In this document: in pieces, positions 1 through 64,000 of the stretch | How positions within the stretch are numbered: the first letter of the stretch is position 1 | Layout: each line of letters starts with the position of its first letter | Origin: Neobacillus drentensis | GTDB taxonomy: Bacteria; Bacillota; Bacilli; Bacillales; Cytobacillaceae | DNA length: 64,000 bases | Direction: 5' to 3' | Assembly (NCBI RefSeq): GCF_021560175.1 | Contig: NZ_CP091110.1 | Coordinates: 2,098,001 to 2,162,000, forward strand | Position numbers and translations under genes: made by a program | Notes under the pieces: generated by a model | The model's database searches: none | The model's input: only the letters and a program-made list of their open reading frames with translations | What the model was told of the DNA's origin: nothing

Positions 1-1
1 G

Positions 2-436
2 GAGTACATCAAGATTATCCTGCCATTTCTTATCATTGGATCGGTCATTTTGATGATGAATGCAAAAGAATTAAATGCAATGTCGTTCGGTGAAGAGAAG
101 GCACAGCATTTAGGTGTCAATGTCCAAAGCAGAAAATTGATGATCTTAATCGCCGGTTCCATCCTAACGGGGGCGTCTGTAGCTGTTTCCGGAACCATCG
201 GATTTGTAGGGCTTGTCATTCCACATTTGGCGAGATTATGTTGGGGCCCGGACCATAAGCACCTTTTGCCATTATCGATTTTAACCGGTAGCGGGTTTTT
301 AATCATTGCGGATCTCATTTCAAGGACGATCATTTCTCCGACTGAATTACCGATCGGAGTGATTACCGCTTTAATTGGTGCACCGGTCTTTGCTCTCATT
401 CTTTTACAAAGAAAAAGGAAGGAAAGAAGTGGATAA
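2..436 (+). CDS. btuC: Vitamin B12 ABC transporter permease BtuC, C-terminal part
   Basis: This is the last ~144 residues of a FecCD/BtuC-type membrane permease. The reading frame is open from base 2, so the gene starts before the window. The fragment holds the typical end of the family: a helix, the GEEKAQHLG cytoplasmic segment that contacts the ATPase, the conserved GTIGFVGLVIPHLAR stretch, and two more membrane helices before a basic tail. FecCD permeases carry cobalamin or siderophores across the membrane with a BtuD/FhuC ATPase. The cobalamin reading comes from the genes that follow, starting with an ATPase only 3 bp downstream. A siderophore permease cannot be excluded from the fragment alone, but the operon makes that unlikely. 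Confidence 0.85.
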   Translation, partial: EYIKIILPFLIIGSVILMMNAKELNAMSFGEEKAQHLGVNVQSRKLMILIAGSILTGASVAVSGTIGFVGLVIPHLARLCWGPDHKHLLPLSILTGSGFLIIADLISRTIISPTELPIGVITALIGAPVFALILLQRKRKERSG

Positions 437-439
437 GAA

Positions 440-1906
440 ATGATTAGAGTTGAAAATATTTCAGGTGGATATACAGGTGAATCCGTTCTAAAAAACGTTT
501 CTTTTGAAGTCGGAACGGGGGAATTGTTTGGTGTCTTAGGACCAAACGGCAGCGGAAAGACGACTCTTTTAAAACTGCTTAGCGGAATCTTGGCCATTCG
601 TGGTGGAGAGATTTTCTTAAAGGGAAAAAGGCTTCAAGATTTCTCTACTAAACAGTTAGCGCGTATGGTTGCTGTTTTATCCCAGCATTCCTTCGAATCT
701 TTCTCCTATACAGTAAAAGATACCGTTTCACTCGGTCGCTATGCCCATCAAAAAGGTTGGTTTCAATCGTGGAGCAAGGAAGATGAAGAGATTGTCCAAA
801 CAGTCATGGCACAGACGGGTGTAGCTTCATTACAAAATAAAACGATACAGGAACTATCCGGTGGTGAGAAGCAGCGTGTTTTTTTGGCGCAGGCACTGGC
901 CCAGGAGCCTGAAATTCTTCTTTTGGATGAACCGACAAACCATTTGGACCTATCCTATCAAAAAGAATTATTAGATCTCCTCAAACGATGGACGATTGAT
1001 AAAGGTTTAACCGTCGTGTCAATTTTTCATGATTTAAATCTTGCCGGGCTTTATTGTGATCGGCTTCTCCTGCTGGAAAAAGGGACAGTGAATATTCAAC
1101 ATATTCCGAATGAAGTACTAAAAGAAGAGCGAATTCGAAAAGTATTTCATACCGACATCAAGAAGCATCCGCACCCAAAAGTGGCTGCTCCGCAAATGGC
1201 CCTCTTACCAAATTTACAGCAAACCGAAAATGCCGAGTGTATTGATGAAAGCCGTCTGTCTTTTTTTAAAGAATACATCCGATTAGAATCTTCCATACCG
1301 CTCCGAACGATGTCTTCCGGTGTAGTTGGGGCGGGGACCGGCTGGTATCAAAAGTTCGTGAATCGCCATGTGGATAAAAACTATAACTGCAGTGATCACC
1401 GCCAGGAAATGTCGGCTTTTCTTAGCGCAAATGGATTTGAACCGGCAGAGACGGTCGGGATGATGACCGCAGTTTTCCTCGATGATGCGGCCTATCAATT
1501 GTATGAAAACGATGATTTTTCGATTTTTGTTGTGGTGACAGCTGGTGTTAGCAATGCGATTGATGCTTCGAAGAGTGAAATGCATTCCTATGAATTTTCT
1601 CCGGGAACCATTAATACTTGGATTTTCGTGAATGGTGAACTGACCGAGGAGGCATTTATTCAAAGCATTATGACGGCAACTGAAGCAAAAGGTAAGGTGA
1701 TGAATGACCAAAAGGTGATTGACAAGGTCACGGGAACGATTGCGACTGGAACTTCCACCGACAGCATTTTAATTGCCGCCACACAACAAGGAAAATGTTT
1801 GGAATTTGCAGGGACGATTACTCCTTTAGGAAAACTCATCAGCAAAGCTGTGTATCAGTGTACAACAAAAGCGTTACAAAAATCGCGAAAAAGGATTCGA
1901 TCATGA
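440..1906 (+). CDS. btuD: BtuD-CbiZ fusion: cobalamin ABC ATPase joined to adenosylcobinamide amidohydrolase
   Basis: A 488-residue two-part protein. Residues 1 to about 250 are a FecE/BtuD ATPase, with Walker A GPNGSGKTT at 34-42, signature LSGGE at 139-143 and Walker B ILLLDEP at 159-165. Residues from about 270 to the end match CbiZ, the amidohydrolase that removes the aminopropanol arm of adenosylcobinamide to give adenosylcobyric acid. CbiZ lets a cell remodel imported corrinoids with an unwanted lower-ligand arm; fusions of this kind are known in some bacilli. The gene follows btuC by 3 bp and overlaps cbiB by 4 bp (ATGA). The result is one polypeptide for import energy and first-step remodelling. 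Cobyric acid released here would be used by CbiB and CobD encoded next. Confidence 0.92.
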   Translation: MIRVENISGGYTGESVLKNVSFEVGTGELFGVLGPNGSGKTTLLKLLSGILAIRGGEIFLKGKRLQDFSTKQLARMVAVLSQHSFESFSYTVKDTVSLGRYAHQKGWFQSWSKEDEEIVQTVMAQTGVASLQNKTIQELSGGEKQRVFLAQALAQEPEILLLDEPTNHLDLSYQKELLDLLKRWTIDKGLTVVSIFHDLNLAGLYCDRLLLLEKGTVNIQHIPNEVLKEERIRKVFHTDIKKHPHPKVAAPQMALLPNLQQTENAECIDESRLSFFKEYIRLESSIPLRTMSSGVVGAGTGWYQKFVNRHVDKNYNCSDHRQEMSAFLSANGFEPAETVGMMTAVFLDDAAYQLYENDDFSIFVVVTAGVSNAIDASKSEMHSYEFSPGTINTWIFVNGELTEEAFIQSIMTATEAKGKVMNDQKVIDKVTGTIATGTSTDSILIAATQQGKCLEFAGTITPLGKLISKAVYQCTTKALQKSRKRIRS

Positions 1907-2886
1907 TAGTTTATCATTTAATCTCAATCACAATCGCATACCTTATTGATATGGTCGTTGGAGACCCGCCTCATTGGCCGCATCCTGTCAAATGGATGGG
2001 CCGGATGATTGCTTTCTTTGAAAAGCGTTGGAATATAGGAGAAAGAAAACGTATGAAGGGGGCTTTTATGCTTCTGATTGTTTTAGTGGCTGTTTTTGCG
2101 TTCGTTTTTCTCCTTATTTTTATCGGTTATAAGCTTCATCCCGCCCTTGGAATTATTCTGGAGAGCATAATTATTTCAACCACAATTGCGCAAAAAAGCC
2201 TAAAACAGGCCTCTGTTGAGGTGTATGGGCCGTTAAAAGAAGGAGATCTCATAACAGCAAGATTAAAATTATCCTATATTGTCGGCAGGGATACGGATCG
2301 GTTGGAGGAAGGAGAAATAGCCCGCGGTGCAATTGAAACGGTTGCGGAAAATACAAGTGACGGGGTCACAGCGCCCTTGTTTTGGGCATTAGTGGGAGGG
2401 GCGCCGCTTGCGATGGTTTATCGGGCAACCAATACGTGTGATTCAATGGTCGGTTATAAGAATGAACGCTACAAGGAATTTGGCTGGGCTTCAGCGAAAT
2501 GGGATGATGTGATGAACTGGATTCCGAGCCGCTTGACGGGAATCATCATGATGCTTGGGAATAGGCCGAGAAAAACAAGCTATCAAAAAGCATGGACGAT
2601 TTTGTTCCGCGATGCCAAAAAACATCCAAGCCCAAACAGTGGATGGGGCGAAGCGGCAGTTGCATCTATTTTAGGAATTCAGCTTGGGGGGATTAATTAT
2701 TACAAAGGGCTCATATCGAACCGGGCAAAAATGGGGGATCCGATTGAGCCGATTCAGCTGGAACAGATAAAAGCAGCAAATGCAATTTTAAGCAAAACGG
2801 TTTTTTTATTTATACTTTTCTTATGGGCAGGAGGGATGTGCCTTGAAATGGCCATCACATGGTTCGAATCCCCAATATCTTTATGA
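1903..2886 (+). CDS. cbiB: Adenosylcobinamide-phosphate synthase CbiB
   Basis: A 327-residue membrane protein of the CbiB (CobD in aerobic nomenclature) family. It condenses adenosylcobyric acid with aminopropanol phosphate to give adenosylcobinamide phosphate. The N-terminus shows the family hallmark GDPPHWPHPVKWMG, and the middle shows ENTSDGVTAPLFWALVGG and YRATNTCDSMVGYKN. About four hydrophobic segments are visible. The start at 1903 is chosen because its ATG overlaps the btuD-cbiZ stop by four bases, a translational-coupling arrangement; longer in-frame starts would lie inside the CbiZ domain. Its 3' end overlaps cobD by 44 bases. It is supplied with substrate by CbiZ or CobQ and by the CobD decarboxylase. 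Confidence 0.93.
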   Translation: MIVYHLISITIAYLIDMVVGDPPHWPHPVKWMGRMIAFFEKRWNIGERKRMKGAFMLLIVLVAVFAFVFLLIFIGYKLHPALGIILESIIISTTIAQKSLKQASVEVYGPLKEGDLITARLKLSYIVGRDTDRLEEGEIARGAIETVAENTSDGVTAPLFWALVGGAPLAMVYRATNTCDSMVGYKNERYKEFGWASAKWDDVMNWIPSRLTGIIMMLGNRPRKTSYQKAWTILFRDAKKHPSPNSGWGEAAVASILGIQLGGINYYKGLISNRAKMGDPIEPIQLEQIKAANAILSKTVFLFILFLWAGGMCLEMAITWFESPISL

Positions 2887-3922
2887 AGCAATGGGCATGA
2901 AGCTTCCGGATCAGTACCTCGATTTTAGCGCCAATATCAATCCGCTTGGACCGCCGGAAGCATTGAAAACGAAGTGGAATGACTTTTATAACAAGGTAAC
3001 GGTGTACCCGGACCCTTATTCCATAACGTTGAAGCAACAACTGTCAAAAAATGAACAGATCCCGATCGATTCTCTGCTAATAGGAAACGGCGGAGCAGAG
3101 CTAATCACCCTTGCCGCAAGAATGCTGGAGGGGAAAAAGGTGTTATTGATTCAGCCTACGTTTTCGGAGTACGAACATGCGTGCAGGGTCAATCGCTGCG
3201 AGATCATTATCCATCAATTGGAAGCGCCGGATTTTGAACTCAACCTTGATGGCATCCGTCAGAAATTAAGGGATGCAGATGCGCTGTTTTTCTGTAATCC
3301 AAACAATCCGACAGGAATCCACTACACGAAATCCGACATCATCTTGCTGATGGAAGAATGTGAGAAACACGATTGTTTGTTTATATTGGATGAAGCCTTT
3401 TATGACTTTTTGGAGGATTATCAATCGCTTTCTCCATATATTAAGAGATCTCCCCATTTATTAGTGATTCGTTCGATGACCAAAATGTTTGCGATCCCGG
3501 GGATTCGGCTCGGCTATGCAGCTGGAGATCCAGCCACGGTTGCGAAGCTTCAAAACTTGCAATCCCATTGGAGTACCAATGCAATTGCTTTGGCAGCTGG
3601 TGAATTATGTATAGAGGAAGAAGCATTTATTAGAAGGACCCAAACATATATTGCAAATGAGCGAAAGAGGCTTTTCACTTATTACAAAAAACAGGGGTTT
3701 ATGATTTCAGCTTCTAAAGTGAATTTTTATTTATTGCAGGACCCCTATCAAAAAGACCAGTTTGCGTTATTTGAATTCCTGTTAAAAAAAGGAATCATCC
3801 CACGCCATACCTTTAATTTTCCTGGTTTAGAAGGGAATTGGCTGCGATTTGCCATTAAAAACAGTCAAGAAAACGAGCAGTTAATGGAGGTGCTGAACCA
3901 GTGGAGAAAGCACCATTGTTGA
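2843..3922 (+). CDS. cobD: Threonine-phosphate decarboxylase CobD
   Basis: A 359-residue PLP enzyme of aminotransferase fold type I, related to histidinol-phosphate aminotransferase. CobD decarboxylates L-threonine phosphate to (R)-1-amino-2-propanol phosphate, the linker CbiB attaches. The N-terminal WPSHGSNPQYLYEA segment is characteristic of CobD and not of HisC. NPNNPTG and the SMTKMFAIPGIRLGY stretch carrying the PLP lysine are present. The start is a TTG at 2843 with an AGGAGGG ribosome site nine bases upstream, inside the end of cbiB; starting later would lose the conserved N-terminus. The 3' end overlaps cobU by 22 bases. Confidence 0.92.
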   Translation: MKWPSHGSNPQYLYEAMGMKLPDQYLDFSANINPLGPPEALKTKWNDFYNKVTVYPDPYSITLKQQLSKNEQIPIDSLLIGNGGAELITLAARMLEGKKVLLIQPTFSEYEHACRVNRCEIIIHQLEAPDFELNLDGIRQKLRDADALFFCNPNNPTGIHYTKSDIILLMEECEKHDCLFILDEAFYDFLEDYQSLSPYIKRSPHLLVIRSMTKMFAIPGIRLGYAAGDPATVAKLQNLQSHWSTNAIALAAGELCIEEEAFIRRTQTYIANERKRLFTYYKKQGFMISASKVNFYLLQDPYQKDQFALFEFLLKKGIIPRHTFNFPGLEGNWLRFAIKNSQENEQLMEVLNQWRKHHC

Positions 3923-4473
3923 TTTTTATCACAGGTGGTGTCAGAAGCGGAAAGAGCAGCTTTGCAGAACGGATTACAGTGGAAAGAGCGGCTGAAACTG
4001 GCGGAAAACTTCATTATATTGCAACGGGTGTACCGTTTGATTCCGAAATGAAAGAACGAATCAAAAAACATCAGCAGGACCGAGAAAATGCGAAGGTTTA
4101 CTGGCATACGGTGGAGAAGTCTTTAAGCGTTGGTGAATTAGCTGCCCATTATAATGAACATGATTTTTTGTTGCTTGATTGTGTGACAACTTTATTAAAC
4201 AATGAACTGTTTTCGGCTGTACATAAATGGGACCAACCTATCTTGGATACAGTGTATGAAAAGATCATAACCGGAATTTTGGCGATAAAAAGGCAAGCCG
4301 GAGCTATCGTTGTGGTCAGTAATGAAGTATTACACGAACCGAACGTGGAGAATGAACTTATTTTAGCCTATAAACGTTTGCTTGGTAAAATCCATCAAAG
4401 GTTAGTGGAGGAAGCAGATCAGGCGTATTTAATTGAAGGTGGAATACCGATTGTCATGAAGGAGGTGATGTGA
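3901..4473 (+). CDS. cobU: Adenosylcobinamide kinase / guanylyltransferase CobU
   Basis: A 190-residue P-loop protein. CobU phosphorylates adenosylcobinamide and transfers GMP to the phosphate, giving adenosyl-GDP-cobinamide for CobS. The P-loop GGVRSGKS is at residues 12-19, followed by the ITVERAAETGGKLHYIATG segment. The C-terminal part keeps VVVVSNEV but departs from the classical NEVGxGIVP motif, as is common in Gram-positive short versions. The start is GTG at 3901 with a GGAGGT site upstream. The stop overlaps the start of cobQ as TGATG. A partial paralogue is encoded at 7287-7736. Confidence 0.9.
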   Translation: MEKAPLLIFITGGVRSGKSSFAERITVERAAETGGKLHYIATGVPFDSEMKERIKKHQQDRENAKVYWHTVEKSLSVGELAAHYNEHDFLLLDCVTTLLNNELFSAVHKWDQPILDTVYEKIITGILAIKRQAGAIVVVSNEVLHEPNVENELILAYKRLLGKIHQRLVEEADQAYLIEGGIPIVMKEVM

Positions 4474-5981
4474 TGAGGGGAGTGATGATTCAAGGGACGG
4501 CATCTGATGTGGGAAAAAGTTTAATTGTGACCGCTTTGTGCAGAATGTTTGCCAATGAAGGAATAAAAGTTGCCCCTTTTAAATCACAAAACATGTCCAA
4601 TAATTCTTATGTCACTCATGATGGCAAAGAGATTGGACGAGCTCAGGGAATGCAGGCAGAAGCAGCGAAGACGGAAGCGAGTGTCTGGATGAATCCGATT
4701 TTACTAAAACCAAGATCGCATATGCATTCTGAAGTGGTGTATTTGGGAAAGGCTGTTGAATCCATATCAGGTCAGGAATATCGAAACCGCTTTTATGAAA
4801 GAGGGCTAGAGGTGATCAAGGAATCGCTCTCCCATTTACAAAAAGAATTCGATTTATTGGTAATAGAAGGGGCCGGCAGTCCTGTTGAAATCAATTTAAA
4901 AGATCGAGAGATTGTCAATATGAAAGTGGCAGAAATGGCGGATGTGCCGGTCATCCTTGTTGCCGATATCGATCGGGGAGGAGTTTTTGCCAGTATTGTT
5001 GGCACGCTTGAATTACTGGAACCTATTGAGAGAGAGAGAGTCGCAGGCCTGATGATTAATAAATTCCGGGGAGATCGCTCATTATTTGAAGATGGCATTC
5101 GCTGGTTGGAGGAGAAAACAGGAATCCCTGTTTTAGGAGTTTTGCCATATGTGGAAAACCATATGATAGATGGGGAAGACTCCTTATCGATTCATCAGCA
5201 ATTTAGAGGCAGAAAAAAAGCTGACCTTGATATTGTTGTGATTCAACTTCCATTTATCTCAAATTATAGTGATTTGGACCCGTTTTTGTATGAAGAAGAT
5301 GTTTCACTGCGCTGGGTGAAAGATCCTTCAGAATTCGGCAGGCCGGATGCAGTGATTATCCCCGGTACAAAAAGCACGATCAGCGATTTGAATGATCTTA
5401 GGGCAAAAAATCTGGATCAATCGATTCAAAGACATTTGGAAGATGGCGGCTTTTTGGTAGGAATTTGTGGCGGCTATCAAATGCTGGGGGATGAATTGAT
5501 AGATGAAGCTGGTTCAGATACAGGGAAAACCTACTGCTGCGTAGAGGGATTAGGGATGATACCTGCGAAAACATTTTTTAAACGTGAAAAAGAAACCACA
5601 AGGACAGCAGCCCAACTTCACAAGGACACCGGTCTACCCCATTGTCATAGGTTAGAAGGGTACGAGATTCATTTAGGCAGTACCATCCTATCTCGGGAAG
5701 GATGTTCTTTTCTCCAAACCACTGATGGGAAAGCAGAGGGCTACTACGACAAAAACGGCAGAATAATAGGAACATATCTCCATCATCTCTTTCATAATGA
5801 CGGTTGGAGAAACCAATGGTTGAATAGTATTCGGGAGTGGAAGGGACTTCCAAACAAAAAAGTGGTCCATATAAAAGATTTTAAAGATCAAAGATTTAAT
5901 GAATTAGCCCGGCAAATGAAAGATCATATCAATTGGGATTTGCTTCATCACATTATTAATCAATGGGGTAGAAGAGCATGA
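4473..5981 (+). CDS. cobQ: Cobyric acid synthase CobQ/CbiP
   Basis: A 502-residue glutamine-dependent amidotransferase that converts adenosylcobyrinic acid a,c-diamide into adenosylcobyric acid using ATP and glutamine. The N-terminal dethiobiotin-synthetase-like domain begins with the P-loop GTASDVGKS and KSQNMSNNS. The C-terminal class I amidotransferase domain has the nucleophilic cysteine in GICGGYQMLG and the catalytic histidine in GTYLHHLF. The ATG at 4473 has an AAGGAGGTG site six bases upstream; a GTG one codon earlier is possible. Earlier corrin-ring enzymes are absent from the window, so in this cluster CobQ most likely acts on salvaged intermediates or on precursors made elsewhere. 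Confidence 0.93.
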   Translation: MRGVMIQGTASDVGKSLIVTALCRMFANEGIKVAPFKSQNMSNNSYVTHDGKEIGRAQGMQAEAAKTEASVWMNPILLKPRSHMHSEVVYLGKAVESISGQEYRNRFYERGLEVIKESLSHLQKEFDLLVIEGAGSPVEINLKDREIVNMKVAEMADVPVILVADIDRGGVFASIVGTLELLEPIERERVAGLMINKFRGDRSLFEDGIRWLEEKTGIPVLGVLPYVENHMIDGEDSLSIHQQFRGRKKADLDIVVIQLPFISNYSDLDPFLYEEDVSLRWVKDPSEFGRPDAVIIPGTKSTISDLNDLRAKNLDQSIQRHLEDGGFLVGICGGYQMLGDELIDEAGSDTGKTYCCVEGLGMIPAKTFFKREKETTRTAAQLHKDTGLPHCHRLEGYEIHLGSTILSREGCSFLQTTDGKAEGYYDKNGRIIGTYLHHLFHNDGWRNQWLNSIREWKGLPNKKVVHIKDFKDQRFNELARQMKDHINWDLLHHIINQWGRRA

Positions 5982-6766
5982 AGTTGCTTATGGGGTTGAT
6001 GATTAACCTGCAATTTTTCACGTCTATTCCAATTAAGCGGGAATTGCCTATGGATCAACAGAATCTTCGCGGGGCGGTTCAGGCTTTTCCGTTAGTAGGA
6101 TTCATTCAAGGAGTTTCTTATTCAATCCTTTTGTATGCTGTGATGAACTGGACTCCTTTTTCTCATGTAGCTGCTGCCTTTCTTTTGTGGCTAGCGACCA
6201 TTCTTCTTACAGGAGGCATCCATTTGGATGGCTGGATGGATGCAAGTGATGCTTATTTTTCGTATCAGGATCAGGAAAAAAGACTCGAGATTATGAAGGA
6301 CCCGCGAACAGGTGCCTTTGGAGTCATCTCGGTTATTGTGTTGCTGAGCTGCCGTTTTTTCTTTATCTATGAACTGACCATGAACATTGGGCCTGTAATC
6401 TATTACCTGATTGCTGCCTTGCCTTTTTTTAGTAAAAGTGTAATGGGCGCGGTGCTGCTATCCGTTCAATCGGCTAAAAATGAAGGTCTTGGCCGTATGT
6501 TTCAACAGGCCGCAACCGTAAAAGTGCTTTGGATTTATCCTTGCTATATCCTTGTTTTTCTGATAGCAGTCTTTTGGTCAAGGGAATTTTTCATCCCTAT
6601 GTGCCTGTTGCTTTTAGCTTCAATCCTTTGCTATTTGATTTTTCGCAGGAATGCACTCAAATGGTTCGGAGGTATTACGGGTGATGTTTTAGGAGCGACA
6701 GTAGAAGGGACTGAATTGATTTTATGGATGACCGTGTGGTTATTGCATTATTTCGTCATGGCTTAA
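5978..6766 (+). CDS. cobS: Cobalamin synthase CobS
   Basis: A 262-residue integral membrane enzyme that joins adenosyl-GDP-cobinamide to alpha-ribazole or its phosphate, completing the nucleotide loop. The family signature GGIHLDGWMDASDA is present near residue 80, followed by the DPRTGAFGV motif. At least five hydrophobic helices follow. The start overlaps the cobQ stop (ATGA). The end overlaps cobC by 43 bases. CobS is the meeting point of the two branches in this operon: CobU supplies the corrinoid and CblS supplies alpha-ribazole phosphate. Confidence 0.93.
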   Translation: MKLLMGLMINLQFFTSIPIKRELPMDQQNLRGAVQAFPLVGFIQGVSYSILLYAVMNWTPFSHVAAAFLLWLATILLTGGIHLDGWMDASDAYFSYQDQEKRLEIMKDPRTGAFGVISVIVLLSCRFFFIYELTMNIGPVIYYLIAALPFFSKSVMGAVLLSVQSAKNEGLGRMFQQAATVKVLWIYPCYILVFLIAVFWSREFFIPMCLLLLASILCYLIFRRNALKWFGGITGDVLGATVEGTELILWMTVWLLHYFVMA

Positions 6767-7335
6767 CAGAAGAAAATAAACGAAAAGCGTATTTAGGCTG
6801 GAATGATTCCCCCTTATGCCCAGAATCATATAATTTAGCAACAACCCGTACCTACAATTGTTATTTTTCCAGTGACCTGAAACGGTGTATAAGAACAGCA
6901 AATGTATTGTTTCCAAACGAGGAGCCTTTCCTTTTGAAAGATTTGCGGGAACTGGATTTTGGAAAATGGCAAGGAAAAACGTATGAAGAGTTGAAAACAG
7001 AAAAGCTTTACCGGCTATGGATTGAAGACCCGTTTACTATTGCACCGCCGGAGGGAGAATCTTTTCAGCAATTTAGCAAAAGAGTTCAAAATGGCTGGGA
7101 CAGAGTGATTCAAGAAATCCTTACGAAAAACTTTCAGCGCTGTGCATTGATTACTCATGGAGGAGTGATCAAACATCTTTTAGCAGAATTTGCCCCAGAG
7201 AGAAAGGAATTTTGGAGCTGGAGGGTGCCACATGGTTACGGGATTGAACTTATTTTTGAACGAGAAGCACTTAGGAGGAGAGAACGGTGCATTTTATTAC
7301 AGGAGGTGCCTTTAACGGGAAAAGAGCATGGGTGA
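6724..7335 (+). CDS. cobC: Alpha-ribazole phosphatase-type histidine phosphatase CobC
   Basis: A 203-residue member of the phosphoglycerate-mutase-like histidine phosphatase superfamily. The catalytic motif FRHGLTEENKRKAYLG lies close to the N-terminus, SSDLKRCIRTA and the acid-base ELDFGKWQGKTYEEL follow, and the second histidine is in ITHGGVIKHL. In cobalamin assembly CobC removes the 5'-phosphate from alpha-ribazole phosphate or adenosylcobalamin phosphate. The assignment to this role rests on position between cobS and other cob genes. The ATG at 6724 has no strong ribosome site; a GTG at 6736 would still keep the RHG motif, and coupling to cobS translation is likely. Confidence 0.85.
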   Translation: MDDRVVIALFRHGLTEENKRKAYLGWNDSPLCPESYNLATTRTYNCYFSSDLKRCIRTANVLFPNEEPFLLKDLRELDFGKWQGKTYEELKTEKLYRLWIEDPFTIAPPEGESFQQFSKRVQNGWDRVIQEILTKNFQRCALITHGGVIKHLLAEFAPERKEFWSWRVPHGYGIELIFEREALRRRERCILLQEVPLTGKEHG

Positions 7336-7736
7336 TAAAAACATACCAGGTCGAAAAGGATGAAAGCTGGTTGTCAGCCTATGAATACCATCCGCTGCCA
7401 CGGAATGTAAACCATCATCAAAATTTTCTCATCTTGGAAGGTATCGAAATCTGGTTAAAGCTTTTATCCGAGCAGGTTGATGTAAAGCAATCCCTAGAAA
7501 TTTGGAATAGCTGCTTAAATGACTGGATGAAATGGGAGAAGGAAAAGGCCGGCCGAAATGTAATTATAATCGGAACGGATATAACTAAGGGGATTGTACC
7601 TGTGGAAAAAGAAAATCGATTGTGGCGGGATCTAACAGGCTGGGCGTATCAAGATACCGCTGCCAAGGCACTAAAAGTGGATGTCATCTGGTACGGTATC
7701 AATAAAACCATTAAAGAAAAGGAGAATGTGACATGA
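7287..7736 (+). CDS. CobU-related small P-loop protein, function unknown
   Basis: A 149-residue protein that looks like a shortened, diverged relative of CobU. The N-terminal HFITGGAFNGKRAWV resembles the CobU P-loop with an altered end (GKR in place of GKS/T). The C-terminal IIIGTDITKGIVPVEKENRLWRDLTG and the AYQDTAAKALKVDVIWYG tail resemble the classical CobU NEVGxGIVP and C-terminal segments, which are poorly kept in the CobU at 3901-4473. The two proteins may have split conserved parts between them. The start is GTG at 7287 with an AGGAGGAG site. It overlaps cobC and, by four bases, the adenosyltransferase gene. It could be a regulatory or partner subunit, or a relic. Confidence 0.6.
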   Translation: MHFITGGAFNGKRAWVIKTYQVEKDESWLSAYEYHPLPRNVNHHQNFLILEGIEIWLKLLSEQVDVKQSLEIWNSCLNDWMKWEKEKAGRNVIIIGTDITKGIVPVEKENRLWRDLTGWAYQDTAAKALKVDVIWYGINKTIKEKENVT

Positions 7737-8317
7737 GAATTTACACACGAACAGGGGATAAAGGAAAAACAAGCATCATCGGTGGAAGGGTGGATAAAGA
7801 CGACACCCGTGTAGAAGCTTATGGAACAGTAGATGAAGTTAATTGTTTTGTCGGGCAGGCAATGGTTGAATTGGACCAGGAAATTTTTGGGGATGTCATT
7901 GCTGATCTTCAAAAAATTCAGCATGAATTATTTGATTGCGGAGGAGACCTTGCAAACATAACCGAAAAACGTGAAATCAAACTTCAAGAAGAGTCGATTG
8001 AGTACTTGGAATCAAAAATTGACGAATATATTGCTGAAGCACCGGAGCTGGAACGATTTATCCTCCCAGGAGGAACAAAGCCCGCCGCATCGATTCACAT
8101 AGCTAGAACGGTAACAAGAAGAGCAGAAAGATTAGTCGTCAGGCTTTCGAAGACAGATCAAAAACCACCGGAAACAGCACAGAAATATTTAAATCGGCTT
8201 TCAGACTATTTTTTTGCATTGGCAAGGGTCATAAACTTTCGCCTGCATGTGCAAGACGTAGAATATGAACGCAGTGCAAAAGTTTTTCGTACAGGAAATC
8301 GCAAGGAGGAAAAATAA
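7733..8317 (+). CDS. pduO: Cob(I)alamin adenosyltransferase, PduO type
   Basis: A 194-residue PduO-type ATP:corrinoid adenosyltransferase (YvqK in B. subtilis). It transfers the adenosyl group of ATP to the reduced cobalt. The N-terminal IYTRTGDKGKTSIIGG ATP-binding segment, the RVEAYGTVDEVNCFVG helix and the RTVTRRAER motif near residue 125 are all present, and the length fits the family. Its ATG overlaps the preceding stop (ATGA). Adenosylation is needed before CobU/CobS can act on salvaged corrinoids, so its place in the operon makes sense. Confidence 0.92.
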   Translation: MRIYTRTGDKGKTSIIGGRVDKDDTRVEAYGTVDEVNCFVGQAMVELDQEIFGDVIADLQKIQHELFDCGGDLANITEKREIKLQEESIEYLESKIDEYIAEAPELERFILPGGTKPAASIHIARTVTRRAERLVVRLSKTDQKPPETAQKYLNRLSDYFFALARVINFRLHVQDVEYERSAKVFRTGNRKEEK

Positions 8318-8318
8318 A

Positions 8319-8810
8319 TTGAAGGGAAAAACGATTAGCTTGCTAGGCTTGATGATTGCACTGTCGGCAGTTGGAGCAAGCATCAAAATTCCTGCTGTGA
8401 TTGATAGTGTGGCATTGGATGCCTTACCGGCTCTTCTAGCTGCTGCATTATTGGGTGTCAGAGCCGGGGCGATTACTGGAGCGTTAGGTCATTTATTCTC
8501 GGCATTAATCGGAGGATTTCCACTGGGCCCTATGCATCTGTTAATTGCAGTAGAAATGGCTGCACTTGTTTGGAGCTTTGGGATTTTATATAAACAAAAC
8601 AAAAGAATCCTTGCTAGTCTCGTTTTTATCGTGGGGAATGCCTTTATCGCTCCTGTACCGTTTATTTTTCTTATGAATAAAGGCTTTTATTTTGCAATTG
8701 TCCCTTCCCTTTTAATTGGTTCTTTCCTAAATACAGTGCTTGCTGTGATTTTAATTCCAAGACTTTCATCCTTGACACAGCAAGTATTGAAAAAGAGAGA
8801 TGCACATTGA
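8319..8810 (+). CDS. cblT: Alpha-ribazole transporter CblT (ECF S-component-like)
   Basis: A 163-residue very hydrophobic protein with about five to six membrane helices, resembling ECF transporter substrate-binding (S) components. It is coupled (TGATG) to a CblS-like kinase. In Listeria and Geobacillus the cblT-cblS pair imports alpha-ribazole and phosphorylates it, bypassing CobT; I assign CblT on this pairing and on the absence of cobT in the operon. The start is taken as TTG at 8319, with an AAGGAGGA site nine bases upstream, because the next upstream ATG lies inside the adenosyltransferase gene and would add a charged tail without a ribosome site. No ECF energy-coupling genes are in the window. 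Confidence 0.75.
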   Translation: MKGKTISLLGLMIALSAVGASIKIPAVIDSVALDALPALLAAALLGVRAGAITGALGHLFSALIGGFPLGPMHLLIAVEMAALVWSFGILYKQNKRILASLVFIVGNAFIAPVPFIFLMNKGFYFAIVPSLLIGSFLNTVLAVILIPRLSSLTQQVLKKRDAH

Positions 8811-9526
8811 TGAGAAACGTTTTAACCCTTCCGTTTGAAGAGGCAGGCAACCTCATTGTTGCCAGCGATAACAGTGGTGCGATTGGTATGAAAAAGGATG
8901 ATCTTGTTTTTGTATCATATGAAACGGTCGCCTACTATTCTTTTCGAGTTGCCGTGATGGAATGTATGGCAGCAGGAGGAGACCCTATTTCCGTTATCCT
9001 TCACAATTTTTGCGGGAATGAAGCTTGGGAGGAACTGACAAGTGGAATTCAAAGAGGAATAGGCGAGCTTCAATTAAAGAATCTTCCGATTACAGGCAGT
9101 ACGGAAAGCAACTTCTCCATGCAACAATCGGCCGTTGGGATCATTGTCCTTGGCAAAAAGCAGATTGGAAAAATGGATGAGATCGTTTTTAACGAACAGT
9201 CGAAAATCGCTATCATCGGTAACCCGTTGGTTGGCAATGAGGTAATAGAACAGGAAGATCAAATTGTTCCATTACCCATTTTTCAAAAGATTAGCAGACT
9301 TGAAGGGATTGGGGTTTGGCCGGTCGGTTCCAAAGGGATCCAATCTGAATTGAATCAAATGTTTAAGAACAAGACATTTTTAAAGGAGCAAATCATCACG
9401 GACATTGATCTAGTAAAATCCGCTGGCCCGGCTACATGTTTCCTTGTTACTTATCAGGAAAATATGGAAGAGGAAATAAAAAAAGGGACCGGAAGCTATT
9501 TTCATTCCGTCCAAATAAGGAGTTAA
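8810..9526 (+). CDS. cblS: Alpha-ribazole kinase CblS (AIR-synthase-like)
   Basis: A 238-residue protein with the AIR synthase (PurM)-like fold pattern: an N-terminal LIVASDNSGAIGMKKDD acidic/glycine motif, a central VMECMAAGGDPISVILH segment, and ITGSTESNFSMQQSAVGI. Such proteins are ATP-dependent small-molecule kinases. With the upstream membrane protein it matches the CblT-CblS pair, where CblS makes alpha-ribazole 5'-phosphate for CobS. The ATG at 8810 overlaps the cblT stop; a TTG one codon earlier is possible. It is the last gene of the cobalamin operon; a terminator hairpin follows at 9661. Confidence 0.75.
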   Translation: MRNVLTLPFEEAGNLIVASDNSGAIGMKKDDLVFVSYETVAYYSFRVAVMECMAAGGDPISVILHNFCGNEAWEELTSGIQRGIGELQLKNLPITGSTESNFSMQQSAVGIIVLGKKQIGKMDEIVFNEQSKIAIIGNPLVGNEVIEQEDQIVPLPIFQKISRLEGIGVWPVGSKGIQSELNQMFKNKTFLKEQIITDIDLVKSAGPATCFLVTYQENMEEEIKKGTGSYFHSVQIRS

Positions 9527-9591
9527 GTGTAGTTTATCCATTTAGAGATAGGTGGAAATAGCATGGGAAATCGCAGACTTGTGATAGCGGG

Positions 9592-9652
9592 AACAGGAAG
9601 CGATTTTTATTGATGGTACAAAAATTGAAGCAAACCTGAATAGATTACCAAT
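9592..9652 (+). pseudogene. IS1182-type transposase remnant
   Basis: One frame reads AIFIDGTKIEANLNRL, which matches the conserved FIDGTKIEAN catalytic-region motif of IS1182-family transposases. Only about 20 codons survive and no start or flanking transposase sequence is present. About 60 bases later comes TGTCCCAGCCTC, which resembles an IS1182 terminal sequence. This is a relic, not an active element. Confidence 0.6.
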
Positions 9653-9660
9653 AAAATGAA

Positions 9661-9694
9661 AAAAGTGAAATCGGCGTAACGATTTCACTTTTTT
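9661..9694 (+). terminator. Rho-independent terminator after the cobalamin operon
   Basis: A 13-bp perfect stem (left arm 9661-9673, right arm 9680-9692) with a six-base loop and a run of T. It is the first hairpin downstream of cblS and would end the cobalamin operon transcript; being symmetrical with A and T tracts it could work in both directions. Confidence 0.85.
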
Positions 9695-9725
9695 CGTTTA
9701 TTGAAGCTAGTTATGTCCCAGCCTC

Positions 9726-9753
9726 GTACAAAAACTGAAAGAATTGGTTGAGT
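9726..9753. repeat. Dispersed 28-base repeat, copy 1
   Basis: This 28-base stretch recurs with a single mismatch at 16059-16086. Copy 1 lies directly after the IS1182-like terminal sequence TGTCCCAGCCTC, which suggests mobile-element debris. I do not know its function. Confidence 0.6.
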
Positions 9754-9785
9754 TCTAAAAAAAACTTTAATAACAAGTGAAAACT

Positions 9786-9839
9786 CACCAACACCTCATG
9801 TGATACCACATATCTATAGCCATGTTAAATGCGTGTGGG
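9786..9839. repeat. Dispersed ~55-base hairpin-forming element, copy 1
   Basis: Begins CACCAACACCTCATG and ends GCGTGTGGG, with CCACA and TGTGG arms that could form a hairpin. A diverged copy with the same order of motifs and compensating arms (GACAC/GTGTC) lies at 28638-28692. Confidence 0.45.
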
Positions 9840-9939
9840 CTTAAAAGAAAAAGTTGGAAACCAGTAAGGACCTTCCTCTTCCATTCAATTTTAGGACCAA
9901 ATGAATATTAAAATTTTCGCAATTATCTAGAAATTAATA

Positions 9940-9968
9940 TTGTAAATTGGTAAAATAGCACATATAAT
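9940..9968 (+). promoter_or_regulatory. Candidate sigma-A promoter upstream of the sugar ABC operon
   Basis: TTGTAA (4 of 6 matches to the -35 consensus), a 17-base spacer and a perfect TATAAT. If used, the transcript would have a leader of about 520 bases before the substrate-binding protein gene. In an AT-rich interval such a match can be chance. Confidence 0.4.
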
Positions 9969-10167
9969 CAAAAATGAGCATAAAACATCAAATTCATTCA
10001 AAAAGTGACTAGAAACAGTCAAAGGTCGCATTTTATATGAATTGGAGGGAACCAATGCTATGTACGGTATGAAAGAATAACGACCGTACTAGATTTACTA
10101 AACAAGAATGCTAGAGTAGTCTGATTCCCCCCGTAGTTTAGGAGCTAATATCAGATAAAAGAAGTAA

Positions 10168-10181
10168 TGAAAGCGTTTTAA
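10168..10181 (+). promoter_or_regulatory. cre-like site (CcpA) in the sugar ABC leader
   Basis: TGAAAGCGTTTTAA matches 13 of 14 positions of the cre consensus TGWAANCGNTNWCA. Its place upstream of a sugar importer fits carbon catabolite repression, possibly as a roadblock if the promoter at 9940 is the one in use. Confidence 0.65.
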
Positions 10182-10281
10182 AGGAATATCCACATCATTT
10201 TGAGGAGGTGATGCTTATAGATGTGAAAATAATAGAAGGAGGTTTTAATCGTATTAATTAACTATTCTTTGGGGGAGAAAA

Positions 10282-10362
10282 ATGAAAGAAACACAAAAAA
10301 GGTTACGATTAAGGGCAACCACGACCAAATGGATAAAAGCCCAAAATCATAACCCCGCCTGA
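10282..10362 (+). CDS. Possible 26-residue basic leader peptide
   Basis: A very short frame starting ATG with GGGGGAG just upstream (spacing four bases, rather short). The product begins MKETQKRLRLRATTTKW and is strongly basic. The same DNA contains arms GGTTACGATT and AATCATAACC that could form an imperfect stem across the frame. It may be a leader peptide, or only chance in a leader RNA. Confidence 0.25.
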   Translation: MKETQKRLRLRATTTKWIKAQNHNPA

Positions 10363-10368
10363 GTATAT

Positions 10369-10390
10369 CTAAAATTAATACTAATTTTAG
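10369..10390. promoter_or_regulatory. 9-bp perfect inverted repeat upstream of the sugar-binding protein gene
   Basis: CTAAAATTA, four bases, TAATTTTAG. It lies about 105 bases before the ATG of the binding protein. An operator for an unidentified regulator is possible; no regulator gene is encoded in this operon. Confidence 0.35.
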
Positions 10391-10495
10391 CACTCATTTT
10401 TATTCTACAGTATGACAGATTCTATTACAAGGAACTGTGTTTTGGTAGAAGTATCTATAACTTTACAAAACTATTTTTGGGAGGAATTACAAATT

Positions 10496-11464
10496 ATGAA
10501 AAACTTTAAAATTTTTAATATAGTAATATTAATTTTAACTTTATGCCTTTTAGGCGCATGCAGCAATAATGAAAGCGCTTCTAATCCAGGGAAAACAAGT
10601 GATATGTCTAATACTGAAAAAAAGCTAAAGATTGGTTTAACTGTTCCAAATTTAAGTAATCCATTCTTTGTAGCGATGTCTAAAGGGGCTAAAGAAGTTG
10701 CTTCTAAGTATAATGCTGATGTAACCACTGTCAGTGCGGATCAAGATCTTGCTAAACAAACTGCACAAATCGAGGACTTTATTACAAAAAAAGTTGATTT
10801 AATATTATTAAGCCCATTTGATTCTGCAGGTATTGCTGGTGCAGTAAGTGAGGCAAAGGCAGCAGGTATTCCGGTTGTTGCTCTTGATGGATTTGCAGAA
10901 GGCGGCATTGACACAGTGGTTATGTCTGATAACGTTCAAGCAGGTAAATTAGCTGCGGAGTACCTTGTAAAACAACTTAATGGAAAAGGTAATATTGTTA
11001 TTATTGATGGACCTCCTGTTTCAGCAGTGACAGACCGAATTAAAGGTTTTAACCAAGTAATTAAAAAATATCCAGATATCAAGGTTGTGGCTAAACAAAA
11101 TGGTGAGGGTAATCGTGAAAAGGCTCTTACCGTAATGGAAGGTACACTAACAGCAAACAAAAAAATCGATGCAGTATTTACAATAAATGATGAAGAGGCT
11201 GTCGGAGTACAAATTGCTCAAGAACAAGCTAGTAGACAAAAAGAATTCTTTGTCGTAAGTGTTGACGGTGCGCCTTCTGCGGTTGATGCGTTGAAAAAAG
11301 GCGGAAGCTTTGCTGGTACTTCAGCACAATTCCCGAATCAAATGGTTATTGATGGTGTTGCCTTAGCATTAAAAGTCATTGATGGAAAGAAAGTTGATTC
11401 AAAAGTTCTTATTCCAACTAAATTTATCACTAAAGAAAATGTTGATTCCTATAGTGGCTGGTAA
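10496..11464 (+). CDS. Sugar ABC transporter substrate-binding lipoprotein (RbsB-like)
   Basis: A 322-residue periplasmic-binding-protein-fold lipoprotein. The ATG at 10496 with GGGAGG nine to ten bases upstream gives a signal peptide ending in the lipobox LLGAC; the longer frame from 10412 would put 28 extra residues before it. The mature part starts KLKIGLTVPNLSNPFF and contains the FxxKKVDLILLSPFDSAGIAGAV and DGPPVSAVTDRIKGF stretches of the ribose/galactose family (Peripla_BP_4). It would catch a monosaccharide or polyol outside the membrane and deliver it to the permease at 13126. The sugar is not clear from sequence; there is no rbsK or rbsD nearby. Confidence 0.88.
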   Translation: MKNFKIFNIVILILTLCLLGACSNNESASNPGKTSDMSNTEKKLKIGLTVPNLSNPFFVAMSKGAKEVASKYNADVTTVSADQDLAKQTAQIEDFITKKVDLILLSPFDSAGIAGAVSEAKAAGIPVVALDGFAEGGIDTVVMSDNVQAGKLAAEYLVKQLNGKGNIVIIDGPPVSAVTDRIKGFNQVIKKYPDIKVVAKQNGEGNREKALTVMEGTLTANKKIDAVFTINDEEAVGVQIAQEQASRQKEFFVVSVDGAPSAVDALKKGGSFAGTSAQFPNQMVIDGVALALKVIDGKKVDSKVLIPTKFITKENVDSYSGW

Positions 11465-11566
11465 TTGATTTCCCTCTAGTGGAGGTAAAATATGGTGCTG
11501 ATTAGGAGCACTATATTTGTATCCTAGTAAAATAGGGCTTAAAAAGAGATTTAGGGAGTGGCACTA

Positions 11567-13129
11567 ATGGCAGTATTTCAGGTTCAAGAACAAATAAATC
11601 GTCATCTACCAGAGAGTCAGTTACCCATCCTTAGAATGAAGGCAGTTACGAAGAAATTTTCCGGTGTCAAGGTGTTGCAAAACGTTAATATCGAACTCTA
11701 TAAAGGGGAAGTTCATGCCTTGATGGGGGAGAATGGAGCAGGAAAATCGACTTTAATGAAGATCATGGCTGGTGTGTACCAGCCTGATGGAGGAACGATT
11801 GAATATAAAAATCAAGAAGTACATTGGAATAATCCAATGGAGGCAAGAAATAAGGGGATCAGTGTTATTCACCAAGAAATAAGCCTCTCACCGAATTTGT
11901 CTATTGGTGAGAATATTATGATGGGGACATCATTTAAGAAAAATAGGCTGGGCCTAATAAATTGGAATGATATTTATAAAAAAGCTGCCCAAGTTTTAAA
12001 ATCCATAGGATCTTCCCTGGATCCTCGAGCGGATGTTTCCACCTTAAGTGTGGCCCAACAACAAATGGTAGAAATTGCTCGAGCTTTATCACTTAATTCT
12101 GAGATTTTAATTATGGATGAACCGACGGCATCTCTGACAGATAAAGAAATAGAAAAGCTTTTTGGCATCATTGAAGAATTAAGAAGAAAAGGCGTAGCTA
12201 TTGTTTATATCTCTCATCGCATGGATGAGATTTTTAAAATTTCAAATCGCTTTACAGTTCTTAGAGACGGCCATTGGGTTACAAGTGGGCCAATTTCAGC
12301 TACAAATCCCGAGAATCTAGTAAAACTTATGGTAGGAAGAGAGTTAAATGAGCTATTTGTAAGAGAAAGAGTCGAAAGTATTGATAGGTCTGAACAAAAA
12401 CCTGTCCTTGAGTTAAAAAATGTCTCTGACAAGAAGATTGTAAAGGGCATATCACTAAAAATCTACCCTGGTGAAATTGTAGGCTTAGCAGGCCTTGTCG
12501 GTGCGGGACGGACTGAGCTGGTAAGAACAATCTTTGGACTATCCGAACTGTCAGAGGGTCAAATCATTTTGGATGGCCAACAGGTTCATATAAAAAATCC
12601 TATTGACGCAATAAAACTTGGCATTGCTCACGTTCCTGAGAGCAGGAAAGAACAGGGGTTATTACCAAACTTATCTGTAAAAGAAAATATACTGATGGCA
12701 CAATTGCCAACCTATCGTAAATTTAAACTTTTGCAGTATAAGCAAATGAACCGTGATGCGGATCGATACATTAAAGAACTTGGGGTAAGAACGGCATCAA
12801 AGGAACAAAATGTTATGGGCCTTAGCGGAGGAAATCAACAAAAGGTTGTTATTGCTAAATGGTTATCTATTGGTCCTAAAGTTCTGCTGCTTGACGAACC
12901 GACCCGAGGTGTAGATATAGGTGCAAAGACTGAGATTCATAAAATCATAACTAAATTAGCAGAACAAGGGCTTGCTGTATTGATGATTTCTTCTGAATTA
13001 CCAGAAGTTTTAGGAGTTAGTGATCGAATTTTAGTGGTTCATGAGGGGAAACTAAGAGCTGAACTATCTCGTGAGGAAGCTACACAAGAAAAAATCATGT
13101 ACTATGCTACAGGAGAGGTTAAACAATGA
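11567..13129 (+). CDS. Sugar ABC transporter ATPase with two nucleotide-binding domains (RbsA-like)
   Basis: A 520-residue double ATPase of the RbsA/MglA type. The N-terminal half has Walker A GENGAGKST, signature LSVAQQQMVEIARAL and Walker B ILIMDEPTASL. The C-terminal half has a degenerate Walker A (GLVGAGRTE), LSGGNQQKVVIAKWL and VLLLDEPTRGVDIG, which is the usual asymmetry in this subfamily. The ATG at 11567 is preferred to a GTG at 11558 because the GGGAG ribosome site overlaps the GTG and is eight bases from the ATG. It overlaps the permease gene by four bases. Confidence 0.92.
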   Translation: MAVFQVQEQINRHLPESQLPILRMKAVTKKFSGVKVLQNVNIELYKGEVHALMGENGAGKSTLMKIMAGVYQPDGGTIEYKNQEVHWNNPMEARNKGISVIHQEISLSPNLSIGENIMMGTSFKKNRLGLINWNDIYKKAAQVLKSIGSSLDPRADVSTLSVAQQQMVEIARALSLNSEILIMDEPTASLTDKEIEKLFGIIEELRRKGVAIVYISHRMDEIFKISNRFTVLRDGHWVTSGPISATNPENLVKLMVGRELNELFVRERVESIDRSEQKPVLELKNVSDKKIVKGISLKIYPGEIVGLAGLVGAGRTELVRTIFGLSELSEGQIILDGQQVHIKNPIDAIKLGIAHVPESRKEQGLLPNLSVKENILMAQLPTYRKFKLLQYKQMNRDADRYIKELGVRTASKEQNVMGLSGGNQQKVVIAKWLSIGPKVLLLDEPTRGVDIGAKTEIHKIITKLAEQGLAVLMISSELPEVLGVSDRILVVHEGKLRAELSREEATQEKIMYYATGEVKQ

Positions 13130-14103
13130 ATACAAACTTACAAATGTCAAGTCCATCAGTAGTTTCATTCAAGGAACGGTCAAAACAGATTTTTAACCAG
13201 CTGGGCATGGTTATCATTCTTGCCTTATTAATTATAGTTATGGTTATTTTTGCACCGAATTTCACAGACTCAAGTAATATCTTAAACGTACTAAAGCAGA
13301 GTTCAATCACTGCCATTCTGGCAGCGGGGATGACTTTAGTGATATTAACAGGAGGAATTGATTTATCGGTAGGCTCAACCCTTGCATTGAGCAGTGTTAT
13401 ATCTGTATTACTATCAAATGCCGGAACTCCTCCAGTTATCGCTATGTTAGCAGGAGTTGCTGTAGGATATGTTGCAGGGGCTATTAATGGATTTTTAACA
13501 GCTGTACCTAAGTTGCCAGCCTTTATCGTGACGCTTGGAAGTATGACCTACCTGAGGGGGTTGGCTTATGTTATAACCGGCGGATATCCTGTAGTTTTGG
13601 CATCAAAGCAGTTCAAGTTCATTGGAGCAGGTGAAATTCTGGGGATCTCTACGCCTATTTATGTGATGGCAATTGTTTATATCATCATGATAGTCGTTTT
13701 AAAGTATACGATGTTCGGGAGACATGTTTATGCTATTGGCGGTAATGAAGAGGCTGCACATCTTACAGGGATTAAAGTGAATCGCACCCTGATTCATGTT
13801 TATTCCATCAGTGGCTTATTGGCTGGTGTTAGTGGCGTTGTAATGGCAGGACGTTTGTTTTCAGGGCAGCCTATGGTAGGAATAGGATTTGAGCTAGATG
13901 CAATAGCAGCTGTAGTACTAGGTGGTACTAGTTTTGTAGGGGGACGTGGCCGTATACAAGGAACGATCATTGGGGTTTTGATTGTGGCCGTGTTAACGAA
14001 TGGAATGACCTTACTTAACGTGGATTATTACTGGCAACAAGTTGTAAAAGGGATCGTAATTGTTATTGCCGTACTTCTTGATAGATTACGAAGCAGAACT
14101 TAA
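13126..14103 (+). CDS. Sugar ABC transporter permease (RbsC-like)
   Basis: A 325-residue membrane protein of the BPD_transp_2 family with roughly eight to ten hydrophobic helices. The ILTGGIDLSVGSTLALSSV segment and the FGRHVYAIGGNEEAAHLTGI cytoplasmic loop that docks on the ATPase are typical of RbsC/AraH/XylH-type permeases. It forms the channel through which the bound sugar passes. It is the last gene of the three-gene operon and a terminator follows at 14237. The transketolase-transaldolase operon a few kilobases downstream could use a pentose-type substrate, but this link is only positional. Confidence 0.92.
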   Translation: MNTNLQMSSPSVVSFKERSKQIFNQLGMVIILALLIIVMVIFAPNFTDSSNILNVLKQSSITAILAAGMTLVILTGGIDLSVGSTLALSSVISVLLSNAGTPPVIAMLAGVAVGYVAGAINGFLTAVPKLPAFIVTLGSMTYLRGLAYVITGGYPVVLASKQFKFIGAGEILGISTPIYVMAIVYIIMIVVLKYTMFGRHVYAIGGNEEAAHLTGIKVNRTLIHVYSISGLLAGVSGVVMAGRLFSGQPMVGIGFELDAIAAVVLGGTSFVGGRGRIQGTIIGVLIVAVLTNGMTLLNVDYYWQQVVKGIVIVIAVLLDRLRSRT

Positions 14104-14236
14104 ATTAATTCTATTTCAAATAAAAAGCCTGTAGAGTAACCTTCTGGATTAATAAATTCTAAAATTTAATTCGCATGAGCTTTTTTAAGAAATCTAAAAG
14201 TATAACTTTATTAAAAATTTTGGATGGTTAATAAAT

Positions 14237-14275
14237 AGGGGTACCCAAGTGAAATATTATTCATTGGGTACCCCT
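14237..14275. terminator. Bidirectional terminator between the sugar ABC operon and the ABC-F gene
   Basis: A 12-bp perfect stem AGGGGTACCCAA / TTGGGTACCCCT around a 15-base loop, lying between two convergent genes. It could end transcription from both sides. Confidence 0.8.
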
Positions 14276-14285
14276 TAATTTTCAT

Positions 14286-15839
14286 TTAAAACACTTTCGT
14301 AGTCCAATCCTCACAATTCCAAATATCAGTCGCAATTTCACGATAGAAATCAGGTTCGTGGGATACCATCAAGATACTTCCGCGATATGCCTTTAAAGCA
14401 CGCTTCAATTCTTCTTTTGCGTCCACATCCAAGTGATTGGTAGGTTCGTCTAGAATTAATAAATTCGTTTCTGTGTTAATAATTTTACACAAGCGAACTT
14501 TGGCTTTTTCGCCACCAGAAAGGACTTCGACTTTACTTTCAATATGCTTCGTCGTTAATCCACATTTTGCAAGAGCAGCACGGACTTCAGCCTGATTCAT
14601 ACTTGGGAACTCGCTCCAAATCTCTTCGATACAAGTGTTGTAGTTGGCCTGTTTCACTTCCTGCTCGAAGTAACCGATGTGTTGATACTCACCACGTTCC
14701 ACTTTACCGGAAATTGGATCAATCAGCCCAAGAATACTTTTTAAAAGTGTTGACTTACCAATACCGTTTGCACCTACGAATGCAATTTTTTGCCCGCGTT
14801 CCATTTTCAAATTCAGAGGGCGGGAAAGTGGTTCATTGTAACCAATAACAAGGTCTTCAGCCGTGAAAATATAACGACTAGCTGCACGAGCTTCTTTGAA
14901 GTTAAACTCTGGTTTCGGCTTCTCTTTCCCTAATTCAATTACTTCCATTTTGTCGAGCTTCTTCTGACGAGACATCGCCATATTACGAGTCGCAACACTT
15001 GCCTTGTTACGAGCAACGAAATCTTTCAAATCAGCAATTTCTTGTTGTTGACGCTTGTAAGCAGACTCTAGCTGTTGCTTCTTCATTTCATGAATTTTTA
15101 AGAAGTTATCATAGTCACCAACATAGCGATTCAACTCTTGGTTTTCCATGTGATAGATCAAGTTAACAACATTGTTCAAGAATGGAATATCATGTGAAAT
15201 CAAGATAAATGCATTCTCATATTCCTGTAAATAGCGCTTCAACCATTCGATATGCTGTTCATCCAAATAGTTCGTAGGCTCGTCTAGTAATAGGATTTCA
15301 GGCTTTTCTAGCAACAATTTAGCTAGCAGAACTTTCGTACGCTGCCCACCGCTGAGATCATCTACATCTCGATCGAGTCCAACATCGTCTAATCCTAAAC
15401 CACGAGCAACTTCCTCAACTTTTGCATTAATTCGATAGAAATCATTACTATCTAAAGTTTCTTGTAGCTCGCCAACTTCTGCAAGTAATGCATCGATATC
15501 AGCACCTTCATCACCCATTTTTGCGTAAAGTTCATTGATTTCTGATTCAGCATCAAAAAGATATTGAAAAGCAGAACTTAAAGCTTCACGCATTGTTGTA
15601 CCTTTTTGAAGTACAGCATGCTGATCTAAATAACCAACACGAACTTTTCGTGACCATTCCACTTTTCCCTCGTCGGGCTGTAACTTCCCAGTCACAATAT
15701 TCATGAAAGTAGACTTACCCTCACCATTTGCCCCGACTAGTCCAACATGTTCTCCTTTTAAAAGTCGAAACGACACATTATTAAAAATCGCACGATCACC
15801 GAAACCGTGGCTTAAATTTTGTACGTTTAATACACTCAT
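14286..15839 (-). CDS. ykpA: ABC-F family ATPase (YkpA/YbiT-like)
   Basis: A 517-residue soluble protein with two ABC ATPase domains and no membrane segment. The first domain has GANGEGKST, LSGGQRTK and LLLDEPTNYLD; the second has GANGIGKST, LSGGEKAK and LILDEPTNHLD. A charged coiled linker between them (about residues 245-315) is the part that reaches into the ribosome in ABC-F proteins. Members act on translating ribosomes, and some give antibiotic protection; this one most resembles the housekeeping YkpA/YbiT group, so I do not infer resistance. The start has AGGGG seven bases upstream. The gene stands alone. Confidence 0.88.
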   Translation of the reverse strand: MSVLNVQNLSHGFGDRAIFNNVSFRLLKGEHVGLVGANGEGKSTFMNIVTGKLQPDEGKVEWSRKVRVGYLDQHAVLQKGTTMREALSSAFQYLFDAESEINELYAKMGDEGADIDALLAEVGELQETLDSNDFYRINAKVEEVARGLGLDDVGLDRDVDDLSGGQRTKVLLAKLLLEKPEILLLDEPTNYLDEQHIEWLKRYLQEYENAFILISHDIPFLNNVVNLIYHMENQELNRYVGDYDNFLKIHEMKKQQLESAYKRQQQEIADLKDFVARNKASVATRNMAMSRQKKLDKMEVIELGKEKPKPEFNFKEARAASRYIFTAEDLVIGYNEPLSRPLNLKMERGQKIAFVGANGIGKSTLLKSILGLIDPISGKVERGEYQHIGYFEQEVKQANYNTCIEEIWSEFPSMNQAEVRAALAKCGLTTKHIESKVEVLSGGEKAKVRLCKIINTETNLLILDEPTNHLDVDAKEELKRALKAYRGSILMVSHEPDFYREIATDIWNCEDWTTKVF

Positions 15840-16058
15840 TATTTAACCCCTTATCTAATATCATATGTGGATATCTTACTAGATTTTGGCTGCTTTTTCT
15901 ATCTAGAAGTTATTTTTTTGAAAAATGTAATTTTATCTTTGGGCCAAATTGAAATATGTCCCATTTTAAATAACTTGGGTGTATATAAATTGGATAAAAG
16001 TCTATTATACAACCGAACCTGGAGGCAAGATATGTGTTATTCCCATTTGGTAATAACT

Positions 16059-16086
16059 GTACAAAAAATGAAAGAATTGGTTGAGT
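16059..16086. repeat. Dispersed 28-base repeat, copy 2
   Basis: Matches 9726-9753 at 27 of 28 positions in the same orientation. No other IS sequence is obvious beside this copy. Confidence 0.6.
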
Positions 16087-16120
16087 CTTACTATCTTTCT
16101 ATTAATTTATACTATAACAA

Positions 16121-16150
16121 AAATGGCATGCGTCAATTCGCATGCCATTT
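16121..16150 (-). terminator. Terminator of the transketolase-transaldolase operon
   Basis: A 12-bp perfect stem AAATGGCATGCG / CGCATGCCATTT with a six-base loop, followed on the minus strand by a T-rich stretch, about 75 bases past the transaldolase stop codon. Confidence 0.8.
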
Positions 16151-16223
16151 CATGTGTCAATTTATCCCCGTGAACTATTTAAGAGAACCCTTTAGGATAA
16201 ACATGTCGTGTTTTTTGTTTCAC

Positions 16224-16892
16224 TTAGTTTTTAAGAGTATTTTCCCAATCAGCAGCAAATTTTTCAATTCCTTGATTAGTTAGTGGATGTTTAGAAATTT
16301 GCTCAATGACTGAAAATGGAATGGTTGCAATATGTGCACCTGCCATTGCTACACGAGTTACATGATCTGGATGACGAACAGATGCTGCAATTATTTGTGT
16401 GTCAAAATGATGAATGCGGAACAAATCAGCTATTTTTGATACTAATTGGACACCGTCTTCAGAAATATCATCTAAGCGGCCTAAGAATGGAGATACATAC
16501 GTTGCACCGGCACGAGCTGCTAAAAGTGCTTGGTTTACTGTGAAGATAAGGGTGACATTTGTTTTCACACCTTTATCGGCAAGATAACGGCAAGCCTCTA
16601 AGCCAGCTAAAGTCATCGGAAGCTTGATGGTGATTTTTTCATCTCCGCCGTTAATTTTAATAAGCTCTTCAGCTTGGGCAATCATTTCATCAGCAGTAAG
16701 GGCATCTGGAGTTACTTCAGCGGAAACGGACTCTACTTCTGGAACCGCCTGGCAGATTTCTTCAATCCGGTCTTCGAATTTTACACCTTCTTTTGCAACT
16801 AGGGAAGGATTAGTTGTAACACCTGATAAAACACCAATTTTATAAGCCTTTTTAATATCTACAAGATTAGCAGTATCAATAAATAATTTCAT
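16224..16892 (-). CDS. tal: Transaldolase (small TalC/MipB type)
   Basis: A 222-residue TIM-barrel class I aldolase of the short transaldolase / fructose-6-phosphate aldolase family. It starts [10 protein letters not shown] and has the [13 protein letters not shown] motif. The Schiff-base lysine is in ITIKLPMT (Lys90), and NVTLIF and [11 protein letters not shown] follow. In Bacillus relatives such enzymes act as transaldolases of the non-oxidative pentose phosphate pathway. The ATG has GGAGG upstream. It lies 23 bases after the transketolase stop and is surely co-transcribed with it. Confidence 0.92.
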
Positions 16893-16915
16893 CGTATTTT
16901 TCCTCCATTTTAAGA

Positions 16916-18904
16916 TTATAGTAGACTTTTAGCCGTACGAACCACATTTTCAGTCGTAAATCCAAATAGCTCCATAACAGCAGCGCCCGTTCCTGAAGCA
17001 CCGAATGTTTCAATGGATAATACTTTGCCTTCTAATCCTACATAACGCTCCCATCCAAGAGAGATACCCATTTCGAGTGCCACACGCTTTTTAATAGAAG
17101 CAGGGAGGACAAGCTCTTTATACTCCTTCGGTTGACGATCAAACAATTCCCAGCTTGGCATAGCGACGACGCGAACCGATACATTTTCTTTTTCAAGTTC
17201 AGCTTTTGCGTTAGTGGCTAATGACACTTCCGAACCGGTTGCAATCAGGATAACCTTTGGCTGGTCATTTGTTTGCGTTAATACGTAAGCTCCCTTTGAA
17301 AGGTTGTCTAAGCCCGCTTGTGTTTCTTCGAATACAGGCAGGTTTTGACGGCTCAGCACCATTGCAACTGGACCATCTGTTTTTGTTAGTGCATATGCCC
17401 AAGCGCTTGCTGTTTCATTTGCATCTGATGGGCGAATGACGGTTAGCCCTGGGATAGCACGAAGAGAGGCTAGCTGCTCAACTGGCTCATGAGTTGGTCC
17501 ATCCTCACCAACCGCAATCGAATCATGCGTAAATACATAAGTGACAGGAAGCTTTTGCAAGGCTGCCAGACGAATGGAGGGTCTGAGATAATCATTGAAA
17601 ACAAAGAATGTGCTAACAAATGGTTTTACCCCGCCATGAAGAGCTAAACCATTGCCAGCCGCACCCATTGCGTGTTCCCGGACACCAAAATAGATATTCC
17701 GTCCACTAAATGATTCTACTGCGAATGCTGCGTTTTCCTTTATATCTGTCATGGTGGAGTGGGAAAGGTCCGCACTTCCTCCAAAAATAGAAGGAACTGA
17801 TTTGACAAAATGGTTAATAGCCTCTCCGCTGGCTACACGAGTTGAGATGGTTTTACCTGTTTCAAATGTCAGGATGTCTTCCGCATTAATTAAAACTTCT
17901 CCCGTGATCGCTTGTTGCAGTTCTTTTGCTAATTCAGGGTATGCCTCTTGATAAGACTGGAATAATGCATTCCATTGTTGTTCTTGACCCATTCCTCTTT
18001 GTTTTAGCTCTTCAAAATGGGCTTTAACTTCTTCTGGTACAAAGAAATCCTCTTCATAGTGCCAGCCATATACCTGTTTAGTTGCACGGGCTTCTTCTGC
18101 TCCAAGTGGATTACCATGTGCCTTGTTTGTTCCTGCCACTTTGGGACTTCCAAAACCGATTGTGGTTCTAATTTCGATTAAGGTTGGTTGTTCTGTATTT
18201 TGTTTTGCTAAGGTAATAGCTTTTGAGATTTCAGCCACATCATTGCCATCTTCTACTCGTAAATATTGCCAATGAGCAGATTCTGTTCTTTTTTGAATGT
18301 CTTCTGAAAAGGAAAGGTTTAATTCACCGTCCAAAGAAATATCATTGGAGTCATATAATGCAATTAATTTTCCTAGTTTCATATGACCGGCCATAGACAT
18401 GGCCTCATAAGAGACGCCTTCCATTAAGTCTCCATCGCCCACTAAAGCATATGTATAATGGTCAATTATAGAGTGTCCATCCCGATTGAATTTTCCAGCT
18501 AAATGCGCTTCCGCCATCGCCATTCCGACTGCATTGGCAATCCCTTGTCCTAAAGGCCCAGTGGTTGCTTCAACACCATCTGTGTGACCAAATTCAGGAT
18601 GACCAGGTGTTTTGCTATTAAGCTTTCTAAAACCTTTTAAATCTTCTAAAGATACATTGTACCCAGTTAAATGAAGCAAACTATATAACAAGCTAGATCC
18701 GTGTCCTGCAGAAAGAATAAATCGATCCCGGTTAAACCATTTTGCATTGGCAGAATTATGATTTAGATGATTCGCCCAGAGTGCATAGGCCATTGGAGCA
18801 GCCCCCATAGGCAGGCCTGGATGACCGGAATTAGCACTATTGATTGCGTCAATTGATAAGGTACGAATTGTATTTACAGCTAGTGTTTCAATACTATTAT
18901 TCAT
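16916..18904 (-). CDS. tkt: Transketolase
   Basis: A 662-residue thiamine-diphosphate enzyme that moves two-carbon units between sugar phosphates. [16 protein letters not shown], the ThDP-binding [19 protein letters not shown] to DSNDISLDG segment, the catalytic [19 protein letters not shown] and the C-terminal phosphate-binding domain are all intact. The start at 18904 follows AAAGGAGG; a longer frame to 18946 has no ribosome site. With tal it makes a self-contained non-oxidative pentose phosphate pair, probably a second set beside housekeeping copies, under the divergent DeoR regulator. Confidence 0.95.
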
Positions 18905-19010
18905 CTTTTTTTCCTCCTTTAATTTCGTGTGAAAAATAGGTAACAATTTTCTTGTTTTTGCTTCTTTATGCTAGTTTTTCCGTGTTTGAGAATATTTTAT
19001 CTCCATAAAC

Positions 19011-19092
19011 AAGAAAAAACAAGAAAAAATTTGCCGTTTTTTTGAAAAAAATTGGTGAATTCAAGAAAAAACTATATAATATAAGAAAAAAC
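19011..19092. promoter_or_regulatory. Phased direct repeats, candidate DeoR operators
   Basis: AAGAAAAAA followed by C or T occurs at 19011, 19021, 19063 and 19083, that is at intervals of 10, 42 and 20 bases, close to whole helical turns. All copies sit between the divergent tkt and deoR starts. DeoR-family repressors often bind several short direct repeats, so these may be the operators of both genes. Confidence 0.45.
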
Positions 19093-19120
19093 ATGCAAAA
19101 ACACGGAGGCTGGCACTGTT

Positions 19121-19870
19121 ATGCTTAGAAAAGAACGACAAAGCGAAATTTTAAAAATACTTGAAAAAGAGGGGAAAGTCGTTGCGAAAGAATTAAGCAT
19201 AAAATGGGATGTTTCCGAGGACACCATTAGACGAGATTTAAGAGAAATGGATTCATTAGGTCTTCTTAAAAGAGTACACGGCGGGGCATTTCCGGTATCT
19301 GCGAGCGCTTTAACCTATTCTGAAAGAACGGAAGAAAATATAGATGCAAAAAAAGAGTTAGCCTTAAAAGCGGTTAAGATGATTAAAGATGGACAAGTTC
19401 TTTTAATAGATGGAAGTACAACCAATCTTTTTCTGGCTCAAGAAATTCCAATGGAGTTTAAAGGGACCATTATCACGAATAGTCCCTCTATTAGTTTGGC
19501 GTTATCAAAACATCCCAATACAGATATCATCCTTTTGGGTGGAACCTTTTTTAAGGAATCTTTTGTCACTGTCGGATTAGATGTCATTGAAGTGCTTAAA
19601 AACATTAGAGTCGATCTCTGTTTTTTAGGAGTGTATTCCTTGCACCCTGATTTTGGTATCAGCATTCCTCATATAGAAGAGTCTCATGTTAAACGTCAGA
19701 TGATTAAAAGTTCAAATAAAATCGCCACCTTGGTAACAAGAAGTAAGCTTAATACCATTTCCAATTACTTAGTGGGCCCTGTTTCAGAACTTGATTACTT
19801 AATTACGGAAGACGGTCCACTAAGTCATAATTTAAATAAGTATATGGAATTCGATATTGAAATCATTTGA
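19121..19870 (+). CDS. DeoR/GlpR family transcriptional regulator
   Basis: A 249-residue sugar-phosphate-sensing repressor. The N-terminal winged helix shows the family signature around VSEDTIRRDLREMD and GLLKRVHGGA. The C-terminal DeoRC domain has the DGSTTNLFLAQ phosphate-binding motif near residue 94. It is divergent from tkt-tal and very likely controls that operon in response to a sugar phosphate. GGAGG lies 11 bases before the ATG, slightly far. A hairpin follows about 100 bases downstream. Confidence 0.88.
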   Translation: MLRKERQSEILKILEKEGKVVAKELSIKWDVSEDTIRRDLREMDSLGLLKRVHGGAFPVSASALTYSERTEENIDAKKELALKAVKMIKDGQVLLIDGSTTNLFLAQEIPMEFKGTIITNSPSISLALSKHPNTDIILLGGTFFKESFVTVGLDVIEVLKNIRVDLCFLGVYSLHPDFGISIPHIEESHVKRQMIKSSNKIATLVTRSKLNTISNYLVGPVSELDYLITEDGPLSHNLNKYMEFDIEII

Positions 19871-19967
19871 CTATAGTTAAGCACCTATGCCTTTGAGGGG
19901 ACAATAGGAATGCATTAAAGTCCTAGAAAAGAAGATTCGCTATCAACTTAATCAATTATTAATCAAG

Positions 19968-20005
19968 AAAAGGGTATGCCTCCATTAATTTAGGCATACC
20001 CTTTT
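19968..20005 (+). terminator. Terminator downstream of deoR
   Basis: A 14-bp perfect stem AAAAGGGTATGCCT / AGGCATACCCTTTT with a ten-base loop, about 100 bases after the deoR stop. Confidence 0.8.
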
Positions 20006-20222
20006 CTAAATAAGTCCTATTATTAGCAAAGAATACCATTATAAGATTATCTAAAACAATATGACAGTATTTTTTGTTTTCTAAGCCTTCATGAAAAAAT
20101 TTTACATAAAATATCTTTAATTTCAGGATTATGCTCAGATTACCGTAGAATTATCTGTTTAACTTAAAGTTTGTTCGATTGTTGGCAAATTACTAAATTA
20201 AATAGTTTGGAAAAAGCAGAAG

Positions 20223-20246
20223 AACCCTTGCGTTGCAAGGGTTTTT
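20223..20246 (+). terminator. Isolated terminator hairpin
   Basis: AACCCTTGC, GTT, GCAAGGGTT followed by TTT. No gene lies between it and the previous terminator, so it may be left from a lost gene or end a small RNA. Confidence 0.6.
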
Positions 20247-20370
20247 ATTTGAACCAGGTCATAATGCTATGATAAAGAATTGCATCTAATTTTTAACCTA
20301 AAAAGTAAAATCTAAGTGTAATAAAAGAAAAAATATAATGAAAATATATGTAAAAAGAAGAAAAGTATAT

Positions 20371-20384
20371 TTATTTTCTGAAAA
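20371..20384. promoter_or_regulatory. Motif shared by two promoter regions, copy 1
   Basis: TTATTTTCTGAAAA lies 57 bases before the ATG of the gene at 20441. A near-identical TTATTTTCTGAGAA lies at 23223 ahead of the binding-protein gene. The half-palindromic TTTTCTGAAAA could be an operator for the regulator encoded between them. Confidence 0.35.
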
Positions 20385-20440
20385 TGATAAGGTAAAATCA
20401 AAATAGATAGAAAAATAGTTAAAATGAAAGGAGAATAATA

Positions 20441-20902
20441 ATGTTTGATAATTTTTTAATTAGAAAAGATAGTCTTGAAAATGTATATAAGGATGATAAA
20501 GCGATAGGATTTAAATTTGCAGTCCGTATAGCAGATTATAGAGGTTGTTTCTTGTCATTGCACAATGGATATTATATTGAATGTGATGGGGTCGAATATC
20601 CAAAAGATGTACAAACATTTGAAATAAATGGTAAAGAGCCAAGGGATTTTGAAGAAATTAAAAAGTGCGTTTGGGAACATTGGAATTATGATGATGAAGG
20701 GTATGTTTATGTCGAAAAAGAAGGTGGGTTAACACCTGGTCTGCATACTATTATGTTTCAACAATCGATTCTAGCAACATATGGTTATATGCCATGGGAT
20801 GAAGAATGGTTAAAAAATCCACCTGTTCCGGGATATGGGGCAGGTTCAGGTAAAACAGCAAATATTTGTTCATTTAATTTAGAATTACAGGAAAGGAGAT
20901 GA
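20441..20902 (+). CDS. C-glycoside deglycosidase beta-subunit-like protein (DUF6379)
   Basis: A 153-residue protein with no signal peptide. It resembles the small beta subunit of two-component C-glycoside deglycosidases (DgpC/CarC type, DUF6379): an N-terminal MFDNFLIRKDSL, a beta-rich middle with LSLHNGYYIECDGVEYP, and a TPGLHTIMFQQSILATYGYMP segment. In characterised systems this subunit pairs with a sugar-isomerase-like TIM barrel to break the C-C bond of 3-keto C-glycosides. The next gene, four bases downstream, encodes exactly such a TIM barrel. AAAGGAG lies upstream of the ATG. The family assignment is from memory of sequence features, not a search. Confidence 0.65.
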   Translation: MFDNFLIRKDSLENVYKDDKAIGFKFAVRIADYRGCFLSLHNGYYIECDGVEYPKDVQTFEINGKEPRDFEEIKKCVWEHWNYDDEGYVYVEKEGGLTPGLHTIMFQQSILATYGYMPWDEEWLKNPPVPGYGAGSGKTANICSFNLELQERR

Positions 20903-20906
20903 TCGT

Positions 20907-21968
20907 ATGTCTATTAAAAGAGGGGTCTCACTATATAGTTATCAGCAAGCTCAATTTTTTAAACAAATGAACTGGAAGGATATGATTAAGGAGGTTCACG
21001 AACATCTTAAAACAGATGGTATTGAGATTATTGATGAAGCCATTATTAGAGATTATCCATTTCCATCTGAACAGTTTATATTTGATTGGAATAATGAAAT
21101 GGCAAGATATAATATGAATGCAGTCACAATGGATGTCTATTTAGATGTACACCAATTTAGGGATCATATTATGACTCATAGAGAGGCGGCAGAAAGATTA
21201 AAAAATGATATAAAAATTGCTGCTAAATTAGGGTTTAAAAATGTGCGTCCGCTTTGTCTCGTACCAATAGAAGTAATTGAGATGGCACTTGAAACGGCAG
21301 AAAAATATAATGTGAGGATTGGAAAAGAAATTCATGCACCACTTCCTATTAAGCCAGGAACAAGGGTACAACCTAAAACAGGAATGGCATCAGCCCTTGA
21401 TTTTAGAATGTCAGAGCAAATTATTGAACTAGCAAATCGTACTGGAAGTAAACATGTTGGATTAGTACCTGATTTTGGGATTTTCCAACACTCACCATCT
21501 CAAGTATCCATTGATTATGCAAAGAGACAAGCAAATATTCCGGAAGCGATTGATTTTCTTTTAGAAAACAGTAAAAATTATAGTTTAGACGATATTGGTA
21601 CAGTATTAAGTGAAAAATATCCTACTCATAAAATTGATCCGGGAACGATTGAAAGAATGAGTCTCCATGAATCTTCAGCAAATCCTGAAGATATTATAGA
21701 TATTATCCCATACATCGTAAGTATGCATGGGAAATTCTACAATATGACAGAAATACCAGGTAAACCAGGATGTTATGAAGATTTAGCTATTGATTATGAA
21801 ACTCCTATTAAATATTTAAAGGAAAATGGATTCAAGGGATATATCAATTCTGAATATGAAGGACAAAGAGATCAGCAAGATAGAGGTATTGAGTTTTTGG
21901 CTGATGAGGTTGACCAAGTAAGACGTCACCAGGAGATGCTTTCAAGATTAATTGGTGAAGAGATATAG
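20907..21968 (+). CDS. Sugar phosphate isomerase/epimerase-like TIM barrel, probable deglycosidase alpha subunit
   Basis: A 353-residue xylose-isomerase-like TIM barrel (AP_endonuc_2 superfamily). It starts MSIKRGVSLYSYQQAQFF, and metal-ligand positions are plausible in DGIEIIDE, GKEIHAP, GLVPDFGIFQ and INSEYEGQRDQQ. The AAGGAGATGATCG ribosome site and the four-base gap to the preceding gene indicate a pair. Together they match the alpha/beta architecture of C-glycoside deglycosidases. The oxidoreductase that normally makes the 3-keto substrate is not in the window. An ordinary sugar epimerase role is the main alternative. A terminator follows at 21988. Confidence 0.7.
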   Translation: MSIKRGVSLYSYQQAQFFKQMNWKDMIKEVHEHLKTDGIEIIDEAIIRDYPFPSEQFIFDWNNEMARYNMNAVTMDVYLDVHQFRDHIMTHREAAERLKNDIKIAAKLGFKNVRPLCLVPIEVIEMALETAEKYNVRIGKEIHAPLPIKPGTRVQPKTGMASALDFRMSEQIIELANRTGSKHVGLVPDFGIFQHSPSQVSIDYAKRQANIPEAIDFLLENSKNYSLDDIGTVLSEKYPTHKIDPGTIERMSLHESSANPEDIIDIIPYIVSMHGKFYNMTEIPGKPGCYEDLAIDYETPIKYLKENGFKGYINSEYEGQRDQQDRGIEFLADEVDQVRRHQEMLSRLIGEEI

Positions 21969-21987
21969 GATGTATTGATCATACCAT

Positions 21988-22022
21988 GAGGGGGCCGTTT
22001 GAAAATGGGCCTCTATTTTTTT
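21988..22022 (+). terminator. Terminator after the deglycosidase-like pair
   Basis: A GC-rich stem formed by GAGGGGGCC and GGGCCTC around a ten-base loop, then TATTTTTTT. Confidence 0.8.
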
Positions 22023-22133
22023 GCAAATAATCGTTATTGAAATCCAACCTTTATAACTGGAAAGTGTTGTGGTACTATAAGTTCAAAGCTGGCTGAAAAA
22101 GCCTGAGTTATTTACAGAAAAACAGGTGATAAA

Positions 22134-23132
22134 ATGGTTACTGTTATAGATGTTGCGAAGAGAGCAGGGGTATCTGTTGCAACGGTTTCTCGTGTTTTAA
22201 ATAGTAATTACATAGTAACAAAAGAGAAAAAAGATAAAGTATTAAAAGCGATTGAGGAGCTTGGATATGTTCCTAAAACCACCGTCCGAACTGAAAAAAG
22301 TAATGAAAAAAAAGTAATTGTTGTCCTTGCAGCAGCTATCATTCATGATATTATTGCTGGAATACAGGATTTTGGAGTACAACATGGTTATGAGATCATG
22401 ATAAGCTATCATGCAAGTGAAGCAAAAAACTCACAACCCTGGAGCTTCTTACCAAAAGGGCAATTAGGTGGGTTAATCATTTTAAATATGCTATTTAATG
22501 AACAAGAGCTTCAAGAAATAAGTGATACCCTTCCAGTTGTGCAATGCAGCCAGTATACCTCTATCCCAAATGCATATGCAGTTACCGTAGATGATGTAAA
22601 TGCTGCTTATCATGCAGTCTCTCATTTAATTGAGGCAGGAAAAAGAAAGATTGCTTTTGTTGGTATGGGAATTGAAGAGGGAGAAGGTTGTATTTCCACA
22701 AACTTTTCAAAAGATCGATTTATAGGTTATCGTAGAGCATTGGAAGACAACGGTATCCCATTTAATCCACAGTTAGTGAAGTATAGTGACAACAGTTATG
22801 AGAGCGGTGCCCAATCGGCGATGAAATTGATGGAACAACAAATTCCATTTGATAGTGTTTTCTGTGTAACCGATAATTTGGCTGTAGCTTGTTTAAATAC
22901 GTTTAAAGATGCTGGTTATCGAATTCCTGAGGATATTGCCGTATGTGGTTTTGATAATCAAGAAATTTCGGAAATGACCAATCCAAAGCTAACAACTGTT
23001 GATCAACCTTTTTATGAAATTGGGTACGAATCAATGAGAATGCTTGAAAGTATTATCAAAGGTGAAATTTCTACGGGTAGAAGAGTATTAATTGAACATA
23101 AACTTCTTAAACGAGGATCAACCGTTTCATAA
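22134..23132 (+). CDS. LacI family transcriptional regulator
   Basis: A 332-residue repressor. The N-terminal helix-turn-helix and hinge TVIDVAKRAGVSVATVSRVLN is canonical. The rest is a periplasmic-binding-protein-like effector domain ending ELTTVDQP-type (here PKLTTVDQPFYEIGYESMRML). It sits between the deglycosidase-like pair and a sugar-type solute-binding protein and is likely to control both, in response to a sugar or glycoside. A terminator separates it from each neighbour, so it has its own promoter. Confidence 0.92.
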   Translation: MVTVIDVAKRAGVSVATVSRVLNSNYIVTKEKKDKVLKAIEELGYVPKTTVRTEKSNEKKVIVVLAAAIIHDIIAGIQDFGVQHGYEIMISYHASEAKNSQPWSFLPKGQLGGLIILNMLFNEQELQEISDTLPVVQCSQYTSIPNAYAVTVDDVNAAYHAVSHLIEAGKRKIAFVGMGIEEGEGCISTNFSKDRFIGYRRALEDNGIPFNPQLVKYSDNSYESGAQSAMKLMEQQIPFDSVFCVTDNLAVACLNTFKDAGYRIPEDIAVCGFDNQEISEMTNPKLTTVDQPFYEIGYESMRMLESIIKGEISTGRRVLIEHKLLKRGSTVS

Positions 23133-23165
23133 TCAATCAAACCTTAATTAAATATGATTAAAAGC

Positions 23166-23198
23166 CTGGATATATCTCTTATCCAGTTTTTTTTTTTT
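23166..23198 (+). terminator. Terminator after the LacI gene
   Basis: CTGGATA / TATCCAG stem with a seven-base loop and twelve T residues. Confidence 0.85.
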
Positions 23199-23222
23199 AA
23201 TAATTAGTGAATTCATTTGCTT

Positions 23223-23236
23223 TTATTTTCTGAGAA
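23223..23236. promoter_or_regulatory. Motif shared by two promoter regions, copy 2
   Basis: TTATTTTCTGAGAA, 13 of 14 bases identical to 20371-20384. Its presence before both the deglycosidase-like pair and this transporter gene suggests common control. Confidence 0.35.
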
Positions 23237-23346
23237 CAATGAAAAAAAGATGAAATCAAAAGAAAATACCGTGAAAATTTATGAAAAAACTGAAAATAAC
23301 ATATTGTTTTACTGAAAACCAGATGATATATTAGATGTAAAGCTGC

Positions 23347-23360
23347 ATAAAACGCTTTCA
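23347..23360 (+). promoter_or_regulatory. cre-like site upstream of the solute-binding protein gene
   Basis: ATAAAACGCTTTCA matches 12 of 14 cre consensus positions including the central CG, 75 bases before the ATG. It fits catabolite repression of a sugar uptake gene. Confidence 0.55.
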
Positions 23361-23434
23361 ATCCAGGGGGGTGGCAGTTCCTAATAGCTTAGACGATCAA
23401 AAGGATAAAAAATAATTAGTTATGGGGGTAAAAA

Positions 23435-24958
23435 ATGAAAAAGAAATACAGCTTCTTCTCTATCATTATTTCTATCATGATCCTTCTAGCTGCCTGTAGT
23501 AACAACACCAAGACCTCAAGTGAAAACAAAAAAGATCAAAATGCTAATAAAGATAGCAAAACAGTCGAATTAACCATGGCCTTTTTGGCATTTGGTCCTC
23601 CGCCAAAGGATTTGGCATTGGTTCAAACTGAAATTAATAAATTGACGAAAGAAAAAATTAACGCAACAGTTAAATTACTGCCTATTAATGCCAGTCAATA
23701 TACACAGCAAACGAATCTGATGTTATCAAGTAAAGAAAAACTAGATCTACTTATTACAGGTAACATACCAGGTTTTCTAGATTATTCTGGGCAGTCTGTA
23801 AGGGGACAGCTTCTCCCATTAGACCAATTGATTGAAAAATATGGGAAAGGTATATCTGTTTCTCTTGGAGAAAAATTTATCAATGCGGGTAAAATTAACG
23901 GAAAAACCTACGGTATTCCATCAATAAGAGATTTGGCTGGAAATCGAAGTCTAATCATGAGAAAAGATTTAGTAGATAAATATAAGATCGATAGCAGTAA
24001 AATAAAATCCTTAGATGACGTAGAAGCCGTTTTAAAAACAATTAAAGAAAATGAACCTGGGGTTTCTCCATTAATGCCTGGACAAGTTGGGGCTGCAACA
24101 ATTGTTGATGGACTATTTCTTCCAGAGGGTGATTCGCTAGGGGATAATCTTGGTGTGCTTCTAGATTCATCCCAATTAAAGGTTAGTAATTATTACCAGT
24201 CTGACGAATATTCAGAACTAGTAAAAGTGGCAAGAAAGTGGTCCAAAGCAGGATATATTTTACCTGGTGCAGCTACAAACAAGGAATCCGCAGAATCCCT
24301 AATGAAGGCAAAAAAAATATTCGCCTTCATGGGAAGTTCAAAACCGGGAATTGATGGTCAAGTATCAAAGAGTGTTGGATCAGAAGTAGTAAGTGTACCA
24401 TTAACACCAGTCTCAACCGACACTCAAAAAGTAACTAGTTTTATGTGGGCAGTTCCACAGTTTGCAGAAAATCCTCAAAAATCCGTGGAATTACTTAACT
24501 TATTGTATTCCGATAAGGATTTAGTCAATTTGATTGATTGGGGAATTGAAGGAAAACATTATGTGAAAACAGACACCGGTGTGATTGATTACCCGCAGGG
24601 TGTTGATGCAAACAGTACAGGTTATGGGTTAAATTCAGGTTTTCAATTCGGTAATCAATTTTTATCCTATATCTGGAAAGGTGACTCTCCTGATCTTTGG
24701 AAAGAGATGGATTCCTTTAATAAAAACGCAAAAGCATCCAAAGCTCTTGGTTTCTTATTTGACTCTTCACCGGTGAAAACAGAAATTGCTGCCGTATCAA
24801 ACGTTATAAATCAGTATAAGGGCGCATTGGAAGATGGTATGGTTGATCCAAAAACAGAATTGCCAAAATTCCAAGAAAAACTAAAAGCTGCCGGTATTGA
24901 TAAGATTATTGAAGAAAAGCAAAAGCAACTTGAAAAGTGGGAAAAACAGAATAAATAA
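23435..24958 (+). CDS. Extracellular solute-binding lipoprotein (LplA-like, DUF3502 type)
   Basis: A 507-residue lipoprotein with a basic hydrophobic signal ending in the lipobox LLAAC followed by a charged linker. The mature part starts KTVELTMAFLAFGPPPKDLALV, and the C-terminal QKQLEKWEKQNK helix is typical of the large binding proteins that serve oligosaccharide or glycoside importers. Such proteins normally stand beside two permease genes (LplB, YtcP/LplC types). Here none is present: a terminator and a different gene follow. It may use permeases encoded elsewhere or be a remnant of a larger locus. The ATG has GGGGGT upstream. Confidence 0.85.
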   Translation: MKKKYSFFSIIISIMILLAACSNNTKTSSENKKDQNANKDSKTVELTMAFLAFGPPPKDLALVQTEINKLTKEKINATVKLLPINASQYTQQTNLMLSSKEKLDLLITGNIPGFLDYSGQSVRGQLLPLDQLIEKYGKGISVSLGEKFINAGKINGKTYGIPSIRDLAGNRSLIMRKDLVDKYKIDSSKIKSLDDVEAVLKTIKENEPGVSPLMPGQVGAATIVDGLFLPEGDSLGDNLGVLLDSSQLKVSNYYQSDEYSELVKVARKWSKAGYILPGAATNKESAESLMKAKKIFAFMGSSKPGIDGQVSKSVGSEVVSVPLTPVSTDTQKVTSFMWAVPQFAENPQKSVELLNLLYSDKDLVNLIDWGIEGKHYVKTDTGVIDYPQGVDANSTGYGLNSGFQFGNQFLSYIWKGDSPDLWKEMDSFNKNAKASKALGFLFDSSPVKTEIAAVSNVINQYKGALEDGMVDPKTELPKFQEKLKAAGIDKIIEEKQKQLEKWEKQNK

Positions 24959-25004
24959 GATGTTAGACTTAATTAGGCGTGGAAATTGACGGTGCAAAAA
25001 GAGA

Positions 25005-25040
25005 AGAGCTGTAGCCTCAGGGGTTACAGCTCTCTTTTTT
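25005..25040 (+). terminator. Terminator after the solute-binding protein gene
   Basis: AGAGCTGTA / TACAGCTCT stem with a short loop, followed by CTTTTTT. Confidence 0.85.
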
Positions 25041-25189
25041 ATAGTAGAATACTAGAATGATTTTCTTCTTTGGTAATGTATTGAAAATTCGGAATATTTA
25101 TGTTAATTTTTTATTGGTGTTACTATTTATAGAATTGTGGAAGGAAGTGATGCCAATTTTATCTGCGGCGATTTTTTGATATCAAAAAA

Positions 25190-25203
25190 TAAAAGCGTTT
25201 TCA
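25190..25203 (+). promoter_or_regulatory. cre-like site upstream of the acyl-CoA synthetase gene
   Basis: TAAAAGCGTTTTCA matches 13 of 14 cre positions. Carbon catabolite repression of AMP-forming acyl-CoA synthetases by CcpA is well known in bacilli. Confidence 0.6.
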
Positions 25204-25402
25204 TAAACTGTGTACCTAACTCATTCACTAGTCATTTTAAAAGGGAGTTATATTTTTCTATAAATTTTGTCCTAGTTTTCTCTATAACTTGGCTTATATA
25301 TGAATATATATGAAGGATAAGTGTTTTGATTTTTCAATAGTGCAACAGATGAAAACGACAACTAAGATAGGTTTCTTATATTTCATTTATAGGGGGATTC
25401 AG

Positions 25403-27370
25403 ATGGATGTTAGTGGAATTTTAAAAGTAGTTGCAGAAAGTAAACTGGTTAATCCAAGTCAAGAAAAACAATCAAATACCTCAATTGGGAGCAGTGAAGC
25501 CTTTCAAGAACTACTTCAAAAATCCCAACAAGATCCCGAAGCTTTTTGGAACGATGTCGCAAAAGAACTAGTTTGGTATGAACCTTGGCGAAAAACAATC
25601 AGTGGAAGTCTTCCAGATTTTCGTTTTTTTGAAGGCGGTATTAGTAACCCTTGTATTAACTTACTCGACCGCCATGTTGAAAACGGTGCTGGAAATCGCA
25701 CGGCTCTCATTTGGGAGGGAGAAAACGGAGACACGAAGTTTTTTACATATAATATGCTGCTAGCTGAAGTGAATCGTTTTGCTAATGTCCTTCGTTCCTT
25801 CGGTGTGAAAAAAGGAGATTGTGTGGCGATTTTCCTTCCTAATTTGGCCGAAGCCATAATTGCTGTTCTCGCATGCTTTCGGATTGGGGCTATTTACAAT
25901 ACCGTATTCTCAGGTTACTCTGAAAAGTCTTTGAAGGACCGACTTGTTAGCTTTGAGCCAAAGATTATTCTCACGGCGGATGCTACCACAAGAAGGGGAA
26001 ACAAGGTTGGCTTGAAGGAAAAAGTGGATGCGGTCATTCCATATATTCCCTCTATTGAAGCGGTGATTGTGGTAAATCGCCTAAACACGGAAATCATAAT
26101 GAAAGAAGGACGCGATTTCTGGTGGGAGGAACTAACAAAAAAGGCAAGTATCCATTGTGAACCTGAGAGGCTAGATGCGAATGAGTATGGAATTGTGTTC
26201 TATACAAGCGGTACAACAGGTAAGCCAAAGGGCGTTGTTCACTCGGGTATGGCCTTTGTCACCCAAAATTACATCTATAGCAAATATCATATGGATCATC
26301 ATGATGACGATGTCTTCTGGTGTACGGCGGATATTGGCTGGTTAACGATGCATATTTGGGGCATTGCGGGTGCTCTAGCAAATGGGGTCACCACGGTCGT
26401 ATATGAAGGCGCAATGGACTATCCAACAAAGGACAGATTTTATCAGGTGATTGAGAAATACCGTGTCAATAAATTGTTTACCGCTCCAACGGCATTGCGA
26501 ATGTTAAAGAGCCTGGGGGAGAAGGTTTTGGATCAATTTGATTTATCATGCCTGGATGTCATTTCCCTAGTTGGTGAACCTTTTGATCCAGAATCATGGC
26601 AATGGACATATGAAGTACTAGGTAAGAAAAAGATATGTGTCAATAATACATGGGGACAAACGGAAACGGCCGGTTGTCCAATTGCTGGTGCAGCATGGTT
26701 AACCCCAATGAAACCTGGATCAGCCGGAAAGCAATTTTTAGGGGCTGAAATTGCAGTAGTAGATGAAGAGGGAAATCCAGTGAAACCGGGGACATTAGGG
26801 AATTTAATTATTAGAAAGCCATTTCCAATGCTTTGCCGCACGCTATGGAAGGAACCTGAGCGCTACATTTCCTCTTATTTTAGCCAAGTCGAAGGCAGCT
26901 ATTTTGCTAGTGATTTGGCTCTCATTGATGAGGATGGCTATGTATGGGTCGTTGGTCGTTCTGATGATGCTTTCAATGTTGCCGGGCATCGCTTAAGTAC
27001 AATGGAAATTGAAAGTGCAGTGCTTGAATGTGAAGGGGTTGCTGAAGCCGCTGTCATTGGTGTCCCGGATGAAATTAAAGGAGAGGTACCTCTCGTATTT
27101 GCCCGAGTAAATGATACTTCGCTAGGGACAGAACAATTGAAAGAAAAAATAAATGAACGGATTATCCAGCTTATCGGAAAAATTGCTCTGCCCAAAACAA
27201 TCATTTTCACAGAAACACTTCCAAAGACAGTTAGCGGAAAAATCATGCGCCGCTTATTAAAGGAAATTTTTATGTCAGGACATGTTTCAGGAGACATCAC
27301 AGGACTTGAAGATCCAGCAACAGTAGCGCAAATTCAGACGATAATTAATGAAAGGTATACAGTAAAGTAA
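25403..27370 (+). CDS. AMP-forming acyl-CoA synthetase (acetyl/propionyl-CoA synthetase-like, altered acyl pocket)
   Basis: A 655-residue member of the Acs/PrpE branch of ANL enzymes, which activate a carboxylate with ATP and CoA. The N-terminal Acs-type cap is followed by YTSGTTGKPKG (P-loop-like motif), the NNTWGQTETAGCPIAG motif, and PKTVSGKIMRR with the catalytic, acetylatable lysine near the C-terminus. In acetate-specific Acs the motif reads WWQTETGG; here the second tryptophan, which closes the acyl pocket, is glycine, as in medium-chain synthetases. The substrate is therefore probably larger than acetate. The ATG at 25403 has AGGGGG upstream; an in-frame ATG at 25310 would add 31 unsupported residues. 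Confidence 0.85.
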   Translation: MDVSGILKVVAESKLVNPSQEKQSNTSIGSSEAFQELLQKSQQDPEAFWNDVAKELVWYEPWRKTISGSLPDFRFFEGGISNPCINLLDRHVENGAGNRTALIWEGENGDTKFFTYNMLLAEVNRFANVLRSFGVKKGDCVAIFLPNLAEAIIAVLACFRIGAIYNTVFSGYSEKSLKDRLVSFEPKIILTADATTRRGNKVGLKEKVDAVIPYIPSIEAVIVVNRLNTEIIMKEGRDFWWEELTKKASIHCEPERLDANEYGIVFYTSGTTGKPKGVVHSGMAFVTQNYIYSKYHMDHHDDDVFWCTADIGWLTMHIWGIAGALANGVTTVVYEGAMDYPTKDRFYQVIEKYRVNKLFTAPTALRMLKSLGEKVLDQFDLSCLDVISLVGEPFDPESWQWTYEVLGKKKICVNNTWGQTETAGCPIAGAAWLTPMKPGSAGKQFLGAEIAVVDEEGNPVKPGTLGNLIIRKPFPMLCRTLWKEPERYISSYFSQVEGSYFASDLALIDEDGYVWVVGRSDDAFNVAGHRLSTMEIESAVLECEGVAEAAVIGVPDEIKGEVPLVFARVNDTSLGTEQLKEKINERIIQLIGKIALPKTIIFTETLPKTVSGKIMRRLLKEIFMSGHVSGDITGLEDPATVAQIQTIINERYTVK

Positions 27371-27657
27371 TTTTGATAAGTCAATTGAATTAATACATTT
27401 ATTATAAAAGATTTTGAATGGGATGTAGGTAGTTACCTAATGTGTTTGCAACGGTATTCACAATTTTGGCCTTATTACTTGTCATTTTGTGCTACTGGTA
27501 AATCACCGATGGGAGATAATTAGGTAGGCATCGCGTTATCGTGCGATGGTGAATAAAGGTGGAATTGAAAGGAAGTGCCTTTTTATGACCAACGAGCGCG
27601 TGTACAAGAGGGCGTTTTCGAGAGTTAATAACAATCAATTAATTTGGAGGTAATTAG

Positions 27658-28407
27658 ATGAATATAAAATTTGATCCAAATAACGTCGTTATTAAACTCT
27701 GTATGAGTGGGATGGGATTAGAGGAGAGTGGAAATATTGAAGATGCAGTCAAGGTGTTTCATAAAGCATGGCACGAAGCAACAGACGACTATGAAAGATT
27801 TATTGCTGCTTATCATTTAGCTCGTCAACAAAAGAGTATTACAGACAAATTAAAATGGATGGAAACATCTCTAAAGTGTGCTCTAAAAATAAATGATGAT
27901 AATGTGAAGAGTGCATACTCAACGTTATATTTAAACATTGCCAAATGTTATGAGGAGTTGTGTGATACTGAGAATGCAAAAAGAAATTATGAATTGTCAA
28001 ATTCATTTAAGGGTGAATCTTCTGATGTAGGACCATTTTACCATGGGACAAAGGCAGATTTGAAGGTTGGTGATTTACTAACAGCAGGTGGAGATTCAAA
28101 TTACAAACCTGGACTTAAAATGAACCACATTTATTTCACTGCTATTGTCAATGGCGCAGGACTTGCAGCAGCTTTAGCAAAAGGAGAAGGAAGAGAACGA
28201 GTTTATATAATTGAACCAACAGGTGAATTTGAAAACGATCCAAATGTTACTGACAAAAAATTTCCTGGTAACTTAACACGTTCTTATCGTTCAAAAGAAC
28301 CTTTAAGAATTATTGGTGAAGTAACAGAATGGGCGAAATTGACAACTATAGAGCGACGCGAATGGCACGAAAATTTAGCTAAAAACAAGGGCGAAATTAT
28401 TAACTGA
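27658..28407 (+). CDS. arr: Rifampin ADP-ribosyltransferase Arr with N-terminal TPR-like domain
   Basis: A 249-residue two-part protein. From residue 125 it matches Arr: GPFYHGTKADLKVGDLL, HIYFTA, YIIEPTGEFENDPNVT, KKFPGNLTRSYR and EPLRIIGEV. Arr inactivates rifampin by ADP-ribosylating it with NAD. Stand-alone Arr proteins are about 140 residues; here about 118 helical residues precede it, with spacing like tetratricopeptide repeats (EESGNIEDAVKVFHKAWHEA, then YLNIAKCYEELCDTENAKRNYEL). This arrangement occurs in other Bacillaceae as far as I recall. GGAGG precedes the ATG. It may confer intrinsic rifamycin resistance, while the TPR part suggests a protein partner or a second role. Confidence 0.88.
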   Translation: MNIKFDPNNVVIKLCMSGMGLEESGNIEDAVKVFHKAWHEATDDYERFIAAYHLARQQKSITDKLKWMETSLKCALKINDDNVKSAYSTLYLNIAKCYEELCDTENAKRNYELSNSFKGESSDVGPFYHGTKADLKVGDLLTAGGDSNYKPGLKMNHIYFTAIVNGAGLAAALAKGEGRERVYIIEPTGEFENDPNVTDKKFPGNLTRSYRSKEPLRIIGEVTEWAKLTTIERREWHENLAKNKGEIIN

Positions 28408-28637
28408 ACATATTTCAAGATGTTAAAATGCAAATGACTTTTTGAAAATAGAATAACAATGATTAATGACCAACTTAGCATTGAATTTATGTTTGGAATC
28501 GAAATAAGATTTCTAAGCTATCTGAATCTTGCATACAGAGAAGTAGGCGGGTATTACCAGCCCAAGATAAAAGAAAATATTATTGAACTAGTTCCTGCGT
28601 ATCTAGTTTCTATTTGCTGAGTTTGCAAGGTATCCTT

Positions 28638-28692
28638 CACCAGCACCCCATGAGTTGACACATACACTCCGTACATGTAGAGTGCGTGTCGC
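28638..28692. repeat. Dispersed ~55-base hairpin-forming element, copy 2
   Basis: Begins CACCAGCACCCCATGAG and ends GTGCGTGTCGC. Same layout as 9786-9839, with arms GACAC...CACTC and GAGTG...GTGTC that can form a hairpin. Confidence 0.45.
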
Positions 28693-28794
28693 ATTTAGTT
28701 TTAAAACATCTTTATAACTACTTCCTATATTCTACTCCTGAGACAAGGAGAATCCTCTTGTACCATCATGCTGCTTGACAGTTGTATTAGAAAT

Positions 28795-28843
28795 AAAAAC
28801 GATGAAACTAGGGTTTATGATGAACATGGTTTCATCGTTTTTT
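28795..28843. terminator. Terminator-like hairpin
   Basis: AAAAACGATGAAAC and GTTTCATCGTTTTT arms around a 20-base loop; symmetrical, so direction is open. No intact gene adjoins it. Confidence 0.65.
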
Positions 28844-29062
28844 ATTCTTTGCTTAGTCTGAGATCGTTATTTCGGCTTCTATGTCATAGAAACGTGTTGC
28901 TGTACCAACACCCAAGAAGTCAACTTTGTTACGTTCCTTCTGTTTTGGAAAAGTTATTTTTAACAGTACTGAATGGGCTATGAGTATGCACGTTGATTGC
29001 CATTTTAACCATTAATATTAAGTTAAGGGGTTGGAGAAACTAATCAGAAAGGAGTGGATAAG

Positions 29063-30069
29063 ATGAGTCATTCAGAGAACGATATGCCTTTTATAGAATT
29101 AACCTCAAATGAAGTTCTGACCTTTGGTCTTCCCATTTAAAGAGTGGTATGGAACTAAGGTTTTGCGAATATTTTTATGCAAGTACAGAAAATAACGAAA
29201 TAAAACAAGTGATAGAAAAGTTGTTAAATCAATCTCAAAATAATCTTAATGAAATCAAAGAGATTTTTATCAAAGAGAATCTTACTATTCCACTTGGTTT
29301 TACCAATGAAGACGTAAGAGTTGACGCACTCAAAGTATTTTCCGATACATTTATTTTGTATTTTTGTTTTGATTTAACACACTTATCGATGAGTACATAT
29401 CCAATTGCAATATCAGATTGCAGCAGAAACGATGTACGAGAACATTTTCAAAATAATATAGCATTTTCTGTAAAAATTCAAAATGAAATGGTAGAACTAA
29501 TGTTATCACAAGGAGTATATTTGGGACATCCACAAGTAGCGATAAATAGTGAAGTAGAATTTGCTGATTCCATGCTATACCTCAATGGTTTTTTTGGAGG
29601 ATCAAGACCTCTAAATACTGCTGAAATTGCTAATCTATCCAGAATTGTTCATAGAGCCCAGTTTTCAAAAATGGTATTTGTCACTTTTCATAAATTAGCG
29701 AAAGAAAAAGAGTTAAAACACCATTTTAGTAAAGGGAGAGTTGGAATCCAAAAAGTATTAGATGCTCTTCAAGAAGTTCTTGATAAAGAAAATATTCCGA
29801 TATCAGCATCGGGGGACTATAAAATTTCCGAAGTAGAGATGTCTCCATTCTCCGATAAGTTAATGTTGTTCTTTGTGAATACTTGTCTGGGAATATTCTG
29901 TTTTTCCATGGTAAGTCAGGCTATGACTTCTAGCTTAAGAACTGATATTCATTCTAAATTGGACAAAATATCTGACGATATGAAAAAGTATTATGGACTA
30001 GGTTTACTTTTAGTAATAAAAGAAAAATGGTTTGAACAACCTTCTCAAGTAGTAAATAGAGAAGTCTAG
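29063..30069 (+). pseudogene. DUF3231 protein gene with a frameshift near the start
   Basis: The first 18 codons (MSHSENDMPFIELTSNEV) follow an AAAGGAG site and match the usual start of DUF3231 proteins, but run into a stop at 29138-29140. Shifting frame at about 29114-29116 gives SDLWSSHLKSGMELRFCEYF, the expected continuation, and then 306 open codons to 30069. A one-base loss restores nothing else, so this is a frameshift mutation, a programmed shift or a sequence error. DUF3231 proteins are duplicated four-helix (ferritin-like) domain proteins of spore-formers with no firm function. If 30069 is translated from the ATG at 29149, the product lacks the N-terminal helix. Confidence 0.75.
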
Positions 30070-30213
30070 TTAGAGATATTACTTTAAGTTAATAAAAAAG
30101 AAAGACCACATATTCGTTTAAAGGGAGGGAGTGAATTTGTGGCCTAAAGAAGAAACAGGATTTCACCTTACCGTAGAATACACAAATTTCCAAAAATGTT
30201 TTTAAGATATTAA

Positions 30214-30243
30214 GAAAAAAATCCCCTCCTAGTCATAGGAGGG
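30214..30243 (-). terminator. Terminator of the madLM operon
   Basis: CCCTCCTA / TAGGAGGG stem with a four-base loop; on the minus strand it is followed by GATTTTTTT, about 100 bases past the madM stop. Confidence 0.85.
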
Positions 30244-30339
30244 TTGTACATTTTCAATCATTAGGTAATCAACCATTTTTAAAACTGCCGCAAGTTCAAC
30301 GAAATTTGCGATTTGTCATTGTTAAAAGAAAACACAATG

Positions 30340-31104
30340 CTATCCAAATATGAACTTAGTTACGAGGAATAACACGGATGGACATAACAGACATCCAATT
30401 CCTGTGTGAAACGTAGCTCCCATCGCACCATAAGGCACCAATTTAGGATTTGTTGCAGCTAGTCCGCCGGCCACACCGCTGGCGGTCCCCATGGCTCCGC
30501 CAAAAATAACTGCGGTTCTGGGATTGGTAAGACCCACAAACTTTGCCATATACGGTGTCGTAAGCATCACGGTAATGGATTTAATCACCCCTGCTGCAAT
30601 ACTAAGCGCCATTACCGTAGAATTTGCACCAATCGCTGCCCCGGTAACAGGTCCAACAATATACGTAATGGCACCTGCTCCAATGGTGGTTAAGCTGACT
30701 GGATCATTGTAACCGAAGGCTAAAGCTACGGTAACACCGACAATGAAAGGGACGACAGTACCGACCAAGAGAGAAATCAGGCCAATTAATCCTACTTTTT
30801 TTAATTCCTCAAACCTTGCTCCGAAAACAGTGGCAACAATGGCAAAATCACGAAGCATGCCACCACCCATTAAGCCGATCCCTGAGAACATGGTAATATC
30901 AGCAAGACCTTTTTCGCCGCCAGTATTTAGCCCGCCGAAATAAGCAAGAACTAACCCGATTAAAATAGCAATAGCAGAACCATGTACTCTGCCTTTGGTA
31001 AACCTGCTTGAAATAAAATGGGAAATATACATCGTAATTCCAATAACCGCAAAGGCAGTAATAAGACCGTTATTCATCAATGAATTAAAAACCACTTCAA
31101 GCAT
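30340..31104 (-). CDS. madM: Malonate transporter subunit MadM
   Basis: A 254-residue membrane protein with about seven to eight helices and glycine-rich segments (GGLNTGGEKGLADITMFSGIG, GAGAITYIVGPVTGAAIG, GGAMGTASGVAGGLA). It matches MadM, the large subunit of the two-component MadLM malonate carrier first described in Malonomonas, which takes up malonate with sodium or protons. The start has GGGGGG nine bases upstream and lies 14 bases after madL. It is divergent from the malonate decarboxylase operon. Confidence 0.9.
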   Translation of the reverse strand: MLEVVFNSLMNNGLITAFAVIGITMYISHFISSRFTKGRVHGSAIAILIGLVLAYFGGLNTGGEKGLADITMFSGIGLMGGGMLRDFAIVATVFGARFEELKKVGLIGLISLLVGTVVPFIVGVTVALAFGYNDPVSLTTIGAGAITYIVGPVTGAAIGANSTVMALSIAAGVIKSITVMLTTPYMAKFVGLTNPRTAVIFGGAMGTASGVAGGLAATNPKLVPYGAMGATFHTGIGCLLCPSVLFLVTKFIFG

Positions 31105-31118
31105 TTATTTCCCCCCTA

Positions 31119-31535
31119 TTATTTTGCTTTTAACTCCAAATTAGGTTCTATTAGTTCTTCCTCTAAATCATGACGATCTTCCTTTTTTCCCACTTTGTCT
31201 AAAAGCGGAATTAGTAAAAACATAATGATCACGGTAATAACCCCAGCAAGCAAGGCTAAGGGCCCTCCTTTGACCGCTGCCATTACGTTTTGCTGTGCAG
31301 CCATGGCGACAACAATGGGAATATACATAGCTCCCCAGAATTTCAAGCCCTCCTGTGATGGGATATTTAATTTCCCTTTCTTAGTGAAGTATTCAATAAG
31401 CAGGAGCAGCAGAAAAATGGAGATTCCTACACCACCGACGTTCGCCTTAACCCCAATTAGCTTTCCTAATAGATCACCCAAGATTTGGCCTGCTAAATAG
31501 GCAAAGGATAATAACGCAACACCATAAATGACCAT
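31119..31535 (-). CDS. madL: Malonate transporter subunit MadL
   Basis: A 138-residue membrane protein with four hydrophobic helices and a charged cytoplasmic tail. It matches MadL, the small partner of MadM. AAAGGAG lies seven bases before the ATG. It is first in the madLM operon and is divergent from gntR-mdc, with two putative operators in the 304-base gap between them, so both operons probably respond to the same regulator. Confidence 0.9.
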   Translation of the reverse strand: MVIYGVALLSFAYLAGQILGDLLGKLIGVKANVGGVGISIFLLLLLIEYFTKKGKLNIPSQEGLKFWGAMYIPIVVAMAAQQNVMAAVKGGPLALLAGVITVIIMFLLIPLLDKVGKKEDRHDLEEELIEPNLELKAK

Positions 31536-31678
31536 AAAACATCTCCTTTTGATTTTTTTGTTTTAGACAAATGGGAAAAACACGTAATGCGGAGAGAAAA
31601 ACCAAACAATTGCGGGTCTAGTCTAAGATGGGAGATTGAATGCTTACGGACTTAGTAAGCGTTTGCAATATAAAAATC

Positions 31679-31692
31679 TACAGTCGACTGTA
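31679..31692. promoter_or_regulatory. Perfect 14-bp palindrome, candidate GntR operator 1
   Basis: TACAGTCGACTGTA is a perfect palindrome in the madL-gntR gap. GntR/FadR-type regulators bind short palindromes of this size. Confidence 0.6.
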
Positions 31693-31799
31693 TTCCTAGA
31701 ATCCATAATAAAACGAGAAGAGACAAAGTGTCAATTTATTTTTATAATTTTCTAAAAATATTGAATCATTTAAAATACCGAGTTATAATTATTTTAAAT

Positions 31800-31812
31800 C
31801 GACAGTCGACCG
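31800..31812. promoter_or_regulatory. Candidate GntR operator 2
   Basis: CGACAGTCGACCG shares the nine-base core ACAGTCGAC with the palindrome at 31679 and lies 28 bases before the gntR start codon, where it could overlap the promoter. Confidence 0.5.
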
Positions 31813-31839
31813 AATTTTTTTAGTGAAGGAGAATGACTA

Positions 31840-32487
31840 ATGAAATCTAAATTTGCTCAAAATGCTCTATCCAATCATATCGCCGAACATATAACCGAGC
31901 AAATCATAAAGGGAGAGTTAGGACCGGGGGAAAAACTGGTTGAACATATTTATGCAGAGGAGTATGGAACAAGTCGCGCTCCAGTAAGGGAAGCCATTTA
32001 TTTACTGTCAATTGAAGGACTTGTAGAGAGAATCCCGCGGAAAGGTGCGGTTGTAAAGGACTATACGGAGAATGAAATTTATGACCTTCTAGAAATACGC
32101 AATATGCTTGAAACGATGGCCATTGAACGGATTCAGCGAAATGGAATCGATCAGGAATGTCTTCAAAAAATGGCTGCTATTTTAAAAGAAATGAAGAATA
32201 TTACGGATGTTCATCAGTATACCCAATTAAATCACTCCTTTCATATGGAACTTGTTGAAATGAGTAAAAGTGAAACTATTAAAACGATGTATTCCCGCTT
32301 GGGCTGGCCTCTGCTTAGGATCCAAAGTCTTTCGTTCGCGAGTCAAGGAAACATTGAAAAATCAGTAAACGAACACGAAATGTTAATTGACCTTTTAACA
32401 AAGGGCAATATAGCTGAAGCTGCTAAGCTTTTAAACTCTCATAACCAAGATGTTATTTCTAGTATGAAAATAAAATTATCTCAATAA
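31840..32487 (+). CDS. GntR family regulator of malonate utilisation
   Basis: A 215-residue FadR-subfamily GntR protein. The N-terminal winged helix contains IIKGELGPGEKLVEHIYAEEYGTSRAPVREAIYLLSIEGLVERIPRKGA. The helical FCD effector domain carries the histidine-rich metal/ligand positions of the family (NHSFHMEL). It is the first gene of the mdc operon and probably represses both mdc and madLM until malonate or a derivative binds. GAAGGAG precedes the ATG. Confidence 0.9.
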   Translation: MKSKFAQNALSNHIAEHITEQIIKGELGPGEKLVEHIYAEEYGTSRAPVREAIYLLSIEGLVERIPRKGAVVKDYTENEIYDLLEIRNMLETMAIERIQRNGIDQECLQKMAAILKEMKNITDVHQYTQLNHSFHMELVEMSKSETIKTMYSRLGWPLLRIQSLSFASQGNIEKSVNEHEMLIDLLTKGNIAEAAKLLNSHNQDVISSMKIKLSQ

Positions 32488-32501
32488 AAGGCGGTGGAAA
32501 G

Positions 32502-33413
32502 TTGAAAATTGTTTTTACATTTCCCGGACAAGGAGCACAAATACCGGGAATGCTTCTGGATGTTCCGGATTATGTGCAAAAGGCGGAAAGGATCATCGGG
32601 GTACCTATACTCGATGATGAAAAAGCATTTCAATCTACCATCTGGATTCAACTGGCGCTTTTTTTAAAAGGTGTAGCGGTGGCCGAGCGATTAATCGAGA
32701 AAAATGTCTATCCTCAATTTGTTGCTGGCCACTCTATTGGAGCTTTTGCTGCTGCTGTTATAGCAGGTGTACTTACATTTGAAGATGCCCTCAAATTGGT
32801 ATGGCATCGAGCAAAACGAATGGATGAAGCCTATCCCGAAGGTTTTGGAATGGGAGTTATTTGCGGTCTGACTGAAAGGGAAGTTAAAAAAGCGGTTGAC
32901 CTTGCATATCAGGTACAATTCCCTGTTCATCTTTCCAATATTAATGCTGAACAGCAAATTGCAGTCTCAGGCTCGTGGCAGGGAATTGAAAAAGCCTTTC
33001 AGTTTGCACAACAATTTGGAGCTCAGAAGACAACCATATTGCAAGTTCCAATCCCTTCTCATTCCCCATTGATGGCTGAACTTTCAGGAGAGCTGCTGGA
33101 ATTAATCAGTAAATTACCCCTAAATGATGCCAATATTCCTTACCTGGCCAATCGTACTGGGCGAATGTTAAGAGATAAGAATAAAATTTCGGAAGATCTG
33201 GCCCTAAATGTTGCTTATCCTGTTCGCTGGAATGACATGACAGAAGTGTGTGTGGAATCTGGAGCAGATTGTTTTATTGAAATGCCTCCAGGTCATGTTC
33301 TCTCCAATCTTGTTAAGCAGGCACATGAAACCACTCGTCAGATCGTTGTGGATGAGGTTGGTTTGGAAGCGACGCAATACCTAATAAAAAAATGGAGGGA
33401 GCAAGAGGAATGA
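32502..33413 (+). CDS. mdcH: Malonate decarboxylase epsilon subunit MdcH (malonyl-CoA:ACP transacylase)
   Basis: A 303-residue FabD-like acyltransferase. FTFPGQGAQIPGML at the N-terminus, the nucleophile motif GHSIG at 76-80 (Ser78) and PIPSHSPLM around the active-site histidine are present. MdcH moves malonyl from malonyl-CoA onto the prosthetic group of MdcC to start the decarboxylase cycle. The start is TTG at 32502 with GGCGGTGG upstream. In many bacteria mdcH is last in the operon; here it comes first after the regulator. It overlaps mdcA by four bases. Confidence 0.9.
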   Translation: MKIVFTFPGQGAQIPGMLLDVPDYVQKAERIIGVPILDDEKAFQSTIWIQLALFLKGVAVAERLIEKNVYPQFVAGHSIGAFAAAVIAGVLTFEDALKLVWHRAKRMDEAYPEGFGMGVICGLTEREVKKAVDLAYQVQFPVHLSNINAEQQIAVSGSWQGIEKAFQFAQQFGAQKTTILQVPIPSHSPLMAELSGELLELISKLPLNDANIPYLANRTGRMLRDKNKISEDLALNVAYPVRWNDMTEVCVESGADCFIEMPPGHVLSNLVKQAHETTRQIVVDEVGLEATQYLIKKWREQEE

Positions 33414-35056
33414 AAAAAATAACACGCTCATGGACACAGAAACGTGATCGGAAATTAGAAAAATTAGAAAGAATAAACAGCTTGATGGATGGAAAATTCA
33501 TCGATACCTCACGAATTGTTGAAGTAATGGAAGCGCTTATCGAGCCAGGGTCAAAGGTCATTTTAGAAGGGGATAACCAAAAACAAGCTTCTTTTTTATC
33601 TCAAAAACTAGTAGAGGTGAATCCATCAAAAGTACATGATTTGCATATGATTATGTCAAGTATTTCCAGACCTGAACATTTGGATATTTTTGAAAGAGGA
33701 ATTGCTGAACGGATTGATTTTTCCTATTGTGGTTCACAAAGTTTACGGGTTGCACAAATGGTTGAAGATGGCACTTTGAAATTAGGAGATATTCATACTT
33801 ACCTAGAATTATTTGGCCGTCTATTTGTTGATTTAATTCCAGATGTCGCATTGGTTGCTGCAGACAAAGCAGATCAAGATGGTAACTTATATACAGGGAA
33901 CAATACAGAAGAAACACCAACCATTGTGGAGGCGGCTGCATTTAAAGATGGGATCGTGATTGTTCAGGTGAATGAAATCGTGGATGAACTGCCACGAGTG
34001 GATATTCCGGCTTCATGGGTAGATGTGGTTGTGAAAGCAGACAAACCGTATGTGTTAGAGGCACTTTTTACTCGCGATCCCCAAAATATTACAGAATTAC
34101 AAATCCTGGCGGGAATGATGGCCATTAAAGGAATCTATGGAAAACATCAAGTACAGTCACTCAATCATGGAATCGGATTTAACACCGCTGCTATTGAACT
34201 GTTATTACCTACATACGGTGAACAGCTTGGTTTAAAAGGGAAAATCGCAAAGCACTGGACCTTAAATCCTCATCCCACGTTGATTCCGGCAATTGAATGT
34301 GGATGGGTAGAAAGTATACACAGCTTTGGCGGTGAAGTAGGAATGGAAAAATATATTGCGGCCCGTCCGGATATATTTTTTGTGGGAAAAGATGGTTCCA
34401 TGCGTTCCAACCGTGCGCTTTCCCAAGTCGCAGGACAATTTGCTGTTGATATGTTTATTGGCTCCACCCTTCAAATGGATCGGGAAGGGAACTCTTCTAC
34501 AGTTACAGCAGGCCGTCTCTCAGGTTTTGGCGGGGCACCAAACATGGGTCATGATCCGCGTGGACGCAGGCATTCAACACCAGCCTGGCTGGATATGATT
34601 GAAAATCCGCATGAACTTTCAAAAGGCAAAAAATTAGTTGTTCAAATGGTTGAAACATTTGGTGCAAATAAAAAGCCAGTATTTGTAGAAAAATTAGATG
34701 CCATTAAAGTTCGTAATGAAGCTGGACTTGCCATCGCACCTGTTATGATTTATGGGGATGATGTGACACATGTCGTAACAGAAGAGGGGATTGCTTACCT
34801 TTATAAAGCAGCAGGCCTTGATGAGCGGAAAAAAGCACTGGCAGCCATTGCAGGGGTTACACCTTTTGGAATGGAAAGTAATGAAAAAGACGTAAAGAAA
34901 TTACGTGAAAAAGGGATTGTTGCTTATCCGGAGGATCTTGGTATTTCAAGGGTACATGCAAAACGTTCACTGCTTGCAGCACAATCCATTAGCGACTTAG
35001 TGAAATGGTCAGATGGTTTGTATGAGCCTACTTCCAAGTTCAGGAGCTGGTCTTAA
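33410..35056 (+). CDS. mdcA: Malonate decarboxylase alpha subunit MdcA
   Basis: A 548-residue acyl-carrier-protein transferase of the CoA-transferase superfamily. It exchanges acetyl for malonyl on the carrier protein, releasing acetate. The N-terminal RSWTQKRDRKLEKLERI, the central EGDNQKQASFLSQKLVEV, and the GRLSGFGGAPNMGHDPRGRRHSTPAW signature are typical. The ATG at 33410 overlaps the mdcH stop; an ATG six codons earlier lacks spacing for a ribosome site. MdcA together with MdcC, MdcD and MdcE makes the biotin-independent decarboxylase. Confidence 0.95.
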   Translation: MKKITRSWTQKRDRKLEKLERINSLMDGKFIDTSRIVEVMEALIEPGSKVILEGDNQKQASFLSQKLVEVNPSKVHDLHMIMSSISRPEHLDIFERGIAERIDFSYCGSQSLRVAQMVEDGTLKLGDIHTYLELFGRLFVDLIPDVALVAADKADQDGNLYTGNNTEETPTIVEAAAFKDGIVIVQVNEIVDELPRVDIPASWVDVVVKADKPYVLEALFTRDPQNITELQILAGMMAIKGIYGKHQVQSLNHGIGFNTAAIELLLPTYGEQLGLKGKIAKHWTLNPHPTLIPAIECGWVESIHSFGGEVGMEKYIAARPDIFFVGKDGSMRSNRALSQVAGQFAVDMFIGSTLQMDREGNSSTVTAGRLSGFGGAPNMGHDPRGRRHSTPAWLDMIENPHELSKGKKLVVQMVETFGANKKPVFVEKLDAIKVRNEAGLAIAPVMIYGDDVTHVVTEEGIAYLYKAAGLDERKKALAAIAGVTPFGMESNEKDVKKLREKGIVAYPEDLGISRVHAKRSLLAAQSISDLVKWSDGLYEPTSKFRSWS

Positions 35057-35057
35057 A

Positions 35058-35882
35058 ATGCTCTCCCTTAATCAAGTAGCCATGGGGAAGGAGTTAGCAT
35101 CAAAAGCGGTAAAAGCATTAATAGATGAAGCCCTTCTAACACCAAAGCCAGGATTAGTAGATACAAGTAATAGTGGCTCCCATTCCGATATGTCAATTGA
35201 TCTCATGCTGCAATCTGCCCAATCATTAGAAACAACATTCAGAGATATAGCAAACGTTTCTTACCTTCACCCTGTCAATCAAGAGCTGCGAGAGAGAATA
35301 GCTTTTATCGGACGTCTTGGAGAAAAGGAGATGCTTTTAGCTACGGGGGGAGTCAATACACATAAAGGAGCTATTTGGGCCATCGGATTATTGACAAGTG
35401 CAAGCGCTGTCTTTCCGGAAGAAAAGAATCCATATAAAATCATGGAGACTGCTGGCGAGATTGCCTCTTTCAAGGATCGATATGAGCCGTTACTCAAGAC
35501 GCATGGGCAAGCAGTTAAGAAGAAATACCGGATCATGAACGCGAAAGAAGAAGCGCAACAGGGTTTTCCTACGATTCGAGACGCGGGATTACCTGCTTTA
35601 CTTAGGGCAAGGAAGGCAGGCAAGTCTGAGCAAGAAGCTCGTATTGAATCACTGCTTGCACTCATGGCTTCAGTAGATGATACATGCATTTTGCACCGTG
35701 GAAGCTGGTCAGATTTAGTAGAAATTAAGCGAATGGCAAAAGAGTTTTTGTTGTGGGATGGTTTTGAAACGATCAAAGGAAGAAAGACTTTTAATTGTTT
35801 AACCGAATACTGTGAATCTAGAAGACTCTCTCCAGGGGGAAGTGCAGATTTATTGGCTGCCATTTTGTTTTTAATAAGTTAA
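35058..35882 (+). CDS. mdcB: Triphosphoribosyl-dephospho-CoA synthase MdcB
   Basis: A 274-residue CitG-family protein. It makes 2'-(5''-triphosphoribosyl)-3'-dephospho-CoA, the precursor of the prosthetic group on MdcC. LLTPKPGLVDTSNSGSHSDM, the TGGVNTHKGAIWAIGLL motif and SVDDTCILHRG are diagnostic. The ATG lies one base after the mdcA stop, with GGAG 11 bases upstream. Its partner is the transferase MdcG at the end of the operon. Confidence 0.93.
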   Translation: MLSLNQVAMGKELASKAVKALIDEALLTPKPGLVDTSNSGSHSDMSIDLMLQSAQSLETTFRDIANVSYLHPVNQELRERIAFIGRLGEKEMLLATGGVNTHKGAIWAIGLLTSASAVFPEEKNPYKIMETAGEIASFKDRYEPLLKTHGQAVKKKYRIMNAKEEAQQGFPTIRDAGLPALLRARKAGKSEQEARIESLLALMASVDDTCILHRGSWSDLVEIKRMAKEFLLWDGFETIKGRKTFNCLTEYCESRRLSPGGSADLLAAILFLIS

Positions 35883-35908
35883 TAGGAAAATTTTGGAGGT
35901 GGACTGGA

Positions 35909-36208
35909 ATGGAAAAACTACAATTTGAGTATACCACTTCACAACCTATTGAGAAAGCAGTACATATAGGTGTCGTGGGGTCGGGGGATTTAGAAATTAT
36001 CCTTGAACCAATACAAGGAAACAAAACAGAGGTCTATATCCTAACAGGTAGTAATGGATTTGGGGAAATATGGAAAAATGTATTAACCCGTTTTTTTAAT
36101 AGATATCCAATTACTGCAAAAATAACTATCCATGATTTTGGCGCTACACCAGGTGTGGTTTCGTTAAGGCTAACCCAAGCGTTGGAGGTGCTTGACCATG
36201 CTGAATAG
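35909..36208 (+). CDS. mdcC: Malonate decarboxylase acyl carrier protein MdcC
   Basis: A 99-residue delta subunit. The serine that carries the phosphoribosyl-dephospho-CoA arm is Ser25 in VGSGDLEIIL, and the C-terminal GATPGVVSLRLTQALE segment is conserved. Acetyl or malonyl is bound as a thioester to this arm during the reaction cycle. GGAGGTGG lies upstream, and the end overlaps mdcDE by 11 bases. Confidence 0.93.
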   Translation: MEKLQFEYTTSQPIEKAVHIGVVGSGDLEIILEPIQGNKTEVYILTGSNGFGEIWKNVLTRFFNRYPITAKITIHDFGATPGVVSLRLTQALEVLDHAE

Positions 36209-37871
36209 TTTCGTAGAATTGAATGGACGTGAACGGGCAAAAGCGTTACTTGACAAAGGGACCTTTCGGGAACTGCTTGGTCCATTAGATCGGTTGGAAT
36301 CCCCACATTTAGAACCCCAAGGAATCGTCCCCCAGAGTGATGATGGCATTATCTTAGCTCTTGGTCAAATCAACTCGAAAAATGTTCTCATCATTTCGAT
36401 GGAAGGTGCTTTTCAAGGCGGAGGTATCGGTGAAGTTAGTGGAGCAAAAATCTCTGCCTCACTTGAATTGGTTCTTGAGGAAAATAAACAAGGTAAAACC
36501 ATTTATCCTATCATCATATTTGATACGGGTGGTGTCCGGTTACAGGAAGCCAATTATGGCTTGCTCTCTATTTCCGAAATTGCCAATCAAATTGTGGCAC
36601 TGCGAAACTATGTTCCAGTCGTTGGAATTATTCCCGGCCGGGTAGGTGCTTTCGGTGGAATGTCCATTACAGCCGTATTATGTACCACTTTAATTGCCAC
36701 TAATAAAGCACGTTTAGGACTAAATGGACCGGAAGTGATTGAACAAGAAGCGGGTGTAATGGAATTTGATTCAAAGGATCAAGCTTTAATTTGGAATACA
36801 ATAGGATCGAAACAGCGGCTTAAAATAGGATTAATAGATGCAGTGGTGGAAGATGATACGGAAGTCATTAATCATACCCTTGATTCAGCCTTAACTCATA
36901 AAGCGAATCCAGCCAAAACGGAAAAAGTAGATTTCTATCTAACCTTATTAAATGACATCAATTTATCCTTAGAATGGACACCAGAAAAGTATACGGCCTA
37001 TTTTAATCAGCTTCAGCCGGTCCAACAAGCTGTTCCGCTGGCGAGAGAAGGGCAGTCAGCTTCTTCAAACAGCAGAGGATATAAATGGTTCTCCAATCTA
37101 ACAGGTATCGTTCATCCGACAAGTTCCGTCCCATCGGTATTAGCTGCAGATATTGAAAAGAATGGTCAATTGTGCCGGTATATTTCCATTGTTCCAGATC
37201 CAACTAATAAATTTCCTCGTGTACGGAATGGCGAAGCAGGGCTGTTGGAAGGATGGACGGTTGCTCAAGTTGTACGGGATGTTATTCAACAAGATGAAAA
37301 CAAAGAGATGAAACGCCCGATTGTAGCTATTATTGATGTTCCAAGTCAAGCCTATGGATATAAGGAAGAATTGATTGGGATTAACTTAGCGTTGGCAGCA
37401 AGTGCAGACGCATATGCAACAGCGCGGCAAAAAGGACATCCTGTTATTGGGCTGATTGTAGGGAACGCTATTTCAGGCGGCTTTTTGGCGCATGGGCTGC
37501 AGTCGAATCGGCTTATTGCATTAGACGATGAAAAAATTACGATTCAAGCGATGTCAAAAGCTTCTGCTGCCCGAGTTACAAAACGTTCCATTACAGAGCT
37601 AGAGGAAGCGACGAAAAAGGTACCTGCAATGGCATATGATGTTCGCAGCTATCGTACATTAGGTGCATTATATAAACTGGTTTCAACTATTAATCCTGAT
37701 CAACCAACAGAAGAAAATATTGAAGAAATTGAACAAATTTTGGTGGAAGCAATTAATAGCACGAAAGGCACTGTAACAGATTTAAGTTTCCGGCTCAATA
37801 CAAAAGAAGCATTAGCTGGGGGACGTGCTGCAACCATCAAGGTTCGGGAGCGGTTGTCAGAACAATGGTAA
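36198..37871 (+). CDS. mdcDE: Fused malonate decarboxylase beta-gamma subunit MdcD-MdcE
   Basis: A 557-residue fusion of two crotonase-fold carboxyltransferase-like parts. Residues 1 to about 280 are MdcD, with FQGGGIGEVSGAKISASLEL, GRVGAFGGMSITA and NGPEVIEQEAGV. After a short linker with serines (about 280-290), MdcE follows with GIVHPTSSVPSVL, IVPDPTNKFPRVRNGEAGLLEGWTVA and IVGNAISGGFLAHG. Together they decarboxylate malonyl-S-ACP to acetyl-S-ACP. MdcD and MdcE are separate in the well-studied Pseudomonas and Klebsiella systems. The ATG at 36198 has GGAGG nine bases upstream. The stop overlaps mdcG. Confidence 0.92.
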   Translation: MLNSFVELNGRERAKALLDKGTFRELLGPLDRLESPHLEPQGIVPQSDDGIILALGQINSKNVLIISMEGAFQGGGIGEVSGAKISASLELVLEENKQGKTIYPIIIFDTGGVRLQEANYGLLSISEIANQIVALRNYVPVVGIIPGRVGAFGGMSITAVLCTTLIATNKARLGLNGPEVIEQEAGVMEFDSKDQALIWNTIGSKQRLKIGLIDAVVEDDTEVINHTLDSALTHKANPAKTEKVDFYLTLLNDINLSLEWTPEKYTAYFNQLQPVQQAVPLAREGQSASSNSRGYKWFSNLTGIVHPTSSVPSVLAADIEKNGQLCRYISIVPDPTNKFPRVRNGEAGLLEGWTVAQVVRDVIQQDENKEMKRPIVAIIDVPSQAYGYKEELIGINLALAASADAYATARQKGHPVIGLIVGNAISGGFLAHGLQSNRLIALDDEKITIQAMSKASAARVTKRSITELEEATKKVPAMAYDVRSYRTLGALYKLVSTINPDQPTEENIEEIEQILVEAINSTKGTVTDLSFRLNTKEALAGGRAATIKVRERLSEQW

Positions 37872-38497
37872 TTCGACCACATGATCTGATAGAAATATCA
37901 GACTTATCTCTATTGAAATGGAATGAAGAGAATGATTGGGCAGGCCCCTCATTGGAACGTACTCCTTTCGTAGTTGTACGCCGAGCGGAAAGGCCTAATC
38001 AGGATTGTATCCCCGTAGGAATTCGTGGATATCATCGTAATCAGCGTGAACCTGCATTCCTTCATCAAAATGGTATTAAAAACATCCTTTCTCCTTATTG
38101 GCTGAAAGAACAGAGAATGTGGAAAAGATTAAATGATGAAAGAAAACAGCTGCCTGTTATAGCTGTTATGGATTTAGTCATGGAAATCATGTCGGAATGG
38201 CACTGGGGTCCTACTGGAAGTGCAGGTTTTGAAATGACAACCGGATATCCAGCTTTGAAAGTAACAAGTGATCTCGATCTGGTGATAGATGCACCGGAGG
38301 AATTTGATTTTAACAAAGCAAAAAAAATGCTTCAAACATTAGATACATTAAGTATTCGGATTGATATTCAAGTGGAGACGGGGAACGGTGCGTTTTTATT
38401 ACGAGAATTTATTGAGCAACGGACGAAAACGGTGGTTCTTCGCACAAATTCTGGTCCCCAGCTAGTGAGAAATCCATGGACAGTACGAGTAAAATAA
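37865..38497 (+). CDS. mdcG: Malonate decarboxylase holo-ACP synthase MdcG
   Basis: A 210-residue nucleotidyltransferase that attaches the phosphoribosyl-dephospho-CoA group made by MdcB to Ser25 of MdcC. The WHWGPTGSAGFEMTTGYPALKVTSDLDL segment contains the G-S and D-x-D catalytic pattern of the family. Its ATG overlaps the mdcDE stop. It closes the operon and a strong terminator follows. Confidence 0.92.
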   Translation: MVIRPHDLIEISDLSLLKWNEENDWAGPSLERTPFVVVRRAERPNQDCIPVGIRGYHRNQREPAFLHQNGIKNILSPYWLKEQRMWKRLNDERKQLPVIAVMDLVMEIMSEWHWGPTGSAGFEMTTGYPALKVTSDLDLVIDAPEEFDFNKAKKMLQTLDTLSIRIDIQVETGNGAFLLREFIEQRTKTVVLRTNSGPQLVRNPWTVRVK

Positions 38498-38830
38498 TAG
38501 AGATTAAATGGCTTCATAGAAAAAATCTATCAAATCAGGCTGAAATTGCAAAAAACGCCTTCAAATTTCGAATTTGAAGGCGTTTTTTGCGTTTAGCCCC
38601 AAGAAATGCCCTCAAATTCGAAAAATGGTCGTTCGCTTTACTTCGCATATATCGATATTGTAGAGGTGTTGATGACAGGGACTTTTCCATAAAGCCCTAG
38701 CAGAGAAAAGAATGATGAAGGGTTGTCAAAAACAATTCACAATTCTAATGAATAACATATGTCCTTTTACCTCATTTATCTATATATCGTATATGAAGGA
38801 ATTTTAATAGAAGAAAGGCAGTGGTTGAGA
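38498..38830. other. Intergenic interval after the mdc operon
   Basis: 333 bases with the mdc terminator at its left. A second CCCTCAAATTCGAA stretch right after it echoes part of the terminator stem. Otherwise I see nothing. Confidence 0.5.
38551..38588 (+). terminator. Terminator of the mdc operon
   Basis: A 17-bp perfect stem (AAAAACGCCTTCAAATT and its complement) with a three-base loop and a T run. It could work both ways. Confidence 0.9.
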
Positions 38831-39049
38831 ATGGCAAGGTTTAGAATGGTGTATACCGATTTTTGGAAGAATCCGATTGTTTTGGAGGAGATGACGCCAG
38901 AAGACAGATACTTCTATTTATACCTTTTGACCAATCCAAATACAACTCAAATTGGAATCTATAAGATTACGAAAAAGCAAATGGCTTTTGATCTGGGTTA
39001 TTCAATTGAGACTGTCCAATCGTTAATGGAACGATTTACTCGGCATTAA
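38831..39049 (+). pseudogene. Truncated DnaD-like replication protein gene
   Basis: 72 residues, MARFRMVYTDFWKNP...RFTRH, matching the N-terminal winged-helix part of DnaD-like replication initiator proteins of bacilli and their phages. These proteins are normally 200 or more residues and continue HKLIRY; here a stop follows RFTRH, while the next frame reads LIRK, consistent with a small deletion. A terminator-like hairpin comes right after, so the remainder is gone. GAG-rich sequence precedes the ATG but no strong ribosome site. Confidence 0.6.
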
Positions 39050-39059
39050 TTCGGAAGAT

Positions 39060-39098
39060 AACACTATATAAGAGGAATGATTCATCCTATATAGTGTT
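39060..39098. terminator. Hairpin between the DnaD-like remnant and the permease gene
   Basis: AACACTATATA / TATATAGTGTT, 11-bp perfect stem with a 17-base loop, between convergent genes. AT-rich, so a weak terminator. Confidence 0.5.
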
Positions 39099-39184
39099 AA
39101 CGTCCTTTGCTTTTTTCAATTCAGTATAAAAAATAGTTATCCACGATTTCTCTTCTTAAGTAACCACTAGAAGACTCATTCATC

Positions 39185-40720
39185 CTACATAGATATTTCT
39201 TTTGGCTCGTTTTGCTCAGAGCTATATTTTTTAGGAATCGCATCATTATACGGCATACTACTATGTCCATAGCTGCGATGAATCATCATATACACTAATC
39301 CAGTAACAACAACTACCACTCCTGAAATGAGCACGATATAGTTATCATACCACGGTGCATCTGGCGTTCTTGGCCAGCACATGTTAATCATAGCGATTAT
39401 TCCGTAAACAAGTGCACCAATATTGATAGGCAGTCCCCACTTACCTAATTGATACCTGCCATTTGGCTTCCATCCTTTAATTCTAGCTCGAAGTGCAGCC
39501 AGGACAACTAGTTGGAATCCAAGATAAATGCCAAAAGCCGCAAAACTGACTATCTTTGTGATCGCGTCTGTTGACACTTTTGATCCAAGCACAATCATGG
39601 CAGGAGCAAAAGCCGCAAGAAGAAGGGCGTATGGTGGGATGTGCCGAGTAGTGGAAAACTTCTTTAATAATCGGCTTCCTACGATCATATCATCACGTCC
39701 ATACGAATAAGCAAGTCTGCTTGCTGCCGCCTGTAAACTCATTGCACAAGATAGGAAAGAAATTACTACAATACCCAATACAACTTTTGCTCCAATAGGG
39801 CCAAATGCATTGTTTAGTATGGTATCTACTGGCGTAACGTCCTTACCAGCGATAACTGCTGGGATATCAGCAACGGCAAGGATTAAAGAGATACAAACAA
39901 AGGTTGCCGCAGCACCACCGATGTAAATCGTACGACGCATTGCCTTCGGGATAAGAACACCCGGATTCGGTACTTCTTCAGCTACATCACCACAAGCTTC
40001 GAACCCATAATATTGAAAAATTCCAATTAATGAAGCTGCTGCAAAAGCAACAAAGTAACTACCACTACCCTGAGCACCAAAAGAATCAAAGAGTACTTCA
40101 AGACCGTGATGTCTTTCTGTTAATAGCAACCAGCCACCAACTACAAGCGCACCAATTATCTCAGCAGCAAAACCAATAATGGCTGCAGTTGCAAGAACTT
40201 TCGTACCAAGAAAATTAATGATAGTTGCTAGTATAAGAATGATTAAAGCACTTATAATCGTTGAGTCAACAGACGCTTCAAAACCTAAAATTTGTCCTAG
40301 AAAAGGTCCAGCTCCGTACACAACACTGGCAATCGTAACAAGCAAAGCAATTAAGTAAACCCAGCCAGTCATCCAAGCCCACTTGCGCCCCCATAATCTT
40401 CGGGCCCAAGGATAAACTCCCCCTGAAACAGGGTATTGCGCAACAATCTCACTAAAGTTAAGTGCGACTAATAATTGTCCAAGTCCAACGATAACAAAAC
40501 TCCAGATCATTGGTGGTCCGCCTACCGCAAGTGCGTAGGCAAATAGTGTGTATACACCTACTACAGGAGAAAGATAAGTGAACCCAAGTGAAAAGTTTGC
40601 CCATGGACTCATGTCGCGACGGAATTCAGATTTATATCCAAGCGATTCAAGATGAGCAGCATCACTATCATGATGTTCTGAAGCAGAGCCGCCATTTTTG
40701 CTGTTCAGATTTTCTTGCAT
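39185..40720 (-). CDS. APC-superfamily amino acid/amine permease
   Basis: A 511-residue membrane transporter with about 12 helices of the APC (BAT/ACT-like) family. Cytoplasmic N-terminal FRRDMSPWANFSLGFTYLSPVVGVYT, the YPVSGGVYPWARRLWG motif and GFEACGDVAEEVPNPGVLIPKAMRR are typical of this group, which moves GABA, amino acids, choline or other amines. It is the last gene on the minus strand behind an N-demethylase operon, about 100 bases after the aldehyde dehydrogenase, so uptake of the amine substrate is the likely role. The ATG at 40720 with AAAGGAGG upstream is preferred to 40765. Confidence 0.85.
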   Translation of the reverse strand: MQENLNSKNGGSASEHHDSDAAHLESLGYKSEFRRDMSPWANFSLGFTYLSPVVGVYTLFAYALAVGGPPMIWSFVIVGLGQLLVALNFSEIVAQYPVSGGVYPWARRLWGRKWAWMTGWVYLIALLVTIASVVYGAGPFLGQILGFEASVDSTIISALIILILATIINFLGTKVLATAAIIGFAAEIIGALVVGGWLLLTERHHGLEVLFDSFGAQGSGSYFVAFAAASLIGIFQYYGFEACGDVAEEVPNPGVLIPKAMRRTIYIGGAAATFVCISLILAVADIPAVIAGKDVTPVDTILNNAFGPIGAKVVLGIVVISFLSCAMSLQAAASRLAYSYGRDDMIVGSRLLKKFSTTRHIPPYALLLAAFAPAMIVLGSKVSTDAITKIVSFAAFGIYLGFQLVVLAALRARIKGWKPNGRYQLGKWGLPINIGALVYGIIAMINMCWPRTPDAPWYDNYIVLISGVVVVVTGLVYMMIHRSYGHSSMPYNDAIPKKYSSEQNEPKEISM

Positions 40721-40821
40721 AATTTGAGCCTCCTTTAAAATAGTAGTTATATTCCTATTTGCCATTACTGTGTAACTATATAGTTATTTTACTATTAAAC
40801 AACCATTACTTAGTTAGAAAG

Positions 40822-42318
40822 TTATTTATTGTTTGAAAACCAGCCTGTTGGCCCCACAGCAAGATTAATGTTAATTTGTTTCACTTCTTGAAATTCTTCT
40901 AATCCAAATGTTCCAAGGCTTGAACCAATGCCACTTTGTTTATATCCATGCCATGGCGCTTCATTGTAAGTTGGTCCATAAGCGTTAATCCAGGTAATAC
41001 CAGCACGTACTTGTTTAATCACACGCAGCGCTTTTGCCCCATCTGAAGTGAATACGCCGCCGGCAAGACCATAGATGGTGTCATTTGCCAGTTTAATTGC
41101 TTCTTCTTCATCTTTGAACTTTTGAATAACGGCAACAGGTCCGAAGATTTCTTCCTTTACGATCCTCATCTCTGAAGATACATCAATGAATACGGTTGGT
41201 TCAACAAAGAATCCTTTATCTAACCCATTTTCTGTAACACGATTCCCACCGCAGGCTAATGTTGCACCTTCTTTTTTACCAATTTCGATGTAATCTAGAA
41301 TAGTATTAAGCTGTGCTTCACTAACAATGGCACCCATTTCGGAATCTTCTTCTAATCCAGGTCCAACTTTAATATCTTTGGCGCGTCTTACGAACTCCTC
41401 AACAAATTGATCATAAATGCTTTCTTCAACAATAATTCGGCTTCCTGCAGAACATACTTGACCAGAGCCATAGAAAATACCAAGTAATGCATGATCAACA
41501 GCGGCTTCAAAATCGGCATCGGCAAATATAATATTTGGTGATTTTCCACCTAATTCAAGGGAGATTTTTTTCAAATTGCCTGCAGCGTTACGCATAATAC
41601 TTCTTCCTACCTCAGTGCTACCTGTAAATGAAACCATATCTACATCATGGCTGGCTGCGATTACCTCGCCAATTATAGAGCCTTTTCCTAATACTAAATT
41701 GACAACACCTTTCGGGACACCGACTTCTTCAATAATTTCAACTAATTTCGTTGCAGTTACTGGAGTGATTTCAGCTGGCTTATATACAATCGTATTTCCA
41801 GCCGCTAAAGCAGGAGCAAATTTCCAGACGCTCATCAGTAATGGGAAATTCCAAGGAACAATTAACCCTGTAACCCCTACTGGTTCACGTACTACCATCG
41901 CTTGCATTGGATCGGCAACATGATATGTTTGTCCATCCGGGGTTCTAATTAGGCCTGCATAATAGCGGAAACAAGAGGCAGCATCACTTATATCAATATC
42001 AGCTTCCGCTTTAATTTTCCCATTATCTTTTACCTCAAGTTCTACTAGTTCATCGTGGTTTTCATCAATTTTATCAGCAATTTTTAATAGGTAATCCGCA
42101 CGCTCTTGTGCACTTAGATTAGACCAAACACCGCTTTCAAACGTTTCTTTTGCCGCTTTAATGGCTTCTTTGGTTTCTTCAACTGTTGCTCTAGGAGCAA
42201 TAGCAATTAATTCACCATTCGCCGGATTAATTACCTTATTGGTATCTGGATTACTAGAAAGTTTCCATTCACCATTAATATACATTTTTAGTTCTAATAA
42301 TTGAGTGGTAATTGTCAT
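40822..42318 (-). CDS. NAD(P)-dependent aldehyde dehydrogenase
   Basis: A 498-residue ALDH of the betaine-aldehyde/phenylacetaldehyde type. The catalytic glutamate is in LELGGKSPN and the nucleophilic cysteine in GSGQVCSAGSR. NAD-binding PWNFPLLM and FTGSTEVGR are intact. In this operon it would oxidise an aldehyde released by oxidative N-dealkylation or derived from the remaining amine. GGAGG lies eight bases before the ATG. The intergenic distance to the reductase gene upstream is about 60 bases. Confidence 0.9.
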   Translation of the reverse strand: MTITTQLLELKMYINGEWKLSSNPDTNKVINPANGELIAIAPRATVEETKEAIKAAKETFESGVWSNLSAQERADYLLKIADKIDENHDELVELEVKDNGKIKAEADIDISDAASCFRYYAGLIRTPDGQTYHVADPMQAMVVREPVGVTGLIVPWNFPLLMSVWKFAPALAAGNTIVYKPAEITPVTATKLVEIIEEVGVPKGVVNLVLGKGSIIGEVIAASHDVDMVSFTGSTEVGRSIMRNAAGNLKKISLELGGKSPNIIFADADFEAAVDHALLGIFYGSGQVCSAGSRIIVEESIYDQFVEEFVRRAKDIKVGPGLEEDSEMGAIVSEAQLNTILDYIEIGKKEGATLACGGNRVTENGLDKGFFVEPTVFIDVSSEMRIVKEEIFGPVAVIQKFKDEEEAIKLANDTIYGLAGGVFTSDGAKALRVIKQVRAGITWINAYGPTYNEAPWHGYKQSGIGSSLGTFGLEEFQEVKQININLAVGPTGWFSNNK

Positions 42319-42380
42319 AAGAATTGCCTCCTAAATAGTGGATGTTTATTATATAAATCTATTAATAAAGAAAGGTTTTA

Positions 42381-43355
42381 TTATAGGATTAAAATGAGCT
42401 CTTTTTCAGATTCTCTTGCTCTTGAGCAACAAGTTAAAATAACTTTCTTTGTACATCTTTCCTCATCTTTATAGAAGTGATCCCGGTGATCAACGTCCCC
42501 TTCAACTACCTGGACTTCGCAGCTTCCGCAACCGCCTACTTTACAAGAATAGGGAGCCTCTACTCCAGCCTTTAATAGTGCCTCTAATAAGGTTTCTTCC
42601 TTTGAAACTTCCACCTTCTTATCGCTATTAGCTAACTTTACAATAAAAGGATTTTTTGGGCCTTCATCAGTCGCAGCAAATAACTCAAAATGAATGGAAT
42701 GACTTGGGTAACCGTAGATTTCCGCTGCTGCCTGAAATTCTTTTACCATTGAAACAGGTCCACAAAAATACACATGGGAGCCAATCCGATGTTCAGCCAT
42801 AGTGGCAGGTGCCATTTTAACAGGGTTTTCCATTCTTGAGAAATAGAAATGACATTTTTCAGGATATTTTTCAGCCAAATAATCATAAAAGGCACAATCT
42901 TCTTTTGTTCTAGCAGCATAATGTAATTCAAATGATTTACCTTCAGCTGTTAAATCTTCCATCATGGTTATAAATGGTGTAATACCGATTCCAGCTGCAT
43001 AAAACACGTGGTGTTTAGCTGCTTTGAAAGCCAGTGGGAAATGATTTTTAGGCCAACTGATATCTAATTGATCGCCCACTTTGATTTCATCATGCCAGTA
43101 AACAGACCCACCTTTTGAATGATCATCCTTACGAATGGCAATCGCATACTGAGTACGGTCAGTTGGATGACTAACCAGTGAGTAATTCCTTTCAATAATG
43201 CCATTACGACTTTCTAGATAAGTAGCGATATGGGAACCACCAGTAAATGCAGGCAGTAATTCTAGATCAACCGGATACAAGTGGAAGCGCTTTACCGTTT
43301 TTGTTTCCTGTACTATTTTTCCAACGGAAACTTTAATCTTTCCGAATGCTCTCAT
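42381..43355 (-). CDS. Oxygenase reductase (PDR/VanB family, FMN/FAD with 2Fe-2S), probable DmmB-like
   Basis: A 324-residue ferredoxin-NAD(P)H reductase. The N-terminal flavin domain has the RNYSLVS motif. The nucleotide domain has YAAGIGITPFITMMEDL. The C-terminal plant-type ferredoxin domain has CKVGGCGSCEVQVVEG and CC near the end, the four ligands of a 2Fe-2S cluster. It passes electrons from NAD(P)H to an oxygenase, here most likely the heme N-demethylase encoded upstream. The ATG at 43355 has TAGGAG at proper distance; an ATG two codons earlier is too close. Confidence 0.88.
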   Translation of the reverse strand: MRAFGKIKVSVGKIVQETKTVKRFHLYPVDLELLPAFTGGSHIATYLESRNGIIERNYSLVSHPTDRTQYAIAIRKDDHSKGGSVYWHDEIKVGDQLDISWPKNHFPLAFKAAKHHVFYAAGIGITPFITMMEDLTAEGKSFELHYAARTKEDCAFYDYLAEKYPEKCHFYFSRMENPVKMAPATMAEHRIGSHVYFCGPVSMVKEFQAAAEIYGYPSHSIHFELFAATDEGPKNPFIVKLANSDKKVEVSKEETLLEALLKAGVEAPYSCKVGGCGSCEVQVVEGDVDHRDHFYKDEERCTKKVILTCCSRARESEKELILIL

Positions 43356-43411
43356 ACACATTACTCCTATCGTTATAACTATAATTCTATTTCTTACTTC
43401 TCAAGTGACTA

Positions 43412-43930
43412 TTAATTTGATGTTACGAAAGCAGGATTATAAGGATATCCAATATAACCTTTCCGCTCTCTTGAGAAAAAGGGACCTATTTCTAAACTGA
43501 TTTGGCAATGATAACAAGTCGTATCTGTTTCCTTGGCCTGAACTTCTTGTAGATGATAGCATTTTAAACAATAAACATATCGTCTCTTCTCGCCAGAAAT
43601 AAATGTTTGAATCTCATCCTCCGAAAAGCCAGCCTCAATTGCTGCTGAAAAAATAGAAACCGCATCATCCCATTTAGCTGAAATGTAAAGCTGTGTCCCC
43701 ATCTTTTGAGAATCTAATACTTCGCTAATATTCTTTAATTTTAATTTATCAGTGATTTCAATAAGTTCATATTCTTTTAGGCCATTTAGTTCATTGGTAA
43801 ATTGTTGGATTGTGCCTGCTTCTTTTTGTTCTGCAGAAATAATCAGCAATTTTCTCCTATCATGTCTTACCGTGAATTTTTCTACAATTGTTTCTGATTG
43901 ATCGAATAATACCGGGCTGTTGTATACCAC
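43412..43930 (-). CDS. Dimethylamine monooxygenase subunit DmmA-like protein
   Basis: A 172-residue protein resembling the DmmA-type subunit of dimethylamine monooxygenase. The N-terminal two thirds are a Rossmann-like region. The C-terminal part is a zinc-ribbon-like module with CLKC and CYHC pairs (YVYCLKCYHLQEV, then TTCYHCQISLEIGPFFS). It stands 11 bases from the heme-protein gene as in dmm operons. The start is taken as GTG at 43930 because GGAGGT lies seven bases upstream; a TTG at 43945 overlaps that site. Confidence 0.75.
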   Translation of the reverse strand: MVYNSPVLFDQSETIVEKFTVRHDRRKLLIISAEQKEAGTIQQFTNELNGLKEYELIEITDKLKLKNISEVLDSQKMGTQLYISAKWDDAVSIFSAAIEAGFSEDEIQTFISGEKRRYVYCLKCYHLQEVQAKETDTTCYHCQISLEIGPFFSRERKGYIGYPYNPAFVTSN

Positions 43931-43955
43931 ATTATATACCTCCAATCATTGCTTC

Positions 43956-44942
43956 CTAGTTAGTGTGTATTTTTACTTTTTCAATCAAGTTTTTCAAATA
44001 TTCTACTGTAGGTTCGATAAACGGGGTAAATCCTTTATAATCAGCCATTGGTTTAGGAATATCTGAGAGAATAGAGTATGTTTGCTCCAGCCATTCGGGT
44101 CTTAATGCCAAATCCTCCATTGGCAGGAATTGAGTATTTAATACGAATAAAATCGCATTACTCCTTGGCATACGATAGAAAAATTGCTCTTCTACCCGAA
44201 GTCTTACTAGTTCACCGGCATTTTCTGGGGTAACTAGGGAGCGTGTTGGTCCCCATGTATCAAATGTTTCATAGTTTACATCCCAGCGGTTTGCCATCAA
44301 ATTCCAATTGATTCGGGTCCATGGCTCACCTGGTAAAACATTGCGTATTAAGAAATTACGAACTCTTTCGGCCAGCGGTACACCTGTGCGTGACACAAAT
44401 GGGACAGGACCATGAATTTCATCAAAGGACATCCCTTTATTCCAGTGAGGGGAGAATAATGCTGCATAGGATTCTTGAGCAACTTCCAAATAAAGATTGT
44501 CATCCCGAAGAACCATTAATACAAAGTCAGTGGCGAAATGACGGCCAATTAAATCAAGTGGCTCAAGCTCGATGCTGGATGCATCACCAAATATAAAAGA
44601 TTCCGTTTCATTTAAGATGGAATTATGAAAAGTCCAGTGATTTCCGTTCTTTTCTACTTGGAAATGCACCGGGTAGCGTTCAACCGCCATATTAATCAGC
44701 ATTTCTGCTACTTCCCATTGCATTTCCATTGTATGTGGATAGGATTGGAATCTTACTTCAGGTTGTTCCTTAAGTAATTCCCTTTTCCGTTTTATTTGTT
44801 TTTCATATTCTGGTGTTATCACTACACAATTTTGTTCATTCTTTTCAAGTTTTTTTAAGTCATTTGAATACCGATAGTTGGTACCTTCTTTAATGTAACG
44901 AAAAGGATACGGAAAAAGATCCAGATTAGTAGATTTGTACAT
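43956..44942 (-). CDS. Heme-dependent oxidative N-demethylase-like protein (DUF3445)
   Basis: A 328-residue member of DUF3445, the heme-dependent oxidative N-demethylase (HODM alpha subunit-like) family, related to the catalytic part of dimethylamine monooxygenase. It contains LDLFPYPFRYIKEG, HFATDFVLMVLRDDNLYLEVAQESYAALFSPHWNKGM, and the RTGVPLAERVRNFL and EPWTRINWNLMANRW conserved stretches. It would split a methyl group from a secondary or tertiary amine as formaldehyde using oxygen and electrons from the reductase. The frame is open to 45131, but the ATG at 44942 has AAAGGAGG nine bases upstream, and a sigma-54 promoter at 45087-45103 lies inside the longer frame, which rules out the long version. 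Confidence 0.78.
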   Translation of the reverse strand: MYKSTNLDLFPYPFRYIKEGTNYRYSNDLKKLEKNEQNCVVITPEYEKQIKRKRELLKEQPEVRFQSYPHTMEMQWEVAEMLINMAVERYPVHFQVEKNGNHWTFHNSILNETESFIFGDASSIELEPLDLIGRHFATDFVLMVLRDDNLYLEVAQESYAALFSPHWNKGMSFDEIHGPVPFVSRTGVPLAERVRNFLIRNVLPGEPWTRINWNLMANRWDVNYETFDTWGPTRSLVTPENAGELVRLRVEEQFFYRMPRSNAILFVLNTQFLPMEDLALRPEWLEQTYSILSDIPKPMADYKGFTPFIEPTVEYLKNLIEKVKIHTN

Positions 44943-45086
44943 GATAAATTCCTCCTTTAATTTTTGAATAATCATCTCATTTTCAGATTGAATCGTTGGA
45001 AAAAGATCCATTTTACTTGCTGCACTTGAACTATATAGTGTCAGTTCTATAGACCTTCTCTTTTCTAAACCTTTGTTATAACTATT

Positions 45087-45103
45087 AGCAAGTTTTATGC
45101 CAA
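45087..45103 (-). promoter_or_regulatory. Sigma-54 (-24/-12) promoter of the N-demethylase operon
   Basis: On the minus strand TTGGCATAAAACTTGCT: TTGGCA, six bases, TTGCT, exactly the spacing of the consensus YTGGCACGRNNNTTGCW, with both GG and GC intact. Transcription would start near 45075 and run into the operon. A sigma-54 activator gene is divergent from it. Confidence 0.8.
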
Positions 45104-45155
45104 ATAGAAAACATTCATAAAATAGCCACAATTTAATCTTTCAACCTTTATTAAA

Positions 45156-45203
45156 ATTCAAAATTGAATTCATTATTCAAATATGAAATAATATATTTTG
45201 AAT
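45156..45203. promoter_or_regulatory. Candidate upstream activator sites for the sigma-54 regulator
   Basis: ATTCAAAAT (45156) and its exact complement ATTTTGAAT (45195) flank a further TATTCAAATATGAAATA stretch, 50 to 115 bases upstream of the sigma-54 promoter and just before the activator gene. Position and symmetry fit enhancer sites, though the DNA is very AT-rich. Confidence 0.4.
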
Positions 45204-45245
45204 ACTCTTTAAATTTAAAAGTATATTAGATGAAGGGTTAAATGT

Positions 45246-47093
45246 GTGATGTCTATGACTTTGACAAATGATCAACTATTACAAGCTTATCAATCTAGTT
45301 TTCTATCTATTTATGATGAGATGATTGTAACGAATGAAAAGGGAACGATTTTATTTCGTAGTGGGAAACTGAAAAATTTTTGGTCCACAAACTCTCCCTC
45401 ACTGATAGGAAGAACATTTACTGAATTAGAGGAGATTTCATTCTTTGGTGATTCTATTTTTCAACTGTTAAATAAAGAGGCACATTCTCTTCAATTAAAG
45501 GCTTGGAACGGCAGTACGATTCTAATAACCGTGTTCCAATCAAATGGTACTAGTGAAGAGTTAATGATATGGGGATTAAAAAGTATCTCCGATCTTCTAA
45601 TGGATTCTAATGAAATAACCGATGAGCCAGAGATAAAACACACGCCTTCCATGGTTGTCCATAGTCAGAAAATGAAAGATGTATTTCACACAATCGAAAT
45701 GGTGTCAAAAGTTTCAACAACAGTTCTTTTATTAGGGGAATCAGGTGTAGGAAAAGAAATGATTGCTAAAACCATTCATCAATTAGGAAATAGAGAGTCT
45801 AAACCATTTATTGCAGTGAACTGTGGTGCCATTCCGGAAAATTTATTAGAAAGTGAATTATTCGGTTATGTCGGCGGGGCATTTAGTGGTGCAAACAAAA
45901 ATGGGGCTCCCGGAAAATTTGAATTAGCAAATGAAGGGATTATTTTCCTTGATGAAATCGCAGAATTACCACTGTACTTACAAGTAAAACTACTGAGGGT
46001 TTTACAGGAAAAGGAAGTCACGCCATTAGGAAGTTCAAAACCGATTCATATTGATGTCCAAATAATAGCTGCAACGAATCAATCATTAGAAAAAATGGTC
46101 AAAGAGGGACGATTTAGAGAAGACTTATATTATCGTTTAAATGTAGTACCAATTGAAATCCCTTCATTAAGGGAAAGAACAGAAGAGATTCCTTACTTAA
46201 TTTATCACTTCCTAGGAAAATATAAAACGTTATACCATCGAAACATCAATATTTTACCAGATGCGATTGATTTATTATGTATTTACGATTGGCCGGGAAA
46301 TGTTCGGCAATTAGAGAATACAATTGAACGAATCGTTGTGACGAGTAAAGAAATCGACGTGGACTCAAGCTTAGTTTACAAATACATTCCTAAAAAGGCT
46401 TCTGTAAAGGAACCTCCTATGATTCATCACATTATGCCACTGCAAGAAGCAGTTGATTTGATTGAAGAACAATTGATTAAAATGGCCATCGATAAATATA
46501 AATCTGTTAAGCTTGCAGCAAAAGTACTGGATGTTAGTCAACCTACAATGAGTAGAAAATATAAAAAAATTCGTGAGAAATTGCAACACAAAACTCTTTC
46601 TCCTCAAAATAAAAGAAAAATACTGGAAGAACATTTAAATAAACAATTACGATCCATGGCGATTGTTACCTCTACTGTTATTCTTCCAGAAGAAGTTTTT
46701 GAATTAGTGAAACCTAGTATCCAGCCATCCAACCAGACCTATATAAATGTTCAGAAAAAATTAACGAAAATACGTGAACAAGAAGGAATCATTGAGTGGG
46801 TATATATTTTTAAAGTTTTAGATAATAATAAAATGCTGACGATTGTAGCCAGTGAAGATTTCGTGATTCCACCTGGACATATTTATGAGGGACCTCCTGA
46901 AATGATGGAAGTAGCATTAGAGGCAATGGAAGGGAAAGCAGGAGTATCTTCTTTATATGAGGATATTTATGGAGAATGGAAAACAAGTTTTGCGCCCTTA
47001 ACGGATCATAACGGTAACGTTTTGGCCATTATTGGGTTTGACCATAGCAGATCGTATATCGAAACCGAGTTAAAGAAAATAGAGAATATGTAA
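45246..47093 (+). CDS. Sigma-54-dependent transcriptional activator with PAS, AAA+, HTH and C-terminal sensor-like domain
   Basis: A 615-residue enhancer-binding protein. Residues about 10-120 are PAS-like. The AAA+ domain has Walker A GESGVGKE (164-171), the sigma-54 contact loop GAFSGA (211-216; the usual form is GAFTGA) and Walker B IIFLDE (232-237). A Fis-type helix-turn-helix is at 419-441 (SVKLAAKVLDVSQPTMSRKYKKI region). Unusually, about 160 residues follow it and look like a Cache-type ligand-binding domain (PPGHIYEGPPEMMEVALEAMEGKAG, then YGEWKTSFAPLTDHNGNVLAIIGFD). GTG at 45246 is eight bases from GAAGGG; ATG 45249 is possible. It should switch on the divergent amine operon. Confidence 0.9.
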   Translation: MMSMTLTNDQLLQAYQSSFLSIYDEMIVTNEKGTILFRSGKLKNFWSTNSPSLIGRTFTELEEISFFGDSIFQLLNKEAHSLQLKAWNGSTILITVFQSNGTSEELMIWGLKSISDLLMDSNEITDEPEIKHTPSMVVHSQKMKDVFHTIEMVSKVSTTVLLLGESGVGKEMIAKTIHQLGNRESKPFIAVNCGAIPENLLESELFGYVGGAFSGANKNGAPGKFELANEGIIFLDEIAELPLYLQVKLLRVLQEKEVTPLGSSKPIHIDVQIIAATNQSLEKMVKEGRFREDLYYRLNVVPIEIPSLRERTEEIPYLIYHFLGKYKTLYHRNINILPDAIDLLCIYDWPGNVRQLENTIERIVVTSKEIDVDSSLVYKYIPKKASVKEPPMIHHIMPLQEAVDLIEEQLIKMAIDKYKSVKLAAKVLDVSQPTMSRKYKKIREKLQHKTLSPQNKRKILEEHLNKQLRSMAIVTSTVILPEEVFELVKPSIQPSNQTYINVQKKLTKIREQEGIIEWVYIFKVLDNNKMLTIVASEDFVIPPGHIYEGPPEMMEVALEAMEGKAGVSSLYEDIYGEWKTSFAPLTDHNGNVLAIIGFDHSRSYIETELKKIENM

Positions 47094-47153
47094 AATAATC
47101 CTTGAATCCTTTTTGCATCAAAAACAGTCACCAAAAGTGATAATGAAAAATAC

Positions 47154-47182
47154 TTGAACTATTCTGAATATTGTTGTAAAAT
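47154..47182 (+). promoter_or_regulatory. Sigma-A promoter before the CoA-transferase gene
   Basis: TTGAAC, a 17-base spacer, TAAAAT. It lies about 120 bases upstream of an intrinsic terminator that itself precedes the CoA-transferase gene, so the leader may be attenuated. Confidence 0.5.
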
Positions 47183-47306
47183 GACAATGAGCTTCATCCT
47201 ATCCGCTTAAACAGCTGAAGGCAGTGAAGAAAACAAGTAAACATTTATACTATTGACTGATAAGTTTCCACTCCCGGCCTTTGCAGGTTGGTTAAAATGG
47301 AGCATA

Positions 47307-47350
47307 AGCCAGTCCAAAACACAATTGTGTGTATTTGGGCTGGCTTTTTA
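47307..47350 (+). terminator. Terminator, possibly an attenuator, ahead of the CoA-transferase gene
   Basis: AGCCAGTCCAAA / TTTGGGCTGGCT stem with a loop containing ACACAATTGTGT, followed by TTTTT. It ends 42 bases before the start codon at 47392. It may simply end the activator transcript, or regulate read-through from the promoter at 47154. Confidence 0.7.
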
Positions 47351-47391
47351 TGTTTTTAATAAATAAATTTTTAATAAGTGGAGGAGGCAGT

Positions 47392-48579
47392 ATGGGAGGA
47401 GCATTAGAAGGTATAAAAGTATTAGATTTAACAAGGGTGCTGGCTGGTCCTCATTGTACGATGATTTTAGCAGACCTCGGTGCAGATGTCATCAAAGTAG
47501 AAGGCCCTGGGGGAAGCGATGAAACGAGAAGCTGGGGGCCTCCGTTTCAAAATGGTGTGAGTGCCTATTATTTATGTGCCAATCGAAATAAGCGCAGCAT
47601 TACTGTCAATCTGAAAACAGAAGAAGGAAGGGAAATTATTCGGAAACTGGCTATCGATGCAGATGTTCTTATACACAATTTCAAAACAGGTTCTATGGAA
47701 ACATGGCAGCTAGACTATAACTCTTTGAAAAATATAAACCCGCAGTTAGTATATTGTTCCATCACTGGATTCGGGGAAACGGGACCGTTCCATCATTTAC
47801 CCGGATATGACTATATTATCCAAGGTATGAGCGGATTGATGAGTATAACCGGGAGTGAGGAAAGCGGTCCTATAAAAATAGGTGTGGCAATGGTTGATAT
47901 TTTGACAGGTTTGTATTCTGCCATTTCCATTGAAGCAGCGTTGTATGAAAGAGAAAAGTCCGGCGAGGGTCAAAAAATTGACATGTCACTGATGGATACG
48001 GCCGTTAGCTCGCTTGCTAATGTTGCCAGCAATTATCTGATTTCAGGAAATGTTCCACGAAGAATTGGAAATGATCACCCTAATATTGTCCCATATTCAA
48101 AATTTCAGGCATTAGACGGTGAATTCATTATTGCTGTAGGGAATAATCGGCAGTTTACCACCTTATGTGAAGTGGTGGGATATAGGGAGCTAGGGGAGGA
48201 TGAAAAATTTCGTACAAATGAGGCTAGAGTTAAAAATAAAGAAGAACTGACAAGAATTTTGGAAAATCTGCTGCAAGTGAAATCTGTTGAAGAGTGGATA
48301 GAGCTATTATCGAAAAAAAATATCCCATGTGGTCCGATTCATTCAATGGATCAAGTGTTTGAACATCCGCAGGTTACCGCTCGTGACATGGTCGTTCAAG
48401 TCGAACATCCGGAAGCAGGGTTAGTAAAACTTGTCGGTTCCCCTATTAAATTATCAAGAACAAAGGTGAAAATAGAACGACACCCTCCGATGGCAGGGGA
48501 ACATAACAGTGAGGTTCTTCAACAAGCTGGATTCTCTTTAGAGGAGATAACACAATTAAAAGAAAATAAAATCATTTAA
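47392..48579 (+). CDS. CaiB/BaiF family CoA-transferase
   Basis: A 395-residue class III CoA-transferase. LEGIKVLDLTRVLAGPHCTMILADLGADVIKVEGPGGSDETR is the family N-terminus, and the catalytic aspartate is in KIDMSLMDTAV. It swaps CoA between dicarboxylic acids; its general look is close to the succinate/glutarate (SUGCT-like) group, but the substrate cannot be read from sequence. It is followed 20 bases later by an acyl-CoA dehydrogenase gene. The ATG at 47392 has GGAGGAGG upstream; an upstream frame start at 47329 lies within the terminator. Confidence 0.88.
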   Translation: MGGALEGIKVLDLTRVLAGPHCTMILADLGADVIKVEGPGGSDETRSWGPPFQNGVSAYYLCANRNKRSITVNLKTEEGREIIRKLAIDADVLIHNFKTGSMETWQLDYNSLKNINPQLVYCSITGFGETGPFHHLPGYDYIIQGMSGLMSITGSEESGPIKIGVAMVDILTGLYSAISIEAALYEREKSGEGQKIDMSLMDTAVSSLANVASNYLISGNVPRRIGNDHPNIVPYSKFQALDGEFIIAVGNNRQFTTLCEVVGYRELGEDEKFRTNEARVKNKEELTRILENLLQVKSVEEWIELLSKKNIPCGPIHSMDQVFEHPQVTARDMVVQVEHPEAGLVKLVGSPIKLSRTKVKIERHPPMAGEHNSEVLQQAGFSLEEITQLKENKII

Positions 48580-48599
48580 AAAACCAGGAGGTATTAGCT

Positions 48600-49811
48600 A
48601 TGAATTTTGATTTCACAGAAGAGCACGAGATGTTAAGAAAAATGGTGAGAAGTTTTGTCGATAAGGAAATAATTCCCAATATGAAACAATGGGATGAACA
48701 AGGACACTTTGATCCTATTATTTGGAAGCGTTTAAGTGAATTAGATCTGATGGGGGTTTGTATCCCTGAACAATATGGCGGCAGCGGTATGGATTATAAT
48801 TCCCTTGCCATTGTTTGTGAAGAACTGGAAAGAGGCGACACAGCCTTTCGTACGGCCGTCTCCGTTCATATCGGATTAAATAGTCTAACTCTATTGCAGT
48901 GGGGAACTGAGGAACAAAAGCAAAAATATCTCGTTCCACAGGCCAAAGGCGAAAAAATCGCTGCCTTTGGATTAACAGAACCAGGGGCTGGTTCAGACGT
49001 GGCATCGCTCTCAACAACAGCCATTAGGGATGGCGATGATTATATTCTAAATGGGTCAAAAACATGGATATCCTTATGTGATATTGCCGATCATTTTATC
49101 GTATTTGCTTATACAGATAAAGACAAAAAACATCACGGGATTTCCGCATTTATCGTTGAGCGAACCATGCTTGGCTTTTCTTCTAAAGCAATAAAAGGGA
49201 AATTAGGAATCCGTTCTGGCAATACAGGTGAATTGTTCTTTGACCAGGTAAGAGTTCCAAAGGAAAATTTACTAGGCAAAGAGGGGGAAGGGTTCAAAAT
49301 TGCCATGGCCGCACTTGATAATGGCCGCTTTACGGTTGCTGCAGGGGCTGTTGGTCTGATTATGGCAAGCTTAGAGGAAAGTGTAAAGTATTGTCATGAA
49401 CGAAAAACATTTGGTAAAGAAATTGGAAAACACCAGCTGGTTCAGCAAATGATTGCCAACATGGAGGCGGGATTGCAAATGAGCCGTTTATTGGTTTATC
49501 GTGCAGGCGAGCTAAAAAATCAAGGGAAGCGGAATACAAGGGAAACCTCACTTGCAAAATGGCAGGCATGTGATTTTGCCAATAAAGCGGCCGACGATGC
49601 GGTACAAATTCATGGGGCATACGGCTATTGTAGTGAATACCCTGTTGAACGATTCTTAAGAAACTCAAAAGCACCCGTTATATATGAAGGAACAAGGGAA
49701 ATTCATACTATTATGCAGGCAGAATATGTACTTGGTTACCGGGAGGATAAAGAATTAAACAGGGGGCTGCCAGCCTGGCCATTTGAAAAGGAAACTGTAA
49801 AGAACAGTTAA
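48600..49811 (+). CDS. Acyl-CoA dehydrogenase, glutaryl-CoA-dehydrogenase-like
   Basis: A 403-residue FAD enzyme. FGLTEPGAGSDVASL and the LNGSKTWISLCDIADHFIVFA flavin-binding segment are typical of the family, as is the catalytic glutamate in YEGTREIHTIMQAEYVLGY. The ELERGDTAFRTAVSVHIGLNS segment and the EGTREIH end are closer to glutaryl-CoA dehydrogenases than to short-chain enzymes. With the preceding CoA-transferase it could turn glutarate into crotonyl-CoA. Isovaleryl- or other short-branched-chain substrates remain possible. AGGAGG lies nine bases before the ATG. Confidence 0.85.
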   Translation: MNFDFTEEHEMLRKMVRSFVDKEIIPNMKQWDEQGHFDPIIWKRLSELDLMGVCIPEQYGGSGMDYNSLAIVCEELERGDTAFRTAVSVHIGLNSLTLLQWGTEEQKQKYLVPQAKGEKIAAFGLTEPGAGSDVASLSTTAIRDGDDYILNGSKTWISLCDIADHFIVFAYTDKDKKHHGISAFIVERTMLGFSSKAIKGKLGIRSGNTGELFFDQVRVPKENLLGKEGEGFKIAMAALDNGRFTVAAGAVGLIMASLEESVKYCHERKTFGKEIGKHQLVQQMIANMEAGLQMSRLLVYRAGELKNQGKRNTRETSLAKWQACDFANKAADDAVQIHGAYGYCSEYPVERFLRNSKAPVIYEGTREIHTIMQAEYVLGYREDKELNRGLPAWPFEKETVKNS

Positions 49812-49842
49812 AAGTAGGGCTCCTTTATTGGAGCCCTTACTT
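49812..49842. terminator. Bidirectional terminator
   Basis: GGGCTCC / GGAGCCC core extended by AAGTA/TACTT between convergent genes. Confidence 0.8.
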
Positions 49843-49854
49843 CGAAACTATGAT

Positions 49855-50163
49855 TTATTTAGTAAGTGATTCATATTGTTTATATAAGTCCTTTAAGGCA
49901 GCTATCAGGGCATGATTTGCTTTTCCTAAATAGCCTGTTTTTAACTGATCAAGAGGAAGTTCGATTCCATTCCGTAAGCTATGACCTTTGAGGAGCCTAT
50001 TGATAAAATCCCTGCCATGTTCAGTAGCCAATGTACAAGAAGCATCTACAATTACCCCATAATGTTTATCGATTTCTGCAGTAATAGTTAACGTTTCGAA
50101 AACATTTTTGGCAGCCATACCTGTTGGCAGCTTGGCATGTCCGGCGATAAAAATTGTATTCAC
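49855..50163 (-). CDS. DUF3870 protein
   Basis: A 102-residue small protein with the DUF3870 pattern: IFIAGHAKLPTGMAAKNVFETLTITAEID at the N-terminus and TLATEHGRDFINRLLKGHSL in the middle. Function unknown; members often lie near dicarboxylate or amino-acid catabolic genes of Bacillales, as here between the CoA-transferase/dehydrogenase pair and gabD. The start is GTG with AAGGAGTGGG upstream. Confidence 0.78.
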   Translation of the reverse strand: MNTIFIAGHAKLPTGMAAKNVFETLTITAEIDKHYGVIVDASCTLATEHGRDFINRLLKGHSLRNGIELPLDQLKTGYLGKANHALIAALKDLYKQYESLTK

Positions 50164-50220
50164 TCATCCCACTCCTTAATGCATGATAAATCAAGACTAA
50201 AATAATTAAAATATAGAAAT

Positions 50221-50268
50221 AACAAGGCTATTACGTTGTTTATAAGTACACATCGTAATAGCCTTGTT
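50221..50268. repeat. Perfect 15-bp inverted repeat, possible terminator of gabTD
   Basis: AACAAGGCTATTACG and its exact complement around an 18-base loop, 80 bases past the gabD stop. The minus-strand tail is A/T-rich but lacks a clean T run. Confidence 0.6.
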
Positions 50269-50348
50269 TGAATTTCATGTAAAAAGAAACTCTTCTAAAA
50301 ATGTTTTTGGCAAGTAAAAAATGCATTATTTCTTTTTATTGTGAGGTT

Positions 50349-51740
50349 CTAAAGATTTCCTATCGATAAATATTTAGTTTCCAAGTAGGGTTCAATTCCT
50401 TCGAGCCCGCCTTCACGGCCTATTCCACTCTCCTTCATTCCGCCGAATGGAATGTGAGCTCCCGATGGTGCCCCGTCATTCCATCCGATAATACCAAAGT
50501 CCAGGCTTTCACTTAAATAGGTTCCGGTTTTATAGTTATTGGTAAAGAAATAGGCAGCTAAACCATATGGTGTACTATTGGCGATTTCGACTGCTTCCTC
50601 TACATGTTTAAAGGAAATAATCGGAGCTACTGGACCAAACGTTTCTTCCTGCATAATGTTCATATCAAGCGTAACATTTGATAAGACAGTAGGGGAGACG
50701 AAGAAGTAACCTTGTTCCTTATCAGCGTTGAATTGATTTCCAGCCAGGACCATTGCCCCTTTTTCAATCGCATCATTAATTTGGCTAACGATTTTGTTGA
50801 AGCCTTTTTCGTTAATAATCGGTCCTACCTGTGTATCTATATCAAGTCCATTGCCAACTTTTAATTTTTTTGTTGCTTCAGCTAATTTGGCAGAGAAAGC
50901 CTCAACAATTGTTTCATGGACAATGATCCGGTTTGCACATACGCATGTTTGTCCGGCATTCCGAAACTTAGTGAGGAGCGTTTGCTGGACAGCAAGATCC
51001 AGGTCCGCATCTTCGGCAACGATAAGCGGAGCGTGCCCGCCCAATTCCATTGTCACATGTTTCACTGTATTAGCACTGTTTTTGATTAACTGTTTTCCGA
51101 CAGGAGTAGACCCAGTAAACGTAATTTTACGGACGTATTCACTGTTTGTAAAAAGATCCCCAACCATCGAGCCAGAACCATTTACATATTGGATGACATC
51201 AGTAGGAATTCCTGCTTCGTAGGCAAGTTCAATTAATCTGATTGTTGTTAAAGGTGTTTCGACTGCCGGTTTTACAATAAATGGGCAGCCCGCAGCCAAA
51301 GCAGGTGCTGCTTTTCTTGTCATCATCGCCGCCGGGAAATTCCACGGCGTAATTGCAGCCACTAAACCAATCGGCTGTTTTGTAACAACGATTCTTTTTG
51401 TTTCAGAAGACGCAGGGACCGTTCTTCCGTAGATGCGTTTTGCTTCTTCTGCATACCAATCAATATAGCTTGCAGCATAATCTACTTCACCGAGTGATTC
51501 GCTTAACGGCTTGCCATTTTCCAATGTCATGATTTCAGCGATTTCCGCTTTATGCTCTTGAATGATTTGTGACCAGTTTCTTAATAATCGGGCACGCTCA
51601 TGGGCATTAACCTTTGCCCATTTTTTAAAGCTGTCATGCCCGGCTTTTAGTGCTAGCTTGATTTCTTCTTCTGTATTAATCCGGATTTCTTTAATAACTT
51701 GACCTGTTGCCGGATTCTTCACTTGTAATAGATTTGTCAT
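50349..51740 (-). CDS. gabD: Succinate-semialdehyde dehydrogenase (or glutarate-semialdehyde dehydrogenase) GabD
   Basis: A 463-residue ALDH of the GabD group. [33 protein letters not shown], the glutamate in MELGGHAPL and the cysteine in [11 protein letters not shown] are present; the second cysteine two residues on (TCVC) is typical of redox-controlled SSADHs. It oxidises the semialdehyde made by GabT to succinate, and related enzymes also handle glutarate semialdehyde. It lies about 70 bases after gabT on the minus strand. GGTGG precedes the ATG. Confidence 0.9.
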
Positions 51741-51812
51741 TTATATACACCACCCATTGCTTTTATGAAGGAAGCCCGATCCATCAAATTTCGGACCGGG
51801 TGTCTCTAATTC

Positions 51813-53114
51813 TTATTCAAAAGCCTTTTCCAAAATCGCTAATCCTTTTGCTAATTCTTCTTCAGAAATCACTAATGGGGCTAAGAAACGAATTACATTG
51901 CTCTTTATGCCGGCTGAAAGAAGTAATAGTCCATTTTCGTTTGCATATTTAACAATCTGTGATGTTTTCGTCTTGTTTGGTTTTTTGCTGGAGCGGTCTT
52001 CCACGATCTCACAAGCAACCATCGCACCCAAACGGCGAATATCTCCTACAAAGTCATGTTTTGAGCTGAGGTCTTGTAATTTCGCTTCAATTTTTTGCCC
52101 AAGGATTTCAGCTTTCTCCACTAAATTTTCTTCTTCCACAATATCAATAACAGCTAGAGCTGCAGCACAGGCGACAGGACTCCCCGAATAAGTACCGCCA
52201 AGCTCACCGGAATCCGCAACATTTAGAATTTCTGTTTTTCCGACCACACCACTTAACGGCAGACCAGCGGCCAACGATTTTGAAACCGTGATTAAATCAG
52301 GAATTACATCAAAATGTTCGATGGCAAATAATTTGCCAGTTCGGCCAAATCCAGTTTGAATTTCATCGGCTACAAACACAATTCCATTGTCCTTACAAAA
52401 ACGGCTCACAGCTTGCATAAACTTTTTCGGTGGAATAATAAAACCGCCTTCGCCTTGAACAGGCTCCATGACTACACAAGCAACCATTTCCGGAGCAACT
52501 GTTGAAATAAAGAAATCTTCAAAGTCTGAAATGACCTGATCCACATATTCTTCTTCCGTCATCCCGGATGGTTTATGGTACAAGTAAGGAAATGGTGCTT
52601 GGTAGATTTCCGGAGCAAAGGGACCAAACCCAAATTTATATGGCTTTACCTTGCTTGTCATGCCCATTGTTAAGTTAGTTCGTCCATGGTAGCCGCGGAC
52701 AAACGAAACAACTGCGGGTCTTTTTGTGTAGCGGCGGGAAATTTTAATCGCATTTTCCACTGCTTCTGCACCTGAGTTAAAGAAAATCGCTTGTTTGTCA
52801 AAATCTCCAGGGGTGATTTGGCATAACTTTTCAGCAAGATTGATGTAACTTTCATACATAATAACATTGAATCCAGGATGTAAAAACTTATCCACTTGGT
52901 TCTTGACTGCTTCTGTTACCTTTGGATGACTGTGGCCTACATTTAACGTCCCAATTGCACCTGCAAAGTCAATCCATTCATTGTTATCAATATCTGTTAC
53001 GGTTGCCCCGGAGGCATGATGGGCAAAGTTTAAATTCCCGTTGCTTACACCTTTCGGGATAAAATTTTTTCTTTTTTCTTGTAATTCTGCGGTTTGTGAA
53101 TAAGTAACTGGCAT
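51813..53114 (-). CDS. gabT: 4-Aminobutyrate (or 5-aminovalerate) aminotransferase GabT
   Basis: A 433-residue class III PLP aminotransferase. FNSGAEAVENAIKISRRYT, GYHGRTNLTMGMTSKVKPYKFGFGP, EPVQGEGGFI, FVADEIQTGFGRTGK and the PLP lysine in TVSKSLAAGLPLSG are all intact and match GabT/DavT. It moves the omega-amino group of GABA (or of 5-aminovalerate) to 2-oxoglutarate. It is first in the gabTD operon and divergent from gabR. GAAGGAG precedes the ATG. Confidence 0.93.
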   Translation of the reverse strand: MPVTYSQTAELQEKRKNFIPKGVSNGNLNFAHHASGATVTDIDNNEWIDFAGAIGTLNVGHSHPKVTEAVKNQVDKFLHPGFNVIMYESYINLAEKLCQITPGDFDKQAIFFNSGAEAVENAIKISRRYTKRPAVVSFVRGYHGRTNLTMGMTSKVKPYKFGFGPFAPEIYQAPFPYLYHKPSGMTEEEYVDQVISDFEDFFISTVAPEMVACVVMEPVQGEGGFIIPPKKFMQAVSRFCKDNGIVFVADEIQTGFGRTGKLFAIEHFDVIPDLITVSKSLAAGLPLSGVVGKTEILNVADSGELGGTYSGSPVACAAALAVIDIVEEENLVEKAEILGQKIEAKLQDLSSKHDFVGDIRRLGAMVACEIVEDRSSKKPNKTKTSQIVKYANENGLLLLSAGIKSNVIRFLAPLVISEEELAKGLAILEKAFE

Positions 53115-53171
53115 CCTGATCGCTCCTTCAATTACTTTCTGAATTATAGGAAAAGTATCTCAGGAAGCTGG

Positions 53172-53211
53172 TATAATGAAAAGTACCATAATCGAAAAAA
53201 AATAGGTACCA
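53172..53211. promoter_or_regulatory. gabT-gabR control region
   Basis: A TATAAT at 53172-53177 in the gabR direction is followed by two GTACCA direct repeats at 53183 and 53206. B. subtilis GabR binds two ATACCA direct repeats, so these are reasonable GabR sites. Confidence 0.5.
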
Positions 53212-53227
53212 GATGGGGAGTAATAAT

Positions 53228-54637
53228 ATGTTCATACTGATCGATAAACAGAGGGATTCGAGTTATATTTACCAACAAATATACGAAGGGATCAAAGAAA
53301 ATATTTTAACAGGAAAGCTAAAATCAAATGAAAAGCTTCCTTCAAAAAGGTCATTAGCCGAACAATTAAATGTTAGCGTTAATTCCGTCAGCTTTGGCTA
53401 TGAACAGCTGCTTGCTGAGGGGTATATTTATACGATTGAACGGAGCGGATACTTTGTTGAAAATATTACTGAGTTTATTGAACAAAAGAAACACTTGAAA
53501 CAAAAGCTGCCAAGTGAACTAAAGGAGGAACTTGTCGACAGAGATGGGTGGCTTTCACTGTCTCATATGGCATCAGATACTTCTTTATTTCCTTTTAAAG
53601 AATGGCTGAAGTGTCAAGAGAAAGCAATTAAATCGTATAAAAGAGAGCTCTCGGAATTGTCTTATTCCCAGGGGCCATATGTTGTGAGAGAGACAATTTG
53701 CCGCATGATTGCTTTGACTCGGGGAGTCAATTGTGAGCCGGAGCAAATCATCATCGGCGCAGGAACACAGCTATTGGCAGGTCAATTGATGGAAATGAAA
53801 AGCATAGGAACAGTTGTTGCAATCGAAAACCCGGGGTATGCCCGCTTTTACCAGCTTTTGAAAAAGATGAATTTAACTGTTCACCCTGTTTCATTGGATG
53901 ACCAAGGAATTAATATGACCGAGATTGAGTCAGTAAAGGCAAATGTGGTGTTTGTCACCCCGTCACACCAATTCCCTACAGGTAAAATTATGCCAATCTC
54001 CCGACGAATTGAGCTATTAAACTGGGCAGCTCAACGCGAAAACAGATACATTGTTGAAGACGACTATGATAGCGAATTTAAATATGGAACAGATAATATT
54101 CCATCCTTGCAAAGTTTAGACCGGAACCAAAGAGTCATCTACATGGGGACTTTTTCAAAAACAGTACTGCCAGGCCTGCGGATTAGTTATATGGTCTTGC
54201 CACCTGAGTTTATAAGGGAATACAGGGAGCATTATTCCAACTCGATTCAATACAGTAACTCTCTTATGTTATTCACGTTGCAGTTTTTCATTGAAAGCGG
54301 TGAATATGCAAGACACGTTAAACGGATGAACCATCAGTATGAGACACGAAGAAAATTGTTAATCACTGAGCTTCGACAGCGTTTTAAAGAGGAGATTGAC
54401 ATAGAAGATGTTTCGGCAGGCCTTCATTTTCTTGCCCATTTTCATACGGGGAAAGGGTATCAGGAAATAGAAGAAAGCGCCTTACGGTTAAAGCTTGAAA
54501 TCTATTCGATGCGCCGATTTATGTTAAAAAAGAGCGTTAATAACGAAAACAGAATTAGTTTAGTATTAGGATTTGCTAATCTTAGAGAAGAAAATGTAGC
54601 TGGAGCCGTAGAGAGATTGTATAAGGTTTTCCATTGA
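53228..54637 (+). CDS. gabR: MocR-type regulator GabR
   Basis: A 469-residue fusion of a GntR winged helix and an aminotransferase-like domain. The N-terminal KLPSKRSLAEQLNVSVNSVSFGYEQLLAEGY is the DNA-binding part. The C-terminal domain has VTPSHQFPTGKIM, VEDDYDSEFKY and the PLP lysine in YMGTFSKTVLPGLRISY. GabR with PLP and GABA activates gabTD and represses itself. The ATG at 53228 with GGGGAG upstream is preferred to 53213. Confidence 0.92.
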   Translation: MFILIDKQRDSSYIYQQIYEGIKENILTGKLKSNEKLPSKRSLAEQLNVSVNSVSFGYEQLLAEGYIYTIERSGYFVENITEFIEQKKHLKQKLPSELKEELVDRDGWLSLSHMASDTSLFPFKEWLKCQEKAIKSYKRELSELSYSQGPYVVRETICRMIALTRGVNCEPEQIIIGAGTQLLAGQLMEMKSIGTVVAIENPGYARFYQLLKKMNLTVHPVSLDDQGINMTEIESVKANVVFVTPSHQFPTGKIMPISRRIELLNWAAQRENRYIVEDDYDSEFKYGTDNIPSLQSLDRNQRVIYMGTFSKTVLPGLRISYMVLPPEFIREYREHYSNSIQYSNSLMLFTLQFFIESGEYARHVKRMNHQYETRRKLLITELRQRFKEEIDIEDVSAGLHFLAHFHTGKGYQEIEESALRLKLEIYSMRRFMLKKSVNNENRISLVLGFANLREENVAGAVERLYKVFH

Positions 54638-54708
54638 ATGTTGCTCTTTGAAATGAGCAGGCTATGCCATGGATAATTACCATTATATTAAGTGTTCCAT
54701 TAGTAAAT

Positions 54709-54757
54709 AAAAATCGCTAACGTACTGTCATGATGAGAGTACCAGCGATTTTTATTT
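54709..54757 (+). terminator. Terminator downstream of gabR
   Basis: AAAAATCGCT / AGCGATTTTT stem with an inner GTACT/AGTAC helix and a following T-rich tract. Confidence 0.75.
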
Positions 54758-54880
54758 TAATTCCTACTTTACAGATAGGAATTATGAGTTTATAATACAA
54801 TTAATCTACTAATTTAATCGGATTAAATTTTGAGTGTAGGATTTAAAGGGGATTTTTGTAAAATCAAAGGAGTGTTTATG

Positions 54881-55063
54881 ATGAGAAATAACGATGAAAA
54901 AAAGCGAAAAAAACTTATCAATAAACTAATATTTTTTAACGTTTATAACAAAGAAGATCAACAACTTTATAATCTGCCACTTTCGAAATTAGAATATGAG
55001 TATAGGAGATTTAAATTACAAAACCATCCACATGGTGAGCTTGGCTCCATAAAATGGGTCTAA
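54881..55063 (+). CDS. FbpA-like small basic protein
   Basis: A 60-residue basic protein matching the Fur-regulated basic protein A family: KKLINKLIFFNVYNKEDQQLYNLPLSKLEYEYRRFK. In B. subtilis FbpA works with the FsrA small RNA in iron sparing. AAAGGAG lies upstream; ATG 54878 or 54881 are both possible. I could not make out a clear Fur box in the upstream DNA. Confidence 0.75.
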   Translation: MRNNDEKKRKKLINKLIFFNVYNKEDQQLYNLPLSKLEYEYRRFKLQNHPHGELGSIKWV

Positions 55064-55154
55064 AATAAATTTTCTTGTAATAAGAAGGCCACTTTATTGC
55101 CAGAGTTTGCACCTGTTTGACGGGGATATTTATTTCTATTCTTTTTAGTTATAA

Positions 55155-55188
55155 CTAATTATAATAAGTTATATCTGATTATAATTAG
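55155..55188. promoter_or_regulatory. 11-bp perfect inverted repeat upstream of modA
   Basis: CTAATTATAAT, 12 bases, ATTATAATTAG, ending 18 bases before the modA start. An overlapping ATAACT...AGTTAT pair is also present. Candidate operator, possibly for a molybdate-responsive regulator. Confidence 0.45.
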
Positions 55189-55206
55189 TTTGGCAGGGAG
55201 AGTTTG

Positions 55207-56016
55207 ATGAAAAAATTTAATCTATTATTTATCACATTGATGCTATTTGTATTAGCCTTATCTGGATGTTCAACAAAGGAACAAACTAAAAAACCAGAAG
55301 AGCAGAAACAAGCAGCTTCTGAAAAGAAAGTGGAATTGACGGTTTCGGCTGCTGCAAGTTTACAGGAGGCCTTAACTGATATTAAAGCAGACTTTGAGAA
55401 GGAACATCCAAATGTAAAACTAAACTTTAACTTTGGAGCATCAGGTGCACTGCAACAGCAAATTTCCCAAGGAGCGCCTGTCGACCTGTTCTTTTCTGCT
55501 GCTGAGGACAAATTTCAAAAATTAGTACATGATGGCCTTATTGAAAAGAAAAAGGGAATAGATTTAGTGGGGAACGATCTTGTCCTGGTAGTACCAAAGG
55601 ATTCAAACAAAGAAATGAAAACTTTCGAAGACCTAACAAAAGCTGATAAGGTGTCAATTGGGACCCCTGAGTCCGTTCCAGCTGGACAATATGGCAAGGA
55701 AACATTAGAAAAATTAAATGTTTGGAAATCAATTGCCGGAAATGTGGTATATGGAAAAGATGTTCGCCAAGTGCTTACATATGTTGAGACGAACAATGTT
55801 GACGCAGGAATTGTCTACAAGACGGATGCTTTGACTTCTCAAAAGGTTAAAATTGTTGCAACTGCAATGGAAACCACACACGATCCAATTATTTATCCAG
55901 TAGGGGTAATTAAAAATAGTACCCATCCAAAAGAAGCCCAGCTATTCTACTACTATCTTCAAAATGATCAATCAATGAAGACGTTAGAAAAGTATGGATT
56001 TAAGGATCTAAAATAA
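55207..56016 (+). CDS. modA: Molybdate-binding lipoprotein ModA
   Basis: A 269-residue lipoprotein with lipobox LALSGC and a charged linker. The mature protein starts VELTVSAAASLQEALTDI and has the ModA motifs FNFGASGALQQQISQGAPVDLFFSA and NVDAGIVYKTDA. ModA binds molybdate or tungstate for the ModBC importer. No modB or modC gene follows: a terminator and an unrelated divergent regulator come next, so it is an orphan in this window. ATG 55207 has AGGGAGAG upstream. Confidence 0.9.
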   Translation: MKKFNLLFITLMLFVLALSGCSTKEQTKKPEEQKQAASEKKVELTVSAAASLQEALTDIKADFEKEHPNVKLNFNFGASGALQQQISQGAPVDLFFSAAEDKFQKLVHDGLIEKKKGIDLVGNDLVLVVPKDSNKEMKTFEDLTKADKVSIGTPESVPAGQYGKETLEKLNVWKSIAGNVVYGKDVRQVLTYVETNNVDAGIVYKTDALTSQKVKIVATAMETTHDPIIYPVGVIKNSTHPKEAQLFYYYLQNDQSMKTLEKYGFKDLK

Positions 56017-56044
56017 TTGGTTACCTATTTAGATTGTTATAAGG

Positions 56045-56072
56045 CCGTTGAGACTGATCTCGACGGTTTTTT
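56045..56072 (+). terminator. Terminator after modA
   Basis: CCGTTGAGA / TCTCGACGG (one G-T pair) with a four-base loop and TTTTTT. Confidence 0.85.
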
Positions 56073-56098
56073 GACTTTTTTAAATAATATTGTATGGA

Positions 56099-56644
56099 TT
56101 AAATCATGTACATCGTTTCTAAGATGCGTATAACTTCTTCAGAAGGAAGTTTCATATCATCATTTATCCATTTTCGAACGATTTCAATCGTTCCTCCTGT
56201 TATATACGTGAAAAAATATTCTAATTGAGTCTCATTAGCATGGGGAAACCGCTTTTTTTGTTCTTCCATTGTTCTTACATAGGCAGATTTCAAAATGGTA
56301 TTCAGCACATTCGAGCCATTTTCTTCATTAAAAATAATTTTACAAAGCTCTATATTTTCAAGTATCAATTTAAAAATATCACTCAATATATTCTTGATGG
56401 ACTCATCCCCCGAGATATTTATGGTACTCATCATTTTCTCTGCCATTTCTTCCTCGATTCTTCTCATTAAATCAACCGGATCATTGTAATACGAATAAAA
56501 AGTTCCTCGATTAATATCAGCTTCTTTGCAAATATCGGTAACGGTAATTTTATTTAAGTTTTTTTCTTGAAGCAGCTTTAAAAAAGCATTGATAATTACT
56601 TTTTTACTATACAATGTTCTTCGGTTTCCTTTTATACCAACCAT
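56099..56644 (-). CDS. TetR/AcrR family regulator
   Basis: A 181-residue regulator. The N-terminal helix-turn-helix NKITVTDICKEADINRGTFYSYYNDPVDLMRRI is of the TetR_C33/YbjK-like group (KKVIINAFLKLLQEKN). The rest is an all-helical effector domain. It is divergent from a large MMPL transporter gene and probably represses it in response to a lipophilic compound. GGAGGAG precedes the ATG. Confidence 0.88.
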   Translation of the reverse strand: MVGIKGNRRTLYSKKVIINAFLKLLQEKNLNKITVTDICKEADINRGTFYSYYNDPVDLMRRIEEEMAEKMMSTINISGDESIKNILSDIFKLILENIELCKIIFNEENGSNVLNTILKSAYVRTMEEQKKRFPHANETQLEYFFTYITGGTIEIVRKWINDDMKLPSEEVIRILETMYMI

Positions 56645-56884
56645 GTAATGCTCCTCCTAATGATCAATCAAATATCTTTTAGTGCTGTTTTCTTTAAACA
56701 AAACAAAAGAATTTGTCTATTTAATAACATGGATATTCCAATTTGCTTATTGTTACTTGTCATTAGATTTAATATACTTTGCTTACGCCATTAAATCAAC
56801 AGAGTGTTTGAATAATAACTAGTTGTCTTTGTGGGATGTAGGGGAAAATCAATATCATATATAAATCATCAGGGAGGATACAAG

Positions 56885-59800
56885 GTGAGAAAGATCATAA
56901 AGGGCCGTTGGGCAATATTCACCATATGGTTAATCGCAACAATCGTGCTTACGGTGATTCAGCCAGACATCAATGCCATTTTGCGACAAAAGGGGCAGCA
57001 AGGGGCCAATAGCGAAAGCCCTTCAGTCATCGCTGATCATATCTTAAAAAAGATCGATACCGCTAAAGGAACAAACGACCTTATCGTATTTTACGATAAA
57101 GATAAAATTTCAAACGATGAAATGAACAAAATCGGTGATGCGGTCAAGGTTATTAGCGACAGCAGCTCCGAACTCGGTATTACTAATATGATCGATCCTT
57201 TTAGTATGCCGGATGCCAAAAGCTCTTTAGTTTCTCAGGATGGCACAACTCTTATGGTCAGCTTTAAGCTTGATAAGAAATCAAGAGAAGTTGATGATAT
57301 TAAAAAAGAACTGGATAGCAAACTAAGTAAAGTACCTGTGGAATACTACCTAAGCGGTGAGGATTTCATCAATAATGATTATTTGAAAGCATCTCAGGGT
57401 GGGGTAGAGAAAAGTGCTGCACTGACAGTTATCTTTATCTTAGTCGTATTAATCATCGCGTTTAGATCAGTTGTTACTCCTTTGATATCGTTATTGGCTG
57501 TAGCTTTTTCCTATCTATGTTCGATGGGAATTGCCGCTCAATTAATTGATAAAGCTGGATTTCCGATTACAAGTCTTACGCAAATGCTCCTCATCCTAAT
57601 TCTGTTTGGGATTGGTACTGATTACAACATTCTTCTTTTTAATCGCTTTAGGGAGGAGCTTTCCCATGGCCACTCTATTGATGATGCGATTGTCACCACC
57701 TATAAAACGGCAGGTAAAACGATTGCCTATAGTATACTCACGGTATTTATTGCTTTCCTTGCTCTCGTTTTTGCGGAATCACCAATTTACAAATCCGGTG
57801 TGGTCGTGGTAATCGGAGTAACGATACTATTATTGGAAATATTGACACTGACACCTTTCATTATGAAAGTTTTAGGCCAAAAACTATTTTGGCCTTCCAA
57901 AAATGTATTGGGTCATAAGGAAAATAAGTTTTGGGGTATGACTTCGTCCTATGCAACCAAGCATCCTCTTTTACCCGTTCTTATTATTCTTTTGATCATA
58001 GGGCCGATGGTATATTTTCATGAGGAAAAGCTTAACTTTGATACGATTGGAGAACTTGGAAATAAATATCCTTCTTCTAAAGGCTTTAATTTAGTTGCGG
58101 ACCATTTTGGTAAAGGTCAGGCCATGCCTGCTACGGTGGTTATTGAAACTAGTAAAGCCCTTGATAATAATGAACCACTTGCCGTAGTGGATAACTTAAC
58201 GGAAAGACTTAAGAGTATGAAAGGGGTTAAGCTGGTTTCTTCAGTCACGCAACCTCAGGGAAAGCAAATTGATCATTTTTACGTCGACAGTCAAATGGGT
58301 TCCGTTACGGATGGAATTACAAAAACGCAGAATGGTGTCGATCAAATCAATGATGGATTAAAGCTGGCGCAAGAAAAGCTTGGATCTGCAGACTTTTCTA
58401 AGGTTAACCAAATGGTCGATGGGACGGCCAAGCTTCAAGATGGAATGACTGCTTTAACCAATGGATTAAAGCAAATCCAAGCTGGTATTGATGATGGAGC
58501 TAATCAATCACAAACGATCAGCAATGGCTTAGCCACGATCGAAACCAATCTCACCAAGATGAGTAGCGGAGTGGCGGTATTAGCTGATAATTATGGAAAA
58601 ATGCAGGCTGGTTATAAAGAAATGGGTACTCATTACCAAGGTGCGGCTCAAGCACTTCTTGGTGTAAAAAGTGCTCTCTCGCAAATGCAATTAATGGTGG
58701 CTGCATTAGGAAATAGTTATGCAGATTCAGAGAGTGATGCGAATTACCAGGCATTAAAGCAAACGATCAATCAGGTATCTTCGTCTTTAAGTCAAATTAC
58801 TCCTGAAGGAATACAAGCCTTAAATCAAAATTATAATGCCGTAACGGCTGGTTTTGCGACCGCCAATAAAAATCTTGACACCATGGGCAGCGGCTTATCG
58901 CAAATGGCAGATGGTTTGAAAAAACTTGAAAGCGGTCTTGGGAAAGCATCGTCTGGAATAGGCACCATTGTTACGAATATGAACATTGTTTCCGATGGGC
59001 TTGGCCAAATGAAATCAGGACAGGAACAGCTTGTAGCAGGCCTTAATGGTTTCAGTACCTTTGGACAAAAGCTATCGGATGTGAACAACGGGTTAAAGCA
59101 AATTTCTGACGGACTAGGCCAGACGAATGGGTTCCTAACGCAATTTAAATCCAATAAAACATTCTTTATTCCAAAAGAAGCGTTAACGGACAAAAACTTT
59201 AAAAAATCATTAGATGCATTTATGTCCAAAGATAGAAAAATAACAAAAATGACAATTGTTTTGAAAGCTGATCCTTATTCCAAGGAAGCGTTAAGTACAA
59301 TCAGTAAAATTAATTCAACCATTTCTAATGGACTTAAGGGCACAGGCCTTTCAAACGCAAAGTTTGGTGTATCAGGACCAAGTGCTACTACAAACGATAT
59401 GAATAATATTCTGAGCCGGGATTTGAATAAAACAACAGCGATCGTCATTATCGGAGTATTACTCGTGCTGTTCTTTGTGATCAGATCTTTCTGGATTCCG
59501 GTTTTCATAACTGGTTCTCTTTTAGGGGCATACTATTCAGCCATGTTCGTCATCAATTATATTTTCATAGATTTACTTGGGTATGAGGGGATTTCTTCTT
59601 TTGTTCCATTTTTCTCATTCATTATCATTGTTGCCTTAGGAGTGGACTACAGTATATTCCTCATGATGCGCTTTAAGGAATATCCGCTATTGTCGCCTAA
59701 AGAGGCCATCGTATTGGCTTCCAGGCAGACAGGTGGGGTCATTATATCTGCTGTCATCATTCTTGGCGGCACCTTTGCGACACTAATGCCTTCAGGAATA

Positions 59801-59968
59801 TTGCTTTTGTTTGAATTGGCAATAGCTGTCATTACAGGCCTCGTAGTACTTTGCTTTATCCTGCTGCCTGTCTTTTTGCCAGCGATGATCGCACTTCCAG
59901 ATGCACTTAGAAGTTTATTTTCTAGAAAAAAGGCAAATGACCTAGGTTTAGAGGAGAAAGTGATATAA
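56885..59968 (+). CDS. MMPL/RND-family transporter with long repeat-rich extracytoplasmic insert (YdgH-like)
   Basis: A 1027-residue membrane protein. Two MMPL halves each have a transmembrane bundle with the family motif: GTDYNILLFNRFREEL in the first and GVDYSIFLMMRFKEY in the second. Between them, about residues 455 to 780, lies a region of repeated QMxxGLxxIxxG-like units (NGLKQIQAGI, SGLSQMADGLKKLESGLGKASSGI, DGLGQMKSGQEQLVAGL) predicted to form a long coiled coil outside the membrane. Homologues such as B. subtilis YdgH export or handle lipophilic compounds. The start is GTG at 56885 with GGGAGG upstream; the longer frame from 56831 lacks a ribosome site. Confidence 0.85.
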   Translation: MRKIIKGRWAIFTIWLIATIVLTVIQPDINAILRQKGQQGANSESPSVIADHILKKIDTAKGTNDLIVFYDKDKISNDEMNKIGDAVKVISDSSSELGITNMIDPFSMPDAKSSLVSQDGTTLMVSFKLDKKSREVDDIKKELDSKLSKVPVEYYLSGEDFINNDYLKASQGGVEKSAALTVIFILVVLIIAFRSVVTPLISLLAVAFSYLCSMGIAAQLIDKAGFPITSLTQMLLILILFGIGTDYNILLFNRFREELSHGHSIDDAIVTTYKTAGKTIAYSILTVFIAFLALVFAESPIYKSGVVVVIGVTILLLEILTLTPFIMKVLGQKLFWPSKNVLGHKENKFWGMTSSYATKHPLLPVLIILLIIGPMVYFHEEKLNFDTIGELGNKYPSSKGFNLVADHFGKGQAMPATVVIETSKALDNNEPLAVVDNLTERLKSMKGVKLVSSVTQPQGKQIDHFYVDSQMGSVTDGITKTQNGVDQINDGLKLAQEKLGSADFSKVNQMVDGTAKLQDGMTALTNGLKQIQAGIDDGANQSQTISNGLATIETNLTKMSSGVAVLADNYGKMQAGYKEMGTHYQGAAQALLGVKSALSQMQLMVAALGNSYADSESDANYQALKQTINQVSSSLSQITPEGIQALNQNYNAVTAGFATANKNLDTMGSGLSQMADGLKKLESGLGKASSGIGTIVTNMNIVSDGLGQMKSGQEQLVAGLNGFSTFGQKLSDVNNGLKQISDGLGQTNGFLTQFKSNKTFFIPKEALTDKNFKKSLDAFMSKDRKITKMTIVLKADPYSKEALSTISKINSTISNGLKGTGLSNAKFGVSGPSATTNDMNNILSRDLNKTTAIVIIGVLLVLFFVIRSFWIPVFITGSLLGAYYSAMFVINYIFIDLLGYEGISSFVPFFSFIIIVALGVDYSIFLMMRFKEYPLLSPKEAIVLASRQTGGVIISAVIILGGTFATLMPSGILLLFELAIAVITGLVVLCFILLPVFLPAMIALPDALRSLFSRKKANDLGLEEKVI

Positions 59969-59996
59969 GTAAGAGATAATCTACAAAAAATTTTTG

Positions 59997-60048
59997 AACT
60001 GCACTGCCAATTGTTAGACAATCCTAACAGTTGGAGGTGCAGTTTTTT
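59997..60048 (+). terminator. Terminator after the MMPL gene
   Basis: AACTGCAC and GGTGCAGTT outer arms with an inner CCAATTGTTAG / CTAACAGTTGG helix, then TTTTTT. Confidence 0.9.
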
Positions 60049-60207
60049 ATATTTACAGTAACTTTACAATCCTAAGCTTGAATTCATGGACTATTTATAT
60101 TAACATATAAGCAAATAATTATATCTTAATTTAAAGGACTTGTTTTGCAGTTTTTTGTCTACCTAATCCAGCAAAACACTAAAAGTGATTATAATTATGT
60201 CATACAT

Positions 60208-60231
60208 ATAAGTAAATGACTATTTACTTAT
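60208..60231. promoter_or_regulatory. ArsR operator
   Basis: ATAAGTAAAT, GACT, ATTTACTTAT: a perfect 10-bp inverted repeat 25 bases before the arsR ATG, where ArsR/SmtB repressors bind. Confidence 0.75.
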
Positions 60232-60255
60232 AAACTTGAAGCGGGGGTGTTTTTT

Positions 60256-60603
60256 ATGGTGAAATCAATTGTTGATTTGGAGCGCTCTGCAACCATTTTA
60301 AAATTATTAGGGGATAAAACAAGATTAACCATTGTTGCAATTTTGAAACAACGTGAATGCTGTGTTTGTGAGTTTCTTGAAGTGTTCGAAATGAGTCAGC
60401 CATCCATCAGTCAGCATCTTCGAAAATTAAAAGATGCCGGGATGGTTAGGGAAGAACGAAGAGGTCAGTGGATTTACTATTCCCTAAATCAACAAAGCGA
60501 GTTATATGGACTCATTCAGGATATTTTAGAACATGTGCCTGTACAAACAGAGAAAATTAAAATGATTGAAAAAAGCAATCCCACCCTTCGATGTGGATGT
60601 TAG
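60256..60603 (+). CDS. arsR: Arsenic-responsive repressor ArsR
   Basis: A 115-residue ArsR/SmtB winged-helix repressor. The metalloid-sensing cysteines lie in RECCVCEFLEVF (Cys35, 36, 38) just ahead of the recognition helix MSQPSISQHLRKLKDAG. One more cysteine than the usual CVC motif is present. The protein ends in RCGC, an extra cysteine pair. It should leave its operator when arsenite binds. ATG 60256 follows GCGGGGGTG; a GTG three codons earlier overlaps that site. It heads the acr3-arsC operon. Confidence 0.93.
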   Translation: MVKSIVDLERSATILKLLGDKTRLTIVAILKQRECCVCEFLEVFEMSQPSISQHLRKLKDAGMVREERRGQWIYYSLNQQSELYGLIQDILEHVPVQTEKIKMIEKSNPTLRCGC

Positions 60604-60627
60604 TTTTATTAAATTAGGAGTGAGAAA

Positions 60628-61683
60628 ATGAGAAAGACAGAAAAGAAGCGTTTATCGTTCTTGGATCGATACCTAACGCTATGGATTTTTCTTGCTATGG
60701 CAATCGGAATTGGTTTGGGATTTATCTTTCCGAGATTTGTCGATAGTATGAACAGTTTGCAGGTGGGAACTACATCGATTCCACTAGCTATTGGCTTAAT
60801 TTTAATGATGTATCCTCCCTTAGCGAAAGTTCGTTATGAGGAAATAGGGCGAGTATTTAAAAATGTAAAAGTATTGATATTATCCCTTGTACAAAACTGG
60901 ATCATTGGACCCATCCTTATGTTTTTATTAGCCATTATTTTTCTTCCTGATAAACCGGAGTATATGGTTGGTCTCATTATGATTGGTTTAGCTCGTTGTA
61001 TTGCGATGGTCATTGTCTGGAATGATCTTGCAAAAGGAGATACGGAATACGCTGCTGGTTTAGTAGCATTCAACTCTATTTTCCAAATGTTATTCTTCTC
61101 GGTTTATGCATATGTGTTTGTAACCATTATCCCTAAATGGATAGGAATCCAAGGGGCTGTGGTAAACATTACGATGATCGAAGTGGGGAAATCGGTTTTC
61201 ATCTATCTTGGAATACCTTTCATAGCTGGTATGGTTACTCGGTTTACGTTGGTAAAGGCTAAAGGCAGACAATGGTATGAAAAAGTGTTTATACCTAAAA
61301 TCAGTCCCCTTACATTAATTGCGTTACTATTTACGATTATCATCATGTTCTCCTTAAAAGGGGACGCTATCGTGAGCTTGCCATTAGATGTAGTTCGTAT
61401 CGCCATTCCTTTATTAATTTACTTTGTCATCATGTTCTTTGTTTCCTTTTTTATAGGAAGGAAGATTGGAGCGAACTATCCTGTAACTACCACACTTGCT
61501 TTTACAGCTGGAAGTAATAACTTTGAATTAGCGATTGCTGTAGCTGTTGGTGTATTTGGTATCCATTCTGGTGCAGCTTTTGCAGCCGTTATTGGACCAC
61601 TCGTAGAAGTACCCGTAATGATTGCATTAGTAAACGTGGCTTTATGGTTCAAAAGAAAATATTTTAACGAACAAGCAGCTTAA
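60628..61683 (+). CDS. acr3: Arsenite efflux permease Acr3
   Basis: A 351-residue membrane carrier of the Acr3/BASS superfamily with about ten helices. The conserved cysteine lies in [19 protein letters not shown], and the second hallmark stretch, [18 protein letters not shown], is present. It exports arsenite with the proton motive force. GGAG lies upstream of the ATG; arsC follows 26 bases later. Confidence 0.95.
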
Positions 61684-61709
61684 AACTAATCATAAAGGTG
61701 GAAATCAAC

Positions 61710-62132
61710 ATGGATAACAAAAAAACAATTTACTTCTTATGTACAGGGAACTCTTGCCGTAGTCAAATGGCAGAAGGTTGGGCGAAACAGCATTTAAGTG
61801 ATGAGTGGGAAGTGAAAAGTGCTGGGCTTGAAGCTCATGGATTAAACCCTAATGCCGTAAAAGCCATGAACGAAGCGGGAATTGATATCTCAACCCAAAC
61901 ATCTGATGTGATCGACCCTGAAATTTTAAACCATGCTGATTTGGTTGTTACGCTATGTGGACATGCTGCAGAACACTGCCCAGTTACACCTCCACATGTA
62001 AAACGAGTGCACTGGGGATTTGATGACCCTGCTAAAGCAGAAGGAACGGAAGAAGAAAAATGGGCATACTTCCAACGTGTTCGAGATGAAATCGAAGATC
62101 GCATTAAGCGTTTTGCTGAAACTGGTGAGTAA
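61710..62132 (+). CDS. arsC: Thioredoxin-coupled arsenate reductase ArsC
   Basis: A 140-residue low-molecular-weight-phosphatase-fold arsenate reductase. [14 protein letters not shown] carries the nucleophile Cys11 and Arg, and the shuttle cysteines Cys83 and Cys90 lie in [11 protein letters not shown]; these match Cys10/82/89 of the S. aureus enzyme. It reduces arsenate to arsenite for export by Acr3. ATG 61710 with AAAGGTGG upstream is preferred to the GTG at 61698. A terminator follows. Confidence 0.95.
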
Positions 62133-62144
62133 GAGGATTGAATA

Positions 62145-62170
62145 GCCAGGAGATTTTATAATCTCCTGGC
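62145..62170 (+). terminator. Terminator of the arsR-acr3-arsC operon
   Basis: GCCAGGAGAT / ATCTCCTGGC with a six-base loop, then TTT. Confidence 0.8.
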
Positions 62171-62252
62171 TTTAAGTTTTAAGCAATTTTATTACTTTAT
62201 TATAAAGAAGTGGATTAAAATAAATAGGTAAAACAAGCAGGAGGGAATGGAC

Positions 62253-62531
62253 ATGAAAATCACTGATGAAGCACGTGATGAATTTAAAAAAATGTTCAAA
62301 GAAGAGAATGCTAAAAACATTCGTATCTTTTTTGATGGCTTTGGCTGAGGACAGCCGAGGATTGGACTGGCTCTGGATGAGCCAGAAGCAGACGATATTA
62401 TCGTCACTATAAATGATATAAAAGTAGCAATCGACCCAATTATTGAACCGAGCACCGAAGACCTTATCCTTGATCGTAGTGGAAATGGTTATGGAATTTC
62501 GATGATCGGTAATACGGGAAGATGCTGTTAG
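62253..62531 (+). CDS. HesB/IscA-like protein with in-frame TGA at the conserved cysteine; probable selenoprotein
   Basis: The ATG at 62253 has CAGGAGGG seven bases upstream. The frame reads MKITDEARDEFKKMFKEENA, then NIRIFFDGFG, then TGA (codon 32), then GQPRIGLALDEPEADDI, and on to a TAG after 92 codons, ending GNTGRCC. Both sides of the TGA are clearly one HesB-like domain, and the TGA takes the place of the conserved metal- or cluster-binding cysteine (expected FGCGGPRIGLALDEP). A HesB-related selenoprotein family is known in bacteria. A SECIS-like hairpin follows at 62367. It sits between arsC and arsI and may serve iron-sulfur or metalloid chemistry. If the cell lacks Sec machinery, this is instead a 31-codon nonsense fragment. 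Confidence 0.75.
62367..62385 (+). promoter_or_regulatory. Bacterial SECIS-like hairpin
   Basis: CTGGCTC, loop TGGAT, GAGCCAG: a perfect 7-bp stem starting 18 bases after the TGA. The apical loop begins 25 bases after the TGA and has G among its first two bases. Both fit the published bacterial SECIS consensus (apical loop 16-37 bases from UGA, early G in loop). Confidence 0.6.
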
Positions 62532-62557
62532 AAAAGACCTTTACTGGTCTTTTTTTA
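62532..62557. terminator. Bidirectional terminator after the HesB-like gene
   Basis: AAAAGACC / GGTCTTTT with a six-base loop, then TTT. It starts right after the TAG of the HesB-like frame, and the stop codon of the convergent small gene lies in its loop. Confidence 0.85.
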
Positions 62558-62756
62558 ATTTATCTGTTAGTTCATGAAATGCAGCTAAAAATTGTTGATA
62601 AGTTTGGGAGCCGTATTCCTCGATGTTGTAATGGAAAAATAGCTCCATGGCAATTTCTTTTGCTTGCTCAATCGTGCAATTTCGTGAAAGTCTAATTAGG
62701 TTTAAATAAGATAAAAAATACTCCTTCTTTAATGCACCTGCATGATTCACGGTCAT
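62541..62756 (-). CDS. Hypothetical 71-residue protein
   Basis: A small soluble protein with helical character (KEYFLSYLNLIRLSRNCTIEQAKEIAMELFF and YQQFLAAFHELTDKLKKDQ). I do not recognise a family. GGGGGAT lies nine bases before the ATG and a terminator ends the upstream arsI gene, so it needs its own promoter or read-through. Its stop is placed within the shared terminator. The frame is supported by the ribosome site and by its composition. Confidence 0.6.
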   Translation of the reverse strand: MTVNHAGALKKEYFLSYLNLIRLSRNCTIEQAKEIAMELFFHYNIEEYGSQTYQQFLAAFHELTDKLKKDQ

Positions 62757-62774
62757 ACAATTATCCCCCTAAAA

Positions 62775-62802
62775 AAGGGTCTCTTCCTAAAATGAGACCC
62801 TT
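62775..62802 (-). terminator. Terminator of arsI
   Basis: AAGGGTCTC / GAGACCCTT with a ten-base loop; the minus strand continues TTTTTTA. About 20 bases past the arsI stop. Confidence 0.85.
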
Positions 62803-62822
62803 CGTTAACTCATTATAATATT

Positions 62823-63305
62823 TCAAGAACAGCATTTAGTTGTATTTTTGCTTAGAGCCGTCGTTGAACAACACTCCACTTTTTCATCTTTCGGTTCATG
62901 TGTGCAACAAGAAGAAGCATTTTCACTGTTAACTTCAACATCTGCTTTTGTATAGAAAAACTCCCACTCGTTTCCATCAGGGTCAAGAATCCAAAATTTA
63001 TCTTGTAGGGCATAGCAGCATGTGGTGTTTATTTCTTCGTATTGTGTACGAATACCGTTTGCTTCGAGTCTATTCTTGTGCGCACTAACCTCATCTGTGC
63101 TTTCAACCTGAATACCAAAATGTCCTACTTGATTTCCACTTACTTCATCTCGAAGATTAAGGGTAAAGTTTAATCCTGGTGTTTGAAGAAGAAACTTTGC
63201 ATAATCAGGCTTTACTTTAACTGGTTCAACTCCAAAAACTTTACTATAGAACTTGATGGATTTTTCTAGGTTAGTAACATTAAGACCAATATGTGCATAT
63301 TTCAT
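62823..63305 (-). CDS. arsI: ArsI-type C-As lyase (vicinal oxygen chelate dioxygenase)
   Basis: A 160-residue VOC-fold Fe(II) enzyme. ArsI cleaves the carbon-arsenic bond of trivalent methylated and aromatic arsenicals. The iron ligands His5, His62 and Glu115 and the substrate thiol pair Cys96-Cys97 (in TTCCYAL) occupy exactly the positions described for Bacillus ArsI. The C-terminal tail, beyond the fold, carries three more cysteine pairs at 133-134, 145-146 and 158-159. AGGAGG lies before the ATG. CadI-like proteins are the alternative, but the thiol pair favours ArsI. Confidence 0.92.
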   Translation of the reverse strand: MKYAHIGLNVTNLEKSIKFYSKVFGVEPVKVKPDYAKFLLQTPGLNFTLNLRDEVSGNQVGHFGIQVESTDEVSAHKNRLEANGIRTQYEEINTTCCYALQDKFWILDPDGNEWEFFYTKADVEVNSENASSCCTHEPKDEKVECCSTTALSKNTTKCCS

Positions 63306-63379
63306 TTAAATTTCCTCCTAAAAATTTATTTTGATTAATCATCAATAATATGATTGGGATTTATTTTTTAAACAACGGT

Positions 63380-63571
63380 TTAATAGGCGCAACAGCAGCA
63401 ATTTGGTTGTACTCTTGATGACTTTCGACCTTCATTCCATTTCTTTACGACTTTTTCAAGGAATGTTTCCTTTTGGATGTCTCCAAATTTCCAAGCATTT
63501 TGGGCTTTCATTTCCTTTTCCTCCTGACGTATTTTCATGGTTTGATATACTTCATACTCGTTAAACACCAT
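63380..63571 (-). CDS. Small protein with C-terminal cysteine cluster
   Basis: A 63-residue, charged, probably helical protein ending in NCCCCAY. It has an AGGAGGG site eight bases before the ATG. I do not know a family. It sits between arsI and a MarR-type regulator; four adjacent cysteines suggest metal or trivalent arsenic binding or delivery. Confidence 0.6.
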   Translation of the reverse strand: MVFNEYEVYQTMKIRQEEKEMKAQNAWKFGDIQKETFLEKVVKKWNEGRKSSRVQPNCCCCAY

Positions 63572-63746
63572 AAATCCCTCCTATTTATCAAAGAACTAAG
63601 AAATTAAAACAGGTAAGATTGAAAACTGGTAAAGTGGACAGTAAACGGATCAATGTGAAAATTTATTGACTACAAAATAATCCCTCCTTTCATTCACTTG
63701 CGATTTGCAAGTATTAATTTTTAATAAAAGAGCAAGTGATTCTTGC

Positions 63747-64000
63747 TCAAATTAATGGTTTACAACAAACAGTGGATTTTGACATTGCTTCGTTAAGTAA
63801 TTTTACTGATTTAATAACCATTTCTCGTTCAAATTCGCTCATATGTGAGAATACTTCATTTAAGTATTGATTCATTTCCGCATTAATTTTAGCAGCAACA
63901 TAATTTCCTTGTGTAGTTAAAGTAAGAATTGAAACACGTCTATCATCAGGAAGAGGCGACTTTTTAACCAGCTCCATCTTTACTAGAGTTTGAATTTGGC
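63747..64000 (-). CDS. MarR-family regulator, C-terminal part
   Basis: The frame is open to the window edge, so the gene starts beyond it. The visible part reads QIQTLVKMELVKKSPLPDDRRVSILTLT, the recognition helix-wing of MarR proteins (DxRxxxxxLT motif), followed by the dimerisation helices and ending in VCCKPLI. The terminal cysteine pair could sense thiol-reactive arsenicals. It may control arsI and the small Cys-cluster gene downstream. Confidence 0.85.
   Translation of the reverse strand, partial: QIQTLVKMELVKKSPLPDDRRVSILTLTTQGNYVAAKINAEMNQYLNEVFSHMSEFEREMVIKSVKLLNEAMSKSTVCCKPLI

Follow-up and report, generated by a model that had tools for sequence, protein, structure and literature searches.

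A probable C-glycoside deglycosidase gene pair from a separate branch of the family in a Bacillus-type genome

C-glycosides, in which a highly stable carbon-carbon bond joins the sugar to the plant compound, withstand ordinary glycosidases, and C-glycoside deglycosidases (CGDs) determine which plant C-glycosides microbes use. The metal ligands reported for AgCGD2 are Glu147, Asp179, His269, Lys271 and Glu305, and His149 is described as the base, with Glu307 assisting (Mori et al. 2021, PMC8563793). For PuCGE, Asn144 is said to activate the catalytic histidine, and Tyr39 of the beta subunit is reported to be specifically required for C- and hardly for O-glycoside cleavage. The Y39F variant shows a loss of about 1.2 x 10^4-fold (over 99%) on 3-keto C-glucosides and of only 2.4-fold on one 3-keto O-glucoside (Bitter et al. 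2023, PMC10628242). The gut bacterium Catenibacillus scindens is reported to cleave puerarin as well as flavone 6- and 8-C-glucosides, and to carry dgpA apart from dgpBC (PMC11170127).

The stretch of DNA analysed here (the window) is 64,000 nucleotides long and corresponds to G000:C1:2098001-2162000 of a host genome made of a single contig of 6.26 Mb. A preliminary description had placed two open reading frames four bases apart at 20441-21968, and their coordinates, spacing and order were confirmed. The features used below are the following.

20441-20902, + strand: gene of the putative CGD beta subunit (153 aa, ATG start, PF19906 CGDB)
20537-20539, + strand: codon for Tyr33 of beta, the counterpart of PuCGE Tyr39beta in the alignment to 7bvr_B
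20762-20866, + strand: beta C-terminal block, residues 108-142 (QQSxLAxYGYMPWDEEWxKNPPVPGxGAGxGKT-like), conserved in the branch and its sister clade
20890-20898, + strand: Shine-Dalgarno-like GGAAAGGAG of the alpha gene, inside the 3' end of the beta gene, from direct reading of the sequence
20907-21968, + strand: gene of the putative CGD alpha subunit (353 aa, ATG start, TIM barrel, PF01261)
21351-21398, + strand: branch-specific alpha insert, residues 149-164, just past the predicted metal ligand Glu141 and catalytic His143, after the EIHAP motif
22134-23132, + strand: LacI-family regulator (Pfam), whose synteny with the pair is retained in the sister species (L012)
23435-24958, + strand: DUF3502 solute-binding lipoprotein (PF12010, E 1.4e-30)

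A gap of four bases (20903-20906) separates the beta stop from the alpha ATG. In Pfam searches, alpha matched PF01261 (42.7 bits against a cut-off of 31.1) and beta matched PF19906, CGDB (E 7.5e-36, 122.8 bits against a cut-off of 27.6). The latter family carries the name DUF6379 in several PDB and plasmid records, so that the small protein is indeed DUF6379-like, as first proposed. An NCBIfam scan of both subunits gave zero matches above cut-off. A PF19906 beta gene adjoins a TIM-barrel alpha gene, an arrangement taken here as one mark of a CGD. We collected 29 related loci, some of them on short contigs, from one scan of genome contigs. In 28 of the 29, the beta match lies immediately 5' of the matched alpha; the exception is L032, where the sole beta match sits before the second alpha.

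When the PDB was searched with alpha using phmmer (E <= 0.01), all eight sequences retrieved were CGDs, the best being 8qvc_A (E 7e-47); the nearest PDB relative is 33% identical. The AlphaFold model of alpha has a pLDDT of 94.1. Its top 16 Foldseek matches are CGD chains, with E values from 8.2e-29 (8qvc_A) to 9.3e-20, and the first other barrel appears at 5.6e-12. Named epimerases appear in the list at E 3e-8 or weaker. The preliminary assignment of the barrel to a C-C-bond-breaking type of enzyme is upheld by these rankings, and the contrary placement among simple epimerases failed.

The AgCGD2 metal ligands were mapped, by motif and order and not by alignment, to E141, D189, H274, K276 and E316 of alpha. 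AgCGD2 His149 and Glu307 correspond to H143 and E318, and their spacing relative to the metal Glu residues is the same in both proteins. All seven residues (E141, H143, D189, H274, K276, E316, E318) are invariant in 40/40 aligned alphas of several classes, in an alignment (A1) from which near-duplicate or truncated alphas were dropped (those of L016, L017 and L036, and the first one at L021). In an alternative alignment of 45 alphas, one row is gapped at four of the seven catalytic or metal sites. The position of PuCGE Asn144 is occupied by Ala144 in alpha (Ala in 29 of the 40 aligned alphas) and, counting from Glu301, that of PuCGE Tyr303 by Gln320. Both substitutions would count against full equivalence of alpha with PuCGE. 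In the model, viewed without superposition on a solved lid, the segment that links the Asp189 strand to the His274 strand contains helices at 190-193, 199-208, 212-221, 227-237, 245-251 and 260-269. These would be compatible with a four-helix lid domain, which is common, though not universal, on CGD alpha subunits.

With beta as query, seven of the eight phmmer matches in the PDB at E <= 1 come from CGDs, as beta chains or as a beta-alpha fusion, and the eighth is an aldolase (E 0.089). The AlphaFold model of beta has a pLDDT of 88.9, and its first 17 Foldseek matches, which are all of those at E <= 0.001, are CGD chains. Judged by Foldseek on the predicted models, the folds of both subunits are nearest to solved CGDs. 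Tyr33 is invariant in 36/36 aligned betas, in an alignment (A2) that leaves out the branch betas of L016, L017, L019, L035 and L036 and the first of L021. Direct support here comes from the family assignment, the predicted fold, the key residues, the pairing of the genes and the related pairs in a proven C-deglycosylator. From these sequence comparisons, the pair very probably encodes a C-glycoside deglycosidase, that is, a Mn2+-type heteromeric 3-keto-C-glycoside lyase.

The CGD family is known; as far as our searches show, what is new here is a branch without a solved member or a description in the literature. A literature search for a laboratory study or description of this branch, with subscription papers mostly outside its coverage, returned none. 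All 29 branch rows carry the alpha insert, with a length of 7-17 residues (at least 13 residues in 27 of them), and it is absent in the 11 other rows, sister clade among them. In the beta block 108-142, the three rows of the sister clade have 22-25 of the 35 residues identical, and the figure falls to 1-5 for eight rows from other classes; one branch row, L038, deviates from the block. PDB profile matches for beta stop at or before profile position 131.

In a tree of 44 alphas (short row L036 dropped; branch alphas of L024, L025 and L037 absent through automatic ORF picking), alpha groups with those of Bacillus sp. USDA818B3_A and Clostridium puniceum (fork support 98/93), the order among the three not being settled. 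The rest of the branch containing them consists of Clostridia. Three pairs carried on plasmids, those of Niallia, Pantoea piersonii and Novosphingobium resinovorum, make up the sister clade (joint fork 100/99). The remaining CGD classes fall outside branch and sister clade, and the deeper order is unsure because several rows of these classes have long branches.

The two subunits differ in conservation. Within branch and sister clade, identity was higher for beta than for alpha in 30 of 31 comparisons, which represent 31 of the 45 possible pairs among ten chosen members and are not independent; within three other CGD classes this was so in 0 of 7, with one tie. We infer that beta is the more constrained subunit, probably for one shared aglycone. 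With its beta subunit and its active-site insert, the branch lends itself to a clean test of how each of them affects the choice of aglycone.

What the activity, metal, partner enzyme, substrate and LacI regulation may be here is suggested by the mechanism published for related enzymes. By analogy, a DgpA-type Gfo/Idh oxidoreductase encoded at a distant locus would oxidise the C3-OH of a plant C-glucoside. The resulting 3-keto sugar would be bound at the alpha metal, held by Glu141, Asp189, His274, Lys276 and Glu316, and His143 would remove the C2 proton with the assistance of Glu318. The beta subunit would close the aglycone pocket, where Tyr33 would stabilise the ionised ortho or para phenol. 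The aryl carbon would then leave by beta-elimination, to give the aglycone and 2-hydroxy-3-keto-glucal.

Our best guess is that the substrate is most likely a flavone-type C-glucoside. The branch alphas of C. scindens, found at two loci (L020, L030), are 78, 71 and 67% identical to alpha, and the betas 81 and 71% identical to beta. At L020, a flavone-reductase (FLR) homologue lies 3' of two branch alphas (7d38, E 2.6e-118; this PDB code occurs once in the flavone reductase paper, PMC7862272). FLR-like genes lie near 5 of the 29 pairs; four of these five share about 30% identity with the C. scindens homologue. Such proteins are common, with matches in 15/18 genomes and up to 10 per genome, and by a rough estimate about one FLR-like neighbour would occur by chance among 29 pairs. 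As proof of a flavone substrate, the FLR neighbour was rejected, weakened by this abundance and by the identities of about 30%; we keep it as moderate evidence. Puerarin and carminic acid, whose derivatives had first been put forward as examples, were not adopted as substrate because the branch differs from the enzymes for these two compounds. As a separate observation, two Clostridium species share a trio of genes beside their CGD pairs (L013:2277-6810 and L014:11703-16253), for a 2Fe-2S/pyridine-nucleotide oxidoreductase, a NuoF-like protein and an FLR-like flavoprotein (Pfam on the L014 copies only). The trio is possibly an electron supply for an FLR-like reductase.

Other readings of the substrate were weighed. 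A broader one joins several of these points and is, taken as a whole, rather unlikely. In it, the pair would belong to a separately specialised branch of C-glycoside lyases, marked by the insert and a long beta, in which the beta subunit with its conserved tail would recognise the substrate, one widespread plant C-glycoside other than puerarin or carminic acid, maybe of gallate type (bergenin). Gut Clostridia, Bacilli and aerobic Proteobacteria would have this compound in common, and the pair would spread between phyla as a bare two-gene cassette that different 3-oxidases can serve.

Another aglycone class, such as gallate-type (bergenin-like) C-glucosides or xanthones, is an unlikely but non-exclusive variant of the preferred explanation. 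It would fit the branch-specific alpha insert and beta tail and the stronger conservation of beta than of alpha (30/31 against 0/7), and aromatic genes do accompany pairs of the sister clade. On Novosphingobium plasmid pSA2 a lactonase gene comes after the pair, and further on begin the genes for a VanA-type oxygenase (at about 6 kb) and a gallate dioxygenase (at about 7 kb); an aromatic-acid symporter is encoded about 8 kb on from the Niallia plasmid pair. However, the sister clade has no insert, and the Novosphingobium aromatic genes are situated beyond a LysR gene on the opposite strand. In addition, the clearest neighbour link of the anaerobic branch is the flavone-reductase homologue, and no aromatic genes were found beside the window pair among the window ORFs scanned. 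The bergenin idea draws on sister-clade neighbours only, and we know of no lyase for bergenin. In full, the N. resinovorum pSA2 locus (L056:4547-17113) holds the pair, a GMC oxidoreductase and the lactonase, then the VanA-type oxygenase, a PDR/VanB-type reductase and the gallate dioxygenase, a set that hints at methoxylated gallate-type C-glucosides. The GMC gene was considered as a C-glycoside oxidase and not adopted as such, its best PDB matches being fructose dehydrogenase large subunits (E 5.9e-32).

A 3-keto O-glucoside as natural substrate, with C-glycoside cleavage minor or absent, would make the pair an O-glycoside beta-eliminase. PuCGE is reported to cleave the 3-keto forms of O-glucosides as well as of C-glucosides, and plants are said to contain O-glucosides far more commonly (PMC10628242). 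The O-glucoside 3-keto-phlorizin is described as decaying slowly without enzyme, at 8.6e-6 per s (PMC10628242), so that an enzyme would be useful, and the aglycone side of the branch is altered by the alpha insert and the beta tail. We nevertheless consider this reading quite improbable. Alpha has the CGE-type metal residue Glu141 where AtOGE, the Agrobacterium O-glycoside beta-eliminase, has His, a beta subunit is present whereas AtOGE is without one, and the tyrosine specific to C-glycosides is kept in 36/36 betas. Moreover, the 3-keto O-glucosides of daidzin, genistin and apigetrin are reported to lose their sugar spontaneously (PMC12724307). An AtOGE-type identity (His as first metal ligand, no beta) was set aside, Glu141 and a beta gene being present. 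Finally, an isomerase or epimerase of sugars (or sugar phosphates) aided by an accessory protein is scarcely credible: PF01261 covers such enzymes and relatives are publicly annotated 'sugar phosphate isomerase/epimerase' or 'xylose isomerase', but 16 CGD chains precede the first other barrel (5.6e-12), epimerases follow at E 3e-8 or weaker and a PF19906 partner gene is present, and a simple epimerase was rejected since fold and sequence ranking both favour CGDs.

If the pair is a C-glycoside deglycosidase, a 3-oxidase would be expected from the proposed mechanism, and the preliminary description had pointed to a Gfo/Idh oxidoreductase elsewhere in the genome. A DgpA homologue was indeed found at G000:C1:2374427 (7xr9, E 6.2e-172), 256 kb from the window pair. 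A search of the genome with a DgpA-type Gfo/Idh protein gave 25 places, none of them in the window; a second homologue is at 1.52 Mb, and further Gfo/Idh genes are present. PF19906 matches four sites of the genome: the window pair and three near 2.376-2.389 Mb. The three further pairs are of the DgpBC class (7bvr_A, E 4.8e-122), which has the first DgpA homologue beside it, the DfgAB class (7bvs_A, E 1.4e-116) and the P581a DgpB1C1 class (9m3b_A, E 6.6e-148). This second CGD region (L006:13471-17009 and L007:2443-9841; G000:C1 about 2.373-2.390 Mb), with three pairs of three classes and the DgpA homologue, also contains genes for a second TIM barrel, ROK, GH43, COesterase and MFS proteins. Together with the window pair it makes four CGD classes in one Bacillus-type genome. 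A genome of this type with four divergent pairs, one of them closely similar to a clostridial cassette, represents a different kind of host. In a congener (G004:C41:131168-131872), a DfgA-class alpha match is in two pieces with an in-frame TAA in each, and this copy looks broken.

The LacI regulator and the binding protein noted earlier beside the pair are both present; the latter, first described as glycoside-type, proved to be of the DUF3502 type and has no adjoining permease genes. It is possibly a component of an importer. A full DUF3502-type importer, with the best permease match in the genome, is located at about 1.544-1.548 Mb, and its binding protein is 45% identical to that of the window. 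Among the 29 related loci, a binding-protein relative was found in 12; both permeases, and likewise a Gfo/Idh protein (8 at >=60% identity), were also found in 12, the query's own locus being included in these last two counts. Such co-occurrence supports a pathway of import, oxidation and cleavage. The LacI protein, to judge from synteny, possibly regulates the pair and/or the binding protein. In the window and the sister species, no shared palindrome (LacI operator) was found upstream of pair, LacI gene and binding-protein gene. A promoter scan was uninformative (25 sites, against 25.7 expected in shuffles).

Some other genes were recorded. A carboxylesterase is encoded near the CGD pair in three of the 29 branch loci (L012:6903-8246, L014:16540-17901, L039:16012-17367), and another near the genome's own DfgAB-class pair (L007:3882-5207). 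At a guess, this recurring enzyme may strip acyl groups from acylated glycosides. Further along the window, 27658-28407 encodes a protein with a rifampin ADP-ribosyltransferase (Arr) domain at residues 127-225, preceded by an N-terminal part of roughly 120 residues with weak TPR matches only (E 0.002), which makes it longer than is usual in Arr proteins. Malonate decarboxylase genes (alpha subunit, MdcE-type subunit) occupy 33392-37871, accompanied by a GntR/FCD regulator at 31840-32487.

The origin of the pair was examined by DNA comparison. The match to C. puniceum covers 20423-21975 at 87.2% identity, and within window positions 10000-30000 no other match of more than 200 bases to the C. 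puniceum locus was found. The match to the sister Bacillus is 7.2 kb long (87.7% DNA identity). Alpha shares 93% identity with its counterpart in the sister Bacillus, 91% with that in C. puniceum and 86% with that in C. caldaquaticum; for the best transketolase matches in these organisms the values are 96, 55 and 57%. Any CGD-like match was seen in 11 of 61 congeners, and the branch pair in 2 of 61, own genome counted; judging by their matching contig coordinates, the second carrier and L012 are probably one genome. Among 397 genomes sampled from the order, the branch pair (E 1e-70) was found in one, the host itself. Horizontal acquisition is likely because the 87% DNA match is confined to the pair and because the pair is rare in genus and order. 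Sequence evidence makes a Clostridium-like donor most likely; the direction, from Clostridia, is suggested by the tree placement of the pair among Clostridia.

Overall, the pair can be set beside five described systems. AtOGE would share the Mn2+ TIM-barrel beta-elimination of 3-keto glucosides; as described (PMC10628242), it differs in a sequence unrelated to CGEs, the lack of beta subunit and lid, and a His in place of the first metal Glu. EuCGD/DfgAB of Eubacterium cellulosolvens (7bvs, 7dre) would have the same chemistry, and a pair of its class is encoded elsewhere in the host genome. Its alpha is short (290-aa chain) and about 26% identical, and the DfgAB-class copy of the host has the gene order alpha-beta, whereas the window pair is beta-alpha. 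PuCGD/DgpBC of the gut strain PUE (7bvr, 7exz, 7drd) is a beta-alpha heteromer with the same metal and catalytic residues and the Tyr39beta equivalent; however, alpha is about 26% and beta about 24% identical, the beta tail differs, and the own-genome row of the DgpC class (L006) is without the alpha insert. In addition, strain PUE has dgpA in the same operon, whereas the DgpA homologue is distant from the window pair. Among solved alphas, that of the Deinococcus aerius CGD (8qvc, 8umc) comes nearest both in sequence (E 7e-47) and in fold (E 8.2e-29). It is 33% identical and has no insert, and the beta chain of this CGD counts 123-125 aa as compared to 153 here. The DgpBC-type pairs of C. scindens (L020, L030) belong to the same branch as the window pair; L020 differs from it in that a single beta match goes with two alphas and an FLR homologue is present.
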